A stretch of 64,000 bases of DNA from Lunularia cruciata (taxonomy: Eukaryota > Streptophyta > Marchantiopsida > Lunulariales > Lunulariaceae), in the NCBI GenBank assembly GCA_948567375.1, contig OX419755.1:67646944-67710943 (forward strand). Reading direction: 5' to 3'. Both the position numbers and the translations under genes were made by a program. Of the stretch, positions 1 through 64,000 are shown piece by piece. The first letter of the stretch is position 1; each line of letters opens with the position of its first letter. The notes below the pieces were generated by a model. The model did not search any database, was not told the DNA's origin, and saw nothing but the letters and a program-made list of their open reading frames with translations.

Positions 1-96
1 AGGTGCTTCTTTGGAGCATCGAAGTTTTGAGTGTGAAGCTTTGTGTTTCTTCTCCTCTATTTCTCTTGAGGATTCTCTTATCCTTGGAATATTACA
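1..96 (+). repeat. 3' end of a CHR2-family LTR (cut by window edge)
   Basis: The first 96 bases match the last part of the CHR2 LTRs (compare 32276-32371 and 38585-38680): a GGTG..TTTGGAGCATCG stretch, then CT-rich sequence ending in ATATTACA. The 5' part lies outside the window, so solo versus full-length cannot be decided. It abuts the DP1 3' LTR. Confidence 0.75.
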
Positions 97-98
97 CT

Positions 99-654
99 TG
101 TTGTGCATATACACATTGCTACACAACATACATCATCATCAACATCATACACTATATTCACATAACTCACATATAAATCATACATACACTCTAAAGTGCT
201 ACAATAATCAGTTTGTTTACACCACTCAAATCAACTCAACTCAAATCAGTACTTGATATGTCACTTTATTAACTACCAACAATTGTGCACTGATTACATT
301 CAAGCCACATCCACTCTAGCTAAGAGAATCCAAGTGACACTTGCCAGCCTCTGTCCACCATAGCCAAGAACTCAAAGGCTCAATATCAAAGAAGTGAGCT
401 CTCTAGAGCTACACTTCAAAAGAATACCCCTAGACTTGAGCTAGGTCTAAAACCCTAATAGTCCTATTGACTGCACACCCAATGATGCAAACGGTGCAAA
501 GTGATGGTGGGCCCCACCATGAAGTCAATACCCTAAACACAAAATCTGAATGTCGGAAATTAGTCTATGAGTGATTGCTAAAATACCTCTAACTACTATC
601 ACTGCAACTCTAGCGTCCGAGCAATCTAGATGCAACACTAAAAATTGCATGATA
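99..654 (-). repeat. DP1 3' LTR
   Basis: About 556 bp with LTR-type ends, TGTTGTGC at the left and GCATGATA at the right in plus orientation. It matches 43726-44277, 35818-36385 and, without its last 105 bp, 24380-24832 and 26403-26853. An adjacent partial copy (657-760) repeats its terminal segment. Confidence 0.75.
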
Positions 655-656
655 GT

Positions 657-760
657 TGTCATGCGTATATACATTGTTACACAACATACATCATTGTTAG
701 CATCATATACTATAGACACATAACTCACACATAAGTCATATATAAACTCTAAAGTGCCAT
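657..760 (-). repeat. Extra copy of the DP LTR terminal segment
   Basis: About 105 bp repeating the sense-3' end of the DP LTR, placed just inside the 3' LTR. The same arrangement is present in DP2 (43611-43723), so it predates the separation of the two copies. Both 5' LTRs lack this segment. Confidence 0.65.
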
Positions 761-936
761 AATTGCCCTCCTAGCTGGCGGTTAGGTCCCTCTAACTCTA
801 GATAGCCATCTACTCCAAGTATATGGTATATGTTATGATGAGCAAAGATCGGAAGGTCGGTTGCTATCAAGCCCCATCGTTAGTTGCATGTTTGTAATCT
901 TTACCATATAAAGGATGAATTAACTATAGTTCAAGT
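761..936 (-). other. DP1 3' untranslated segment
   Basis: Non-coding sequence between the stop after the PHD finger and the duplicated LTR segment. It is collinear with 43449-43610 in DP2. Confidence 0.5.
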
Positions 937-1064
937 ACATCTCAAACATAACCATTGTCCTTGAGGAACCACCGTGAGGAGAGGAGTCATACATGCCATC
1001 CTCTCGAACAACTATCACATACTAACATAGCAGCAGTTCCACCAAAAGAGCCACATAACATACA
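937..1064 (-). pseudogene. PHD finger at the C terminus of the DP1 polyprotein (damaged)
   Basis: The minus strand shows the first half of a Cys4-His-Cys3 zinc finger: CMLC, then CDSC, then RGWH. A short deletion relative to DP2 (at about 980-990) removes the residues after the histidine and shifts the frame. The final W-L-C-L-R-C is still readable at 937-951 and is followed by TGA, so the finger was the very end of the polyprotein, as in DP2. PHD fingers generally read histone H3 tails. Here the domain occupies the place where chromoviruses carry a chromodomain. Confidence 0.75.
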
Positions 1065-1389
1065 CCTCAAGCCTGCTCGTACAAGTGCCAAGCTTGGGTC
1101 CATAGTACCATCAATGTTTGGGAGGTAGCATGGCGCACAATTGTGCACATGATCCTTCCAAAAAACACCAATATGTCCTTCCAACACAAGGACTCCAGAT
1201 GGCAAAACCTTACACACTCTCAAGATAGTGCAGCCTGTCAAAACATCAAGTGTCGTCAGTGTTGTCAGTTGTAGATATACATAGTCACTTAGATGAAATC
1301 AAGGGTCTATAATTTCCTCCTTAAATAGTAGCATAACGTAAGGTATCCCTATGTAGAGCAATTGTGAAGTTCTCAAAGGCCATCGGCAT

Positions 1390-2250
1390 CACTCTCCAAA
1401 AGATCTCTGCCCGTTGAGAACATGCACTCACCCATATATATGGATCATCCAAGTCCAACACTACAATAGCATCTTGACAAATGGCTACATGTAAATTTGG
1501 ATCTCATCCATAGACTAGGAAGTAAGGAGAGAAGGATGCTAAGGAGACTTGCCATCTGAACCGATAGCCCATGGCCAACCAAGGTAATTGGAGATCCCAA
1601 TCTCCCAAGTGGCCTCTCTACAAACCATGCTTCCATAATCCTTTCTTCACTTTCTGAACCACTCTCTTTGCTAAGCCATCTGCCTCAAGGTGATCTCAAG
1701 AGGTAGTATGATGATCAATCAAAGCCTTATATCACAAGACATGAAACTCTCCCAAGAACTCTATACCTGGATCAATCAAAACCTCAGTTGGTGCACCAAA
1801 ATGACTAAGAACTTGATCTAGGAACAAGTAAGTTGTCCCTTCATTGGACTTGTCAAGAAATGCCACCAATTCAATCTTACAGAAGTGCTCTACCATCACC
1901 AAAATGTACCGATGATGGTCTCACAATCAACGATAAAGGTCCAGCAAAGTCCAAACTCCAGCGGTATCCTATCATGGGGTAATGGTAGGTAATGGGTGTA
2001 ATTGCGGCATAGGAGCATTAAATGATGCTCTAACTCAATCATAAACCACACATCTGGCAACAAATTGTTGTACATTGGTATACATACTATGCCACCAATA
2101 ATGACTCTGGAGTAAGCTATATGTACGCTTTACTCCAAAATGTCCTAGCTCCTCATGAGCATGATGGACCAATTGTACTCTTTGATATGGGAGCAGTACT
2201 ACTCTCACTCTACCATCCTCCCATACACACAAAAGGTGTATGCTTTCCAA
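1390..2250 (-). pseudogene. DP1 integrase, degenerate
   Basis: The N-terminal H2C2 zinc-binding module is clear at 2035-2250 (HHAHEELGHFG, then QSHYWWHSM, then VARCVVYD). The catalytic core follows toward 1390 with many stops; fragments such as the W-G-A-P-type substrate loop and SHFGAP..VLID match the integrase core of DP2 (42400-42830). Integrase joins element cDNA to the genome. This copy cannot encode an active enzyme. Confidence 0.75.
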
Positions 2251-2440
2251 TCTGAACCACCTAGCTCATTCAAGGATATGATCTCTCTCTTGGGCTCCAA
2301 CTATGCCACCCACAACACCAGTGCAAAGATAGTCTATCACTAAAACATCATCATGAATGTCTTGCTGAATTGTACCACTATCTCTACTCTCTAGATCGGT
2401 GACCTCAATAACTCCTCTTGTATGCGCGGAGAGTGATACC

Positions 2441-2445
2441 ACCAA
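2441..2445. repeat. CHR1 target-site duplication, left copy
   Basis: ACCAA, matched by 11806-11810. Confidence 0.85.
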
Positions 2446-2871
2446 TGTAAAAGACCAAGACCGAGGAGAGAAATAGGAGAATGGAAATTCACATTGGAAC
2501 ACTTGAATGCGGGAAAACTCCGAATGCGTAGCATGAGCTTTGGCTTTGGTATTTATTGGTAGCATACAAGGCCCTTGAGAAGCTTCTCAAGAAGCTTCCT
2601 CAAGCCGCTTTCTTAGAGTGCAAGCCAAGTTAACTAGGAAGCTTCTCAAGAAGCTCTCTTCTAGAAGCCACCTACTTCATGTGCAAGCTAAGCTAGTTGG
2701 AAGCTTCTAGAAGCTTCCTTCTAGAAGTTACTTACTTGAGGTGCAAGCTAAGCTAGCCAAGAAGCTTCCCAAGAAGCTTCCTAGATACTTCCAAAATATT
2801 CTAGACTAATTTTTCTTATGTGCTACTTTGTAAGCCCAACTAACTTTGGCGCTAAACTCCATATTATTACA
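2446..2871 (-). repeat. CHR1 3' LTR
   Basis: 426 bp, starting TGTAA in the element sense. It contains several roughly 60-bp tandem modules rich in AAGCTT palindromes. The other LTR is 77 bp shorter and lacks one module. A G-rich polypurine stretch adjoins it at 2872-2887 (read on the minus strand), as expected for second-strand priming. Confidence 0.9.
2577..2785 (-). promoter_or_regulatory. Cluster of heat-shock-element-like GAAnnTTC palindromes in CHR1 U3
   Basis: The palindrome GAAGCTTC recurs at about 2580, 2590, 2639, 2700, 2710, 2761 and 2773. At 2700-2717 four units alternate with canonical 2-bp spacing (GAA gc TTC ta GAA gc TTC), followed by TTC ta GAA at 2719-2726. This is the textbook layout of a heat-shock factor binding site. 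In the element sense the cluster precedes an A/T-rich TATA-like motif at 2550-2556. Function is inferred; the palindromes themselves are plain. Confidence 0.55.
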
Positions 2872-2887
2872 TATTCCCCCACCGCTA

Positions 2888-3079
2888 GTTGGTGACATCC
2901 TCATTGCCAATGAAGCTTTGAATTCTTGGATGGCCATCTGTGCATTCTGGAGGTGAGAAAGAGGTTCTTATGTGGCATCATGAAGAAGAAAACCTTTCCA
3001 AAGGACCTTGTACTCCGTATGTTGGTGATGGCCTTGTTGAATATGGCAATGCGCAAGGATACGATCAACTTTGTACTCC
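2888..3079 (-). pseudogene. CHR1 chromodomain, C-terminal part, cut by A1
   Basis: Minus-strand reading from the A1 junction gives a chromodomain beginning YKVDRILAH and continuing EYKVLWKGF..LHDAT. It is followed by a stop where a tryptophan is usual. The 5' part of the polyprotein resumes on the far side of A1 at 6863. The reading frame across the junction is uninterrupted if A1 and one ACTCC are ignored, which supports the insertion model. Chromodomains on gypsy integrases bind methylated histone tails and steer insertion. Confidence 0.8.
3075..3079. repeat. A1 target-site duplication, left copy
   Basis: ACTCC, matched by 6858-6862. Confidence 0.85.
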
Positions 3080-3490
3080 TGTGGTACCCACATTTTTTTT
3101 TTCCAAAAATGGAGAAGAAGAAGTGTATATAGAAGTCGGATTGCGCCTATATGGCCAAAGAAGGCAAAGAAAAGAGTCTTCAAGATGAAACTTGAGGTAA
3201 AGTGGCCTTGGGTCATAAGGCAAAGTACTCAGATTTTCCCTGTCAGCATACAACCCAATGTAAGGAGTCTTTGTACCGGGGGGAGCTCAACCTGAGGCAA
3301 AGACAGTGTAACAACCTTTCTTTGGGGCGAGAAATTCAAGAAAGGACCGTTCAAAACCGGCAGCCCATATGCGTGAAGTACAATTGACAATGACAAGTGC
3401 ATGCAAGAGGTGTGATTTCTTAGTAGAAACTCAAATTGAAGAAAGACAAAGACGGCGCGACTCTATAAAAAGTGGGCTAATGACAAAGCA

Positions 3491-6063
3491 ATGTCAAGCA
3501 ATTTTCCTTTGCCGTTGAGAAGTTGTCCTGTAGGTGATCATGAGAAGGGAAGTAGAGTTGAAGACGCGCTAGTGTGTAGAGGAGAATTCAAGAGAGTGAA
3601 CCCGAGAGACAATGAGGAAGTAGGAAAGATGGGAGGAGGAAAGAAGAACTCCGAATTTGTAGTGAGAAATCATGCAATTCAAAGGTTAAATGTGATCGCC
3701 AGAATCAAAGTCTTGAGCCGACTTCGGATCACCTTCTTGGCATGGAACTGGAATGTGAGTTTTCTAAGTTTCATGATGGAGATAATCGAGAATAAGTGTC
3801 TTGATGGCCCCAAGGAAGTGGGGAAGAGAGGAAATCCGGCTTGTTGGACAGAGTCGGATTGGAGATTAGTGCTCGGGAGAGAGGCAGGCACGGAGCAGGG
3901 TGCCACATTCTTGGGGAAGAAAGAAGTAGCAGAAGAAACCCAAGAAGTGAGGGATGCTTTCTCTTTGAAGAGAACAAAGAATGGGTATAAGGTTGAGAGT
4001 TACAAAGATCCAATGAAGAGAGGGATTGTGAGTGCCCTCATTGCAATCTTGAAGCCGGAGAGAACGACTTATGTGATGAAACACCAAGCGGTGTTCTTCC
4101 ATAAGATGTTTGCAGGAGAACCTATCAATTGGGCAAGGTGCTTCCATAGGAGGACAAGACAGATGGTGTGGAATTTGCAGGATAAGTTGCCTCCACACTA
4201 CATTGTGCCGTTTGTAGCACATTTCTACCTTGGGTTGAATTTGCTCAATTTGGTGGAGCACAATAGAATGGTGTTTCACTTCCATCCTGACTTGAGAAGA
4301 GAAGTCGACGCGGAGGAGCAGCAATACATTCTTCAAATCTGACGCACGGATGAGTACTATGCAAAGATGGGCAAGAGCGTGGAGATAGAGGTGAGTACTC
4401 CAAAGTCAAAGAAGCAGAGTTGGCAAGGAGAAGCCGAAGATAAGACAAGACCTCGGAAGACCAGGAGAGGAAACCCAAGGAGAGGCATGGTGGTGATTGC
4501 GTTTGAAGACAAAGACACGGAAGGCGAAGCCAAGTGCAAGTCCAAAGACTCGGAGCACGAGGAGGAACTGGAGCTCACGCTGCAAAGTGGAGATACGAGT
4601 AGCGATAATGATGGAGGTGGAGAGATGACATCGGTGCCTATTGCAGAAGAAGAAAAAGAAGTTTGGGTGGAGCTCAAAGAAGAACATAATGCGAAGTTGG
4701 AGGACGAGATACCCAAGCCAGAGGAGAAGAAGTTTACAATTCAGAGAGAAGTTTGGTCAAGACGCAGGGTGAAGTGTGAAGTGGGTCCGAGTAAGGCAAA
4801 GGAAGAAGTGAATGCTAGCTCAAGGAGTGAAGTGTCTATTCCAATACGACGATTGCAAAGAAGAAGGCGAGTATCGGGAGAAGAAGAGGTAAGAGAGGGG
4901 ATTTCTACGCAAAGGGAAGTAGGTGTGAGTGATGGAGTGGAGTACCTGTGAGAAATTGTGTGCCCGTTGTTGGTGAAGTTGGAGCACAAGAAGAAGGAGA
5001 TGCAGTCGACATGTCCGAAGGTGAAGACTATGTTGCAGGTATTGGCAAGATTGGAAGAAGAGAACTTGGAGTTGAAGAAGAGTATAACCTGAGGCGAGGA
5101 GGAAAGGGAAGTACTGCAAGGGAAGGCAGTATTACACAATCAAGTTATTGAGGACTTGAAGAGAGAAGCAAGGTATTGGGAAGAACTTGTGAAGAAGAAT
5201 GATATAGCAAGGGAAAGACAAGTAGCAGAGTACAAAATCTTGAAGCAACAATTTGTTGATTCCAGACTAGAAATCATCCATGCTATGGCAAGGGTAGCAT
5301 CAAAGGAACAAGAACTCAATAGAGTGATAGAGAGTGTAGAAGAGAAGAAGCAACTGTGGCAGCAGGAGTTGATAATGAGATATAGGGAAGAAGAGAGATT
5401 ACAAGAGTTACTTCGTAATCAGGAGGAGAAGATTGTGCAGAAGAAGAAGGAGAAGGAAATTGTGAAAGCCAAGTTCGAGGTAGAGTTGGCAATGTACAGA
5501 GAAGATTGGCTTGCAGATCAAGAGCGTGAAAGGAAGATGAGATTGGAGCCATTGAAGGAGATCTAATCAAGATGAATGTCATGTTGAGTACAGAGGCCAG
5601 TATTCATATTGAAGAGACAAGGTTGCACGAGTTGAAGTTGTTGGTGCAGGAGACAAGGAGGAGACATGTGAAGGATATAGATTTGAACGTGCTGTTGATT
5701 AGTCTCAGGACTCGTGTAGATAGGAAGATATTGGAAGTCAAAGACAATATTGCGATTAGATTAGATCTAGTGAAATTAGAGATAGATAAACTCCGGAAGG
5801 ACGTTAGAGCCAAACCCGAAGTAGATGAAGTAGGAGTGCAGATGTCTTCAGAGTTACCATTGGAGGCATTAGAGAAGAGTGGTTCAGCAGATAAAGAGTT
5901 AGATAGATTACCCACTAGTGAAATTTTAGATCAAGAAAGAGAACTATTAGATCTGGTAGAAGATGTAGGAGTTATGAAACCCAAGGATAGAGTAGTAGGA
6001 AGTACAGTTACGTCGGGATCAGGTTTGAAAGCCAAGGAAGAAGTAGACATCGGATCGGATTAG
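3491..6063 (+). pseudogene. LTR-encoded protein of A1 (about 857 codons, lightly broken)
   Basis: One frame runs from ATG 3491 to about 5563, interrupted only by TGA codons at 4340, 4949 and about 5090. A single frameshift near 5560 then leads into 5572-6063. The damage is light, so this was a coding sequence. The N-terminal 280 residues look globular (motifs TTYVMKHQAVFFHKMFAGEP and INWARCFHRRT) and faintly recall plant-transposon proteins of unknown function. Residues about 290-480 are very rich in Lys and Glu. The part from about 500 on is predicted coiled coil by its heptad-like E/K/L pattern, and the end is acidic (EEVDIGSD). No reverse transcriptase, protease or integrase motif is present. 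Function unknown. Remnants of the last 110 codons persist in B and C. Confidence 0.7.
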
Positions 6064-6857
6064 TAACCAATTTGAGATTTGAATAGGCAAATATGAAGAG
6101 GTGCATTGTCATTTTAGATCTGTAGGTTTGTAGAGTCATTAGGAAGAGGTACATTAGGAAGATAATTGTCAATTGTTTCACTATTTAAGAGTGGCATTTG
6201 CAGTCTTATGTTGTTCAGTGCTCATAATTCTAAGAATAGATAAAGCAAAGTGTTGTGAAGTAGTGCTCGTTGCTTAAGCTTGATTCTGAGTATCAACATT
6301 GTGATTGTGTTTGTGAGTGTGTGGAGAATTTTGAAGTGCAAGTCAGTGTGCTTGTTGGATGTTGGATTCTGCAGCCTTGATCTTCATTTTGTGTGTTTGA
6401 TCCTGAGTGAAGTGCAATCGAAGCAATGCCTTGACAGATCTAAGAGGAATTGTAGTGTTGGTAGTATTCTACATTTGTGAGTGCAGTGCGAGGTTGATGT
6501 GAAGCAATTTTGATCAAGGAAGTTGTGCCTTTAGTGGAAGGGTGGAACACAATTCTAAGGTGAAGTCATTTTGCAGTGAAGTGTCATTTTTGGGAGAGCT
6601 TGAATCATCACAATCAAGATTGTTTGGAAAGATTTGATGGAGTTGTGATTACGGAGTGTGAATTTGTGATGAGACTACAAATCAGTGCTTGTTACTCTCT
6701 TCTGGGTGTGGTTTCTACCTAAGAGATTAAAGAAGAACTCAAGAAGAACTAAATTGTTACTTTGACTTTGTATTTGACCAATTCTGACTTGTATCTCTAT
6801 GGGAACAAACTTTACTTACTCGATTACCGCAAAAGTGATATTTGCCGGGTTGTTACA
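6064..6857 (+). other. Non-coding 3' part of A1 LTR (promoter and R/U5-like region)
   Basis: About 800 bp after the ORF, highly similar to 14344-15126, 16939-17735 and, reversed, 18985-19770. A CTATTTAA motif (6181-6187) lies upstream of a TTCAGTGCTCATAAT block conserved in all copies and is a candidate TATA box. No gene seen. Confidence 0.5.
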
Positions 6858-6862
6858 ACTCC
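6858..6862. repeat. A1 target-site duplication, right copy
   Basis: ACTCC, matched by 3075-3079. Confidence 0.85.
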
Positions 6863-7110
6863 TCATGAACATTGATAAGGACAAGAAGAGGGGGAGGTTG
6901 GACTTAAGAGGAAAAGGATGAGAGGTTTGGAACAAAGGGTTTCAACTTGGAAATATGAAAGATAGGATGGATACGCATGTGACAAGGCAAGACAAGTTGA
7001 TGAGCAATAGGAGAGACAATTTGGGTGATATCAAAGGGTCCTATCCAATTAGGTGCAATTTTATGAACTTGGGTATCAAGTGGGAGAGGGAAGTTACTAG
7101 AGTATAGCAT
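6863..7110 (-). pseudogene. CHR1 integrase C-terminal tether region
   Basis: Minus-strand reading shows the conserved gypsy stretch between integrase and chromodomain: VHKIAPNWIGPFDI, then IHPIFHISKLKPFV. In intact chromoviruses this segment leads directly into the chromodomain. Here A1 separates the two. Confidence 0.75.
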
Positions 7111-7206
7111 GACTTTATCACCAACTTCAAAAGTGAAATCACAATAATGGTCATCCGCATATTGTTTTTGGTGATTTTGAGCAACAAGGAAGTGAGACTT
7201 GGCTTG

Positions 7207-7755
7207 TTAGAGAGATTGAGATATAGTGGTCAAGAATGTGGAAGTATGAGGAACCTGAGATGGAAGGGGAGCAAGAAGAGAATCTGGAACAAGTGGATCT
7301 TGGCCAAAATTGAGAAAGAAAGGAGAAAATCCGGTGCTTGCCTGTTTGGAATTGTTGTAGGCAAATTTTGCAACTGCAAGACATTCATCCCAATTGGTAT
7401 GGTGGACATTGACAAAGTCACGCAACATATCCTCCAATGTACAATTTTCACATTTGTTTTGACCATCAATTTGAGGATGATAGGTTGTGGACAAAGCAAG
7501 CTTGGTGTCGAGTATCTGGAAGAGTGCTTGCAAAAACTTCCTAGTAAATCTAGGATCACGGTTGGAGATGAGGACACGTGGCATCCCATGATGCTTGAAG
7601 ACATTCTCAAAGTAGATTTGCACTAAGGTTGGAGCATCCATGGTATCACAGGTTGGTGCCAAGTGAATTTGCTTATTAAGCTTATCTACAAACACCATGA
7701 TTGCGGCGTGTCCTTGTTTTATCTTTGGCAAGGATGTGATAAGATCCAAGCTCAC
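7207..7755 (-). pseudogene. CHR1 integrase catalytic core
   Basis: 182-residue minus-strand ORF that is clearly a retroviral-type integrase core. The first catalytic Asp lies in MSLDLITSLP and the second in ISNRDPRFT. The usual third residue (Glu of the Q-T-E motif) is replaced: the sequence reads DGQNKCEN, with Lys at the Glu position. NWDECLAVAKFAYNNS and GFSPFFLNFG are typical downstream motifs. The upstream H2C2 zinc module lies at about 7760-7930 (QRQWWWPNM, then CESYQC). Catalytically dead by sequence even before frame damage is counted. Confidence 0.85.
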
Positions 7756-8650
7756 ATGCTATCAGTGAGCAAATGGAACGGTGAGTGGTTGAAGGAGTCC
7801 ACTCGGCTTTTGGTTGCTGGCCTTGTTACATTGGTAGCTCTCACACGATCGGACAAATTCTTGAACATCTCGTGTCATGTTGGGCCACCACCATTGACGT
7901 TGGAGGGTACCTAAGGTCTTGTCCACACCCATGTGACTAGTGATGGGTAAATCATGGGCTTCTTGAAGGCGTACAAGTCAAAGATCATCTTTAGTAGGAA
8001 CATAGATCTGGTCCTCATGGAATAAAAGGCCCTCCTTGATGGAGAAGGTGTTGTACTCCTTATTGCATGTTGTAAGGCAACCATGTACCATTTGGAAGAA
8101 GGGATCTTGGTGTAGAGCTGAGTGAAACTTGTTTTGGACCTTGGAGTCAAGTGACACTATTGAAATTGCCGTTGTGATGAGAGGAGGAGACTTCAAATTC
8201 AGGTCGTCGTGATAAAGCATCAAGGATGACATGAAACCGACATGGTTTGTACTCAAGTTTGATGTCATACAATTGGAGTTTTTCCTCCTATCGATGATGT
8301 CAACTCTTCATGTGTTCCAAGTGTAAGGTCTGCAACAATGGTTTGTGATCAGTTTTCATGATCACTTGTTTCCCCAAGAGGTAATGCCTCCATACCTTGG
8401 TGGTGTATACCATTGCAAGTTGTTCTTGATCTCAAGCAGAGTAGTTTTGTTCAACCATATTGAGTTGGTGAGACACAAAGGCAATGGGATGGAGTCCATT
8501 TGGGAATTCTTGTTGCAACACGACTCCAATTGCAAAGTTAAAAGCATCAAAATCAACCACACACGATAGTTGAGGATCATATGGTTGAAGATGGGTCTTG
8601 AAGACACCATATGCTTTAACTTCTGAAATGCTTCTTCATACTTGGTGGTC
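7756..8650 (-). pseudogene. CHR1 RNase H and integrase zinc-binding region
   Basis: Reading down from 8650, RNase H motifs appear in pieces: GVVLQQEF, PIAFVSHQLN, VWRHYLLGK, MKTDHKPLL, then DALSRRPE at the RNase H end near 8200. The integrase zinc-binding module follows toward 7800. Several stops and frame changes break the stretch. RNase H degrades the RNA template during reverse transcription. Confidence 0.7.
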
Positions 8651-8652
8651 CA

Positions 8653-9486
8653 CTAGAAGCTCAAGTTCTTTCCCAAGAGGTCAATCAATGGTGCAGCCAC
8701 ATGAGCATAATAATGGATGAACCGTCGGTAAAAACTGGCCAATCCATTGAATGCCCATACTTCTATATCATCTTTTGGGGTAGGCCAATCAATAATGGCC
8801 TTGATTTTCTCTTCTTCCATCTTGATCCCCTTTGATGAGATCTTATGACCCAAGAAGGTAACCTCCTTCTGCCAAAAGGCACACTTTGACTTCTTGCATT
8901 AAAATTTCCATTATTGTAGTTGTCTTAAGACTTCTCACACATGATTCATGTGTTCTACCTCTGTCTTACTATAAATTAAGATATCATCCAAGAACACCAC
9001 CACAGACCAATCCAATAGTCCATCCAACACTCAATGCATCTGATCCATGAAGACTACAAGAGCATTAGTGAGTATGAAAGGTAGAACTCTCCACTCAAAA
9101 TGCCCATACCTTGTACGAAAGGCAATCTTTTGCACATCCTCTCTATCAATAGGAATTTGCCAATAGCCGCTACAAAGATCCAACTTGGAAAAGAAGCGTG
9201 CTCCACTTAGTTGATCAAACAAGTCATCAATCTGAGGCAAGGGATATGCATTCTTCACGGTTTGCTTATTGAGCCCACGGTAATCAATACAAAAATGAAG
9301 TCCTCCATCCTTCTTTGGAACAAATAGTACCGGTGCTCCCCAAGGAGAGGTAATATGTTGTATGAAATCCTTCTCCAACAACTCTATAAGTGTTGTTCGC
9401 AACTTCTCCAACTTCTTTGGTGAGAGCCGATAGATTGGTCTACTCACTAGAATCCTCCTTGGCAATAACTCAATCTTGAAAGGCAT
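8653..9486 (-). pseudogene. CHR1 reverse transcriptase
   Basis: The 151-residue segment at 9031-9486 holds RT fingers and palm motifs in order: [44 protein letters not shown] and [13 protein letters not shown], then [15 protein letters not shown]. The catalytic F-L-D-D box is readable on the minus strand at about 8975-9000. The thumb and connection continue at 8653-8853 (GHKISSKGIKMEEEKI, then FYRRFIHYY). A break near 9030 separates the two parts. RT copies element RNA into cDNA. Confidence 0.88.
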
Positions 9487-9617
9487 ACCTCAATCGGAGG
9501 GTAATCCCTTGGCAGATCATCCGGACACACGTCTGAAAATTCTTGAACTATCCGATCAACCATTGCTTGATGAGGCTCTTGGCCCTCCTCCGATTGTTTT
9601 GGTGCAATTGGCTTGAT

Positions 9618-10253
9618 TCACACCGCAAATACAAACTTGTCTTCCTCCAAAGCTTCCTCTATGGCTACTTTACTAACCAACTTCCCTTCTAGGGACTCAT
9701 CTCTCTTCCAAGCATGCTCCATGGTTGCCTTCTTAGCAAACTTCCCATCTTGGGACTCCACTCCCTTCAAGGTTCTCTCTATGGCTACCTTCTTGACAAA
9801 CTTCCTATCTTGGGATTGACTATTCTTAGGTGTCTTACTTAGAGGTGCCAGACAATCTAATTGGAAATTCCTACCTGGGTGTTGTACTTGAATTTGGCGT
9901 CGGGTCCAATCAAATTGAATCTTATGACGTTCAAACCAAGGTAGACCCAGAATGATATCATAGTGTAGAGGTGCCACTACAAACCTCATACACTCCAAAT
10001 ACTCCTTCCCAATCTTGAAGGTAACAGGATGTATGGTGCGGAATGCAAAACCCTTTCTACCATCCGCCATCATCAAACTACTTCCAATCATTGGCTTGAT
10101 AAGAATACCAAATTCCTTTGCTACTTGCATAGACACGCAATTCTCTGAACTTCCAGAATCAACCAAAATCCTACAACCCCAATTAGATATCATACCTTGC
10201 AAGTGAAGCAAACTTGCATAGGTCAAGCTTTCAATCCCATTAGAACTAATCAA
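9618..10253 (-). pseudogene. CHR1 aspartic protease
   Basis: 211-residue minus-strand ORF. The protease signature DSGSSENCVS carries the catalytic Asp, and the later hydrophobic box reads IILGLPWFERHKIQFDW. The protease matures the polyprotein. Downstream residues (about 120-211) are a low-complexity linker of repeated E/K blocks before RT. The ORF is intact locally, but its connection to gag and RT is broken. Confidence 0.85.
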
Positions 10254-10329
10254 GCTCCCAATAGGCGGCTCAAAATCTCCTATTGGGATTCTTTGTTTCC
10301 TTGATCATTTGGTTCTATAAACTCCATCT

Positions 10330-11050
10330 GGATAACTTGTTGAAGTCACCAATTCTTACGTGGACATTCAGCAATGCGATGTCTAACTTGGCAGCAAAAA
10401 AAAACAACCTCCATTTTGTTGCAATCTTTCTCTATCTACTACACCAAGTGGCCTCCATTGGATAGCATCAATCTCCATTGGTGCTGGTTCTTCCACCCGA
10501 GCGTATTGTACTGGTAAGCTTGGTGTAAGTCGAGGTCGAGACCAAGTTGTTGCAACCAAGGAATCAAAGCGCTCAGCCAATTGCATGGCTTCTTCTATGT
10601 TTTGTGGTTCTCTCATGGTCACCTCCAATTTGGTTCATGACTTCAATCTCCGCACAAATTGATCTAAAACTTCTCCTTCTATATATCTGGAATTTGCATG
10701 ATGATGTTCTGAAATTGTGTGATGTAGCCTCTTATGAAGCCGATCTGCTTCAACTCCACCAATGTATCTTGTGCGGCTCAGGTGGCATTTATAGTTTGAA
10801 ATTGACCAAGTATTGCATACTTGAATTTTGTCCATGTCAAGATTGGTGCAACAATCTATCATTCAGCTTGCTCCACTCAAAATTACCACCAAATTTTTGC
10901 CACACCATCCAATTGGCTAGAAGCCAAGAGAATCTATTTCCATTCATCTTGAAGATTGGTGGCTTCAAAGTAACATTCGCAATCAAACACAAAATTCTCC
11001 ATTGTGCTCAGAAGATTCTTGCCTTCAAACACCTTGGGTTTTGGAAATTG
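10330..11050 (-). pseudogene. CHR1 gag remnant
   Basis: The C-terminal capsid part is readable at 10383-10628 (PQNIEEAMQLAERFDSLV) and runs into a CCHC-type zinc knuckle. It is disturbed by a run of A at 10396-10404 and completed by HRIAECP at about 10360-10380. Upstream gag is recognisable only as scattered frames to about 11050. Gag forms the particle that packages element RNA. Confidence 0.65.
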
Positions 11051-11436
11051 AATATGATCTTCTCCATCTCGGACTAGCGCTCTCTCTATATGTTCTTGTT
11101 ATTGTTGGTCTCATTCATCCAACAATCAAGTAAGGTGCTTGATTTGTTGCTGCATCACAAGGATAACGTCCGGTATTGCCACCATAGCTACTACTCTATC
11201 CTACTACTCCCAATTTATCTTATTGATTAACACATAGATACATCACGTCCACCTTTCTCCATAACTGACAATCGGAAGTATCAAGGGTTCCTCAGACACG
11301 ATGATCATATGTAGAAAATCCTGCCCAAAGCGTGAGGTGATGAATTGTGTGAAGTGGTGCTTGGGTAATATTTGGACATGAAAATCCCAATGTTTTGGCA
11401 GAAGTGGATTTGGTGGTCCATAAATTCCATCCATCC

Positions 11437-11456
11437 CATTCCTGCTCTAATTCCAA
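11437..11456 (-). other. CHR1 primer binding site, degenerate
   Basis: Directly inside the 5' LTR the minus strand reads TTGGAATTAGAGCAGGA. This resembles the initiator tRNA-Met primer site TGGTATCAGAGC used by most plant gypsy elements, with two differences. Confidence 0.45.
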
Positions 11457-11805
11457 TGTAAAAGACCAAGATCGAGGAGAGAAGTAGGAGAATGGAAACT
11501 TGAGACACTTGAACATGGGAAAACTCCGAATGCCTAGTATGAGCTTTGGCTTTGGTAATTATTGGTAGTATACAAGGCCCTTCAAAAGCTTCCTCAAGCC
11601 GCTTTCTTAGAGTCCAAGCCAAGTTAACTAGGAAGCTTCTCAAGAAGCTTCCTTCTAGAAGCTACTTACTTGGGGTGCAAGCTAAGCTAGCTGGGAAGCT
11701 TCCCAAGAAGCTTCCTAGATACTTCCAAAATATTCTAGGCTAATTTGTTGTATGTGCTACTTTGTAAGCCCGACTAACTTTGTTGCTAAACTCCATATTG
11801 TTATA
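11457..11805 (-). repeat. CHR1 5' LTR
   Basis: 349 bp, collinear with 2446-2871 but missing one AAGCTT-rich tandem module. The terminal TACA has become TATA at 11801-11805. GAAGCTTC palindromes remain at about 11633, 11645 and 11692. Confidence 0.9.
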
Positions 11806-11810
11806 ACCAA
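11806..11810. repeat. CHR1 target-site duplication, right copy
   Basis: ACCAA, matched by 2441-2445. Confidence 0.85.
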
Positions 11811-13239
11811 AGTCTCAAAAAATATACACAAAAAGGCATATGCATGTCATCCTAGCACCATCTCCTCATCTATCTCACCATGCCAACGTACTCCGGTCTC
11901 ATCCTGTTGGCTAGGACATGGGTCTCTACTCAACTCATCTGCATCATGGTTCACCACTCTAGGTCTATGAACAACCATGAAATCATACTCCTATAAAATC
12001 AAAGCCCATCGTGCAAGCTTCTTTGAAAGCTTGTCGGACTCTATCAACCACTTTAGTGGTTGATGATTAGTGATGAGAGTAAAAGGATTACCAAATAGGT
12101 AACATAAAAACTGTGCTACTGCTCAAAGCACTCTCCTTCATATGAACTATACTTTGCCTCCGTTGAATTGTTGGAGCAACTAGCATAAGCCACCACAAAC
12201 TCCTTCCCCTCATCATCATGTTGGGTGAGCACTACTCCGAGCTCCAACAAACCCCAATGAGTGTGAACCTAAAATGGTTATCCTCTAATTGGTCTTCTAA
12301 AAATAGGAGCATATGTCAACCTCTCCTTAAGCTCTACAAAAGCTCTCTCCTGCTCATCTCCCCAACACCACTCATATGTAAGCTTGGTCAGCTTTGCCAA
12401 GGCCTTAGCAATGGTACTAAATCCTCTAACATAGCAATAATAGAATTTTTCCAACCCAAGGAATGCTCGCTCTTTGCTTATTCTGTAGGTTGAGGAATAC
12501 GTGCAGTAGCCTCCACCTTGGTATGTTAAACACCAAGTCCTCTAGTGTAGATATTGTGACACAAATACTCAACCTACTTGTGAAAGAACCTACACTTCCC
12601 AAGATGTAATTTGAGTCCATGAGATCTCAACCTCTCAAACACCTCCAACAATTGTCTCTTGTGCTCCTCCACAATAGTGCTATAGACCAAAATGTCATCA
12701 ATATAACATTAAGTAAAATCCAATCCAACTAGGATCTTGTCCATGATCCTTTGGAAATAAGCAAGAGCATTCTTTAACCCAAATGGTAACAACCTCCACT
12801 GATATAACACATCTTTGCTGTGAGAATCAAAAGCCCAAAATGGTGTCTTGGACTTATCCTCTTCCCTGATTGGCAACTGATAATATCCTGCTCAAAGATC
12901 TAAAGTATTGAAGACCTTTGCATGCCCAATCGCATCAAAGATCTTTGATGTAGGCATGGCATCCTAATAAGCCCTAGCTTGTCAATTGATAGGACGGTAA
13001 TCTCCACACATTTGCCTATTTGTGTAGTTGCTATGTATATCCTTCTTGGTTGGCATCAATGTTGTTGATGGATACTCTCCATGTGAAATCTCCACCAAAC
13101 AAACCTCAAAAAGGTCTCTACTTTGACTCTGAATCAATATCCTCTCCATATCATTATATCAATAAGGATGTCAGAAAATTGGTGTATTGCTAGTCAACTC
13201 AATCCAAAGTCACTTTAGAGCATCCAAATCTTTCATACT
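11811..13239 (-). pseudogene. DP1 RNase H and reverse transcriptase
   Basis: Minus-strand sequence collinear with DP2 40560-41930. RT is recognised from the Y-I-D-D box at about 12690-12705 (context CYIDDILVYS) and the palm stretch near 12800-12900. RNase H is recognised from HQPLKWL and WALIL blocks at about 11975-12075. Many stops and frame changes; no ORF exceeds about 90 codons. The upstream end is cut by B at 13240. Confidence 0.75.
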
Positions 13240-13244
13240 AAAGG
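13240..13244. repeat. B target-site duplication, left copy
   Basis: AAAGG, matched by 17736-17740. The same site occurs once, uninterrupted, in DP2 near 40553-40562 (reverse orientation). Confidence 0.9.
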
Positions 13245-15126
13245 TATGGTACACACATTTTTCATTTTGGACAAGTTTTAAAGAAGAAGTGCCTTGTTGA
13301 AACCAAATTGAAACCAAATAGAGAAGAAATGAGGGGAAACCTGTGTTTTGATTAGGCTTGAGGACGTCAACTTTGTATTGGAGGAAGAAGGACTTGGATT
13401 GGATCAAACCCTAAGAAGCTTACTTTTTGTCAAAGGAGGGAAAAGCTCAGACCAAACGCTGAAGGAGGGTTTCTTTGCATCAAAATGGAGGTTATAGGTC
13501 AGGATTCTTGCGGGAGCTGTATCTCATTGAAAAATAATCCAAATCATGAGTGTTATATCTCGTTGGAAGCGTCTCGTTTAGGGCTTTCCATTGCCACTAA
13601 AATTGCAGAGTTCAGAGGTCTGTAAAAGAAGTAACAAGTATTTGAAGTTTTGGAAGTAGATGTACAAAGTAGTTTGGTGTCTTCGGACTTCGGATTTTGG
13701 ATTTCAGACTATGAGTTTACATAACTTTGGGTCTAAAGACTTTGCCTTGAGATAAATATGATTCAACCTGAGGTAGTTAGACCTCAAAGTGCAATGAACA
13801 TGACTTCGAGAATCTTGCCAGAGGCGTTAGAGGAAGTTAAAGTAAGGAAATAAGATATTTAGGATACCCATGACTTCAATTTCAGTTCTGATTGAAGATA
13901 GGATAGAATTAGAAGAGAAATAGCAGTAGTGAATAAACCCAAAATGCAAAATCATATAGTAAATGTCTTTGGGTCAGTTACATGAGCAATTAGGGGAAAG
14001 TGGATTGCAAATTGAAGGCATAGATAGTGTACCCATGCTTTCAATTACAATTCTTGATGATGACATAATAGAATTAATAAAGGAATTGATAGTAGTTAGA
14101 CTTGAAGTAAGAAAGAAAAGAGTGTAGGTGTCTTTGGATTTGACATTTGACACTTTAGAGAAAATTGGGTTGGGAGATAGAGATTTAGAAGGATTAACTA
14201 TGATAAGAATTGTTGATCAAGAAAGAGAAATGTTAGAATTAGTAGAGGAGTTAGGAGTTATGAAACCCGAGGACAGAGTAGTGGTGAGTGAAGTTACTTC
14301 AAGATTGGAAGCCGAGGAAGAAGTAGATATCGGATTGGAGTAGTAACACATTTGAGATAGGAAGAGGTGTATTGTCATTTTGGATCTACATGTTAGAAGA
14401 GTGTTAGAAAACTATATAGTTGTTAGTAATTGTTGTTTGCTTCTCTATTTAAAGGTGGCATTTGCAATCTAATGTTGTTCAGTGCTCATTATTTTTGAGA
14501 ATAGATAAAACAAAGTGTTGTGAAGCAGTGCTTGTCGCTTGAGCTTGATTCCAAGTATCAACTCTATGTTTGTGTTTGTGAGTGTGTAGAGAAATTTGAA
14601 GTGCAAATGAGTGTGTTTGTTGGATGTTGGATTCCGCAGCCTTGATCTTCATTCTATGTGTTTGATCTTGAGTGAAGTGCAATCGAAACAATGCCTTGAT
14701 AGATTTGAGAGGAATTGTAGTGTTGGTAGTATTTTGCATTTGTGAATGTAGCATGAAGTTGATGTGAAGCAATTTTGATTGAGGAAGTTGTGCCTTTAGT
14801 GGAGGGGTAGAATATAATTATGAGGTGAAGTAGTTTTGCAGTGAAGTGTCATTTTTGGGAGAGCTTGAATCATCACAATCAAGATTGTTTAGAAAGAATT
14901 GAAAGAGTTTTGATTAAGAAGTGTTAATTTGTGATGAGACTGCAAGTCAGAGCTTGTTACTCTCCTCTAGGTGTGGTTTCTACCTGAGAGATTAAAGATG
15001 CAACCAAGAAGAACTAAAGATTTCTACTGTTTGACTTTGTATTTGGATATTTCTGATCTGTATCTTTGCAGGAACAAACTTTACTTACATGATTACCGCA
15101 AAAGTGATATTTGTTGTGTTGTCACA
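13245..15126 (+). repeat. B 5' LTR
   Basis: Starts TATGGTACAC, where the 3' LTR has TGTGGTACCC, and ends TTGTCACA. Contains the remnant of the A1-type ORF at about 13995-14343, ending EEVDIGLE then TAG, and a CTATTTAAA TATA-like motif at 14443-14451. Confidence 0.9.
14128..14343 (+). pseudogene. Remnant of the A1-type LTR protein (B 5' LTR)
   Basis: C-terminal 71 codons homologous to the end of the A1 protein: LDLTFDTLEKIGLGDRDLEG, then DQEREMLELVEELGVMKP. An upstream in-frame TAG at 14125-14127 separates it from further homologous codons back to about 13995. Most of the original frame is missing. Confidence 0.6.
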
Positions 15127-15133
15127 TGATTTT

Positions 15134-15151
15134 TGGCGCCGTTGCTGGGGA
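15134..15151 (+). other. Primer binding site of B (tRNA-Asp type)
   Basis: TGGCGCCGTTGCTGGGGA, eight bases after the 5' LTR end. This is one mismatch from the TGGCGCCGTTGCCGGGGA site found in Athila- and Tat-type plant gypsy elements, where it pairs with the 3' end of tRNA-Asp. Confidence 0.85.
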
Positions 15152-15834
15152 TACAATCTTTAGGAGTGAAAGGATACAAAGTTTTGTTATTATGTTGTAA
15201 TAGAGGAGGAGAATGAGGAGAATTTTCAATAATTTTCAAGAATGTTCAAGAATTAAATCAAGACCCGAAGGAGTCTACTTCCTCTGAAGAGTCAAACAAG
15301 GAATCGTGTTTTTGGAGTGAGTTGGAGCATACAGTGGCCACAACACTCTGTGGGTCACCAGCGCTTAGCATTTTTGAACCCTTATCTCTTGAGAAAGTGG
15401 ATCCAAAGACAAAGACACATTTCCTTGAGTTCTTGATTGTCTTGATCTTGAACAGTCACCTTCAGATTCTTGGCTACTAACAATGAATTTAAATCTTGGA
15501 GTGATTTGGAGTGGACATCACCTTGTTTGGTTTGCAATTTGCTACGTTCAAAAAAGGAAAAGAAAAAATTAGTTTACAATAGAGGGAAGGAAGACTACAA
15601 ATCTCAGAGCAAAACTTGAATCAAAAGACAATAATCCATGTTGGGCTAAAGTGATCTATTTGGAGGACTCAATTGAGCATGTAGAGAAGGAAATTATTGA
15701 ATCATTGACAAAGACCACTTTAATTATTAATTTTGTGCAGGACGCTGTCCAAAATCAAGCAAAGAAACATTGCATTTGTCATTTTATTCATGATGTTGAA
15801 TCCTTGCTGTGTGTTTATAGAGACACTCACATTT
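15152..15834 (+). other. Internal region of B, no retroviral gene
   Basis: About 680 bp between the primer site and the polypurine tract. Only short frames (longest 61 codons at 15651-15836) with no gag or pol motif. Probably packaging and spacer sequence. Confidence 0.6.
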
Positions 15835-15847
15835 GAGGGAAGGGGTA
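15835..15847 (+). other. Polypurine tract of B
   Basis: GAGGGAAGGGGTA immediately before the 3' LTR start, as required for plus-strand priming. Confidence 0.8.
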
Positions 15848-17735
15848 TGTGGTACCCACATTTTTCATTTTGGACGAGTTTTAAAGAAGAAGCGCCTTGC
15901 TTAAACCAAATTGAAACCAAATGGAGAAGAAATGAGGTGAAACCCGTGTTTTGATCAGGCTTGAGGAGGTCAAATTTGTATTGGAGGAAGAAGGACTCAG
16001 ATTGGATCAAACCCAAAGAAGCTTACTTTGTGCTAGAGGAGGGAAAAACTCAGACTAGACGCTGATGGAGGGTTTCTTTGCATCAAAATAGAGGTTACAA
16101 GTCATGATTCTTGCTGGAGCTGTATCTCATTGAAAAATAATCCAAATCATGTGTGTTATATCTCGTTGGAAGCATCTCGTTTAGGGCTTTCCATTTCCAC
16201 TAAAATTGCAGAGTTCAGAGGTCTGTAAAAGAAGTAACAAGTATTTGAAGTTTTGGAAGTAGATGTACAAAGTAGTTTGGTGTCTTCGGATTTCGGATTT
16301 TGAACTTTGGGTTCACATGACTTTGGGTCTAAAGACTTCACCTCAAGACAAATATGATTCAACCAGAGGTAGTCAAACCTCAAAGTGCAGTGAACGTAAC
16401 GTCAAGAATCTTGCGAGAGGCATTAGAGGAAGTTAGAGTAAGGAAATAAGATATTTAGGATACCCATGACTTCAATTTCAGTTTTGATTGAAGATAGAAT
16501 AGAATTAGAAGAGAAATAGCAGTAGTGAATAAACCCAAAATGCAAAATCATATAGTAAATGTCTTTGGGTCAGTAACATGAGCAATTAGGGGAAAGTGGG
16601 TTGCAAATTGAAGGCATAGATAGTGTACCCATGCTGTCAATTACAATTCTTGATGATGACATAGTAGAATTAATAAAGGAATTGATAGTAGTTAGACTTG
16701 AAGTAAGAAAGATAGGAGTGCAAGTGTCTTTGGATTTGACATTTGACACTTTAGAGAAGAGTGGGTTAGGAGATAGAGATTTAGAAGGATTAACTATGAT
16801 AGGAATTGTAGACCAGGAAAGAGAAATGTTAGAATTAGTAGAGGAGTTAGGAGTTATGAAACCCAAGGACAGAGTAGTGGTGGGTGAAGTTACTTCAGAT
16901 TGGAAGCTAAGGAAGAAATAGACATTGGATTGGAGTAGTAACACATTTGAGATAGGAAGAGGTAGATATGAAGAGGCGTATTGTCATTTTGGTTCTACAC
17001 GTTAAAAGAGTTGTTAGGAAACAATATAGTTTTTAGTAGTTGTCATTTGCTTCACTATTTAAAGGTTGCATTTGCAATCTAATGTTGTTCAGTGCTCATT
17101 ATTTTTGAGAATAGATAAAACAAAGTGTTGTGAAGCATTACTCCTTGCTTGAGCTTGATTCCGAGTATCAACTCTGTGTTTTTGTTTGTGAGTGTGTGGA
17201 GAAATTGAAGTGCAAATGAGTGTGTTTGTTGGATGTTGGATTCCGCAACCTTGATCTTCATTCTGTGTGTTTGATCTTGAGTGAAGTGCAATTGGAACAA
17301 TGCCTTGATAGATCTGAGAGGAATTGTAGTGTTGGTAGTATTCCACATTTGTGAATGCAACGCAAAGTTGATGTGAAGCAATTTTGATCAATGAAGTTGT
17401 GCCTTTAGTGGAGGGGTAGAATATAATTCTGAGGTGAAGTAGTTTTGTAGTGAAGTGCAGTTTTTGGCAGAGCCTAATTCATCACAATCAAGATTGTTTG
17501 GAAAAAATTGAAGGAGTTGTGATTAAGAAGTATTAATTTGTGATGAGTCTGCAAGTCAATGCTTGTTACTCTCTTCTGGGTGTGGTTTCTTCGTGAGAGA
17601 TTAAAGACACAACCATGAAGAACTAAAGATTGTTACTGTTTGACTTTGTATTTGGAAATTTCTGATTTGTATCTCTACGGGAATGAACTTTACTTACCTG
17701 ATTACTACAAAAGTGATATTTGTTGGGTTATCACA
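15848..17735 (+). repeat. B 3' LTR
   Basis: Starts TGTGGTACCC and ends TTATCACA. It is very similar along its whole length to 13245-15126. Carries the A1-type ORF remnant at 16601-16921, frameshifted near its end. Confidence 0.9.
16601..16921 (+). pseudogene. Remnant of the A1-type LTR protein (B 3' LTR)
   Basis: 106 codons homologous to the A1 C terminus (VSLDLTFDTLEKSGLGDRDL, then DQEREMLELVEELGVMKPKD). A 1-base difference near 16905 shifts the frame relative to the 5' LTR copy. Start and N-terminal domains are missing. Confidence 0.6.
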
Positions 17736-17740
17736 AAAGG
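17736..17740. repeat. B target-site duplication, right copy
   Basis: AAAGG, matched by 13240-13244. Confidence 0.9.
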
Positions 17741-18204
17741 CAAAACAACTTGTGTAACTCCTCAAGAACCTCCAAACTCTCCATCTTTCCTCTCTTGTAA
17801 GCTTGGGTCCAAGATATGGCTCTCAAGTATCCTCTATAAATGTCATAGGAGTGGAAGACATATTGATTGGTTGTTATACTAGACCCTTGGGAGCAATAGT
17901 GTCATGCTCCCAACCTCAATGTGAAAAACTCCCTCTGATCTGGCTGCAAGCTCTGTACGTCCTCTAGCTGCATCTCATGTAGACCAAGGGTGTAATCCAA
18001 GTAGATCACGCTCACCTAGATGGACTTCAAGTCGACCACTCTCCCTAGTAGCCATTGGTTGTGTCCCAAGAATACCGTATCCACTCGGTCCATCGCCCCT
18101 CTCTTCCTTCTCCCCCCCCCCCCCCCCCAACATGTGCCTGAATTGTCTTGATAGGCACAAGGCTCACAAGTGTCCAAGTGGTGATGCATATCGAGTGCAT
18201 CATC
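17741..18204 (-). other. DP1 spacer between methyltransferase and RT
   Basis: Collinear with 40130-40555 of DP2, with no intact frame. It contains a run of 17 C at 18112-18128 that is absent from DP2. Confidence 0.55.
18112..18128. repeat. Poly-C tract (17 nt)
   Basis: Uninterrupted run of 17 cytosines following a CT-rich stretch. The corresponding part of DP2 (about 40215-40225) reads GCTGAGGATGATGG, so the tract expanded after the copies separated. Length may be uncertain in the assembly. Confidence 0.85.
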
Positions 18205-18979
18205 CTATGTTGCTCTACCAAGCTAAGGCTCACAATCCAAGTCAAACATTTTAGGTCCATAGCCTAACCTAACAATTGAAGCCTAGATGCCTTTGACACT
18301 ATTGGAATAGTGGTAATACTAGTGCAAAAATCCATTGCCCGCTCTCTCTCATCGGCATTGGGCTCCACCAACTACTATAACTATGAGTCCTAAACCAGTC
18401 CAAGACCTCCCTCTCATAAAGCATGAGAGACCAAGAAACTCATAAGAGTGGGAAAAGCGGCTCTAGACTGTCCAACTAGGTTAACCACTGCCATAGGTGA
18501 CCTATCAACTACTACCACCATCTAAGAATGATGCCTAACATCCAAGATGTCATCAACAATGATGTGGTCTAGTCGCTAAATCCAGTCATAAGCACATTGT
18601 AGAACCTCTCTAAGTAAGAGGTTTGTCTACCAAAGATGAAGATGATGAGCCTGTGATCCCACTCTAGCTATATCTAACAAAACAATATATCCCATCCAAG
18701 AATGGACTTGATGTGTACTCACCACCACCCTACTGCAAGAATCACCCATCAAAGGAACATTCTCTAAAAGGTAAGTTGGAGAAACAGACTGATGGACTTG
18801 GAGATGTTGAAGTATGCTTAATATCTCCCAAAACACTCCAAAACAAGGATCATGAAGACCCAAACCTTGGCCAGCATGTGTATGTTCCTAACATGGCCAT
18901 CTAACAATCACCAAGTGAATAGGACCATGTTTCTCCAAGTCTTTCGTTCCTAACAAGGAAACGTCTACTGGTGGGGTCT
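18205..18979 (-). pseudogene. DP1 C5-cytosine DNA methyltransferase, C-terminal part
   Basis: Minus strand, continuing after solo LTR C. Order: VDVSLLGTKDLEKHG, then HLVIVRWPC (motif IV Pro-Cys, catalytic Cys) followed at once by TAG (18888-18890). Next come DPCFGVFWEIL, the motif VI block TYLLENVPLMGDS with the Glu-Asn-Val triad intact, then AHHLHLWW corresponding to motif VIII, and MDLKCLTWIVSL near the end (18225-18260). These enzymes transfer a methyl group from S-adenosylmethionine to cytosine C5. The motif order is the canonical one, not the permuted order of plant DRM enzymes. Broken by stops and by C. Confidence 0.82.
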
Positions 18980-18984
18980 TTTGG
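18980..18984. repeat. C target-site duplication, left copy
   Basis: TTTGG, against TCTGG at 20868-20872 and TCTGG in the empty site of DP2 (reverse of about 39360-39375). The difference is a C-to-T change. Confidence 0.75.
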
Positions 18985-20867
18985 TGTGACAACTTGGCAA
19001 ATATCACTTTTGCAATAATCGGGTAAGTAAAGTTCGTTCCCGTTGAGATACGAGTCAGAAATGTCCAAATACAAAGCAAACTAACAATTTCAGTTCTTCT
19101 TGAGTTCTTCTTTAGTCTCTCAGGTAGAAACCACACCCAGAAGAGAGTAACAAGCACTGACTCGCAGTCTTGTTACGAATTCACACTCCTTAATCACAAA
19201 TCCTTCAATTCTTTCCAAACAATCTTGATTGTGATGATTCAGGCTCTCCCGAAAATGGCACTTCACTGCAAAACGACCTTGCCTCAAAATTGTGTTCCAC
19301 TCCTCCACTGAAGGGACAACTTCCTCGATCAAAATTGCTTCACATCAACTTCGCACTGCACTCACAAATGCAGAATACTACCAACACTACAATTCCTCTC
19401 AGATCTGTCAAGGCATTGCTTCGATTGCACTTCACTCAAGATCAAACACACAGAATGAAGATCAAGGCTGTGGAATCCAACATCCAACAAGCACACTAAC
19501 TTGCACTTCGAATTTCTCCAAACACTCACAAACACAATTGCAAAGTTGATACTCAAAATCAAGCTCAAGCGATGAGCATTGCTTCACAGCACTTCGCTTT
19601 AGCTATTCTCAGAATTGAGCACTAAACAACATCTGACTGCGAATGACACTCTTAAATAGTGAAGCAATAGACAATTCTAACAACTATACCGTTGTACAAC
19701 AACTCTTCTAACCTACAGATCCAAAATGACAATGCAACCTTTCATATTTGTCTATTCAAATCTCAAATCGGTTACTAATCCGATCCGATGTCTACTTCGT
19801 CCTCGGCTTTCAAACCCAAACCCAAAGTAATCTTACTTCCTACTACTCTGTCCTCAGGTTTCACAACTCCTAATTCCTCCACTAATTCTAACATTTCTCC
19901 TTCTTGATATGAAATTCCTATCATAGTTAAGCCTTCTAAATCTCTATCTCCTGACCCACTCTTTTCTAAAGTGTCAAATGTCAAATCCAAAGACACTTGC
20001 ACTCCTATCTTTCTTACCTCGGGTCTAACTATTATCAATTTTTTTGCTAATTCTACTATATCCTCATCAAGAATTGTAATTGAAAGCATGGGTACACTAT
20101 CTACACCTTCAATTTGTAACCCACTTTCCCCTAATCACTCACGTTACTAACCCAAAGACACTTACTGTCAGATCTTGCACTTTGGGTTTATTTCACTACT
20201 GCTACTTTTCCTTCAATTCATGTTCCATCTTCAATTAGAACTGAAATTGAAGTCATGTGTATTCTAACTATCTTCTTTCTCTACTCTAACTTCCTCTGAT
20301 CCCTCTGGCAAAACTCCCAAAGTCACCTTCACTGCACTCCGAGGTCCGGCTACCTCTGATTTAGTCATCTTCATCTTGAGGCAAAGTCTTTAGACCCGAA
20401 GTCATGTAAACACAAAGTCCGAAGTACAAAATCCGAAGTCACATTGACCGGAAGACACTTTGACCCGAAGTACATCTACTCCAAAAACTTCAAATGCTTG
20501 TAACTTCTTTTACAGACCTCCAAACTTTGTGATTTTGGTGGAAACCGAAAGCCATGGACGAGACGCTTCCAACGAGATATAGCATGCTTGATTTGAACTT
20601 GTGTGCATTGAGATATAGCCCCCGCACGAATCCTTCAGCGTCTGCCCTCCTTAACGTCTGATCTGAGTTTTTCCCTCCTCTGACACGAAGTAAACTTCTT
20701 CGGTCTGATCCAAACCGAGCCCTTCTTCCTCTTACATGAAGTCGACTTCCTTGGGTCTGATCAAATCACAAGTTTGCACTCATTTCTTCTCCATTTGCTT
20801 TCAATTTGGTTTTAGCAGTGCATTTCTTCTTCTAAACTCGTCCAAAATGAAAAATGTGGGTACCACA
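18985..20867 (-). mobile_element. C: solo LTR of the B family inside the methyltransferase
   Basis: 1,883 bp in minus orientation, starting TGTGGTACCC at 20867 and ending TTGTCACA at 18985. Near-identical in structure to the two B LTRs. Flanked by TTTGG/TCTGG. DP2 has the uninterrupted sequence at the corresponding point, just after R-G-Y-Q of the methyltransferase. A CTATTTAAG TATA-like motif lies at about 19655. It arose by LTR-LTR recombination or as a direct remnant. Confidence 0.9.
19775..20089 (-). pseudogene. Remnant of the A1-type LTR protein (in C)
   Basis: 104 codons on the minus strand, the least damaged of the short remnants. Contains LDLTFDTLEKSGSGDRDLEG and ends KAEDEVDIGSD with TAG, as in A1. 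No N-terminal domain. Confidence 0.6.
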
Positions 20868-20872
20868 TCTGG
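20868..20872. repeat. C target-site duplication, right copy
   Basis: TCTGG. Confidence 0.75.
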
Positions 20873-21085
20873 TAACCCCTAACTAATGACATTGGTAATA
20901 ACTCAAGATACCAATAAGCCAAGTGTGTCACATGATAGAGAGAGACTCTCCTAGTAGTCTCATCTCTCTCCACATACAAATACCTCTGTACTTGTATACC
21001 CATATGTAGGACCGCAAATAGTCTAGTGTTAATCTCACCAAAAAACTCTAATAGACATACTTCCTCTATTAGATACTACCAAGCA
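20868..21085 (-). pseudogene. DP1 DNA methyltransferase, N-terminal part (motif I)
   Basis: Minus strand 21081-20868. EEVCLLEFFGEINTRL is a damaged SAM-binding motif I (DP2 has LELFNGISTRL), followed by MGIQVQRYLYVERDETTRR and HVTHLAYWYLELLPMS, matching DP2 residue for residue in many places. The acidic residue of VERD is where these enzymes contact the cofactor. C interrupts after RGYQ. Confidence 0.82.
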
Positions 21086-22270
21086 ATGAGTGTGGTATCC
21101 AAAAGTGTCAAGGTAATCAACTATGGAGGCTCATCCTCACATTGGTCTCCTGGTGGTACAAAGGTTCCACTCCAAGCCTACTGCACTAACTAGTCTGCAT
21201 GCTTCTGCAATGCCTCCTCTGAACTCCACAAAGGAATATCCAAGGTGGATGGAACAATCCCACTCGTACTCCAAATCCAAATGATCTCCTTTGGTACTGA
21301 AGTATCCTCTACATGGGCATTCCACTCCAATAACTCACTAGGCCAAGTAACAGAACCATTGAAAGCTGAAACTGATGTTGCTATGGTCCTGGACTGTAGT
21401 GAGCCAAGATTGCCACTATTGAAACGTACTAGTAGGTGACATACTCATCCCTCACTAGACTGCCAACTTGGTCTATAGGAGGTTGTCTATTCCCAACAAT
21501 CAATACTGAAACACATGGAGTATAGCACTGCTCCACCAACTAGCACATCATATAACTCAACTATTGTCACAATAGCCTAAGGTCTCACCACCGAGCTATC
21601 AATCAGATGACTAGGCTGAATTTGAACAACTAGCTCTCCACATGTGATGTATTGTGTCAAACCACCTCCTAGAGATAAATGGTTCTGAAATAGATACCTC
21701 TCCACATCGGTCTTCCATAACCCTAGACCAACAACTATAGCCTTCCCCAACATAAGGAGTTGCGCACCAAAATCTAATAAGACTCTCTACGGTGTATATT
21801 CCTTGAAAGTCCTACCAAACAGAAAATCCACCTCTAGTTATCTAATAGGACAACACAAGGTGTGAACCGTGCACTCTTAAAGGCCGGTCTAGTTGTCAAT
21901 TCCTCCAATCTAGCTATTGTTGCCTACCATAAACCACTGGTTGTTGAGCAAACCCCATGCTCCTCAACCAAGTCAAATCCACTATCAACCACCTTTGCTC
22001 TAGTAGCAGGAGCCATATTATCCCTACTCTCACAAAGCATGGCTGCCAATTGGAACATTGGGGTTGGGTCAACACCCAATGTACACATGTCATTGGCTGA
22101 AAATAAAAGATAGCACATAATCAGCGGAGCCGCCTCCAACATTGTGCTAGACTTAATCTATGTAGTGGCAGGTGGCTGACTAGTAGGTAGTCCATCATGC
22201 ATCCCATCACCACCTACCACACCTGCATTAGGATATCTAGGAGCCATAGATGATGTATGTAGGGCCTCAT
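21086..22270 (-). pseudogene. DP1 protease remnant and protease-methyltransferase linker
   Basis: At about 21800-21720 the minus strand reads VLLDFGAQLLMLGKA, a retropepsin active-site region in which the usual D-S/T-G is D-F-G. DP2 has LLESGV at the same place. Below it a conserved linker runs to the methyltransferase (blocks near 21540 and 21250). DP2 38690-39165 is collinear with the lower part. No intact ORF. Confidence 0.6.
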
Positions 22271-22778
22271 CTCCATAGCTCAATCTCCTCCAAATGAACT
22301 CTCTTGAACTCATGGTAGTCATCCATTGATGGACCTTCTAAGTGTTCAAATAACCCTTTCCACGCCATGAAGGGTGTGAACAAGGTTGGTTCCACATCTA
22401 TTGTAGATCATACCAACTACCAAACTCTTCAATGAATTTATCCAACTCAATGGTACCCATTGTACCAAAGTAATGCCTAAGGCCTTTGGAGGCCCCATAA
22501 ATCTCATCCATATCCCACAACAATGTTGTAGACACACCAAGTGCATTCTCAACTAAATCAACTCTTATGTCAAACCCCAACTTAGAGTCAATCTCTTCCC
22601 TCATTGGGACTTGAGACATAGGTTGATATTGAGCACCACTCCGAGTAAACCTATTGTGTACTATAGCACTATCTCTTTTGGAATTCCCAAAGAACTCCAT
22701 TGTAACAAAGTAACCAAAAACTGCAACCATAATTGGAACCACAACAAGTACCCCACCAAAAATCACTAGCAAGTGCAA
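22271..22778 (-). pseudogene. DP1 gag, truncated
   Basis: Minus-strand frames 22778-22398 and 22552-22346 encode a gag-like stretch (REEIDSKLGFDIRVDLVENA, then GTMGTIELDKFIEEFGSW) that matches DP2 28316-28510. After about 22272 the sequence jumps to the equivalent of DP2 31076, so the zinc knuckles and about 2.4 kb of gag are deleted. Confidence 0.7.
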
Positions 22779-23078
22779 ACACCTCTAAGTGCAAATACCA
22801 CCAATTGAACATCACCAACTAATATAGCTCTAACTATGAGAACTACACTAAGGGGAAGTGCAACATGTAACCTGCCATCACAACACACAATATCAAGGTC
22901 TTCAGGTCATCACTTCTTGCCTCACCGAAGAAAAACACAAGTAATTTAATTGGTCATCACTCCAACCTCACTATCGAGAGTACACTAGAGCACTAATGCT
23001 CTAAGTTCAAGGCACCTCACACAAACATGGTGCACAAATAGGAAGTAGAGAATGGAGGAGGTCCAATCATAAGAAGGT
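22779..23078 (-). other. DP1 leader, part nearest gag
   Basis: Non-coding and collinear with DP2 27835-28090. No feature beyond that homology. Confidence 0.5.
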
Positions 23079-23816
23079 TGTAATACCAATAGCTAGAAGT
23101 GAAAATTAGCTTTGTAACATCTGGAAGAATGTTACATATGATGTGCTAGGTAGACCAGATAGAGGTGTCACCAAAAGAGTACTTCTACTAATTGGGTAGA
23201 AGCCAAAAATAGCTTAAAGTTGTAACATCAATAGCTAGAAATGTTAGCTAGAGGTAAAAATTAGCTTGGTAACATATGGAAGGATGTTATGTATGATAGG
23301 CTTGGTAGATCATATAGAAGTGTCACCAAAAGAGGACTTATACTAATAGAGTAGGAGCAAAAAATAACTTAGAAATTTTAGAGTCAATTTCAAAGGCCTA
23401 AATAGATGAATTAGACCTCAAAAATATTTAAGTAACCTCCTGATGGAATAAAGGTTGGCCTTTCCTCCCCCTTGGTTTGCCTCATTGAGAGCTTTCCAAC
23501 GGTACCTCCCCCATGCAATTTGGAGATTCCTAGAGGAAGATTCTCTAAATATTCCTTATTGTTAAAGGTGGTTTGACCAACCAGGTAGGATTAGGACCAA
23601 CATGTCACCCATGCATGCAACTAATCTAAGGGTACAGATCATTGACATGTCACCTATCCACGTATCTAATCCAAGGATGGAGCTTCATTTGGGGTAGTTC
23701 CCTATGCTATATAATATAGTCAAGGTGTTACTTTGAGGCATCAGAGGTTTGAGTGTGAAACTGTGTGTTTCTTATTGTGTGTTTCTCTTCAGGTCTCATG
23801 TCTTTAGAGTATTACA
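23079..23816 (+). mobile_element. CHR2-family solo LTR in DP1 leader
   Basis: 738 bp, TGTAATACC to GTATTACA, flanked by AAGGT (23074-23078) and AAGGC (23817-23821). It shares the TATA region CTATATAATA (23707-23716) and the CT-rich end with CHR2 LTRs. It is longer than the 594-bp CHR2 5' LTR mainly because about 155 bp near its start are tandemly duplicated (23090-23244 and 23245-23400). DP2 has the uninterrupted leader at about 27830. Confidence 0.82.
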
Positions 23817-23821
23817 AAGGC

Positions 23822-24379
23822 TAAAAAACAACCCTCCATCTCATAAATCAACACCAAATTGACTCTGCCACCATTTGGCATTTGACATAATCGGAGTATC
23901 TATCTACTTCTTGAGCTACAAGGATCACCAAGAATATGATCAAAGTTGATCTTGCCAAAATTTGACATAAATCCTCACAAAATCTGAGATACAACTAACA
24001 TAAAATTTGACACAAAATCTAACATAAATCCCTAACGTTGGCTCATCTCCAAATTCTCTAACTCTTCACTCAAGCCAAATTGGAAAGATGGAGATCTTGA
24101 AATCTCTAATTTATGGGAATAGGTTCCAAACCCCACCTTCAATTTCACTTTTTGAACTCAACTTGTACCAAATTGGTCTTGCTTTCACCTCATGAGCCCA
24201 AAATCACAACTACCGCTTGAAAATTGCTTCTCTTTGCTTGAAATTTGGCCAGCACTTCAGCACATAATCACTCCTAGGGACATTAGAACTGAGATCAAGA
24301 TACCACAATCTATTGAGCTTGGAGATACCATCACCATCCTCAGTTCTTGCACCAAATTTCCCCATGACTCTCAATTCTC
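23822..24379 (-). other. DP1 leader, part nearest 5' LTR
   Basis: About 560 bp without a gene, partly collinear with 26870-27800 of DP2. Confidence 0.5.
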
Positions 24380-24832
24380 AAATATAATCGGTTTATTTAT
24401 ACAACTTGAACCACACTCAATCAGATCAGTACTTGATCTGTCACTCAACAATCTACCAAAAACTAGGTACTGATTATAGTCAAGCCACACCCACTCTAGC
24501 TAAGAGACTCCATGTGACGCTTGCCAGCTTTCTATCTACTCTAGCCAAGAACTCAAATGCTCAACATCAAAGAAGTGAGCTCTCTAGAGCTGCACTTCTA
24601 GGGTATGCTCCTAATTTTGACCTAGATCTCACCCCAATAGTCCCATTGATGGCACACCCAATGGTGTAAACTATGTAAGTGATGGTGGGCCCTACTATGT
24701 AGTCAATACCTTGAACAAAAAATTTGACCATCAAAAAGTAGTATATGAGCAATTGCCAAAATACCTCTAACTACTATCACTACTACTCCAGAGTCCAAGC
24801 AATCTAGATCTGATTCTACAAATGGCATGACA
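24380..24832 (-). repeat. DP1 5' LTR (lacks terminal segment)
   Basis: Ends GGCATGACA at 24832 (sense start TGTCATGCC). Homologous to 26403-26853 and to the larger part of 99-654. The last 105 bp of the full LTR are absent, exactly as in the DP2 5' LTR. Confidence 0.75.
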
Positions 24833-25954
24833 GTCCCCCATAACAACATCATGTCATATGGACCCCTGTTGCATCTAGTGTAGAACCACACTATCAAGTG
24901 AGTTATGAAGATGCAAATGGGTGACCAAACCTAGGCAGAACATCATCGCTGTAGAGAAAGTGGCTAGTGCAAGTCAGAATGCCCTAATGAACGGTCAAGC
25001 TAGGATCCAAGAGCCTACACCCTTGTTGGAGCAAGAGCAAAGACGTGCTCAAGTGGCCTGACAAATGGATGAGTCAACTAAGAGAGAATGTAGCATATGC
25101 TAACACTATCACTCCATCAAGGAAGATTGCAAACCTTTAATCCAATTTTATTGTAGTGCAATAAAGGATGGAAGGTCCTCTTGTACTCGTGGAGATAGAC
25201 CATCTCTCATCTACCGCAATAACACTTGGAGAGAAAAGCATCCTTCCTGCATCTCAATCACATAAGTCTCCAAAACAAGTCTATCAACAACCACAAATGA
25301 GAGGAAAGTAGGGATGTAAAGAGACCCTAACTACCCAAAACACTATAGGTGCCATCTCCTCCATAGAAAATAGCCCTACCTCTTTGCACAAGATCAGTAG
25401 AGATGTCTATCTATATGGAAAATCTCCCATCATACACTCAAATGTCCATGGTCTAATGATATCACCAAAGACTCTCATAATCCTCCTATCAAAAACTATC
25501 AAACATGATAGGAAAGTCAAGGTAGAAGGAATTGTGCAGAGAAAGTGAGTTGGTTGATGGAAAATACTAGAGGAGAGTATACCAAATGTCACAAATTTCC
25601 TAGTAGAGGAAGGTCATCTACATGGAGAATATCCTCTACAAGGCCAACGTCTAAGAAACATGTGACAAAATCTTTGAATCCTAAAGGCACTCAAAGATTA
25701 AGTAGTCTATCTATAGATGTGACATACCCCTCTAGAAGCTCAAGGTGGGAAAGAATAGCTAAAGGGGACCATGCTTTGCACTTTGACACCTTAATTCTCA
25801 AGCCTACAAGTTGTAGCTTGCTAATCAAGTGATCAAAGGCCTACCTAATCTAATCTACATGACAATGTGTGTATTGTCTACTAAGGAAGGAAATACACAA
25901 CTTACATAGCCAAAGTAATAGATAAGAGAGCTCTAAAGTGAGCTATGGCAAAAA
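24833..25954. other. Degenerate repeat sequence between DP1 and DP2
   Basis: About 1.1 kb with no convincing gene. A short plus-strand stretch at 25066-25170 (KRECSICYHYHSIKEDC) looks like an imperfect gag zinc knuckle, suggesting an older gypsy remnant. The 95-codon frame at 25545-25832 is Ser/Arg-rich and unrecognised. Confidence 0.4.
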
Positions 25955-26400
25955 AAGGTCCACCTAAAAGATTTCTATATCATGTACCAACAATTGACTC
26001 CAAGATGGTGACTCCCTCCCTGACCACCCATGTTGGTAGTAAGAAGAAGCAAGAGAGCCATAGAATGACCACACAAAAGGAATGAAACTCACCAAGGATC
26101 CACCGACCTCCCTAAGCTCTCTAAACATGGATGCCAAAGAGATGCTATTAAAAGCATTCTCAACATCCACCTTTAGGACAACCTACTTTGGATGGATATC
26201 TAGGAGTGTCATGATGCCTAGAGAAATTGACTTGCAACTTCCAAGTGTAGCTACTCCAAAATGATGTGGATTGAGATGCTCTTGGAAGTGAGATTGATGA
26301 TGAAGGACTATGGTGTAGCTAACCAAGCACAAAAAGATCTCTCTAATAGTAATTGGTCTAATGCCCCTAGTACCCTTCTCCGTTGTAAGAAGTTAACTAG
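25955..26400 (-). pseudogene. Non-LTR-type reverse transcriptase fragment
   Basis: The minus strand reads VLKVDVENAFNSI, then SMFRELREVGGSL and FIPFVWSFYGS. The block with V-D-V-E-N-A-F-N is RT motif A of a LINE-like family seen in plants (D-x-x-N-A-F-N). Upstream codons to 26400 (ALDQLLLERSF, then GIMTLLDIHPK) fit the same family with stops. The catalytic Y/F-x-D-D and endonuclease parts are absent. The fragment stops exactly at the DP2 5' LTR. Confidence 0.65.
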
Positions 26401-26402
26401 TA

Positions 26403-26853
26403 TGTCACGCCATTTGTAGTACCGCATCTAGATTGGTCGGACACTAGAGTTGCAATGATAGTAGTTAGAGGTATTTTAGCAATCATTCATAGACTACTTT
26501 CCAACCATCAGACTTTGTGTTTGGGATATTGACTTCATGGTGGGGCCTACAATCACTTTGCACCATTTGCACCGTTGGGTGTGCCATCAATAAGACCATT
26601 AGGGTTGCAGACCTAGCTTGAGTCTAGGAGTATACTTTTGAAGTGCAGCTCTAGAGAGCTCATTTCTATGATGTTTAGCCTTCAAGTTCCTGGGTATGGT
26701 GGACAGAGGCCAGTGAGCATCACCTGAGTTCTCTTAACTAGAGTGTGTGTGGTTTGATTGTAATGAGTGCCCAATTATTGCAGTTTATAGAGTGACAGAT
26801 CAAGTACTAATCTGAGTTGAGTTGATTTGAGTGGTGTAAACAAACTGATTACA
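26403..26853 (+). repeat. DP2 5' LTR (lacks terminal segment)
   Basis: Starts TGTCACGCC and ends CTGATTACA. Homologous to 43726-44170 but lacks the last 105 bp found in full LTRs. No recognisable primer site follows, so primer site and terminal segment were probably lost together in an ancestor of DP1 and DP2. Confidence 0.75.
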
Positions 26854-28315
26854 TCAAAAAAGTGAAGTCAGGTGGGAAATCAGGTGCATGAACTACAAAT
26901 GTTGGTGGTATCTCCAAGCTTGGTGGATCATTGGTAGCTCAATCAAAGATCAAGTTTTCCCTAGTGTGCAAAAGCTTGTTGATTGATGCAGATTTGGCAA
27001 TGAGCTAGACGGTATGCGGAAGTGCTAGCCAAATTTTGAGCAAAGAGAAGCAAATTTTGAGCAATGGTTGTGATTTTGAACTCAAGAGGTGAAAGAAATA
27101 CCAATTTATTACAAGTTGGGCTCAAAATATGAAGTCAATAGAGTTGGGAAACTATCCTCATTAATTTATGATTTGGAAAAACCTGTCATTTCAATTTGGC
27201 CTGAGTGGAGAGTTAGTGGAGGATTTTATGGTCAGTCAACTTTAGGGATTATGTTAGATTTTTGGTGGAGTTTATGTCAGATTTTGGCCAGATTTGGAGG
27301 AGTTTCAAAGTAGAAAATTTTTGGCTAGAGTTGGAGGAGTTTCACACATTTAGAAGACTTTTGCTAAATTTGGAGAGGGTTCAAAATGGCAATAAGAAAG
27401 GCCTCATTTGGCTAAATTTCAGCATTTAGAGGCTTCAAAGCATAGTATTGTGGGCTATGAGAGGCTACAAAGGCCTAGAAGGGCCAACAAGCCAACTTGC
27501 TAGCATGGGGCTAGCTAGTTTAGAGTAGATCTTTGTCATTTTTTGGCCAAATCTGCCCATCTTGCTAGATCATGCGCAATAGGGTTTTATCCTTAGATCT
27601 CTAGTTCTTAGACTTGTGCCCTAGCCAATTGGTCTACCCTCACTTGTTGTCCTAGTGACTATTCCATTGTTATCTATACACCTGTAGCTTTGGTTAGTAG
27701 AGGCAGTTTGATCTCATTCTTGGTATCCTAGTAGCTTAGGACGTAGATAAGAACTCCTATTATGTCGAATGCCAAATGGTGGTAGAGTAAGTCTTGTGTT
27801 CCTTTATGAGATGGAGGGTTTTTGTTTAGATTTCTTGTAATTGGACCTCCTCCATTCTCTACTTCTTGTTTGTACACCATGTTTGTGTGAGATGCCTTGA
27901 ATTTAGAGTGTTGGTGCTTTGGTGTACTCTTGATGGTGAGGCCAGAGTGATGACCAGTCAAACTACCTTTGTTTCTCTTTGATGAGGTAGGAAGTAATGA
28001 ACTATAGAGCGTGAGAGTGTGTTGTGATGGCAGGTTATAGGTTGCACTTTCTCCTAAGGTAGTTCTCTCAATTAGAGTTACATTAGTGGGTAGTGTTCCG
28101 TTGGTATTGGCACTTGATGTTGGTACTTGGTGGTGTTCGGTTGGTGGTGTTCGTTCTTGGTGGGGTACTTGTGGTTGTGTTTGGCAATTTGTGGTTACTT
28201 TGTCACAATGGAGTTCTTTGGGGATTTTAGAGGAGATAGCTCGACAATATGCAATGAGTTTACTTGGAGTGGCGCTTGATATCAGCCTGTATCTTAGGTT
28301 CCAATGAGGAAGGAG
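26854..28315 (+). other. DP2 leader
   Basis: About 1.5 kb without a supported gene. Frames at 27089-27313 and 28086-28307 carry no known motif. Partly collinear with 22779-24380 of DP1. Confidence 0.5.
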
Positions 28316-31075
28316 ATTGACTCTGAGTTGTAGTTTGACATAAGAGTTGATTCAGTCAAGAGTGCACTTGGCATGTTTGCACAATTCTTGTGGGACATGG
28401 ATGAGATTTATAGGGCCTCCAAAGGCTCTAAGTGTTACTCTGGTAGAATGGGTACCATTGAGTTGGATGACTTCATCCAAGAATTTGATAGTTGGTGTGA
28501 TTTGCAATAGATGCGGAACCCAACTTCGTTCACATCTTTCATGGCATGAAAGGGATTATTTCAGCACTTGGAGTATTTGCTGATGGACAACTACCATGAG
28601 TTCAAGAAAGCTTACTTAGAGGAGATTGAGTTATGGAGACAATATTGGTTTGTGAACTATGTCTCCATCACTTTAGGCTTGGTTGCCAAGGATAGATCGG
28701 TTATACCTATAAGTTCTAGCTCAAGTTGCATTGGTGGAGCTAGTGGAGGTGCACTAGCTGAAGATAGTGCTACTATGAGTGGAGGTACCGCTACAAGATG
28801 TGGTGTAGTACCGGGGTTTAACTCCATGGTGGAGTTCTTCTAGAGTTTGAGGACAAACTACCAAGGAGTGCAGATTGACAAGCTAAAGAGCTTGTAGGAG
28901 TTCCAACAAAAGGCTAGAGAGAGCTTACGCAAGGCATACACTTGCATAAGGTGGCTGATCAGTTTCACTCAGGGTTATTGAGGCCTAGGCAGTTCAATTT
29001 TGGTATGGGATACTAGACAGAGAGTTGCAATGTAGAGTTCATGATGCTATGTTGTTATAGGCTACTTCACCCACTTTGGCAATGGTCTTTGCTTTGGTTG
29101 AGCATATTGAGCTCAACATGGTGGAAGAGAGAGTGGTGACATTTGGATTTGGTAGGGAGACCTCATCTATAGCTATGACTTCTTCTAGAGTGCAGTAGAG
29201 TGCACCATGCCTAGTTGGTTTTTGAGGACAAGGTGGAAAACCTAGATCCTATGGAGCGAGTGGAGGGCCTAGTGGAGCTAGACCCTTACCTTCATTTTTA
29301 GGTCAGTGGCAACCAATGAGTGGTGATGTTGCTTGTTAGACTTGTGGTGGACCTTACTATAGGAGAGAGTGTACTCAAGGAAGCGGACCTGATACCTCTG
29401 GTGCATCACAACCAGCACAAAGACAATATAAGAATTTTCATAGATATGGTCACTCTAGTGACCGATGCTTTGACCTACATTTAGAGTTACATACAAAGTA
29501 GTAGGGTTGCTATGGCATGTAGTAGAGAAGCTCCAATTCATGGAAGACGAGGTGGTAGAGGTGGTGGTAGAGGATCTACACCTAGTAGGAGTGCAATACT
29601 TGCCCTTACTTTTGATACAACTATGGCTACTTGGATTGAGCAGTTGGAGTAGAGATTGTCTAGTATGGCCATTGCTCAAAGGAGATCAAATTTGGGTGCT
29701 AAGGCTTCCACCTCATATGTTGGTGATAGAGATGCTTTAGGCTTCATGTGCGGAGCAACATAGGTGGATGTATCTATAGCAATGACTAGGAGTGCAATAT
29801 GTGCTCCAAAGCCTAGAGGAGCATTAGTGGAGTTGGACCCACAGAGAGGAGAGGTTGGGAGATAGGTCAAACTTCCCCAATCTTTCATGCTCTTAGTATT
29901 AGTCCCCAAACTATATCTCCATCACTTTAGGCTTGGTTTTTAGGAGTAGATTGGCTATACCCATGAGTTTTAGCTCTAGTAGCATTGGTGGATCTCTTGA
30001 AGATTGTGCTACTATGATTGGAGGTACTACTATAGGAGGTGGTTTAGTACCAGGGTTTAATCCCATATTGGAGTTCTTCCTGTTTGAGGCAAACCTACCA
30101 GAGAGTGCAGACCAACAAGCTAAGGAGCTTGTAGGAGTTCCAACGAAAGGCTGGAGAGAGCCTACATGAGGCATACACTTTGCATGAAACAATTGATCAA
30201 TTTTACTCAGGGATTTATTGAGGCCCAAGCAATCTAGTTTTGGTATGGGTTACTAGATAGGGAGTTGCAATGTAGAGTATGTGATGCTACGTTGTTATAG
30301 GCTACTTCACCTACTTTGGCAGTGGTCTTTGGTTTTGCTGAGCATATTGAGCTCAACATGGTAGAGAGAGAGTGGAGACATATGGATTTGGTAGGAAGAC
30401 CTCATCCATAGCTGTTACTTCTAGAGTGTAGTAGAGTGCACCACGCCATGTTGATTTTTGAGGACAAGATGGACAGCCCATATCCTATGAAGCAAGTGGA
30501 GGGCCTATTGTAGCTAGACCCTTACTTTCATTTTTGGGTCAGTACTAGCCAATGAGTGATGGTGTTGCTTGTTGGACTTGTGGTAGACCTCACCATACTA
30601 GAGAGTGCACTTAGGGTAGGGGACTTGATACCTTTGGTGCATCACAATCAACATAGAGACAATGTGAGCATTGCCATAGATTTGGCCACTATGGTAGGTG
30701 GTAGAGGAGCTCCAGGTCATCATGGAGGAGGTGGTAGAGGATCCACTCCTAGTTAGGATGAAATACCTACTCTTACTTTTGATATAGCCATGGCTACTTG
30801 AATTGAGTAGTTAGAGCAGAGATTGGCCAGCATGGCTATAGCTTAGAGGAGATCAGATTTTGGGTGTTGAGGCTTCCACCTCATATGCAAGTGATAGAGA
30901 TGTCTTAGACTTCATGTGTGGAGTAGCACATGTAGAAGCATCTATCACAATGACTAGGAGTGTAGTATGTGTTCCAAATCCTAGAGGATCATCAATGGAG
31001 TTGGACCCACAGAGAGGAGAGGCTGGTAGATAGGTCAGACTTCCCCAATCTCTTACACTCTTTGAGGCACTATGG
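28316..31075 (+). pseudogene. DP2 gag with internal tandem duplication
   Basis: Capsid-like region at 28316-28640 (GRMGTIELDDFIQEF; MDNYHEFKKAYLEEIELW). Two diverged copies of about 1.25 kb follow (28655-29900 and 29905-31070). Each has a G/S-rich start, a capsid tail and a first zinc knuckle; the second copy reads CWTCGRPHHTREC (30566-30610), and unit 1 shows a mutated equivalent at about 29334. Each then has a second knuckle-like element (unit 1 HRYGHSSDRCFDL) and a Gly/Arg-rich tail. Stops are frequent. DP1 lacks this whole section. Confidence 0.7.
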
Positions 31076-31777
31076 ACAACATCCATGGATCCTAGACATC
31101 CTAGTGCAAGTGTAGTAGGTGTTGATGGGGTGCATGATGCACTACCTACTAGTCAACCACCTGCTACTACACAAATTGAGTCTAGCACAATGTTGTAGAT
31201 GATTCAGTTGATTATACGCTTTCCATTATTCTCAATCATTGATATATTTACATAGAGAGTTGACCTAGCCCTAGTGTTTTGGTTGACTACCACGCTTTGT
31301 GAGAGCAGGAATGAAGTGGTTCCTACTACTAGAGCAGAGGTGGTTGATAGTGGAGTTGACTTGGTTGAGGAGCATGGGATTTGCTTAGTGACCAATGGTT
31401 TATGGCAAGCAATAATGGCTAGATTGGAGCTAGACTGGCCTTTGAGTGAGCGTGGTTTACACCTAGAGTTATCCTATTGGATAACAAAAAGGGGATTTTT
31501 AAGTTGGTAGGGCCTTCAAGGAAGGTCTATATACCACAAAGGGTCTTACTAGAATCTGGTGTGTAGCCTTTTATGTTGGGAAAGGTTGCAGTTAGTGGTC
31601 TAAAGTTATGGAAGACCGAGGTGAAGAGGTATCCATTCAGACCCAAACATCTCTACGTGATGGTTCTACACAATACATCACATGTGAAGAGTTTGTTGTC
31701 TAGATTTAGCCTGGTCATCCAATTGACAGCTCTATGGTGAGAGCGCAGGCCATTGCAACTATGGTTGAGTCATATGA
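31076..31777 (+). pseudogene. DP2 protease remnant
   Basis: At 31540-31610 the frame reads VLLESGV, a stop, then PFMLGKVAVSGL, aligned with LLDFGAQLLMLGKA of DP1. The catalytic Asp is Glu here, so it is inactive. Preceding codons (31297-31470) match DP1 21860-22110. CHR2 interrupts at 31778. Confidence 0.6.
31773..31777. repeat. CHR2 target-site duplication, left copy
   Basis: TATGA, matched by 38681-38685. DP1 has the single uninterrupted site near 21548-21560 (reverse). Confidence 0.88.
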
Positions 31778-32371
31778 TGTAATATAAGCAGCTAGACATA
31801 TTATCTAGAGGTAAAAATTGACTTGGTAACATCTAGAAGGATGTTGTATACAATGGGCTAGGTAGATCAAACAGATGTGTCACCAAAAGATTACTTCTAC
31901 TAATAGGGTAAAGATCAATAATAGCCTAAAAACTTTAAAACCAATTTTGGAGGCTAATAGATGAATTAGGCCTCCAAAATAGAAAGATTCCCTCCTTGAG
32001 GAGGAAAGCCTTGCCTTCTCCTCCTATGATTTGTGTCATTGAGAGCTTTCCAATGGTACCTCACCCACACAATTTTAAGCTCTCTACAAGAAGATTCCTT
32101 AAAGATTCCCTTTGGTCAAACCCGTTTAACCTACTAGATAGGACAAGGACTAGTATGTCAACCATCTAAAAAACTAATCCAAGGATGGAGCTTGCTGACA
32201 GGTCACTAATCCATGTATATGATCCAAGGATGGAGCTTCCTTTGGGGGTATACTCTTTGCTATATAATAAAGAGAAGGTGTTCCTTTGGAGCATCGGAGG
32301 ATTGATTGTGAAACTTGTGTTTTCTCTCTTGTATCTCTCTTGGAGAGTCCTCTTGTCCTTGGAGTATTATA
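31778..32371 (+). repeat. CHR2 5' LTR
   Basis: 594 bp, TGTAATATAAGC to GTATTATA (TACA mutated). TATA box CTATATAATA at 32260-32269, about 110 bp before the LTR end, with a CT-rich leader after it. Confidence 0.9.
32260..32269 (+). promoter_or_regulatory. CHR2 LTR TATA box
   Basis: CTATATAATA, conserved at the same place in 38566-38575 and 23707-23716. Confidence 0.7.
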
Positions 32372-32372
32372 A

Positions 32373-32390
32373 TGGTATTAAAGCGGATGT
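32373..32390 (+). other. CHR2 primer binding site
   Basis: TGGTATTAAAGCGGATGT one base after the 5' LTR. Two changes from the initiator tRNA-Met site TGGTATCAGAGC, both C-to-T or G-to-A. Confidence 0.8.
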
Positions 32391-32979
32391 TTTAATCCAA
32401 GAGAGTGGATCACCTCTCTTGGAAGAGCATGAGCTAATGAAATTGAGTAATTTGAGGGGAGAACATAGTGCAATTGCTAGATTGGGAAGTGCTTTAGAGA
32501 GCGGATGAGATAGATGCGCCGTGAGGACAATTTCCTACACCTAGCTTCCCATTCTTGAATCCATTCCACATTAAGATTAAGTACATCCAGCATGAGCAAA
32601 TGAAAGTATCTCTAGTTTATCACTTTGGAGCAGAGTTCATGGACAGAGTGATAAATTCACCAAACTTGGTGATTCTAGCTGTGATGGTATATGACATAGA
32701 GTGGAAATTGACAATCTACATTCTATTATGATGTTATGGATCTGAAAGTAACTAATCCTCACCCTTTCAACATGCAAGTAGAAATCTGTTATGTAGTTAG
32801 ACCAAAAGTGATGTTTAAGGATTTTGTAGTCCACAATTTTGGTGAGGAATATAATTAACAAGTGATAGCTCCTAAGGTCCCATTAGTAGTACCCATAGTT
32901 TGTGCACTCTCCCGGGTGATCATTCTAACCCTCTATTGAAGTAGGAAGTAGCAAGTGAACATTTGTTGTGTGTAGGAAT

Positions 32980-33800
32980 CATGGATCCATAGTTGTAGGA
33001 GTTGTTGCAAGGAATGCAAGGGATGTTGAACAAGTTTTGAGAAATCAAGATGACCATGGAGGAATTGCAAAATCAAGCACTTGCTATCAAGAATGATCAA
33101 GTAATGCAAGAAGGGGAGCCATCTCAACAACTAGCTCCAGCAATCAAAGTACTTGGAGAGTTATGCATGCCGATGACATAGATTCCAATCAACAACCAAG
33201 CCACATTGTTACTACAAATGAAAAAGACATGCAATATCAAGCCTTACAAGGGACAATGTTCCATGGGAGTAGTGGAAAATTGAATTTCAAGAATAAATTG
33301 ATACCTTTGATTGTTCACAATGGAGATCCCTTATCATTTTGCAGATGTGTTTGCATGTAGGTACTTGACCGATAAGGCCCTCACATGGTATGACGCTTGG
33401 GAACAATTGTTGCTAGTAGAAAGAAGAGAGGTCACTTGGACAGCCATGCAAGAAGGGTTGCTCAAGAATTTCCAATTTTTGAATTCAATGCAAATGGCCT
33501 AAACTAGACTCCGGGAGTTGAAGCAAAAGAATAACATACAAGAGTACACAAAGGCATTTCTAGATCTACAGGTTGTGATAACCGATACGAGTCCAGCCAA
33601 AGCTCTTGACAATTTCAAGAGAGGATTAAAAGAGCGGATTTGCCAAGAGGTAATGGTGCAAAATCCTCATATTGTTTTTGAAGCCATTACATGCACCCAA
33701 AGAATAGCAAAGGTGCTTGGAGGAGGTGAAGCAATAACACCAATGCAAAACTATCGGCCCAAGACACAACATTTTGGTGGACCAATACCTATGTAATTGG
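32980..33800 (+). pseudogene. CHR2 gag
   Basis: Readable in three pieces: about 32980-33160 (QELLQGMQGMLNKF, coiled N terminus), 33311-33502 (LTDKALTWYDAWEQLL, capsid motif) and 33518-33796 (QEYTKAFLDLQVVITD, then ALDNFKRGLKERICQEV). The order matches chromoviral capsid. A zinc knuckle is not evident. Stops and small frame changes separate the pieces. Confidence 0.75.
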
Positions 33801-34603
33801 GCAAATTTTGGTTCTAAGATAGAGGAGCAAGATCTCTTCAAGGAGACTAAGGACCGGTTAAAGAAAGGAGAGAAGAAGCCCCATGGGGAGAAGGGGCTTG
33901 AGCAAAACAATGATGATGTTACAATTGATGTGCTTGTCATCTTAGAGGCTCTCTAAACCACATGGAGAGACAAATTGAAGAGGAAGATATGGAAACCGTA
34001 TTGGAAAATGAAGATTGCCAATAAATGTACCTTGAGGCCTTATTGGCTTGGTGAAGAAGACTAAAAGTGGGAGGAGGAAGAAGACAAGTGTGCAAAGAAG
34101 AAGGAAGATAAATGCACAATTAATTGTTGTAAATGGATTGCTAGAAGACAATCCAATGAGAGTGTTGGTAGACCCTTGAGCAATAAAGAATTTCTTGTCT
34201 TGCTCTATTGCAATAAGGTTAGGGATGGAACTAGAGAAGGATGAGAAGGACAGAGTAGAATTACCTAATGGTTAGATAAAGAGGATTGAGTTGTTACCTA
34301 GAAAGGTAATACTCTCTGTAGGAGGGTATTGAGAAGCAATCAAGTGGCGAGTGATACAACTAGCTCATTATGATACAATCTTAAGTATGTTGTGGATGGA
34401 GCACTACAACACCATAGAGGATTGGAGAAAGAAAGTAGTGAAAACTAGTAAATGAAGATCTTGGGATTAAAGGAAGATCACAAAGGCAAGAGTTACCTTT
34501 GTATGTCATAAAGACCACATTTATTGGTAAGACAAATAGATGTTTCATGGCTTTAATAAGAGAAGTCTAGAGTGCCCAACACAATGGACAAATTCTTGAG
34601 AAA
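33801..34603 (+). pseudogene. CHR2 protease region
   Basis: About 34150-34440: VLVDP, a stop, then AIKNFLSCSIA, a retropepsin active site in which D-S-G has become D-P-stop. DTILSMLWMEHYN follows as the second hydrophobic box. Preceding codons are charged and low in complexity. Inactive. Confidence 0.6.
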
Positions 34604-35500
34604 TTGAAAGATGTAGTCAATGAGTTCCAAGATGTCTTTCCGGATGAATTACCTATAGGCTTACCACCAAAAAGGAGAGTAGATCATAAAATTGAGATAA
34701 ATCCTAAGAAGACACTTCCTTGTAAGACCCCATATCAACTATCACCTCATAAGTTGGAGGAGTGTAAGGCTCAAATCAAGGAGATATTGCAGAAGAGGTT
34801 TATCCAACCCAAGGTATCACTATATGGAGCTCCTGTATTGTTTATGAAGAAGAAGGACGGAACAATGCACATGTGCATTGACTATCAAGGATTGAATCAA
34901 CAAACAATGAAGAACAAATATCCATTACCTTGCATGGATGACTTGTTTGATCAACTCAATAGGACAAGGCACTTCATGAAACTTGATTTGCAAAGCGGTT
35001 ATAATCAAATCAGGATTGCGGAAGAAGACATACATAAAAAGGCCTTTCAAACAAAGTATGGTCACTTTAAGTACTTGGTGATGCCATTTGGCCTCACCAA
35101 TGCTCCAGCCACTTTATGAGTTTGATGAATGACATATTTTTTCAGTACTCGGATAAATCTATTATCATTTTTCTTGATGACATCTTAGTCTACAATAGGA
35201 TGTTGATAGAGCACAAGCAAAATCCATGAGAAATTCTCCAGATGCTGATAGAATCAATTGTATGCCAAAATCTCAAAGTGTGAGTTTGGCAAATCTACAA
35301 TAGACTACTTAGGGTATAGAGTAAGTGCAAAAGGTACCCAAGTATTAACAGATAAAATAAAGGTCATTCAAAAATAAAGTGCTCTAGAAGATTAGACTCA
35401 ACTCAAGAATTTCTTGGGATTGACAGGGTTTTATCATCAATTTGTCAAGGACTTCTCCAAGATTGCACAACCTCTAACAACACTATTGGACAAGGGAAAG
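34604..35500 (+). pseudogene. CHR2 reverse transcriptase
   Basis: Uninterrupted for 171 codons (34604-35119): [82 protein letters not shown] and [12 protein letters not shown], then a stop. The F-L-D-D catalytic box follows at about 35160-35200 (IIIFLDDILVYN). The thumb region continues to about 35500 (LGLTGFYHQFVKDFSKIAQ). Best preserved RT of the window. Confidence 0.9.
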
Positions 35501-36489
35501 AGGTGGATATGGGGAACCATACAAGAGTTGGATTCTTGTGCGGTTCCACATTTTAAGAGTTGAAAGATGCATTACTACATGCACCAATCTTGAAATGGTT
35601 TGACCAAAAACGTCCTATCAAGATGGCCATAGATGCATCAAGAGTAGCAATAGTAGTAGTCCTACAACAAGAATGGTAGGATGGATGGCACCCAATTGCA
35701 TATTTCTCTTGTAAGTTGCTACCAACAAAATGCAATTATCACAACCACTGAATAAGAAGAGTTGGCCATTGTCCTTGTAACCAAGCATTGGAAGCACTAT
35801 TCTGGTGAAAAGGCATTTGTCGTTTGTATATACATCACTACACAACATACATCATTGTCAACATCATACACTATAGAAGCACAACTCACACATAAGTCAT
35901 ACATAGACTCTAAAGTGCCAAATAATCAGATTGTTTACCACTCAACTCAACTCAACTCAACTCAACTCAACTCAGATCAGTATTTGATCTATCACTCTAT
36001 AAACTGCCAACAATTGGGCACTGATTACAATCAAGCCACACCCACCCAAGCATAGAGAATCTAGTTGATGCTCACCGGACTCTGTCCACCATAGCTAGGA
36101 ACTCAAAGGCTCAACATCAAAGAAGTGAGCTCTCTGGAGCTGCACTTCAAAAGTATACCCCCTGGACTTGAGCTAGGTCTGAACCCTAACGGTCCTACTG
36201 ACGGCACACTTGACGGTGAAAATGGTGCAAAGTGACGGTGGGCCCCACCATGAAGTTAGTACCCCAAACACAAAATCTGACCGTTGGAAAATAGTCTCTG
36301 AGAAATTGCTGAAATAACCCTAACTATTATCACTAGAACTCTAGTGTCCGAGCAATCTAGATGCGACATTACAAATGACGTGACATATTTGTGGTAGAGA
36401 TGGACCACAAACCTCTAGTCTACCTCAAGACATAAAAAGATCTTTCTCGTCGATAGATTTGGTGGGCAGAGGGGAGACAACAATTCAAC
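35501..36489 (+). pseudogene. CHR2 RNase H, split by a solo LTR
   Basis: The first part (about 35560-35815) reads MAIDASRVAIVVVLQQEW and ELAIVLVTKHWKHYSGEKAF. The second part resumes after 36386 with FVVEMDHKPLVYL. The two ends adjoin naturally if 35818-36385 is ignored. An RNase H DE-type core is recognisable; the domain is non-functional. Confidence 0.75.
35818..36385 (-). mobile_element. DP-family solo LTR inside CHR2
   Basis: 568 bp in minus orientation, TGTCGTTTG at the left and GACGTGACA at the right. It is a full-length match to DP 3' LTRs, including the terminal segment missing from the 5' LTRs. Flanks GCATT and TATTT suggest an imperfect CATTT-type duplication. Includes a (CTCAA)n stretch at about 35940-35978. 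Confidence 0.75.
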
Positions 36490-37548
36490 ATGACAATCAA
36501 ATATGTGGAAGGTAAGAAGCAACTTGCAAATGCATTCACCCAAATGCCAATGGCAAACAATTTGGTGGTGGAAATCAAGATGAACCCTAAATTTTGGCCC
36601 AAGATTCTTATTGCTACAAAAATTGATCCACAAATTGTAGGTGCTCAATCATCCAAAGGCATCACCAACATCCAAGGACTCACCTTCCATGATAGCAAGT
36701 TGTGGATCCCAGATGATATGGAACTAAGAACCACCATCCTAGAGTAATATCATAATTTTGCCGTTGTAGGTCATGTTGGAATGGACAAGACCTTGGATGC
36801 AGTCAAATGCTATTACTATTGGTCCAAGATGAACAATAATATGATGGAATATGTTTGGAGCTGCCTACTTTGTCAACATAATAAGGCTTCTAATCAAGCT
36901 TCTATAGGACTCCTCCAACTCTCTCCACTCCTACACAACATTGAGAACAAGTAAGCATGGATCTGGTTTGTGAATTGCCCAAGATCACCTCTGGGTTTGA
37001 CTCCATCATAGTCTTTGTTGACCTACTCAAAAAAACGATTCATGTACGTCCTACCACCAAGGATATGATTGCCCCACAACTAGCTCAATTGTACTTAGAT
37101 GTAGCCTTTTGCCATCATGGTTTGTCTCCAGTACTCATCACAGATAGAGGCATTCAATTCACTAGTTTGTTTTGGAGAACACTCTTTAGGTTCTTCAAAA
37201 CCAAATTGGCTATATCCACAACTTACCATCCACAAACCAATGGATAAATAGAGAGGGAAAATTGCACTATTGAGGATATGCTTTGGGGCTTTACTTTGGA
37301 GGAGCAAGAGAGTTGGGACTCCTTACTTCCATTGGTGGAATTTTCCTACAACAATTCAATGAATACCTCCACATAAGTCAGATTGTTCTTCCTTATGTAT
37401 GGAGAGCATCTTCACATCTTCAAGCTTGATGAAGGTTTGTCAAGTGGCTACCAAGGTTGATGTTGTCAACACTTTTGTTTCTAGGATCCAACATGAGGTG
37501 GAGCACACCAAGCACAGGTTGTAGATCATCCAAAATTAGAGAAGCAAT
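36490..37548 (+). pseudogene. CHR2 integrase
   Basis: 36490-36747: linker (KYVEGKKQLANAFTQMP). 36760-36900: H2C2 zinc module (HVGMDKTLDAV, then CLLCQHNKA). 36957-37247: catalytic core, first Asp in MDLVCELPK, second in LITDRGIQFT, then TTYHPQTNG followed by TAA where Gln is expected, and EREN supplying the third acidic residue just downstream. The stop is a CAA-to-TAA change. The rest of the core continues to about 37400. Confidence 0.85.
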
Positions 37549-38016
37549 ATGCAGTTTAAGCAATATAAGCAATATAAGCAATATACACACCGCCAATACA
37601 TGGAGTTCAATGTGGGAGATCAAGTTTGGCTGTCAACCACCAACCTCAAGTTAGTTGGTCCTCATAAGCTCAAACCTCATTTTATTGGACCTTTCTCCAT
37701 CCTTTGTTGCATCGGCGCCGTGGCCTATCACCTCGAGCTACCGCCACATATGAAAATCCACCTAGTTTTTCATGTTTCCTTATTATGCCGATATGCTCTC
37801 CGGCCGCCCCACTTCTCTTCCATCCAAGAAATTCAACCTTGTCCAACCCTTGTTGATGAGGCGGAGGAGTATGAGATCAAACGTATTCTCCAAAAATGCA
37901 TCCATGGTACTCACCATCCGCATGTGGAATATCTGATCCATTGGAAAGGCTACCCACTATACAAGGCAACATGGGAGCTAGCAACTAACTTGACCAACAC
38001 ACCAGTGTTAGTTTAA
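37549..38016 (+). pseudogene. CHR2 polyprotein C terminus with chromodomain
   Basis: 155 codons intact locally. It opens with a 9-bp repeat giving KQYKQYKQY, then the integrase tether (GDQVWLSTTNLK, HFIGPFSILCCIG, KIHLVFHVSLL) and a chromodomain at residues about 107-150 (YEIKRILQKC, HVEYLIHWKGYPLYKATWE) with its tryptophans present. Chromodomains on chromoviral integrases are thought to bind methylated H3K9 and direct insertion to heterochromatin. Ends TAA at about 38014. Confidence 0.88.
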
Positions 38017-38056
38017 TCTTTTGAGCAACAACTTCATGACAAGTAAGTTGTATCTT

Positions 38057-38071
38057 AAAAGGGGGGAAGTC
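38057..38071 (+). other. CHR2 polypurine tract
   Basis: AAAAGGGGGGAAGTC directly before the 3' LTR. Confidence 0.85.
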
Positions 38072-38118
38072 TGTAATACAAGCAACTAGACATTGCTTGT
38101 ATTACAGACCTCCCCCCT
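38060..38118. repeat. Inverted repeat at the CHR2 3' LTR start
   Basis: Arms 38060-38085 and 38093-38118, 26 nt each with one mismatch, loop CTAGACA. The right arm is a 25-nt insertion (38094-38118) relative to the 5' LTR and is an inverted copy of the polypurine tract plus LTR start. Confidence 0.9.
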
Positions 38119-38680
38119 ATTATCTAGAGGTGAAAATTGGTTGGTAACATCTAGAAAAAATATTTGTATAATGGGCTAGGTAGAGCAGACAAAGGTATCA
38201 CCAAAAGAGTACTTTTACTAATAGGGCAAAGATCAAAAATAGCCCAACAACTTTAAAGCCAATTTTGGAGGCCTAAACGGATGAATTAGGCCTTGAAAAT
38301 GTAAAGATTACTCCCCCTCCCCTTTAGGAATAAAGGCTTACCTTCTCCTCTTGTGATTTTTCTCATCAAGAGCTTTCCAATGGTACCTCACCCATGCAAT
38401 TTTGAGCTCCATACAAGAAGATTCCCTAAAGATTCCCTAAACTAGATATGACAAGGACTGACATGTCACCCATCCAAACAACTAATCCAAGGATGGAGCT
38501 TGTTGACAAGTCACCAATCCATGTATCTGATCCAAGGGTAGAGCTTCCTTTGAGGGGATACTCTTTGCTATATAATAAAGAGAAGGTGTTCCTTTGGAGA
38601 ATCAAAGGATTGAGTGTGAAAACTTATGTTTTCTCTCTTGTATCTCTCTTGGAGAGTTCTCTTGTCCTTGGAGTATTACA
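38072..38680 (+). repeat. CHR2 3' LTR
   Basis: TGTAATACAAGC to GTATTACA. Collinear with the 5' LTR except for the 25-nt inverted insertion. Confidence 0.9.
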
Positions 38681-38685
38681 TATGA
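38681..38685. repeat. CHR2 target-site duplication, right copy
   Basis: TATGA. Confidence 0.88.
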
Positions 38686-39169
38686 TATGTTAGTTGGGGG
38701 AGCAGTATTGTACTCCATGGATTTCAATATTGACTATTGGGAGGAGACAAGTCTCATATAGACCAAGTTAGCAGTTAGGTGAGAGACGGGTCTGTTGCCT
38801 ACAAGTACATTTTAGTAGTGGTAATCTTGGCTCACTATAGTCCGAGACCATGGTGGCTTGAGTTTCAGCTTTCAATGGTTTTGTTTCTTGGCCTGGTGAT
38901 TTATTGGAGTGGGACACCCATGCAAAGTATACTCTAGTACTAGTGGAGATCACTAGGGTTTGGAGTACGAGTGAGATTGTTCCACCCACTTTGGACGTTC
39001 CATTGTGGAGTTCAAGGGAGGCATTGTGGCAACATGCAGATTAGTTGGTGAAATAGGCTTGGAGTGGAGCCTTTGTACCACTAGGCAACTAGTGTGAGGA
39101 TGAGCCTCCAGAGTCGATTACCTTGATACCTTTGGATACCACACCCATTTCTTGGCAATATCCAGTAGA
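38686..39169 (+). pseudogene. DP2 protease-methyltransferase linker
   Basis: Collinear with 21085-21545 of DP1 (reverse). No domain recognised; degenerate frames only. Confidence 0.5.
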
Positions 39170-40130
39170 AGGAGTATGTCTATTGGAGTTGTTCAATGGG
39201 ATTAGCACTAGACTAGTTGCAATACTATAAGCAAGTATACAAGTACAAAGGTGCTTGTATGTGGAGAGAGATGAGATTGCTAGACAAGTCTCTCTACATC
39301 ATGTGGCACACTTGGCCTATCAATATCTTGAGTTATTATTGATATCAACAACTAGGGGTTACCAGAAGACCCTTCCAATAGATATTTCCTTCTTGGGGGC
39401 ATAAGATTTGGAGAGACATGGTCATGTTCATTTGGTGATTTTTGGATGGCCATGTTAGGGATATACACATGCTTGCCAAGATTTGGGTCCTTAGGATCCT
39501 CATTTTGGTGTGTTTTGGGAGATGTTACAGATACTACACCATCTCTAGGTTCATCAATCTATTTCTCCAATTTACATTTTGGAGAAAAACATCCCTTTGA
39601 TGGGTGATTCTCGCACCTGAGTGGTGGCAAGTACACTTTAGGTCCATTCTTAGATGGGACCTGCCGTGTTGTCAGATGCAACCAGAGAGTGATCATGGGC
39701 TCATCCTCTTTATCTTTGGTGGACAAACCTCTTACCTAGAGAGGTTCTATAGTCCACTTATGATGGGATTCAACATCTAGACCACATCATTATTAATGAC
39801 ATCTTGGATGTTAGGGATTAGTCTCAAATGGTGGTAGTGGCTGATAGGTCACCTATGGTAGTGGTGAACCTAGTTGGACAGCCATAGAGCCACTTTTCTC
39901 ACACTTATGAGTTTCACAAGCTCCTATGCTTTTTGAGAGGGAGGTCTTGGACTGGTTTGGGACCCATAATTATGGTATTTGGTGGAGCCTAACGCCGATG
40001 AGAGAGAAAGGGCAATGGCTTTTTGCATTGGTATTATTGCTATTCCAATAGTGTTAAGGGAATCCAGGGATTAAGTGTTAGGTCAAGCTGTGGACATGAA
40101 TTGTTTGACCTGGATTGTGAGCCTTGGTTT
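39170..40130 (+). pseudogene. DP2 C5-cytosine DNA methyltransferase domain
   Basis: One frame interrupted by about a dozen stops. Motif I (SAM binding) is LLELFNGISTRL, followed by IQVQRCLYVERDEIARQVSL. Motif IV is HLVIFGWPC (39435-39455) with the catalytic cysteine, then TAG at 39456-39458 where Gln is expected. Motif VI region is YILEKNIPLMGDS (ENV-like; DP1 keeps LLENVPLMGDS). Motif VIII-like is AHPLYLWWTNLLPREVL. Motif X-like is VLGQAVDMNCLTWIVSL by alignment with DP1 (40074-40128). The order is canonical (I, IV, VI, VIII, X), closer to DNMT3/DNMT1 than to the permuted DRM enzymes of plants. It would have methylated cytosine C5 with S-adenosylmethionine. Its placement between protease and RT, shared by DP1, shows it was an element gene and not a chance neighbour. 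Confidence 0.85.
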
Positions 40131-40569
40131 GACATAGCAACATAGGATGCGCTTGATATGCATCACCATTTAGACACTTGTGAGCTTTGTGCCTATCAAG
40201 ACAATTCAGGCACATGCTGAGGATGATGGACCAAGTGGTCAAGGTATTCTTGGGACACAACCAATGGCTACTAGGAGTCCATCTTGGTGAGTATGGTCTA
40301 CTTAGGATGCAGCTAGAGGACATATGGAGCTTGTAGCCAGATCAAAAGGAGTTTTTCACACTCAGTTTGGGACCTCTAATGCTTGGAGGCATGACACTAT
40401 TGCTCCCAAGGCCCAATGTAGTAGCCGATCAGTACATCTTCTACTCCTACAACAATTATAAAGAATACTCGGTAGCTAGATCTTGGACCCAAGCTTATAG
40501 GAGAGGAAAGACAAAAGGTTTGGAGGTTCTTGAAGAGCTACATGAGTTGTTTTGCCTTTAGTATGATGG
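40131..40569 (+). other. DP2 spacer between methyltransferase and RT
   Basis: Collinear with 17741-18204 of DP1. A partial frame (SWTQAYRRGKTKGLEVLEEL, 40470-40540) is shared by both copies but matches no domain I know. The empty target site of B lies at about 40553-40562. Confidence 0.5.
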
Positions 40570-41500
40570 ATTTGGGTGCTCTAAAGGGCACAAGTATTTG
40601 GATTGAGCTGATTAGCAATACACCAATTTTTTACTGTTTTGATGATAAAGTGACATGGAGAGTATGCATCAGGTATAATGATACATATACCAGCCAAGAA
40701 GGATATGTATCAACTAAATAGATAGATGGATATATGGAGATTACCATCTTATCAATTGACAGACTAGGGTTGATCGGTATGTTGTGCTTACACTGGAGGA
40801 GATATTTGATGTGATTGGGCATGCAAAGGTCTTAAGTACTTTGGATCTTTGAGCAAGATATCATCATTTGTCAATCAAGGAGGAAGATAAGTCCAAGATA
40901 GTATTTTGGCCTATCGATCCTCACGGCAAGGATGTGTTATATCACGGAGGTTCTTACCATTTGGATTAAAGAACATTCTTGTCGAGTTCCAAAGGGTCAT
41001 GGACAAGATCTTAGCTGGATTGGATTTTGCTTGATGCTACATTGATGACATTTTGGTCTATAGCATTACTATGGAGGAGCATGAGAGACAATTGTTGGAG
41101 GTGTTTGAGAGGTTGAGATCTCATGGACTCAAATTACATCTTAGGAAGTGTAGGTTCTTCCATAAGCAGGTTGAGTATTTGGATCACAATATCTACCTCA
41201 AAGGACTTGGTGTTCAGTAGACTAAAGTGAAGGCTATTGTATATATTCCTTGGCCTACGGATGTGAGTAGAGTGTGAGCATTCCTTGCATTATTGAACTT
41301 CTATCATTGCTATATTAAGGGATTTAATGCCATTGCTAAGGCCTTGACGAAGCTGACCAAGCTTACATAGGAGTGGTGTTGGGAAGATGAGCAAGAGAGA
41401 CCTTTTGTAGAGCTCAAGGAGAGGTTGACATCTGCTTATATTTTGAGGAGACTGATCAAAGGATAACCATTTCAGGTTCACACCGGTTGGAGTATATTGG
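40570..41500 (+). pseudogene. DP2 reverse transcriptase
   Basis: Pieces in order: WIELISNTPIFYC (40598-40640), VLTLEEIFDVIGHAKVLSTL then DL, ARYHHLSIKEEDKSKIVFW, MDKILAGLDFA, CYIDDILVYSITMEEHERQL (catalytic Y-I-D-D at about 41040), LRSHGLKLHLRKCRFFHKQV and FNAIAKALTKLTKL. Stops mostly at Gln/Arg positions and several frameshifts. Confidence 0.82.
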
Positions 41501-41547
41501 GGCTTGGAGCAATGCTCACCTAGCATGATGATGAGGAGAAGGAGTTT

Positions 41548-41935
41548 ATGGTGGCCTGTGCTAGTTGCTCCAACAATTCAGCGGAGGTGAAGTATACTTT
41601 ATATGAGGGAGAGTGCTTGCCAGCAGTATGGGCAATAACACATTCCCAATGTTACCTATTTGGTAGCCCTTTTACTCTCATCATTGATCATCAGCCACTA
41701 AAGTGGTTGATGGAGTCCAAGAAGCTTTCAAGGAAGCTTGCACAATGGGCTCTAATTTTACATGAGTATGATTTCATGATTATTCACAAACCTGGAATGG
41801 TGAACCGTGATGCAAATGAGTTGAGTAGAAACTCATGTCCCAACCAAGAAGATCAAACCGGAGCATGTTGGCATGGTGAGACAGATGAGGAGATGGTGCC
41901 AAGTTGACATGCATCTGCCTTTCTCTATATATTTT
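41548..41935 (+). pseudogene. DP2 RNase H
   Basis: 119-codon intact stretch (41548-41907): EVKYTLYEGECLPAVWAITH, QCYLFGSPFTLIIDHQPLKW, LSRKLAQWALILHEYDFMII and MVNRDANELSRN. These are the central and terminal RNase H motifs. Lies directly before the integrase. The empty target site of CHR1 is at about 41940-41960. Confidence 0.82.
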
Positions 41936-41999
41936 TGAGGCTTTGGTGGTATCTTTCTCAGCGCATATAGGACAAGTTATTGAGGTCACAAATATAGAG

Positions 42000-42840
42000 A
42001 GTGGGGATAGTAGTACAATTTAGCAAGACATTCATGATGATGTCTTAATGATGGACTATCTTTGCATTGGTGTTGTGGATGGCACAATTGCGTCCAAGGA
42101 GAGAGACCATGTTCTTCAACAAGCTAGACGGTTCAGATTGGAATGCAAAACTTTTTTGCATGTATGGGAAGATGGTAGAGTGCAAGTAGTACCACTTCCA
42201 TCTTGGAGACCACAGTTGGTCCATCATGCTCATGAGGAGCTAAGACATTTTGGAGCATACATATAGCTTACTCCAAAGTCATTATTGGTGGTGCGGTATG
42301 CAGACCAATGTATAGCAATTTGTTGCCAAATGTGTGGTTTGTGACCAAGTTAGAGCATCATTCAATGCTCCTATGCCATTACACCTATTACCTATCATGG
42401 GATTGGATTACTGCTGAAGTTTGGACTTCATTGGACCTTTCCCGTTGATTGTGAGACATCATCAATATGTTTTGGTGATGGTGGAGCACTTCTCCAAGTG
42501 GATGAGTTGGTGACACTTCCTAACAAGTCCAGTGAAGGGACAGTTTACTCGTTCTTGGATCAAGTCTTTAGTCATTTTGGTGCACCAGTTGAGGTTTTGA
42601 CTGATTAGGGCATAGAGTTCTTAGGAGAGTTTCAAGTCTTGTGTGACAAGGCTTTGATTGATCATCATACTACCTCTTGAGATCACCCTAAGGTAGATGG
42701 CTTAACAGAGAGAGTGGTTCAGATAGTGAAGAGAGGATTGTGAAAGTATGGTTTGCAAAAAGGCCACTTGGGAGATTGTGATCACTAGTTACCTTGGTTG
42801 GCCATGGGCTATTGGTTCAGCTGGTAAGCCTTCTTAGCAT
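42000..42840 (+). pseudogene. DP2 integrase
   Basis: Zinc-binding module at 42120-42360 (FLHVWEDGRVQVVPLPS, LVHHAHEELRHFG, then CQMCGL). The catalytic core follows in broken frames to about 42830 (FDFIGPFPLIV region, SHFGAPVEVLTD, GDHPKVDGLTERVV by eye). Not functional. Confidence 0.7.
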
Positions 42841-43307
42841 CTTTCTCTCCTTACTTTCTACTCTATAGATGAGATCCAAATTTACCTATAGCCATTTTTC
42901 AAGATGCTACTATAGTGTTGGACTTGGATGATCTAGATGTATGGATGAGGGCATGTTCTCAACGAGTAGAGATCTTTTGAAGATGATGCCAATGGCCTTT
43001 GAGAACTTGGTCATTTCTAAGCATAGGGACACCTTACATATGCTACCATTTAAGGAAGAGGTTATAGATCCTCAATCCATCAATTTCATCTAGGTGAGTA
43101 TGTATATCTACAGCAGATAACACCTACGATAGTTGATGTTTTTGTAGGCTGCACTATCTTGAGAGTGCATGAGGTTTTGCCATCTTGAGTTCTTGTGTTG
43201 GAAGGATGTGATGGTGTTGTTTGGAAGGATCATGTGCACCATGCCACCTCCCAAACATTGATAGTACTATGGACCCAAGCTTGGCACTTGTACTTGCAAG
43301 CTTACAG
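42841..43307 (+). pseudogene. DP2 integrase C-terminal extension
   Basis: Between core and PHD finger, homologous to 1065-1390 of DP1. Readable pieces end with LPNIDSTMDPSLALVLASL just before the finger. DP1 preserves TGCTILRVCKVLPSGVLVLE, which has the feel of a small beta-barrel, but I cannot assign it. Confidence 0.5.
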
Positions 43308-43445
43308 TGTATGTTATGCGGCTCTTCTAGTGGAGTTGCTATTATGTTAGTATGTGATAATTGTTTGAGAGGATGGCATATGGCATGTATGACTCCTCTC
43401 CTCATGGTGGTTCCTCAAGGACAATGGTTATGTCTTAGATGTGTT
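43308..43445 (+). pseudogene. PHD finger at the C terminus of the DP2 polyprotein (intact domain)
   Basis: All eight zinc ligands are present in Cys4-His-Cys3 order: CMLC, VCDNC, GWHMAC, WLCLRC, with the conserved Trp two residues before the last pair. The polyprotein ends one residue later (TGA at 43446-43448). The pattern CDNC..RGWH and the VPQGQWLC tail are closest, by eye, to PHD fingers of the BAZ/ATXR5 kind, which bind the H3 N-terminal tail. In DP1 the same finger is at the same place. Likely role, by analogy with chromodomains, is targeting of integration; this is inference. Confidence 0.85.
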
Positions 43446-43448
43446 TGA

Positions 43449-43610
43449 CCTAAAGCTACTTCATCCTTTATATGGTATAGATTGCAAACATACGACTAAC
43501 GATGGGGCTCGATAGCACTCATCTTCCTAACCTTTTGCCCACCATAGGGTATACCATATACTTGGAGTTGATCGCTATTTGGAGTTAGAGGGACCTAACT
43601 GCCAACTAGA
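43449..43610 (+). other. DP2 3' untranslated segment
   Basis: Non-coding, collinear with 761-936 of DP1. Confidence 0.5.
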
Positions 43611-43723
43611 GTGGCAATTATGGCACTTTAAAGTTCATGTATGACTTATGTGTGAGTTGTGCTTCTATAGTGTATGATGTTGACAATGATATATGTTGTA
43701 TAGCGATGTGTATATGCATAATA
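43611..43723 (+). repeat. Extra copy of the DP LTR terminal segment
   Basis: Matches 44170-44277, placed just before the 3' LTR as in DP1. Confidence 0.65.
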
Positions 43724-43725
43724 GC

Positions 43726-44277
43726 TTCCATGCCATTTGTAGCATTGCATCTAGATTGCTTGGACATTGGAGTAGTAGTGATAATAGTTAAAGGTATTTT
43801 GGCAATTACTCATCGACTACTTTCCGATGGTCAAATTTTGTGTTTGGGGTACATGACCATAGTGGGGCACACCATCACTTGCACCGTTTGCACCGTCAAT
43901 TGTGCCATCAACAAGACCGTTGGGATGGGACCTAGGTCAAATCAAGAGTATACCATAGAAGTGTAGCTCCAGAGAGCTCACTTCTTTGATGTTGAGCCTT
44001 CAAGTTCCTCGCTAAAGTGGATAGAAAGCCTCCAAGCATCACTTGGAGTCTCTTAGCTAGAGTGGGTGTGGCTTGACTGTAATCAGTATCAAGTTGTTGG
44101 CAGATTGTTGAGTGATAGATCAAATACTGATCTGATTGAGTGTGATTCGAGTTGTGTAAACAAAGTGATTATTGTGGCACTTTAGAGTTCATGTATGACT
44201 TATGTGTGAGTTGTGTTTCTATAGTGTATGATGTTGATAGCGATGTATGTTGTATAGCAATGTGCATACGCATGACA
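43726..44277 (+). repeat. DP2 3' LTR
   Basis: 552 bp ending GCATGACA; full-length relative of 35818-36385. Confidence 0.78.
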
Positions 44278-44693
44278 GGACAGAGGATAGCTACCCATGG
44301 TGCCATCAGGGATATAGTGTTTGCTATGGCACGAGAGAGTGGATACCTTGCTTGGAGAGAACATTCATATTCTTTGCATATGACACATGCCAGAGCAGAC
44401 TTATATTTGGTTCGAGATGATCAGGTGACAGTGGTGGATGTTGTGGTTATAGACCCTACGCGTGATGCAATTTTGGAATGAGTGATTACTCATCCTCTTG
44501 GATGGGCGGTGAGTGGAGTAGTAGTACGCAAGGTCTCTAAGTATAGGGGTATGCAACGAGGTCACCTTTTTGTTCCTCTAGCCTTGGAATTATATGGAGC
44601 AATGGAATGGCGTTTGACACATTTTTCAAGAAGTGCACAAGAACTTATCATACTAGACACCATGGGATACCACTCTCACTCTCATACTCTATA
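44278..44693 (+). pseudogene. Fragment of a LINE-like element C-terminal domain
   Basis: Two frames separated by one TGA (44479-44481): ARADLYLVRDDQVTVVDVVV then IDPTRDAILE, and VITHPLGWAVSGVVVRKVSK then LFVPLALELYGAMEW. The D-V-x-V-x-D-P, K-x-x-K-Y and F-x-P-L-x-x-E-x-Y-G pattern is the tail domain that follows RT in some plant and algal non-LTR elements and resembles a nuclease fold. Starts exactly at the DP2 end; upstream parts are missing. Confidence 0.5.
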
Positions 44694-46769
44694 GTATGCT
44701 TGAGATAACATGTGTCCATTGTTATGTAGAGAACATGGGTTGGTGCAAACCATAGGAGAGCAATCACTCTAGGTGATGCTCTTTATAATGTTCTAGTAGT
44801 TTATAGACCTCAAGACTTGCATAGCTCAAATATCTTCGTGTGATAGGGCAGATTTATCATATTGATGGTATTGGTGCCTAGCCTCCTTTTACCTCTTTTG
44901 TCTGTACCTTGTGAGGATTGATAGGGTCTTCCCATCCTTCTTGTGTTCTACGTGGACCTTCTCTCTATCTCTCAAAAGTTAAGAGACACTGGAGTACAAT
45001 AGCTGCTTGAAAACAATATCCGAAGACATCCGGACTACAACTAAAGCCGGCACAATAGACCCGAAACCAAACTCGACATAATCCTCTGGAAAAGCAAACA
45101 TCCAAAAAGCGAAGGTGTTGTCCCAATCGACCAGATTCACTGACAGGCTCTGATCGTCCGACCAATACATCTGTAGTGCTAGGCCACCGCTGATTTGGTC
45201 TTTCTCTCATCAATGTCGAGTGGACTTGGGGCAAGCTTTGTGTCAAAGACAGAGTCTTCTAGTCAAAAGCAAATCCTACAAGATTCAGTCATGATGATGC
45301 ACATCGTCTTTCAATTACTCGATCTTTCAGGTAGGTGCGATACTCAAGGAAAACATCATCCGTTTTGGCTTTGGACTTGCGAGTCATTGCTACAGTACAG
45401 GTTATTATTACGGTTCCCACAAGGATTCAAGCAAATTTAGAAATTTTATTGCACAAAATGCCAAATCGAGGACTGCTATCTTGAGGTTGCCGAATCTTGG
45501 TAAATTCATGATCACCACCGATGCCGACACTTCGACCTGGCCGACCCCACTCCCCGCAAACTTGGAAAAAAGGCCTAACGGATCGCCTTCAAGCCTTGAC
45601 GGGGCGCTCTGTCAGCTCTATGTGGCAAGCGTTTTCACAAACACGACGATTTGAAATACAAGAACATTGCCTGCCAGGACGATCTCACTTTATGCTAGCT
45701 AAGGCTCCCGGAAGCCCCGTCAACTTCGTGCGAGCCGGTAAAGTCTTCACCGTACAATACTTACTTTGTGCAAAAAGTTGGACAAAACTATTTTACTAAC
45801 TCAAGACTAGTGATATTCACCAGCAAAAAGCAACTTGTCAACAAACCTCATAATCTCGAACATTAAAGAGTAGATTAATAAGTGTGAACTATCATTATGC
45901 ATTTTATCCCTACCACACTGCAGTACTCAATGTATATACTAGCCACTTATCACGAGCATGATGTGATATAGTGAATCATGCAGTCGACTCATGCTCCAAG
46001 GATGTGATTAGAATTTTTGCAAAAGTAGGAACAGAAGTTCTGCTTTTTCTTTGCTCTAGGATCATCTAATATTAACAGCTGGAATAGACTTTAGATGATA
46101 TGACGTGTCACTTCTCTTTGGTAACGTTAATAGGTAAAATCGGTATCGTTTATTACCTTTGTATTCTCTTTTAATAAGATTTACGTTTCTTGAGTAATAT
46201 GTAGTTGTATTTGGATATTTTATTGTATAGAAATTTTAGTCATTGATCATCTCTCCCTATTTTACATGATTTACGTTTATACTGGATTCCGTAAATAACC
46301 ATAACGTAGATGAAGAATATGTATTTTTTTTTTAAAATTTTTTTTTCTGCAAGCGTGTTTCTTTTTTCGCTATTCCCAGTCTATGGTCAGTGGAATAAAT
46401 GAGTATGGGTACTGTTATACTAGACGAGTTTGGGGTCGAGTTGTAGAGAATAATGGTAGAGTTTTGGGCTAATCTACGACCCCAAACTCTACATTCAAAA
46501 GATTGGATTAACTTAACTATTGTTAAGTAAACAAGGTCAGTCAAGTTTGTTATTTTGATGCTTAAGTTAAAATACATAGTTTATTTTTGCGCAATAATTT
46601 TTTTATGAGCTCGGATAACAATGTGATAAGTGTCACAACATTTACAGCACCTAAACTAGTTTGCTAGAAATTTGGAGGGTTAATTTTGGTGCTCACTGTA
46701 TGTTCAACACTTGCTTAGAGACAAGTTAGTTCCGGCTAGACATGGTATTATGTCGATTGATCACACAGT
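44694..46769. other. Intergenic, transition from repeats to unique sequence
   Basis: About 2 kb without a supported gene. Frames at 44965-45246 (minus) and 45521-45799 (plus) have no recognisable domain. 44889-44958 is similar to 62556-62625. A 13-bp inverted repeat lies at 46426-46438 and 46476-46488. Confidence 0.5.
46426..46488. repeat. Inverted repeat, 13-bp perfect arms
   Basis: GAGTTTGGGGTCG at 46426-46438 and its complement at 46476-46488, with 37 bp between. Could be a small foldback remnant. Confidence 0.7.
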
Positions 46770-47135
46770 TGAAGTTGCTTTTGCACCATTAGATGGGTTG
46801 TGAGAGTTGGATTCTTTGCCCGTCTAGAGGAGTATACCCTCAAAGTACAACTTTAAAGAGTTTACGTTTCTTATGTTGAGCCTTTGAGCTCCTGGTTATG
46901 GTTGACAGAGGCTAGCAAATGTCACCTTGATTCTCTTAGTTAGAATAGGTGTGGCTTGATGATGTGATCAGGCTCTATTGATGGTCTATATTGAGTGTTG
47001 AATGTTCAGATTTGATTTGACTTATGTATGACTGATTCATTATTGTGGATCTTTGAAATTTCATGTGTGATTTTCTATAAGAGTTGCGCTTCTATAATGT
47101 ATGATATTAATAGTAATGTATATATCCATGACATC
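46770..47135 (+). repeat. Ancient DP-family LTR fragment
   Basis: Strongly diverged but collinear with the DP2 3' LTR: the block with GAGCCTTTGAGCTCCTGGTTATGG, then the GGTGTGGCTTGA block, ending ATCCATGACA. No flanking duplication recognised. Shows the family is old in this genome. Confidence 0.6.
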
Positions 47136-50100
47136 ATTATAAATGATCCCAAATGTAAATTAGCTATCCCAAAATCCCATTAGCTATAATGAAGTCAATA
47201 AATATAATATATTAAAAGGGACTAGATATTGTTTGAGGAAAAAGAAATATATTGTACTAAATCAAGGAAATATTATTAGCATCTCACATGTATTGAGTTA
47301 CCTAAGTATGTCTTATCTAAATCCTCCAAAGTTATTGCTCATCAAATAATGTTGGAATATTGAGAATATCACATTTAATTTTATGAAAACTAATTAATAG
47401 CTTACTTCTTTCAAAAAAAATTATGATCTCTTAAATTTGTAGTGTATCTTGCTTTGATTATCTAATACTCATGCTTTAGGCTACTTCATATATATAGCAT
47501 GTTCTCATAAGCTATACTCAGAATTTCAATTTTAAAATCAATCAAAAGAAAATAAAATTTTCAGAATAAAAAAATTTAAAAAAATTTAATAGACTATAAT
47601 TTGAAAACTGAATAAATATTAAGCATTGCTTATTATTAGCGGATATATGTCTACATTAGATTGGAAAACTCGGCTATCAACACGGTTGCCCGTAAACTGG
47701 GGCTTAACACGGCCAAAGTAATAAAACGCTTCGGCGTGTATATTGTATTTATACCACCCAACCGTAAATTGTGTATATGCTCATAATTTTCAGTATTCTC
47801 TTAAGTTCATAAACTATTTAGTTATTTTCTAAACACAAATAAGATTAGATGAATCCTAAAACTCAAAAAGCATACATTAGCCATCAAGGAGAATGACGCA
47901 CGAGGAAACACAGTTGAAAAATCTATCCAGTATCTATAAAATCTTATCTATAAGAATATGAACCTTTTATTCTTAAATCTAATATGAAATTAAATGTGAT
48001 AACCATAATAAAATAGATAATATTTTAAAAAAAAAATTGGTATAAAAAATTAAAAAGTTCTATTGTTACAAATATAGTTTCAGCCAAAATTTACTATAAG
48101 AAGGAGATAGTAATAAAATGCATATTTCATAAGTAAGTGGAATCTGATATATGGGATATTATATTATCTTTTATAATTTTGATCAACTATGATTTGGAAA
48201 TGATCCTAAAATATTTTTATAATTTGATGCATTCTGTTATATGGTAAATGATTCTATAATTTTGGTCGACCAAGATAGAAATTTATAATTTTATGTATAT
48301 ATCCTTTAAATAATTACTCTAACACACAAAATATAGTTATTTTTTATCACTATCTCATGCTCTTATATTTTATTATTATTTTGGTACGTTCTTAGACTAT
48401 TTCTTTGTAACAATATATGCTTGTTCACAAACTAACTTAAACAGATAGTAGAAGATACGCTCATCTTGGATAAATTCCTTTATTATTTTCAATATTTAGA
48501 ATAAATCAATAAAAATACAAAAATATCCAGCCTTGAGATTTTAGAATTCTGGGATATTTTATCTAGATAAATATATTAAGATAATTATTTTGATCGAATA
48601 TAGGACTGGTTATTTGGATACGTTAAAATTGACTTTAATCAATTCACTCAATTGTAACGTTTTTTAATCAACGATTGAACCACTCATGGATATAAGTTAG
48701 TTGGTTTTATATCTGTCCATTCATAGGTTTTTATGAAAATCTTATAGATTATCTTAGAGGTGAATAAATTATCCTTTTGTGAACAAACATGTTCGTAAAT
48801 TCACTATTTATACCTTTTAACTAGTTGGTAAACTGTTTAATTGAACCTCTTCTATTATATCATGTTTTTAGGGTAAATTTTACAGGCCATTTCCAAGTGG
48901 GTATTCAAATCTGAAACGTGTTAATGAATTATTTGCACGAGGATAATTATATCTAATTGAAGTGGATGTTAGTTTGGACTTAGATCCATTTATTTCTTCA
49001 ATTCAACATAATAAAGGCAAATAATACACTTATACTAATATCCTCTTTTTCTTCTCTCTCTTTCTTATTATTATGACGTACAACTTTTCTATGACACTTG
49101 AAACTTATTTTCCAACTTGTTTTAGTTTCTCTGTCTTTCACTTGCAGGTCTTCTGGTTTTTCTCTCCTTGATTTGACAAGATTTCCTTTTGTGGTCCGTC
49201 CCCTAGAACTTTTATGTTTAAATCTCTCTCGAGCAGGTAATTTCTCTATCTCCCCATCTTTCTTCATACAATGGATTTATTAAAAGTTAACTCTTGAGAT
49301 ATACAAAAGACGTTGATATCAAAAGTCAGATCAGGACATGTTACAATGAGTTTACTTTTCTTATATAGACTACTAAGAAGGAATGATGCCTTTCAAGGAG
49401 TATGTAGTAATTGTAATACTGTATATCTTCCATTATCCGTTTGTTAAAGAAGACTAGGACAATGAAAGAAAAATTTGACGGAGAATCTATTTCATAGACA
49501 GTAGAATGCAGAAGTAATATTATAACCCTTTCGTATTTTATCTTAAATCAGGATGAATATGACGATCTACCGAGAACTTATTTAAATTTGAACCAAGAAA
49601 GAGTACTCTTCTCCACAAGAACCTTCATCACCTCCGTAGACAAGATGATAGTTTTTGAGAGAGAAAGAGAAAGTAAATATCTATTCAAATTCCTCTTTTG
49701 AGATAAAACAAGTGCGACAGCTGAGGAAGATGTTGATCTTTCACTTATACCGGTCACACATTTTGACGGTTGAGGATAAGGTCAATTTCTCACTACAACA
49801 GTTTCCTTATTGGTCACATGAATGTTATTCATCACAAATATCTCAGTCATCTAGATTTAGTTTTAAAACCAAAAATGAATTTAATTATTATTTTATAATA
49901 TAAATATCATTTAATAACTAATTGGATGGTGAATTTCCACCACAAAGTTAAATGTGAGCCTTTCGGAAACTTTTAAGAACCCCTCTACGCTTGTTTGACT
50001 AATCACGTTTAACAAGAGCTGCTTTGATAAATTGGTGTTTAAAGATCAACAGACGTAAGCCTCCCTGATCAGTTGTCTCTAACGAGAAGAGAAGTAAGAT

Positions 50101-50516
50101 TAAAGACAAAAGCATAGAGACGGATCTTCTACCTCCTCTCGCGGGAAGCGGAAGAAGAGACACGTGTCATGGAAGCATCATTGCGTCCGTGCTGTGTTAC
50201 ATGAAAGCATGCGCATCACGTACGCCGGACCGAACTCGTGCGGAGACATACGATTTAAGACAGTACATGCATCACATTTGTCTGTAGCGGATTTCTGGCT
50301 TTTGCTTTCTAAATTGACTAAAGTCGACCTTCCAGGAAAGTAAATGCGCTCTCCGGATCACGCATCCGTGGGAAACAAACCTTATATTGTTGCAAAGGGG
50401 CTCCGAGCTTCAAGCACGCGGAAAGCAAGCAAGCTGAAGTGAGAAACAAGATTGGCGCCGAGGAGCAACACAAGTTAAGTTACAACTGTGGTCGGGTGTA
50501 GCTTGTTTCTCCAAGT
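47136..50516. other. AT-rich intergenic DNA
   Basis: About 3.4 kb. 47140-49900 is visibly AT-rich with many A/T runs and no supported frame (longest about 89 codons, Lys/Arg-rich, minus 48998-49267). Composition becomes balanced after about 50000. No gene, repeat family or RNA recognised. Confidence 0.5.
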
Positions 50517-50758
50517 TTAGGCTGCATGGATAAAGGAGTTTATTAGGTTGAGATCTTTCATGCAAGGAAAGCTCCACAATCTACCGTAGGGTAGGTTGGG
50601 ATCTTCGAGCAACAGATCCTTAGATCTGGCCGCTATCAGGATGCCAGGCGCACTGTAGCCAGAAAGTTTTGAGGTAGTTGCATGGCCGAGTGAAACTTTC
50701 CTGGGATAGAAATATTGATCGCGTTGCTTCGAGTTGGCACCTTCCTCGGATCGTTTGG

Positions 50759-51196
50759 TCATTTGGTTTTCACCATGATAAAAATCATGACGATATCGTC
50801 TTTCAGTTTTGGTGAAACAGGACACCCCATAGAATTCGAGTTCATGCAAGTTAGCGGGACCATTTGTATACTCGGCCGGAATTGGAATCGACTACGTTTG
50901 CCGAAAGCACGTCGAGTAACCTTCATTTGCACGATGTCACCCAAGTGGCGCTTGCATTTCTTATCCAAGTGCTTTAAGCAACTTTGATTCAAGTAAGGTG
51001 CTGGAATTTTCCATAACCCACCGAGGCTGCGTAAACTCCGTACACTGCGTACAGTCCTGAAAGCTCGCGACCCAACAGTTTGTCGCGACTTCATCCTCGT
51101 CCTTGAAGAGTCAAGACTTCGCGAATCTTCAAAAGACGTACGATCGATGCTCTGCGATTCTTTGACAACCCTCTCTGCAGCTACTTGGAACCCCAA
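50759..51196 (-). other. Unrecognised 145-codon frame
   Basis: Composition is rich in Ser and Arg (SRAFRTVRSVRSLRSL is a low-complexity stretch). No motif recognised, no splice context examined convincingly. Could be chance or part of an exon. Confidence 0.2.
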
Positions 51197-51597
51197 TCTC
51201 AGTTAAGTTTCCATCTGTGCCCGTTTTCTTGCCGTCCAAAGTAGACAGGTCAGAAGTGAAGACCAGATCGTATGACGTGTCTTGATAGTGAATTATTCCG
51301 TCTGCTTCGGCATTACGTGGGCGTGTCTTACAGAGGTACGTGTCCGGGAGCTAGCTTACTGGACTGGCGAGTCAGTAGAAACAATATGGCACTAGGTTGA
51401 ATGGCGCCTGTCGGTCACGGCAAGGCTAGAGTAGATCATCAACACCGTCGTCGAGGCAGGTAACCAAAACACGAATCTGGTGTGGGTTTAGCTGTCTAAC
51501 ATACCAACGTTGCAGGTTCTGATATTTGAGATTCAACATCAGATATGATTTTTCCAGTGTCATGCAAGCCAATCCCGACATATTGAACTTTCTAATG

Positions 51598-51644
51598 TGA
51601 ACTACTAGTAGGTGAACTTTTCTAGTATGAACTACTAGTAGGTG
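51598..51644. repeat. Short tandem duplication
   Basis: GAACTACTAGTAGGTG occurs twice about 29 bp apart. Confidence 0.7.
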
Positions 51645-51927
51645 CCCGTCGTCTCCGACGGGGCAATGCCAGTCACCGACTTTGCTGATGTCCGTCACTT
51701 TGCTGATGACGAACACCGGCGTAACCAAGGAAGATTCCTACTGATGCGAATATTGCCAGACGGACGGTAATTCTATTACAGAACTCACGAAAACCATCGA
51801 GATTAGAAACCTGGGCAGTGCTCGCAGAAACTATTCGGATTAAAAACCCTAAAGAAATCGGGTATAAGCGTCCGTCAAAATAATTTCGAGAACAAATTCG
51901 CAGTCACCGACTTCAACAGTAACACAT

Positions 51928-52198
51928 TTCGAGAACGCTGCTTGAATGCCGAAAGGTAAGAAGCCTAAATGTACGGGTCATGCAGATATGCGATCTTACC
52001 AAAGAAGAGAAAACTTGTCACTCTTGTTTTCTTCAAACCAGGGTTGTTTCACCTGCATTGAAGCAGCGTTCTTCGAGAACGCTGCTTCAATGCCGAAAGG
52101 TAAGAAGCCTAAATGTACGGGTCATGCAGATATGCGATCTTACCAAAGAAGAGAAAACTTGTCACTCTCGTTTCTTCAAACCAGGGTTGTTTCACCTG
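51928..52198. repeat. 144-bp tandem duplication with palindromic junction
   Basis: Two nearly identical units (51928 and 52072 starts) covering the stretch from TTCGAGAACGCTGCTT to TTTCACCTG. A perfect 17-bp inverted repeat with 3-nt loop (52056-52092) sits at the junction. Confidence 0.88.
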
Positions 52199-52439
52199 TA
52201 GACAATGTTCTCAAACTGCCAGTGAAGTGGACCTTCATTGCGGAGAATGTCGTGTAATAAAAGACAAAGCTCACCTCAACAAGCCTACGAAACGGAAAGA
52301 AAAAAGACAATCCATGCAGATCTTAGACACGTTGAGAAAGATTCAGGACGTTGATCAGGAGGAAAAGGCTAAACTTCAACAGAGAAATTTCCTCGAGTCA
52401 ATCCTTCCTCTTATCAAAGTGAAGTTTTCATTAATTTGA
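51946..52439 (+). other. Cys/Lys-rich frames across the duplication
   Basis: Overlapping plus-strand frames. 52113-52439 contains CFTCRQC then LHCGEC, two closely spaced CxxC-type pairs suggestive of a zinc-binding ribbon, followed by a Lys-rich helix (KRKEKRQSMQILDTLRKI). The N-terminal part repeats because of the DNA duplication (MPKGKKPKCTGHADM twice in another frame). No family recognised; may be a gene fragment. Confidence 0.3.
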
Positions 52440-52963
52440 ATCATAGAACAATCGTCTTTCTCCACAGAATCAAGAAGAGATACTAATAATACAGATTATA
52501 TTCAGAATGTAGCTTGGGAGCCACATAATACCTAACTTACACTCCAATATGACAATTTCGGGCGGGACTTGAATGTATACTCCCTGAGAAGGGAAAAAAT
52601 GGACGACCATTCGTGATGTCCATTCCGGTGACTAGCTTTACTTTTCAGTCAGATCCTAAATAAGAGTCAGACTTGTCTTCATGTTGCGTCTGAACGGGTA
52701 AGAAACGGCTAACAAATCGACCCGATTTCATCTTCTCTTTGGTCTTTCCCTAGTGGAGCATACCGCCGCATGTTCCACATCTCGTAGAGGAGGGGGACCA
52801 TCCCAGCGAAACAGAGTATTGTAACTCTGCTAAAAAGCTGCCTTAAACACTCGTTCAAACCCTCCCATGTTCCAACTAAAGTTCTAGCACGTTTCAAAAA
52901 ATGATATCTAAGACTATTTAAATGTACAGAGATCCACAATGGCCAAAAAGAACTTGATCGTGC
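52199..52963. other. Region downstream of the histidine kinase gene
   Basis: Probably includes the kinase 3' UTR on the minus side. No other gene supported. Confidence 0.4.
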
Positions 52964-55900
52964 TCATTGGGACACGCACGAGCTTTCCACTCCAAATTTT
53001 GATAACAATTGGACTAATTTATCTCGAGATAAAGGCTGCACGCATAAACAACAAAGGCCTGTTAGCACTCCTGCACTCTTGAACGATTCGTTCACTAAAC
53101 CCGCAGTCCAGCAATTTCAAACGAGAACCAAAGGAAGTAAGATGCAAAGATGAAGAAGTTAACGACCTAAAAGGAACTAATAAATATCTCAACTGTATTA
53201 CCTTGGTTTGAAAATCATCTACCCCAGCTTCAAAGAAGAGTGCTTTGTCCGAGGGCATGGCATTTCCTGTGAGAGCAATGATGGGGGTCTTTACACCCAT
53301 GTTCCGAATCTGTCTGGTCGCTTCATGGCCATCCATCACCGGCATTTCTTTGTCCATCAAAATTAGATCGTATGTTCTCCCTTCCTTGTAGTAGTCCACT
53401 GCAATTTTACCGTTCTCGGCTTCGTCACACTGCAGATTTAGGTTCTGGAGTACCTTCCGCAATATTATCTGACGTGGAAGTAAGTATCTATATTAGCATG
53501 ACTATGAATGCCAATAATCATAACTAAAAAGCCACAACTAGTGCTACGAATTTAACAGCAGGTACCGTACATGTCGCTAAGTACGGAGGGAAAAGCAAGA
53601 GAGATGAAGCTGGAAAAAATCCCCTGAAATTGTTCCAGGAAAGATAGTAGAACTTACTCTGTTGATTTGAGTGTCTTCGACGAGGAGCACACGCCGCCTC
53701 TGAATCGTAGAATCATCAGGCTCGGGGACACCTGTAGTCTTCGTAGAACGATTTCTGATAAACTTCTCCTTGGTGGACACAGAAGACCTTGTGCTATTGC
53801 TCGCGCTCTGCTCTGGAAATCTCCCTACATACGTTGAGGGCTGAATTGTAGCACCTGGCTCTTGTTCGAGTGTTGAGCATACTCCACTAGACGCAGGAAA
53901 CTCCTGAATGACACTGGCCTCTCTTCTCACGAGTGGAAAGGGAAGGGTAAAATGGAAGGTGCTCCCCTTCCCTTCTTCGGATTGCACACCGATATGTCCA
54001 CCGACTTGCTCCACAAAACGACGAGCCATACTGAGGCCAAGTCCGGATATTCCAGCCTTTTGAACCCATCCCGAGGTGACAAACGAGTAAGGTTCAAATA
54101 GCTTCATCTGATCTTGTACGGATATACCTGCAGGGCGGAGCGTATTTTGGATTAGTTCAGCTCATGATGATCGGAGGTAAAGGACGAATTAAAAAAACCC
54201 TGGACTATCGAAGCATAAGATCTCGGTAGTTCCAAATAAGAAGAAACTTACCGATTCCTGTATCTTTCACAGATATCCTCAATTTTGCCACTTTCTCCTC
54301 GAGATCCTTCTTGGGATATGCTCGTGGCTTTCGATGTTTCCGAAAGAGCTCAGCGCCCCCTGAAGATGGCTTGAAAGATTTACTGGTCGAAATGGACGAA
54401 CCACGACCTCTCCGCACACCAGGTGCTGAGGAAGACGAGGAGGAAGTCTCCACGTCTTTTGCGTCGAAAACATCTTCGCACTCTATTTCCAGCTCCAAGT
54501 TTCCTCCGGGATCACTAAATTTAATCGCATTGCTAAGAAAATTACCTAATGTAAGGGAGAGTGGCAAGAATGAGTCAGGCGGTGAGTGCAAAATTTTCCA
54601 AAGAAAATCATCATTCAGATAAAATGTTTTGAAAAGAATAGGCGCAGAAAGAAACCTAGAACTTTACTTAAAGGCTAAACAGGCTGATCAGTCTCCATGC
54701 GTCTGGAAAAAGTAGACTTCGATGCATTATCGTATCAACGAGACGCCAACTTTTGACAATCAGGTCTATTAGATGCCGTACCTAGGGTCTGCACGATGCG
54801 TTGCTTGTCTCCAATCACATTGTACTGTGACAGCAACTCGTTCGCCCTGGGGTCCACGTTCATTTTGAACGTAATCTGATTTTGATCGATCAAATCTTTC
54901 AACCCCCAAGATAAAAAGTTCACAACCCCAAGAAGACTGAACTCGTCCTTCTTCAATTCCATTTGACCAACCTCCCATTGTCCTGTTGCGAAGGAAATGC
55001 AATTCAGTATAACTGACAAATTATACAAAAAGAACTTCACCGCATCATACTATTTGTTCATAGAGGAGGTCAAAACTACTGACCCATATCAGTCACGTCG
55101 TCGAGGACACTTGTCATAGTCTCCGCACAATCAAGCATCATTTGCACAAGATCCATCTTCTCCCCTGCTTCCCCAAGTACGCCTTCTCCCCCGCCGGTGG
55201 CTCGCATGTGCCCAAGACCCAGTACGATTGCATTGAACGGCACTATACATCAGGAAAAGAGGGTTCATGATCAGACCAAGTGATCAGCAGCAAAAACTCA
55301 GTGCCCCATTCCACAAAATTTGTCTGCCAAGTGAAATGAAAGCGACTTTCCGTAACCATGAAAAAGAATGGCCTCGCGTGTATCATCGGCATCTACTGAG
55401 AAAGAACCATCCAAGACCTATGACCACCCAAGTCACTGTCAGAGAAGCGATGGGGCTAATGTCAGCATGATTCCTTGTCTAACCTCGAATGTTGTGGAAA
55501 ACATAAGCCATAAATTGCTGTTTAGCAAGTTGAGCTCTCTCGGCCCTCTCGTCCGCCTCAATTACTCGACAGCGACTGCGATCCCCATCGACGCATTGAG
55601 AGCACAGTTCCTTCCTGTGCTTCCAAAACTTTAATTGAACCTCAGCCAAGCGCGATCCCATTACGATAATAAGTACGGTTCCAATCACCCACGTGAGCGG
55701 ATGTGACCTATTGGGAATTTGGCACTGACTAGGTCCCCCGCTTGCTCTCGTCAGGGTGTTGCTGCGGTAGTAGAGATTCTTAAGACCGACTATCGGTGGC
55801 ACCGTGATTAAGAGAAACCGCATGAACAAGTAGAGAGCCACTAAACCGACCACCGCCATTACACAAGCTTTTGCAACTTGCCTCCTGAAGGCAGACCTCA

Positions 55901-56486
55901 AGTTCCTCTCAGTATCGACTTCTATGGTGTCATGCAGGCAGACATCTTTCTCTTTGACGAGAAGAGAGTTTCCTAGCTCGGACGTGCTCTGGAAAAATGA
56001 GATGGAAGAAGAAGACCTCCATTTCGCCACTGCTGGCAGACTTCTAGTTCGTCTCTCATAGAGTGCCTGATTCCGTATGGTATAATTATCCTTAGAGGCC
56101 AAACCGTCCTTACCACCAAAAGCCCTCGAGACATCCTGTGAAACGTCTTCCATTAATCTCCACTCATTCTCATGACCAAATTCTCTGTTGGATGTTGGAT
56201 TCTTTAGTGCATCCTTAGAGCCAATAAGACCCTTGCTGTGTAACCTATCTAATTCGATGTCGTCTCCGTATCGGTTCCCTAATCGTCCTAAAGCTGGACC
56301 ATCTGGACTACTTGCCGATTCCCTTGATCCCACCGACAAGTATCTCTCCAGCCTGCGGCTCCCTGACGGTGTCTCTGCATGCGCATTTCCCTCCGCCTCA
56401 TCCCTAACTCGAGCTTCCATACATAGTGAGATAGTCGAATGGCGAGCACTCGATACCACGTCTTGCCTGCAGAAACTTACTCTCAT
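52964..56486 (-). CDS. Transmembrane hybrid histidine kinase (HisKA-HATPase-receiver), 7 exons, 821 aa
   Basis: Exons (minus): 56486-55484, 55242-55084, 54982-54782, 54545-54252, 54127-53658, 53468-53202, 53035-52964; all six introns are GT-AG, 101-241 nt, and the total is exactly 822 codons ending TGA. An in-frame TGA at 56513 precedes ATG 56486. Residues 1-205 form a polar cytosolic arm; membrane helices lie at about 207-229 and 264-284 with a 35-residue loop. The phosphoacceptor His is H331 in FMAYVFHNIRVPFNA. HATPase: N box NFLSNAIKFS (456-465), G1 DTGIG (549-553), F box KLFEPYSF, G2 GISGLGLSMAR. A 60-residue Ser/Lys insertion lies between N and G1 boxes. Receiver: E703/D704, phosphoacceptor D748 in LILMDKEMP, T776, K798. 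It would autophosphorylate and pass phosphate to its own receiver in a two-component relay. No CHASE, GAF or PAS sensor is visible. The H box is not of the cytokinin- or ethylene-receptor type. Oddity: Asn follows the His where an acidic residue is usual. Confidence 0.92.
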
Positions 56487-56595
56487 GGTGATTCGTCTCG
56501 GCTTCCGCTCTCAACATGAACCTCGGTGACCAGGACAAAGTCCTGAAAACTAACCTAAAACTATCTACACTCAGTATCTGCAAATGCAAATGCAA
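56404..56595 (-). other. Upstream ORF overlapping the kinase start
   Basis: 63 codons in another frame, starting 109 nt upstream of the kinase ATG and ending 83 nt inside the coding sequence. If present in the transcript it would reduce initiation at the main start. Seen directly; regulatory effect is inference. Confidence 0.35.
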
Positions 56596-56775
56596 TTGCG
56601 ATCCCTCGTTTAATACTCAGGACACGAAAAGTGCTGACTAAGATCAACTCGCCTTGCCCGGAAGTAGAGAGATAGCCTTTAACGAGAGAAGTGGTGGGGT
56701 GGTGATGTGAGAAGAATGTACAAGGGTGAGAGGGAAGACAGTCTAATACCTCAAGGCATGATGCCGCAGCATAAG

Positions 56776-56784
56776 TATATAAGA
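56776..56784 (-). promoter_or_regulatory. Candidate TATA box of the kinase gene
   Basis: TATATA core in GTATATAAG (plus orientation), about 290 bp upstream of the ATG. Between it and the ATG the sense strand is CT-rich, typical of a plant leader. No other support. Confidence 0.35.
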
Positions 56785-56799
56785 AGAGACCGCTAACGG

Positions 56800-58755
56800 C
56801 TGTGTCACACAGAGCTCGAGAAGGGAACCAATAAGATAAGAGCTAATGGTCTGCTATGTCTGTTGATGAGAAAGAAAGAAGAGAATCGCATCAATTCACG
56901 CCATTGTGCTGCGCACGAGAATAATTTGCAATATTGTACTGAAAGAAATCTGATCCTGTGAGACCCACAGAAGGAAAACTGAAGAATATCTAATCAAGCG
57001 AGGAAGATATGAATCCAGAAAGGAGCAGGACGAAGGGGAGGCAAGGCATGCGCACGGAGAAGGCAGATGGTCTTCTGTAGGATCAGCAGTCAGCAGAGTA
57101 GTAGGAGGCAGCGGAGTAAGAAACAGAAAAGGAAAGCATAAAAGGAGAAATAATCGTTCAAACAGGGAAAGATCGAACGGAATTAGCCGGGGAAGCAGCG
57201 GTCACCGCTAAAACATACTCCTCTCTCGAAATCTGCCAGCTCAATAGCAAAATGCACTAGATAGATTGGATCCACATGGCTAGGCTGCACTAGCCCTGCT
57301 CGGTCCTTCCAGCGTACTCCTACACGGATCCAGAAGGACGGAGTACACGCCGTTATAGATTCTTCTACAGTTTACTACAGTAGATCGCAATGCAGTCCTT
57401 TCCTACCCGGCCAGTTCTGGCGCGGGTGCTGTAGATCGGAACGCATTCCTTTCCCTTCCTATTCCAGTTCCTTCGTGTTTTCTATTCCCCCTATTCCAGT
57501 TCGGGCGTGCTGCTGCTGTTGTTGTTGTTTGTTGTTGTTATCCATCCAACTTCGGGATCCCGGGGGTAGGACATTGTCCAGACCCTGTCGGCCCTCGGGC
57601 TTACCATCCTCCCGACATTGCTACCGGCCGGTACAACGGGAGGGAGAGTACCGGCAAGCACGTCCCTAACCTGCTGTTTTTCCTGATAATTTGTCGTATG
57701 GAGCTTAGGTCGTATTCTAGCAGTGGTAGGGTTAAAGCTTTAAAAGCTGGAGGTAGGGTTAAAGCTTATTGACGATCGTATGAGCAGAACCACGACCAAA
57801 CTGCGTTAGCATTTCATATTCAAACGTGCCCATGGAAGCATGCTGAACTCTGACACGTATAGAGCCGGGTGACGACACTAGACCAGGGTTTCAGAGCAAC
57901 ACGGAGCAAGCCTTAGATGACCGGTCAGTCAGTCACGCCTAGGCAAGGACCTGTGAACAATTCGCCGTCCTAGGTACGGATGTACCTAGGCTGGCAATAT
58001 TTGATCCACTTCGTTGCTTTCGTACCAGGTGGACGGCCAGTTCGAGTGGCGTCAACAGTCTCCATAGAGAACTGCTAAAGATCGCAAATCTTTTACATAA
58101 AAGCTGCAGCTTCTTCTACAATATATGTTGTATCACAGCCTGTTATGTCTCTACTCCTGCCACGTGGCGCTCGCATTTCAATCTTCCATCGACGGACCCA
58201 ACTTTCCCGTTCGAAACCTACCTCCGAAACTCCGCACTAAGAGTTCAAAATTCATCAACTGTGTTTCCTTGTGCTACGCCACATCAATGACAGTAGGGCC
58301 CATTTCTCCGTCTCATTAACGGGGTTGGCACTCACACCATCTGTCTGACAAACAAAATCACGTTCCGTCCCGGTTGACACCCGACTGTAGAGTTCAGTCT
58401 TCCTTCGCAGCTGTTCCTCTGAAAGGGCAGAAGAAAAGCTGCGACTGGATTGGAAGGTGTAAAACTTCAGTGTTAAACGTGTCAAAATAAAGAAAAATCC
58501 CTAATTGCCACTGCCAGCAGTCACAGGAGTATTTGGTTTGGTTCGTAGTCAACTCCGAACCTACTATTTTCTTTATAACGTGGACGGACGAACTCTTCCG
58601 GTAAGTGGAAGGAACCGAATTCCGCCAGAATTTCTGTTGGCGCTACTGCAGGCCCAGTCTTATCTCCCTTGAATTGCGTCAGAATGGCCTCTCCTCTTTG
58701 TTCCAGGTCACGGAAGTAACATTAGGATTGCTGAGATCACCGCTTTGTCCTGTCT
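56800..58755. other. Upstream intergenic region of the kinase gene
   Basis: About 2 kb. A CTG/TTG microsatellite lies at 57509-57540. Frames at 57475-57669 and 58125-58319 are short and unrecognised. Confidence 0.45.
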
Positions 58756-59163
58756 TTGCGTCATGAACTCACCCGATTTGTCGAAATGAGACTTCACCTG
58801 AGTGACAGTGTAGGGTCATTCCGTCCCAACAAGGGAGTACCGTACATCCTGCTGAGACCTTTCTGCGCTGGGGCATCCTTTCCCGTCACTGCACAATCCT
58901 GGGCTGCGGCGGTCACGATCCTGGTCCTCATCCTCGTGTCACCCTTTCTTTCGATTCCAGAATATCTTGCTGCCAGACGCCGTCCTCTCACCGTCAATTT
59001 CGTCTGCTCAAGTAGCCTCTGCCCGTTGAATTTTCAACTGCTCAAACTTCTCCTGTTCCTCCTTCCGTGCCCCTTTTGGATGGATGACAGTCGCACTTCC
59101 GTCAAACGAAAAGAATTTTCAACTGCTCAAACTTCTCCTGTTCCTCCTTCCGTGCCCTTTTGA
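58756..59163 (+). other. Unrecognised 135-codon frame with a hydrophobic segment
   Basis: Contains one hydrophobic stretch (SWAAAVTILVLILVSPFLSI) and a low-complexity end caused by the DNA tandem repeat at 59028-59197. No homology recognised, no codon-bias argument. Possibly chance. Confidence 0.2.
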
Positions 59164-59197
59164 ACGAATGACAGTCGCACTTCCGTCAAACGAAAAG
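59028..59197. repeat. 85-bp tandem duplication
   Basis: Two near-identical units beginning GAATTTTCAACTGCTCAAAC at 59028 and 59113, each ending TCAAACGAAAAG. Confidence 0.9.
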
Positions 59198-62100
59198 ACC
59201 GCCGCACTACTCTTTCGTTGCGAGGAAGGAGAGTCCTGTTCACTGACGAGAGGACTGGCACGAACTCGAATCAAGACATGACAATTTAACACTGTTCAGA
59301 ATCAGAATGACATCCCCTCGCGTTGACGGCGACACTCTCCTCGAAGACCGGGGAGAAATAACTGGACTTTCGGATATGTCCTCCATGAGGTCTAAACCTC
59401 CAAGCTAGACACTATTGGGTATTTGTTTACTCTACAGATCCCAGAACGATCCGAGAGCGGACATCAAGCACGGATGTTTATTTATTGCTAGTTTTGTGAA
59501 ATATGTAACTTCTTACATGCGCATTCAATTACTTTTCCGATTGTAGAGTCTAGGCGAGCTGAAACATGTAATTTTGGCCTTACGCGTACGACGCCTAGTT
59601 ACATCGAAGGTTTGATGGTAAAGTCTAGTCTGGACGAGCTGAAATGCTGAAATGTCTTGCCTTACACGTATGATCTATGACCGTTACACGTACATCGAAT
59701 GATTGTGCTCGACGGTTTTACTCGAGTCTGAAAGAAAAAGTCAGTGGAAACTTTGATCTATCTATTCTTACAAGATAGTTTGCTGGCATCTTTTATGGAA
59801 AAAGATACTACACAAAGCGCGCTTGGAAGTATGGTTTTGCATCAAAAGTTTTGTCTTAAAATATAGCACTTTTAAAACTCTATTGTGAAAATCTATATTT
59901 TTTGTTATTATATTGATAATTACTGAAGACAAGAACTATTTGCGAATGGACGTTTAACGTGCACCGATGTATTTCGGGGGACATGGATCTAACGTGTCGC
60001 AGAGAAAAAATATCTCTTGCAATATCCTGCTACCGCTTCGGCCAAACAGGATTCACCAGGTGTCGAGCTTTTTGTGTGACGGCCCTGATATTCACAAAAC
60101 CCCCAAGAACGACACACTGCATTCAAAAGGTCGCCGAGCCACTTTTATCCTTTCGACTCACTCAAAGAAGGACGACCGCGCAGAAAAAAAGAAGGGAACC
60201 AGTTCCTACCCCTTGTCCACCGGGAGACGGCGTACACCACGGCACCCGGGTATACCGCATACGGTAGTAAGAGAGCAGAGAGGTGTTACATATTTACTAC
60301 ACTTTGGATGCGCATTCTTGATGGAAATAGCTTTTTGTATATTGAGAGTATTATTATGATAACAATGAATTGTTAATTAACCTCACCAGAAAGCTAAACA
60401 TGATAAATGAGACTTGATGAACGCATTACGAGAAGTGAGTAAGCGGTAAGGATTTCAAGGTATGTGATCGCCGCCGGAATTTGGAGAAAAAGATTTATGT
60501 TGTCTACCTTATATGAAAATGAAAGATATAATTTGCATGTGTTTGCATAGAAACTAGATATGCCTCCAAAAAGACAAAGTATTAAACACATGTTTTAAAC
60601 ATGCCGTAATACTTGAAACGTGCTGGAACTATTGGCCATGGAAACGGTTAACATGAACAGCCACGGCAAGCGAAACCCCTTTGGTGCGGAGCTCGGGAAG
60701 GTTCGTCCTATTCCGGCAATGAGACAAAAGTCTTATAACATAACCATCCCAAGTACACTCCTCCCGCATCCACCCGGAAGGTCCCCACTCGCCGTGAATT
60801 ACCTATCCCTCCTCGCAATGTGCGGGTGAAGCATTTCTATCTATTCCGGCTACCGGGCTCCTCTTTTGCCCCGCCGTACGGATTTTCTTGTACCTTTTTG
60901 ACAAGAGCTATATCAGGGAACATATCTACTGCAAACTCGACTATGTTTTAATTAAATAAGCCCAATGTAATCTCATTGATTATATCTATCTATGGTCGCC
61001 TTTCCCTTTTACCAACAAGATTAGGTGGAGTATAGGAACAAATTGGAGGGAATTTAGGGAGCACAGAAGGCCCAGGAGAAATAATTAAACGATCCCAGTT
61101 TCTAGAACAGCAACCCTTGAGAATTTATAGGGTCTGAAAAACCATATTCAAGTACTAGACTCAACCATGCGATTACCTATTATGGTTGAAGAGTTGTGCC
61201 TAGAGTTGAGGACAAGGGAAACATAACGATAAAAGCAGTTCACTCTTGTAGAGCAAAAGTACACGAGATGTTATGAATTTTAAGTTAACTGAAGTTTAGA
61301 AAACCACGCCATGTTCTCTAGATCTCCATATTTGCTAAACCTCCGAATGACTCAATTATATTCCGACATGTTGTTTTAGCTTCATAAACATAGATGACAA
61401 CTTTTGGGATCAATCACTGGTGGCAGGTTGAGGTGTCTAGTTGCCAGAAAGAAAAACGTAGTCCAGTCCGTTATGAAAGTTAATTCTCAAGCATACTTTT
61501 CTTGTCTGTAATGTGTCCAAAGCACGAGATCACATGGTTCAAGTCTTTCAACTCATATCTCAAATTACTCTCATCACGTTCTTGTAAATGTCTTTGTAAA
61601 TTATTTTCATTTTTATGGAACTAGACGATATGACATGACTTTCTGTGGTATTACAGGTTATTGTTTTGGATCTTAACCTTACTTTGACAATAGTATGAAA
61701 TAGTGATTATACATTTCTTACGAGCTAAGTAAAAATTACGGATGATTCTCCAATAAAAAAGGTAATTTCAAATGATCCTTCCAAGATAAAATATTACCCA
61801 ATTTATGATAACTAGAAACCTCATTTTGTATAAGCTTTTGTAAATGAATGTTGCCGTGAACGAAATACTTGAAGTTGCAAATATTACTGTAAAGATACGG
61901 TCGTACTATCTATTTGCTATGTGAAAAATAGGATTCAGAACCAATAGATTTTAGTTTCAGTTGGTCCCTTTAATTCCAGAATTCTTAATTTGGGCATAAG
62001 TCATGAAGCAATATATTAGAACGAATACTGAGCATTTGGATGTCGTTTTCCCATCAGATTATTGAGTGTATCTTTACCTGGGATACCTACTTGATAAAAT

Positions 62101-62836
62101 CCAAATGAAGTGGTAAACGCAACATGGAGTTTGAACGATATTTCTTTCACGAATGCTGTTGCAGATTTGAAGAATGAATGCATTCCATCGATTCCATGTA
62201 TTCAGAACGGCATGCAAACAAACTTCTTCAAGAATGGTTCGGTATTAAGGATTTGATTGTGTAATGCTAGCTATTTACCTTCGCGTGTCATTATCCTTTT
62301 GTGGTGGTTAGGAATAAAATCCCCTCACAGAACGGATTGTAAAATTGTTAGCAAGTCACATCAATAATGACAAAATAGTACACATTCGTTTGCGATCGGA
62401 AGAGATCTTGTATGTTCAAAATGGACTTTATTCTCGAGCACATGAACGACATCTATACTTTGTATGTGTAAGTTTAAAAAAGTACTTACGAGATGCATTC
62501 AACTAGTAAATCCGATCAAATCGCAACTTGATTCGGAATAACTGTTTCTTAGCACCATTTCACCTCTTTTGTCTCATCCTATGGACGGCTAGATGGGCTT
62601 CCCATCCTTCGTGTTTTCTACGCGGTCGCCTTTTTCCTCCTAGTTACACTCCTAATTGGGTTGTAGACAATGGATTTAATAACTCGATAACCGCATCCAT
62701 AAGCATATATGTGCAGTAGTGTCCGTGCTAATAGAATACAGTGTGGAGGTTTGGTCGAAGTTGGTTCCTAAATTCAGTTTAGTAACAAGCTTAAGGCCCT
62801 GAAATAAGCTTAAAGCATGTCTCTCCGTTTAGAATG
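59198..62836. other. Intergenic region, no gene seen
   Basis: About 3.6 kb with only short frames. 60170-60900 is more GC-rich than its surroundings. 62556-62625 resembles 44889-44958. Nothing else recognised. Confidence 0.45.
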
Positions 62837-63688
62837 TTACGTTTCTCTCTCCTTGTCCTCTTCCGCACGGAGAATTGGGTTGATTGCATTCTGGTATTCA
62901 TGAGAGGTCGATCTGAGGAATGATTCATGCTCACCGAGTTTGGCCTTGTGAAGTTCGGAAGTCAACAGAATTATCAGATTTCGGGAAGACGCATCGGTCT
63001 TTATGTCTGTTTTGTAGTGGTCGACTGAGCAATTCCATTTTTTCCCAGTCGGCAGCGTCTGTCTGTGCATAGACTCATCGATTGAGGAAGTTCATGAAGC
63101 ACGTACTCCAGGTAATTGAGGAAGTTTTGTCAACAGATAGTTACGAGTTACAGCAGAGTTAAGACGACTGGGGAACTGACTATCCAACTGAGATTCATGA
63201 AGCGGTGAAAGCACGCGGCTTTGACACCGCTTACAAGAATTATGTCATCGTTCTGAAGAAGGTCTAGATATAGTACTGTGTTTGGACTCGCATAAGCACT
63301 CGCGCGTTCTGAGAGTCGAGCCAAAAGATTTTCACATTCTGCTGTGTCTGGACTCACACGAGTGTTATTCCCCTTTCGGAATCGATCCAAAGGAGCTCGA
63401 AAATCAGTGACTTGAGGGATTCTGAATGGACATGACAGCTGATTGTGAAATACTCATCGTGAGCCGATCACTCCTTGGCCTGTAATCAACTGGCGTATTG
63501 GGCTTCTGTCTTGCACGTGTACACCCGATTCGTGTAAGAAGTAGGAAGAATCTCAATTGAAAGACTAATACTACGGTGCCAAGCAGCATTCTCGACCAAT
63601 CGTGAAACCTACAAGCATAGAGCCTGTGACGGAGCGGCAACTCACTGTTTTTTGGCAATTCCTACAACGCATGTGTGACGATTATTAC
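62837..63688. other. Short unrecognised frames near window end
   Basis: Minus frames 63070-62837, 63390-63148 and 63658-63404 are 77-84 codons each and share no domain I know. The stretch around 63265-63400 holds two diverged copies of a block with GTGT.TGGACTC. Could include exons of a gene that continues outside the window. Confidence 0.3.
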
Positions 63689-63810
63689 AAAAGATATCGT
63701 GAATTCCAAAGATATCGTGTATTCCTATTTCTTCCGAGCCTTTCAAGAATAGCCAGCTATCTCACAAACGAAAAAGTATCTGGCCTTATGGCGAAAAAGT
63801 ATCTGGCCTT
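63689..63810. repeat. Two short tandem duplications
   Basis: An 18-bp unit AAAGATATCGTG(A/T)ATTCC twice at 63689-63724, and a 23-bp unit CGAAAAAGTATCTGGCCTTA at 63769 and 63792. Confidence 0.8.
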
Positions 63811-64000
63811 CAAACACTGTCCATCACAGGGACGAGGTATCAAAAATGAGAGGGAAATAAGGTACTGTGGCAAGAATCAACGCAAATTCGAATGATGTGA
63901 ATGCCAGATATTTATCCTGACAGTAACACGAGTATCTATCTTTTCAACTTGAGAACACAGACCATTTGGTCGACCAGTGAGCAGGCATCTTACTTGTTTG

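Follow-up and report, generated by a model that had tools for sequence, protein, structure and literature searches.

Probable capture of a DNMT3-type methyltransferase and a PHD finger by a Ty3/gypsy-type retrotransposon family with split terminal repeats in the liverwort Lunularia cruciata

Introduction

Why would a retrotransposon of a liverwort carry its own DNA methyltransferase? Retrotransposons are usually harmed by DNA methylation, and a land-plant family that keeps a methyltransferase under selection raises the question of benefit. The question is posed here by a 64-kb window (the whole stretch of DNA analysed) of the Lunularia cruciata genome, for which a preliminary description had reported two element copies, DP1 and DP2, with a C5-methyltransferase (DNMT) between protease and reverse transcriptase (RT).

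Capture of a Dnmt3 by a gypsy element with DIRS-like repeats is already known: as far as its available text goes, de Mendoza et al. 2018 (PMC5890265) describe such an element from Klebsormidium nitens, with purifying selection, and a yeast test of this KnitGypsy-Dnmt3 that gave no methylation and was judged inconclusive. DNMT3s embedded in retrotransposons are also mentioned in PMC12344493 (2025), whose accessible text names LTR Copia and DIRS families. The available part of PMC6453930 treats host DNMT3 of non-flowering plants and ties none to a retroelement, and that of PMC6338049 treats retrotransposon accessory domains and does not use the word PHD. In the accessible portions of the open-licence literature, we found no report of the DP1/DP2 family in land plants or of its PHD finger, and a gypsy element with split repeats was found in PMC5890265 only.

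Results

The window holds two interrupted copies of a single element family: DP2 (+) spans 26403 to 44277 and is interrupted by a 6.9-kb chromodomain gypsy insert, and DP1 (-) runs from 24832 down to 99, interrupted by a 9.4-kb insert and by a 1.9-kb repeat that is present three times. Their features are as follows, A and B denoting the parts of the terminal repeats.

26403..26851, +, DP2 5' repeat A1, starting TGTCA
28142..29892, +, DP2 Gag region
29909-31062, +, partial second Gag copy of DP2, an internal tandem duplication (28655-29894 against 29909-31062, 77% identical)
31429..31784, +, DP2 protease region, truncated downstream by the insert
31799..38688, +, chromodomain gypsy inserted in DP2 (Chromo 38.1 bits, cut-off 25.1)
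31799-32378 and 38118-38688, +, LTRs of this insert
35814..36385, -, solo A-B of the DP1/DP2 family within the chromodomain gypsy
39144..39962, +, DP2 methyltransferase, apparently DNMT3-type, motifs I to VIII in a single frame broken by 12 stops, the final one at 39885
39886..40150, +, DP2 methyltransferase C-terminal part, motifs IX and X, in a different frame
40476..41937, +, DP2 reverse transcriptase and RNase H
41937..43242, +, DP2 integrase (H2C2 and core)
43308..43442, +, DP2 C-terminal PHD finger (27.3 bits, cut-off 24)
43617..44277, +, DP2 3' end: B1 43617-43719, A2 about 43730-44170, B2 44171-44277 (ending TGACA)
24384..24832, -, DP1 5' repeat A1, TGTCA start at 24832
20869..21822, -, DP1 protease through to the beginning of the methyltransferase (motif I lies near 21060)
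18985..20868, -, 1.9-kb repeat splitting the DP1 methyltransferase
13247-15126 and 15850-17735, the other 1.9-kb repeat copies, all within DP1
18204..19031, -, DP1 methyltransferase, motifs IV to X
11763..13245, -, DP1 reverse transcriptase and RNase H
2446..11805, -, insert in DP1: another gypsy-type element plus a partial 1.9-kb repeat
near 9034-9486 (RT) and 7210-7755 (integrase), -, the gypsy within that insert
934..2448, -, DP1 integrase and PHD finger remnant
99..763, -, DP1 3' end: B1, A2, B2 (ending CAACA at 99)

The preliminary description placed the DP2 domain at 39170-40130; the domain lies there, but extends from about 39144 to 40150 and occupies two frames. Both pieces described for DP1 were recovered (21085-20869 and 19031-18204), with the correction that the 1.9-kb repeat splits them; part of this repeat is additionally found at 5814-6857. 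In both copies the protease lies upstream of the methyltransferase and RT, RNase H and integrase lie downstream, as had been described, but in DP2 the 6.9-kb gypsy insert cuts the protease off from the methyltransferase. No DNMT was detected in this insert (31799-38688) when the six-frame window was searched with the 52-domain profile described below.

Both copies are old. Their own A1 and A2 are 80.2% (DP1) and 78.9% (DP2) identical, and inspection of the flanks of DP1, DP2 and the solo A-B revealed no intact target duplication. The comparison of DP1 with DP2 is flat across codon positions in DNMT, RT and integrase, which points to two dead copies drifting neutrally and is uninformative on selection; for want of a codon-position bias, selection inferred from this pair was dropped. 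The flank GGAC is common to the DP1 5' side (24833-24836) and the DP2 3' side (44278-44281), and the DP2 5' flank AGTA (26399-26402) resembles the DP1 3' flank AGTG (95-98). These matches give a hint that the inverted copies may have recombined, with flanks swapped and the DNA between them inverted. Beside the repeats, at 53022-54591 and perhaps to 56486 (-), lie pieces of a host histidine kinase gene, in which HATPase_c and response regulator receiver domains are recognised.

Could the motifs be a chance likeness within decayed DNA? The raw copies fall short of the curated PF00145 cut-off of 22 bits (DP1 12.7 bits, DP2 no match), as such a likeness would. A profile built from 52 related DNMT domains and run on the six-frame window nevertheless gave DP1 293 bits over motifs IV-X and a further 53 bits over the motif I part, and DP2 234 plus 88 bits, against at most 2.9 bits in 20 Markov-shuffled windows. 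Across the genome, 123 matches exceed the PF00145 cut-off, and all 17 element copies read belong to the DP1/DP2 family. Chance, already excluded by the shuffled windows, has a vanishingly small probability. The PF00145 cut-off was passed by less decayed relatives, namely the protein P0001 (36.2 bits; identity to DP2 55%, with 57% of the query aligned) and the contig L001 (45.9 bits). Since the raw copies miss that cut-off, the refutation test of the preliminary description, if applied to single decayed copies, would have misfired.

Motifs I, IV, VI, VIII, IX and X stand in canonical, non-permuted order in the alignment, in agreement with the preliminary description. The catalytic Cys is kept in 48/48 rows covering that position and the motif VI Glu in 51/51, from Closterium to liverworts. 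All 16 PDB matches (E up to 10) of the raw DP2 domain are DNMT3A (best E 0.0028), and DNMT3A/B/C supply the first 29 PDB sequence matches and ranks 1-33 of the structural matches, among the 50 listed in each case; DNMT1, MET1 and CMT chains occur neither among the PDB sequence matches (E up to 10) nor among the structural matches listed. From these comparisons, a DNMT3-type enzyme, rather than the permuted DRM type, is supported. A DNMT3-like or DNMT1-like source had been proposed; the former is supported, and the latter, though still conceivable, gained no support among the matches listed. Identity with DNMT3A/DNMT3B (PDB 6kda, 6f57 and others) is 24%, and the element's domain, unlike those enzymes, sits in a Gag-Pol polyprotein. 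A host DRM gene of the same genome (L039, 2935-4071; 350 bits to DRM2, PF00145 start at residue 241) has the rearranged domain order that the element's methyltransferase lacks. Motif IV reads GWEC instead of GWPC in P0040, P0041, P0043, P0044, P0046, P0047, P0049 and P0050, P0040 and P0044 apart all from Closterium; this change, which adjoins the catalytic Cys, is unusual.

The assembly searched (G000) comprises 565,766,749 bases (566 Mb) in 74 contigs, and the 123 PF00145 matches scored there came from 2161 candidates. Most have no internal stop, and they include at least one host gene (the DRM gene above). Seventeen element copies were read, nine picked for long frames, a choice that favours intact copies, and eight sampled at intervals of about 15 rows down the list. 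A tenth long-frame pick, L021, contributed just a 5' part and does not enter the 17-copy counts; L038, L040 and L041 are further host-gene candidates. The position between protease and RT claimed for the window copies recurs throughout: the order protease, DNMT, RT, RNase H, integrase, PHD was found in 17/17 copies. Over these copies, pN/pS is 0.42 for the DNMT (bootstrap 0.29-0.61), close to the Gag and Pol values (Gag 0.41, protease 0.33, RT 0.31, RNase H 0.31, integrase 0.48); that of the PHD finger is 0.38, with a wide interval reaching 1.49. The frame is free of stops in 9/17 copies for the DNMT and in 12/17 for RT. Within a copy, A1 and A2 differ by 0.7-5.4% in 14/15 copies and by 10% in L019, from which it follows that most of the genome insertions read are recent and DP1 and DP2 old. 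Judged by its sequences, the family is large and recently active.

Relatives occur outside Lunularia. L001 (CADCWO010000201.1), a 9.3-kb contig with open frames and 127-bp identical ends, comes from a cyanobacterial genome bin, where it is probably contamination; its identical ends resemble what overlapping assembly of a repeat would leave. Its ORF1 holds zinc knuckles (recognised by eye), a protease-like match of 20.5 bits (below the cut-off of 24.3) and the PF00145 match; its ORF2 holds RT, RNase H, integrase and a PHD finger (39.9 bits). Compared with the genome copies, most of its DNMT stretches are 46-53% identical and most of its RT stretches 64-68%. Fifty proteins matched its DNMT region at E up to 1e-3 among 8000 scored, and the species named are Marchantia polymorpha, Calypogeia fissa, Closterium and Sphagnum fallax. 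No relative was found among the viral contigs searched. In the DNMT tree, whose outgroup is a piece of human DNMT3A only, DP1 and DP2 group with liverwort and moss sequences in a clade of 19 rows (100/100). In the RT tree, built on 12 rows, DP stands with Marchantia and then L001, and the two trees are concordant where resolved.

Among the proteins P0001-P0051, protease precedes DNMT in 39/39 showing both, and RT follows DNMT in 9/11 showing both. The other two, P0038 and P0044, have the Pfam order RT, RNase H, DNMT, followed in P0038 by integrase and PHD. This second order also fits P0040, with RNase H before DNMT, and P0048, with DNMT followed by integrase and PHD; P0040 additionally carries a G-patch domain. 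DIRS elements carry Dam at a position matching the place of the DNMT in these second-order relatives.

The preliminary description had put PHD finger and methyltransferase in one polyprotein. One reading frame does hold both, but a conserved TAG separates them. In L001, a TAG at 3489, with CAATCA after it, is the sole stop from the start of ORF1 to the end of ORF2. A TAG stands at the equivalent place in 15/15 genome copies counted (L024 and L032 not included), and in 14/15 the next codons are CAG and either CCA or CTA. Up to the end of RT, 5/15 have no other in-frame stop, and 10/15 carry 1 to 4 more. In tobacco mosaic virus, readthrough takes place in the context UAG-CAR-YYA, and by its context the TAG of the element appears leaky-stop-like. 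If it works as a leaky stop, Gag-protease-DNMT would be the main product, without PHD, and RT-RNase H-integrase-PHD a rarer extension; the DNMT, lying upstream, would be made at Gag level. The closest PHD fingers in the PDB are those of CHD4, KMT2D, MLL3, PHF12, KAT6A, DPF3, KDM5B and PHF21A. Several of these recognise H3 that lacks methylation at K4, and we infer that the element's finger may likewise read chromatin.

The ends of the element are arranged in an unusual manner. The 3' end reads B-A-B in 17/17 copies (B2 of L034 is incomplete), and the 5' end has a full A of about 449 bp in 15/17, with about 75 bp left in L006 and none in L024; B is 106 bp long. The outer ends are TGTCA...CGACA (TGACA in L019), and exact 4-bp target duplications flank 11/15 copies, as against 2/210 mismatched flank pairs; the four copies without one include L034, whose 3' flank is missing from the sequence. 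Outer ends and duplications together imply that integrase inserted A-coding-B-A-B as a whole unit. The inner joint between B1 and A2 is a palindrome, ACGACA-GC-TGTCAC, exactly ACGACAGCTGTCAC in 10/17 copies, with few-base differences elsewhere. In L003, two consecutive B-A-B blocks (3781-5281) show the 3' end duplicated together with the G-rich tract described next.

Two sites define what reverse transcription would treat as the LTR. Directly after A1 stands ACATCAGAGAAGTGA, exact with the A end in 13/15 copies having a full A1; this 15-nt site is complementary at 15/15 positions to a stretch inside A in the four copies tested (0/2000 shuffles each). A tRNA primer site beside A1 was considered and set aside, as the TGG start was not seen by eye and self-priming fits instead; the LTR of the chromodomain gypsy, taken as a control, has no self-complementary pair beyond 8 nt. 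Directly before B1 stands a polypurine-like, G-rich tract, AGGGGGGCG, joined directly to ATT in 14/17 copies. Primer site and G-rich tract together give an LTR of the form B-GC-A, starting ATTGTGG and ending CTGATT. The A2/B2 joint is CTGATTATTGTGG, reading CTGATT/ATTGTGG, in 16/17 copies, and the remaining copy differs by one base. Because the LTR is B-GC-A and this joint is the LTR end followed by the LTR start, the integrated form equals an opened two-LTR circle. L001 has the same 15-mer joint, ACGACAGCTGTCACG, at 7049-7063, and a 108-bp B after a G-run; its 13-nt self-complementary pair (7239 and 7415) was matched in 0/1000 shuffles in a test made post hoc. A joint TGACA-TCTT-TGTCA at 7235 in L001 had been entertained and was replaced by the exact 15-mer.

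In 13 copies (L002 and L019 left out), B1 and B2 of a copy differ at 17/1359 sites and A1 and A2 at 125/5826. Minor B variants are common to both repeats of one copy in four cases and not in 17, and B1 and B2 do not clearly form distinct lineages in these 13 copies, an outcome that both of the routes discussed below allow.

Discussion

Taken as a whole, the reading that we consider likely sees in DP1 and DP2 the old, inactive remains of a Ty3/gypsy-type family which captured a DNMT3-type methyltransferase and a PHD finger, and which would replicate and integrate in five steps, all inferred from its sequences. The 5' end of the RNA would fold back and prime reverse transcription in a Tf1-like manner. 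Reverse transcription would yield a linear DNA with the LTR B-GC-A, whose ends would then be joined to form a two-LTR circle; this third step is proposed because the A2/B2 joint is exactly LTR end plus LTR start. Integrase would cut one internal B/GC/A palindrome on both strands, leaving two CA-3' ends and a 2-nt overhang, and would then insert the opened circle. Finally, the methyltransferase, present at Gag level in the particle, may methylate element DNA (the circle or the new insert), and the integrase-borne PHD finger may bind H3 tails, probably those unmethylated at K4, and steer insertion.

The same ends could be produced by DIRS-like replication combined with a gypsy integrase, in which the RNA would run into B2, closure of the cDNA would use a complementary region inside it, and B2 would arise by templated copying of the parental RNA and not by the joining of LTR ends. 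A-coding-B-A-B is the DIRS arrangement in the accessible text of PMC5890265, and the A2/B2 joint is uniform in 16/17 copies, where end joining might leave small indels. The primer-like site exactly at the end of A and the G-rich tract exactly at the start of B fit LTR reverse transcription, however, and the outer TG...CA ends have 4-bp duplications; a weak further point is that four minor variants are common to B1 and B2 of a copy and 17 are not. We take the DIRS-like route seriously as a possibility, while doubting that it is the right one.

If integration proceeds from the circle as proposed, the family may represent a class of integrase-bearing retrotransposons that insert from a two-LTR circle by cutting the LTR palindrome ACGACA-GC-TGTCAC in place of linear ends, the methyltransferase serving the circular stage, a tentative view to which we give a little less than an even chance. 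DIRS elements, which have split-repeat ends and recruited Dam or Dnmt3, suggest by analogy that a methyltransferase would serve a circular DNA stage. Should this hold, repeated methyltransferase capture would follow the replication route and not the integrase type. With such ends, an old question becomes testable, namely whether two-LTR circular DNA is a real substrate of a retroviral-type integrase. The joint occurrence of split-repeat ends and methyltransferases in DIRS and in the DP1/DP2 family leads to a concrete proposal for what the enzyme does.

With respect to the METHYLTRANSFERASE role, CpG observed/expected in the dead copies is 0.19 (DP1) and 0.16 (DP2), against 0.20 in the DNMT-less chromodomain gypsy of the window and 0.90 in the host-gene region. 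The genome copies with DNMT that were read have 0.35-0.54, and a DNMT-less gypsy (5' parts of L021 and L030, one copy having a 1600-aa open frame) has 0.12. Of 174 differences between the DP2 methyltransferase and one genome copy, 105 are C to T or G to A. Host methylation explains the CpG loss, and CpG depletion as a sign of self-methylation was rejected, being equal to or weaker than that in the measured DNMT-less gypsies.

A CpG content without a methylation signature, and the presence in this genome of a gypsy that has a 1600-aa open frame but no DNMT, would suit a methyltransferase that is a mere passenger, captured once and hitch-hiking with no role in the element. We hold this to be improbable: the upper bound of the DNMT pN/pS is 0.61 around a value of 0.42, the catalytic Cys and the motif VI Glu persist in every covering row from Closterium to liverworts, and the RT and DNMT trees agree where resolved. 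Alternatively, the enzyme may act mainly on the DNA of the host or of rivals, where it would open or close chromatin or silence other elements, instead of on the element. Its place upstream of the leaky-stop-like TAG, where it would be made at Gag level and free of integrase, is consistent with such a target, as is the milder CpG depletion of the element copies relative to one rival gypsy. The rivals measured, however, are one 4.8-kb copy and one 1.5-kb piece, and the rival's CpG loss is explained by host methylation alone. We regard this target as rather unlikely.

The closest published element is, to judge from the available text of PMC5890265, the charophyte KnitGypsy-Dnmt3, which has in common with the DP1/DP2 family a gypsy-type Pol, a non-rearranged Dnmt3-type domain with its catalytic residues, purifying selection and DIRS-like repeats. 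Its Ka/Ks lies below 0.2, compared with our pN/pS of 0.42. The likeness is one of description; no protein named K. nitens appears among the 50 matches listed. In the main text of PMC5890265, PHD, "target site" and "circular" are absent, and TSD occurs once, for another element. Against the accessible parts of the literature found, several features appear to be new. They concern where the family occurs (liverworts, mosses and Closterium) and how many copies a single genome holds; its coding part, with the PHD finger, the TAG and the alternative place of the DNMT; and its termini, with signs of self-priming, target duplications and an arrangement that we read as a two-LTR circle after opening.

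SymbioDIRS-Dnmt3 and the DIRS elements with Dam methylases, as described in the available text of PMC5890265, share the A-coding-B-A-B arrangement and a methyltransferase in Pol. The DP1/DP2 family differs from DIRS in having a DDE integrase (rve) and 4-bp target duplications. A tyrosine recombinase (PF00589) was not found by Pfam in L001, DP2 or P0038, and rve was found in L001 and P0038; the DDE residues are present by eye in the L017 integrase. With Ty3/gypsy elements the family shares the order protease, RT, RNase H, integrase, an rve integrase, 4-bp duplications and TG...CA ends, but instead of two whole LTRs outside it has A at the 5' end and B-A-B at the 3' end. LTR elements of the Tf1/sushi type self-prime from a site of about 11 nt beside the LTR that is complementary to a stretch inside it; the DP1/DP2 family has a primer site placed in the same way, but of 15 nt, together with permuted ends, DNMT and PHD. 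Finally, chromodomain gypsies likewise carry a histone-reading module at the integrase C-terminus, whereas the family described here has a PHD finger in place of the chromodomain, a DNMT and a different end structure.
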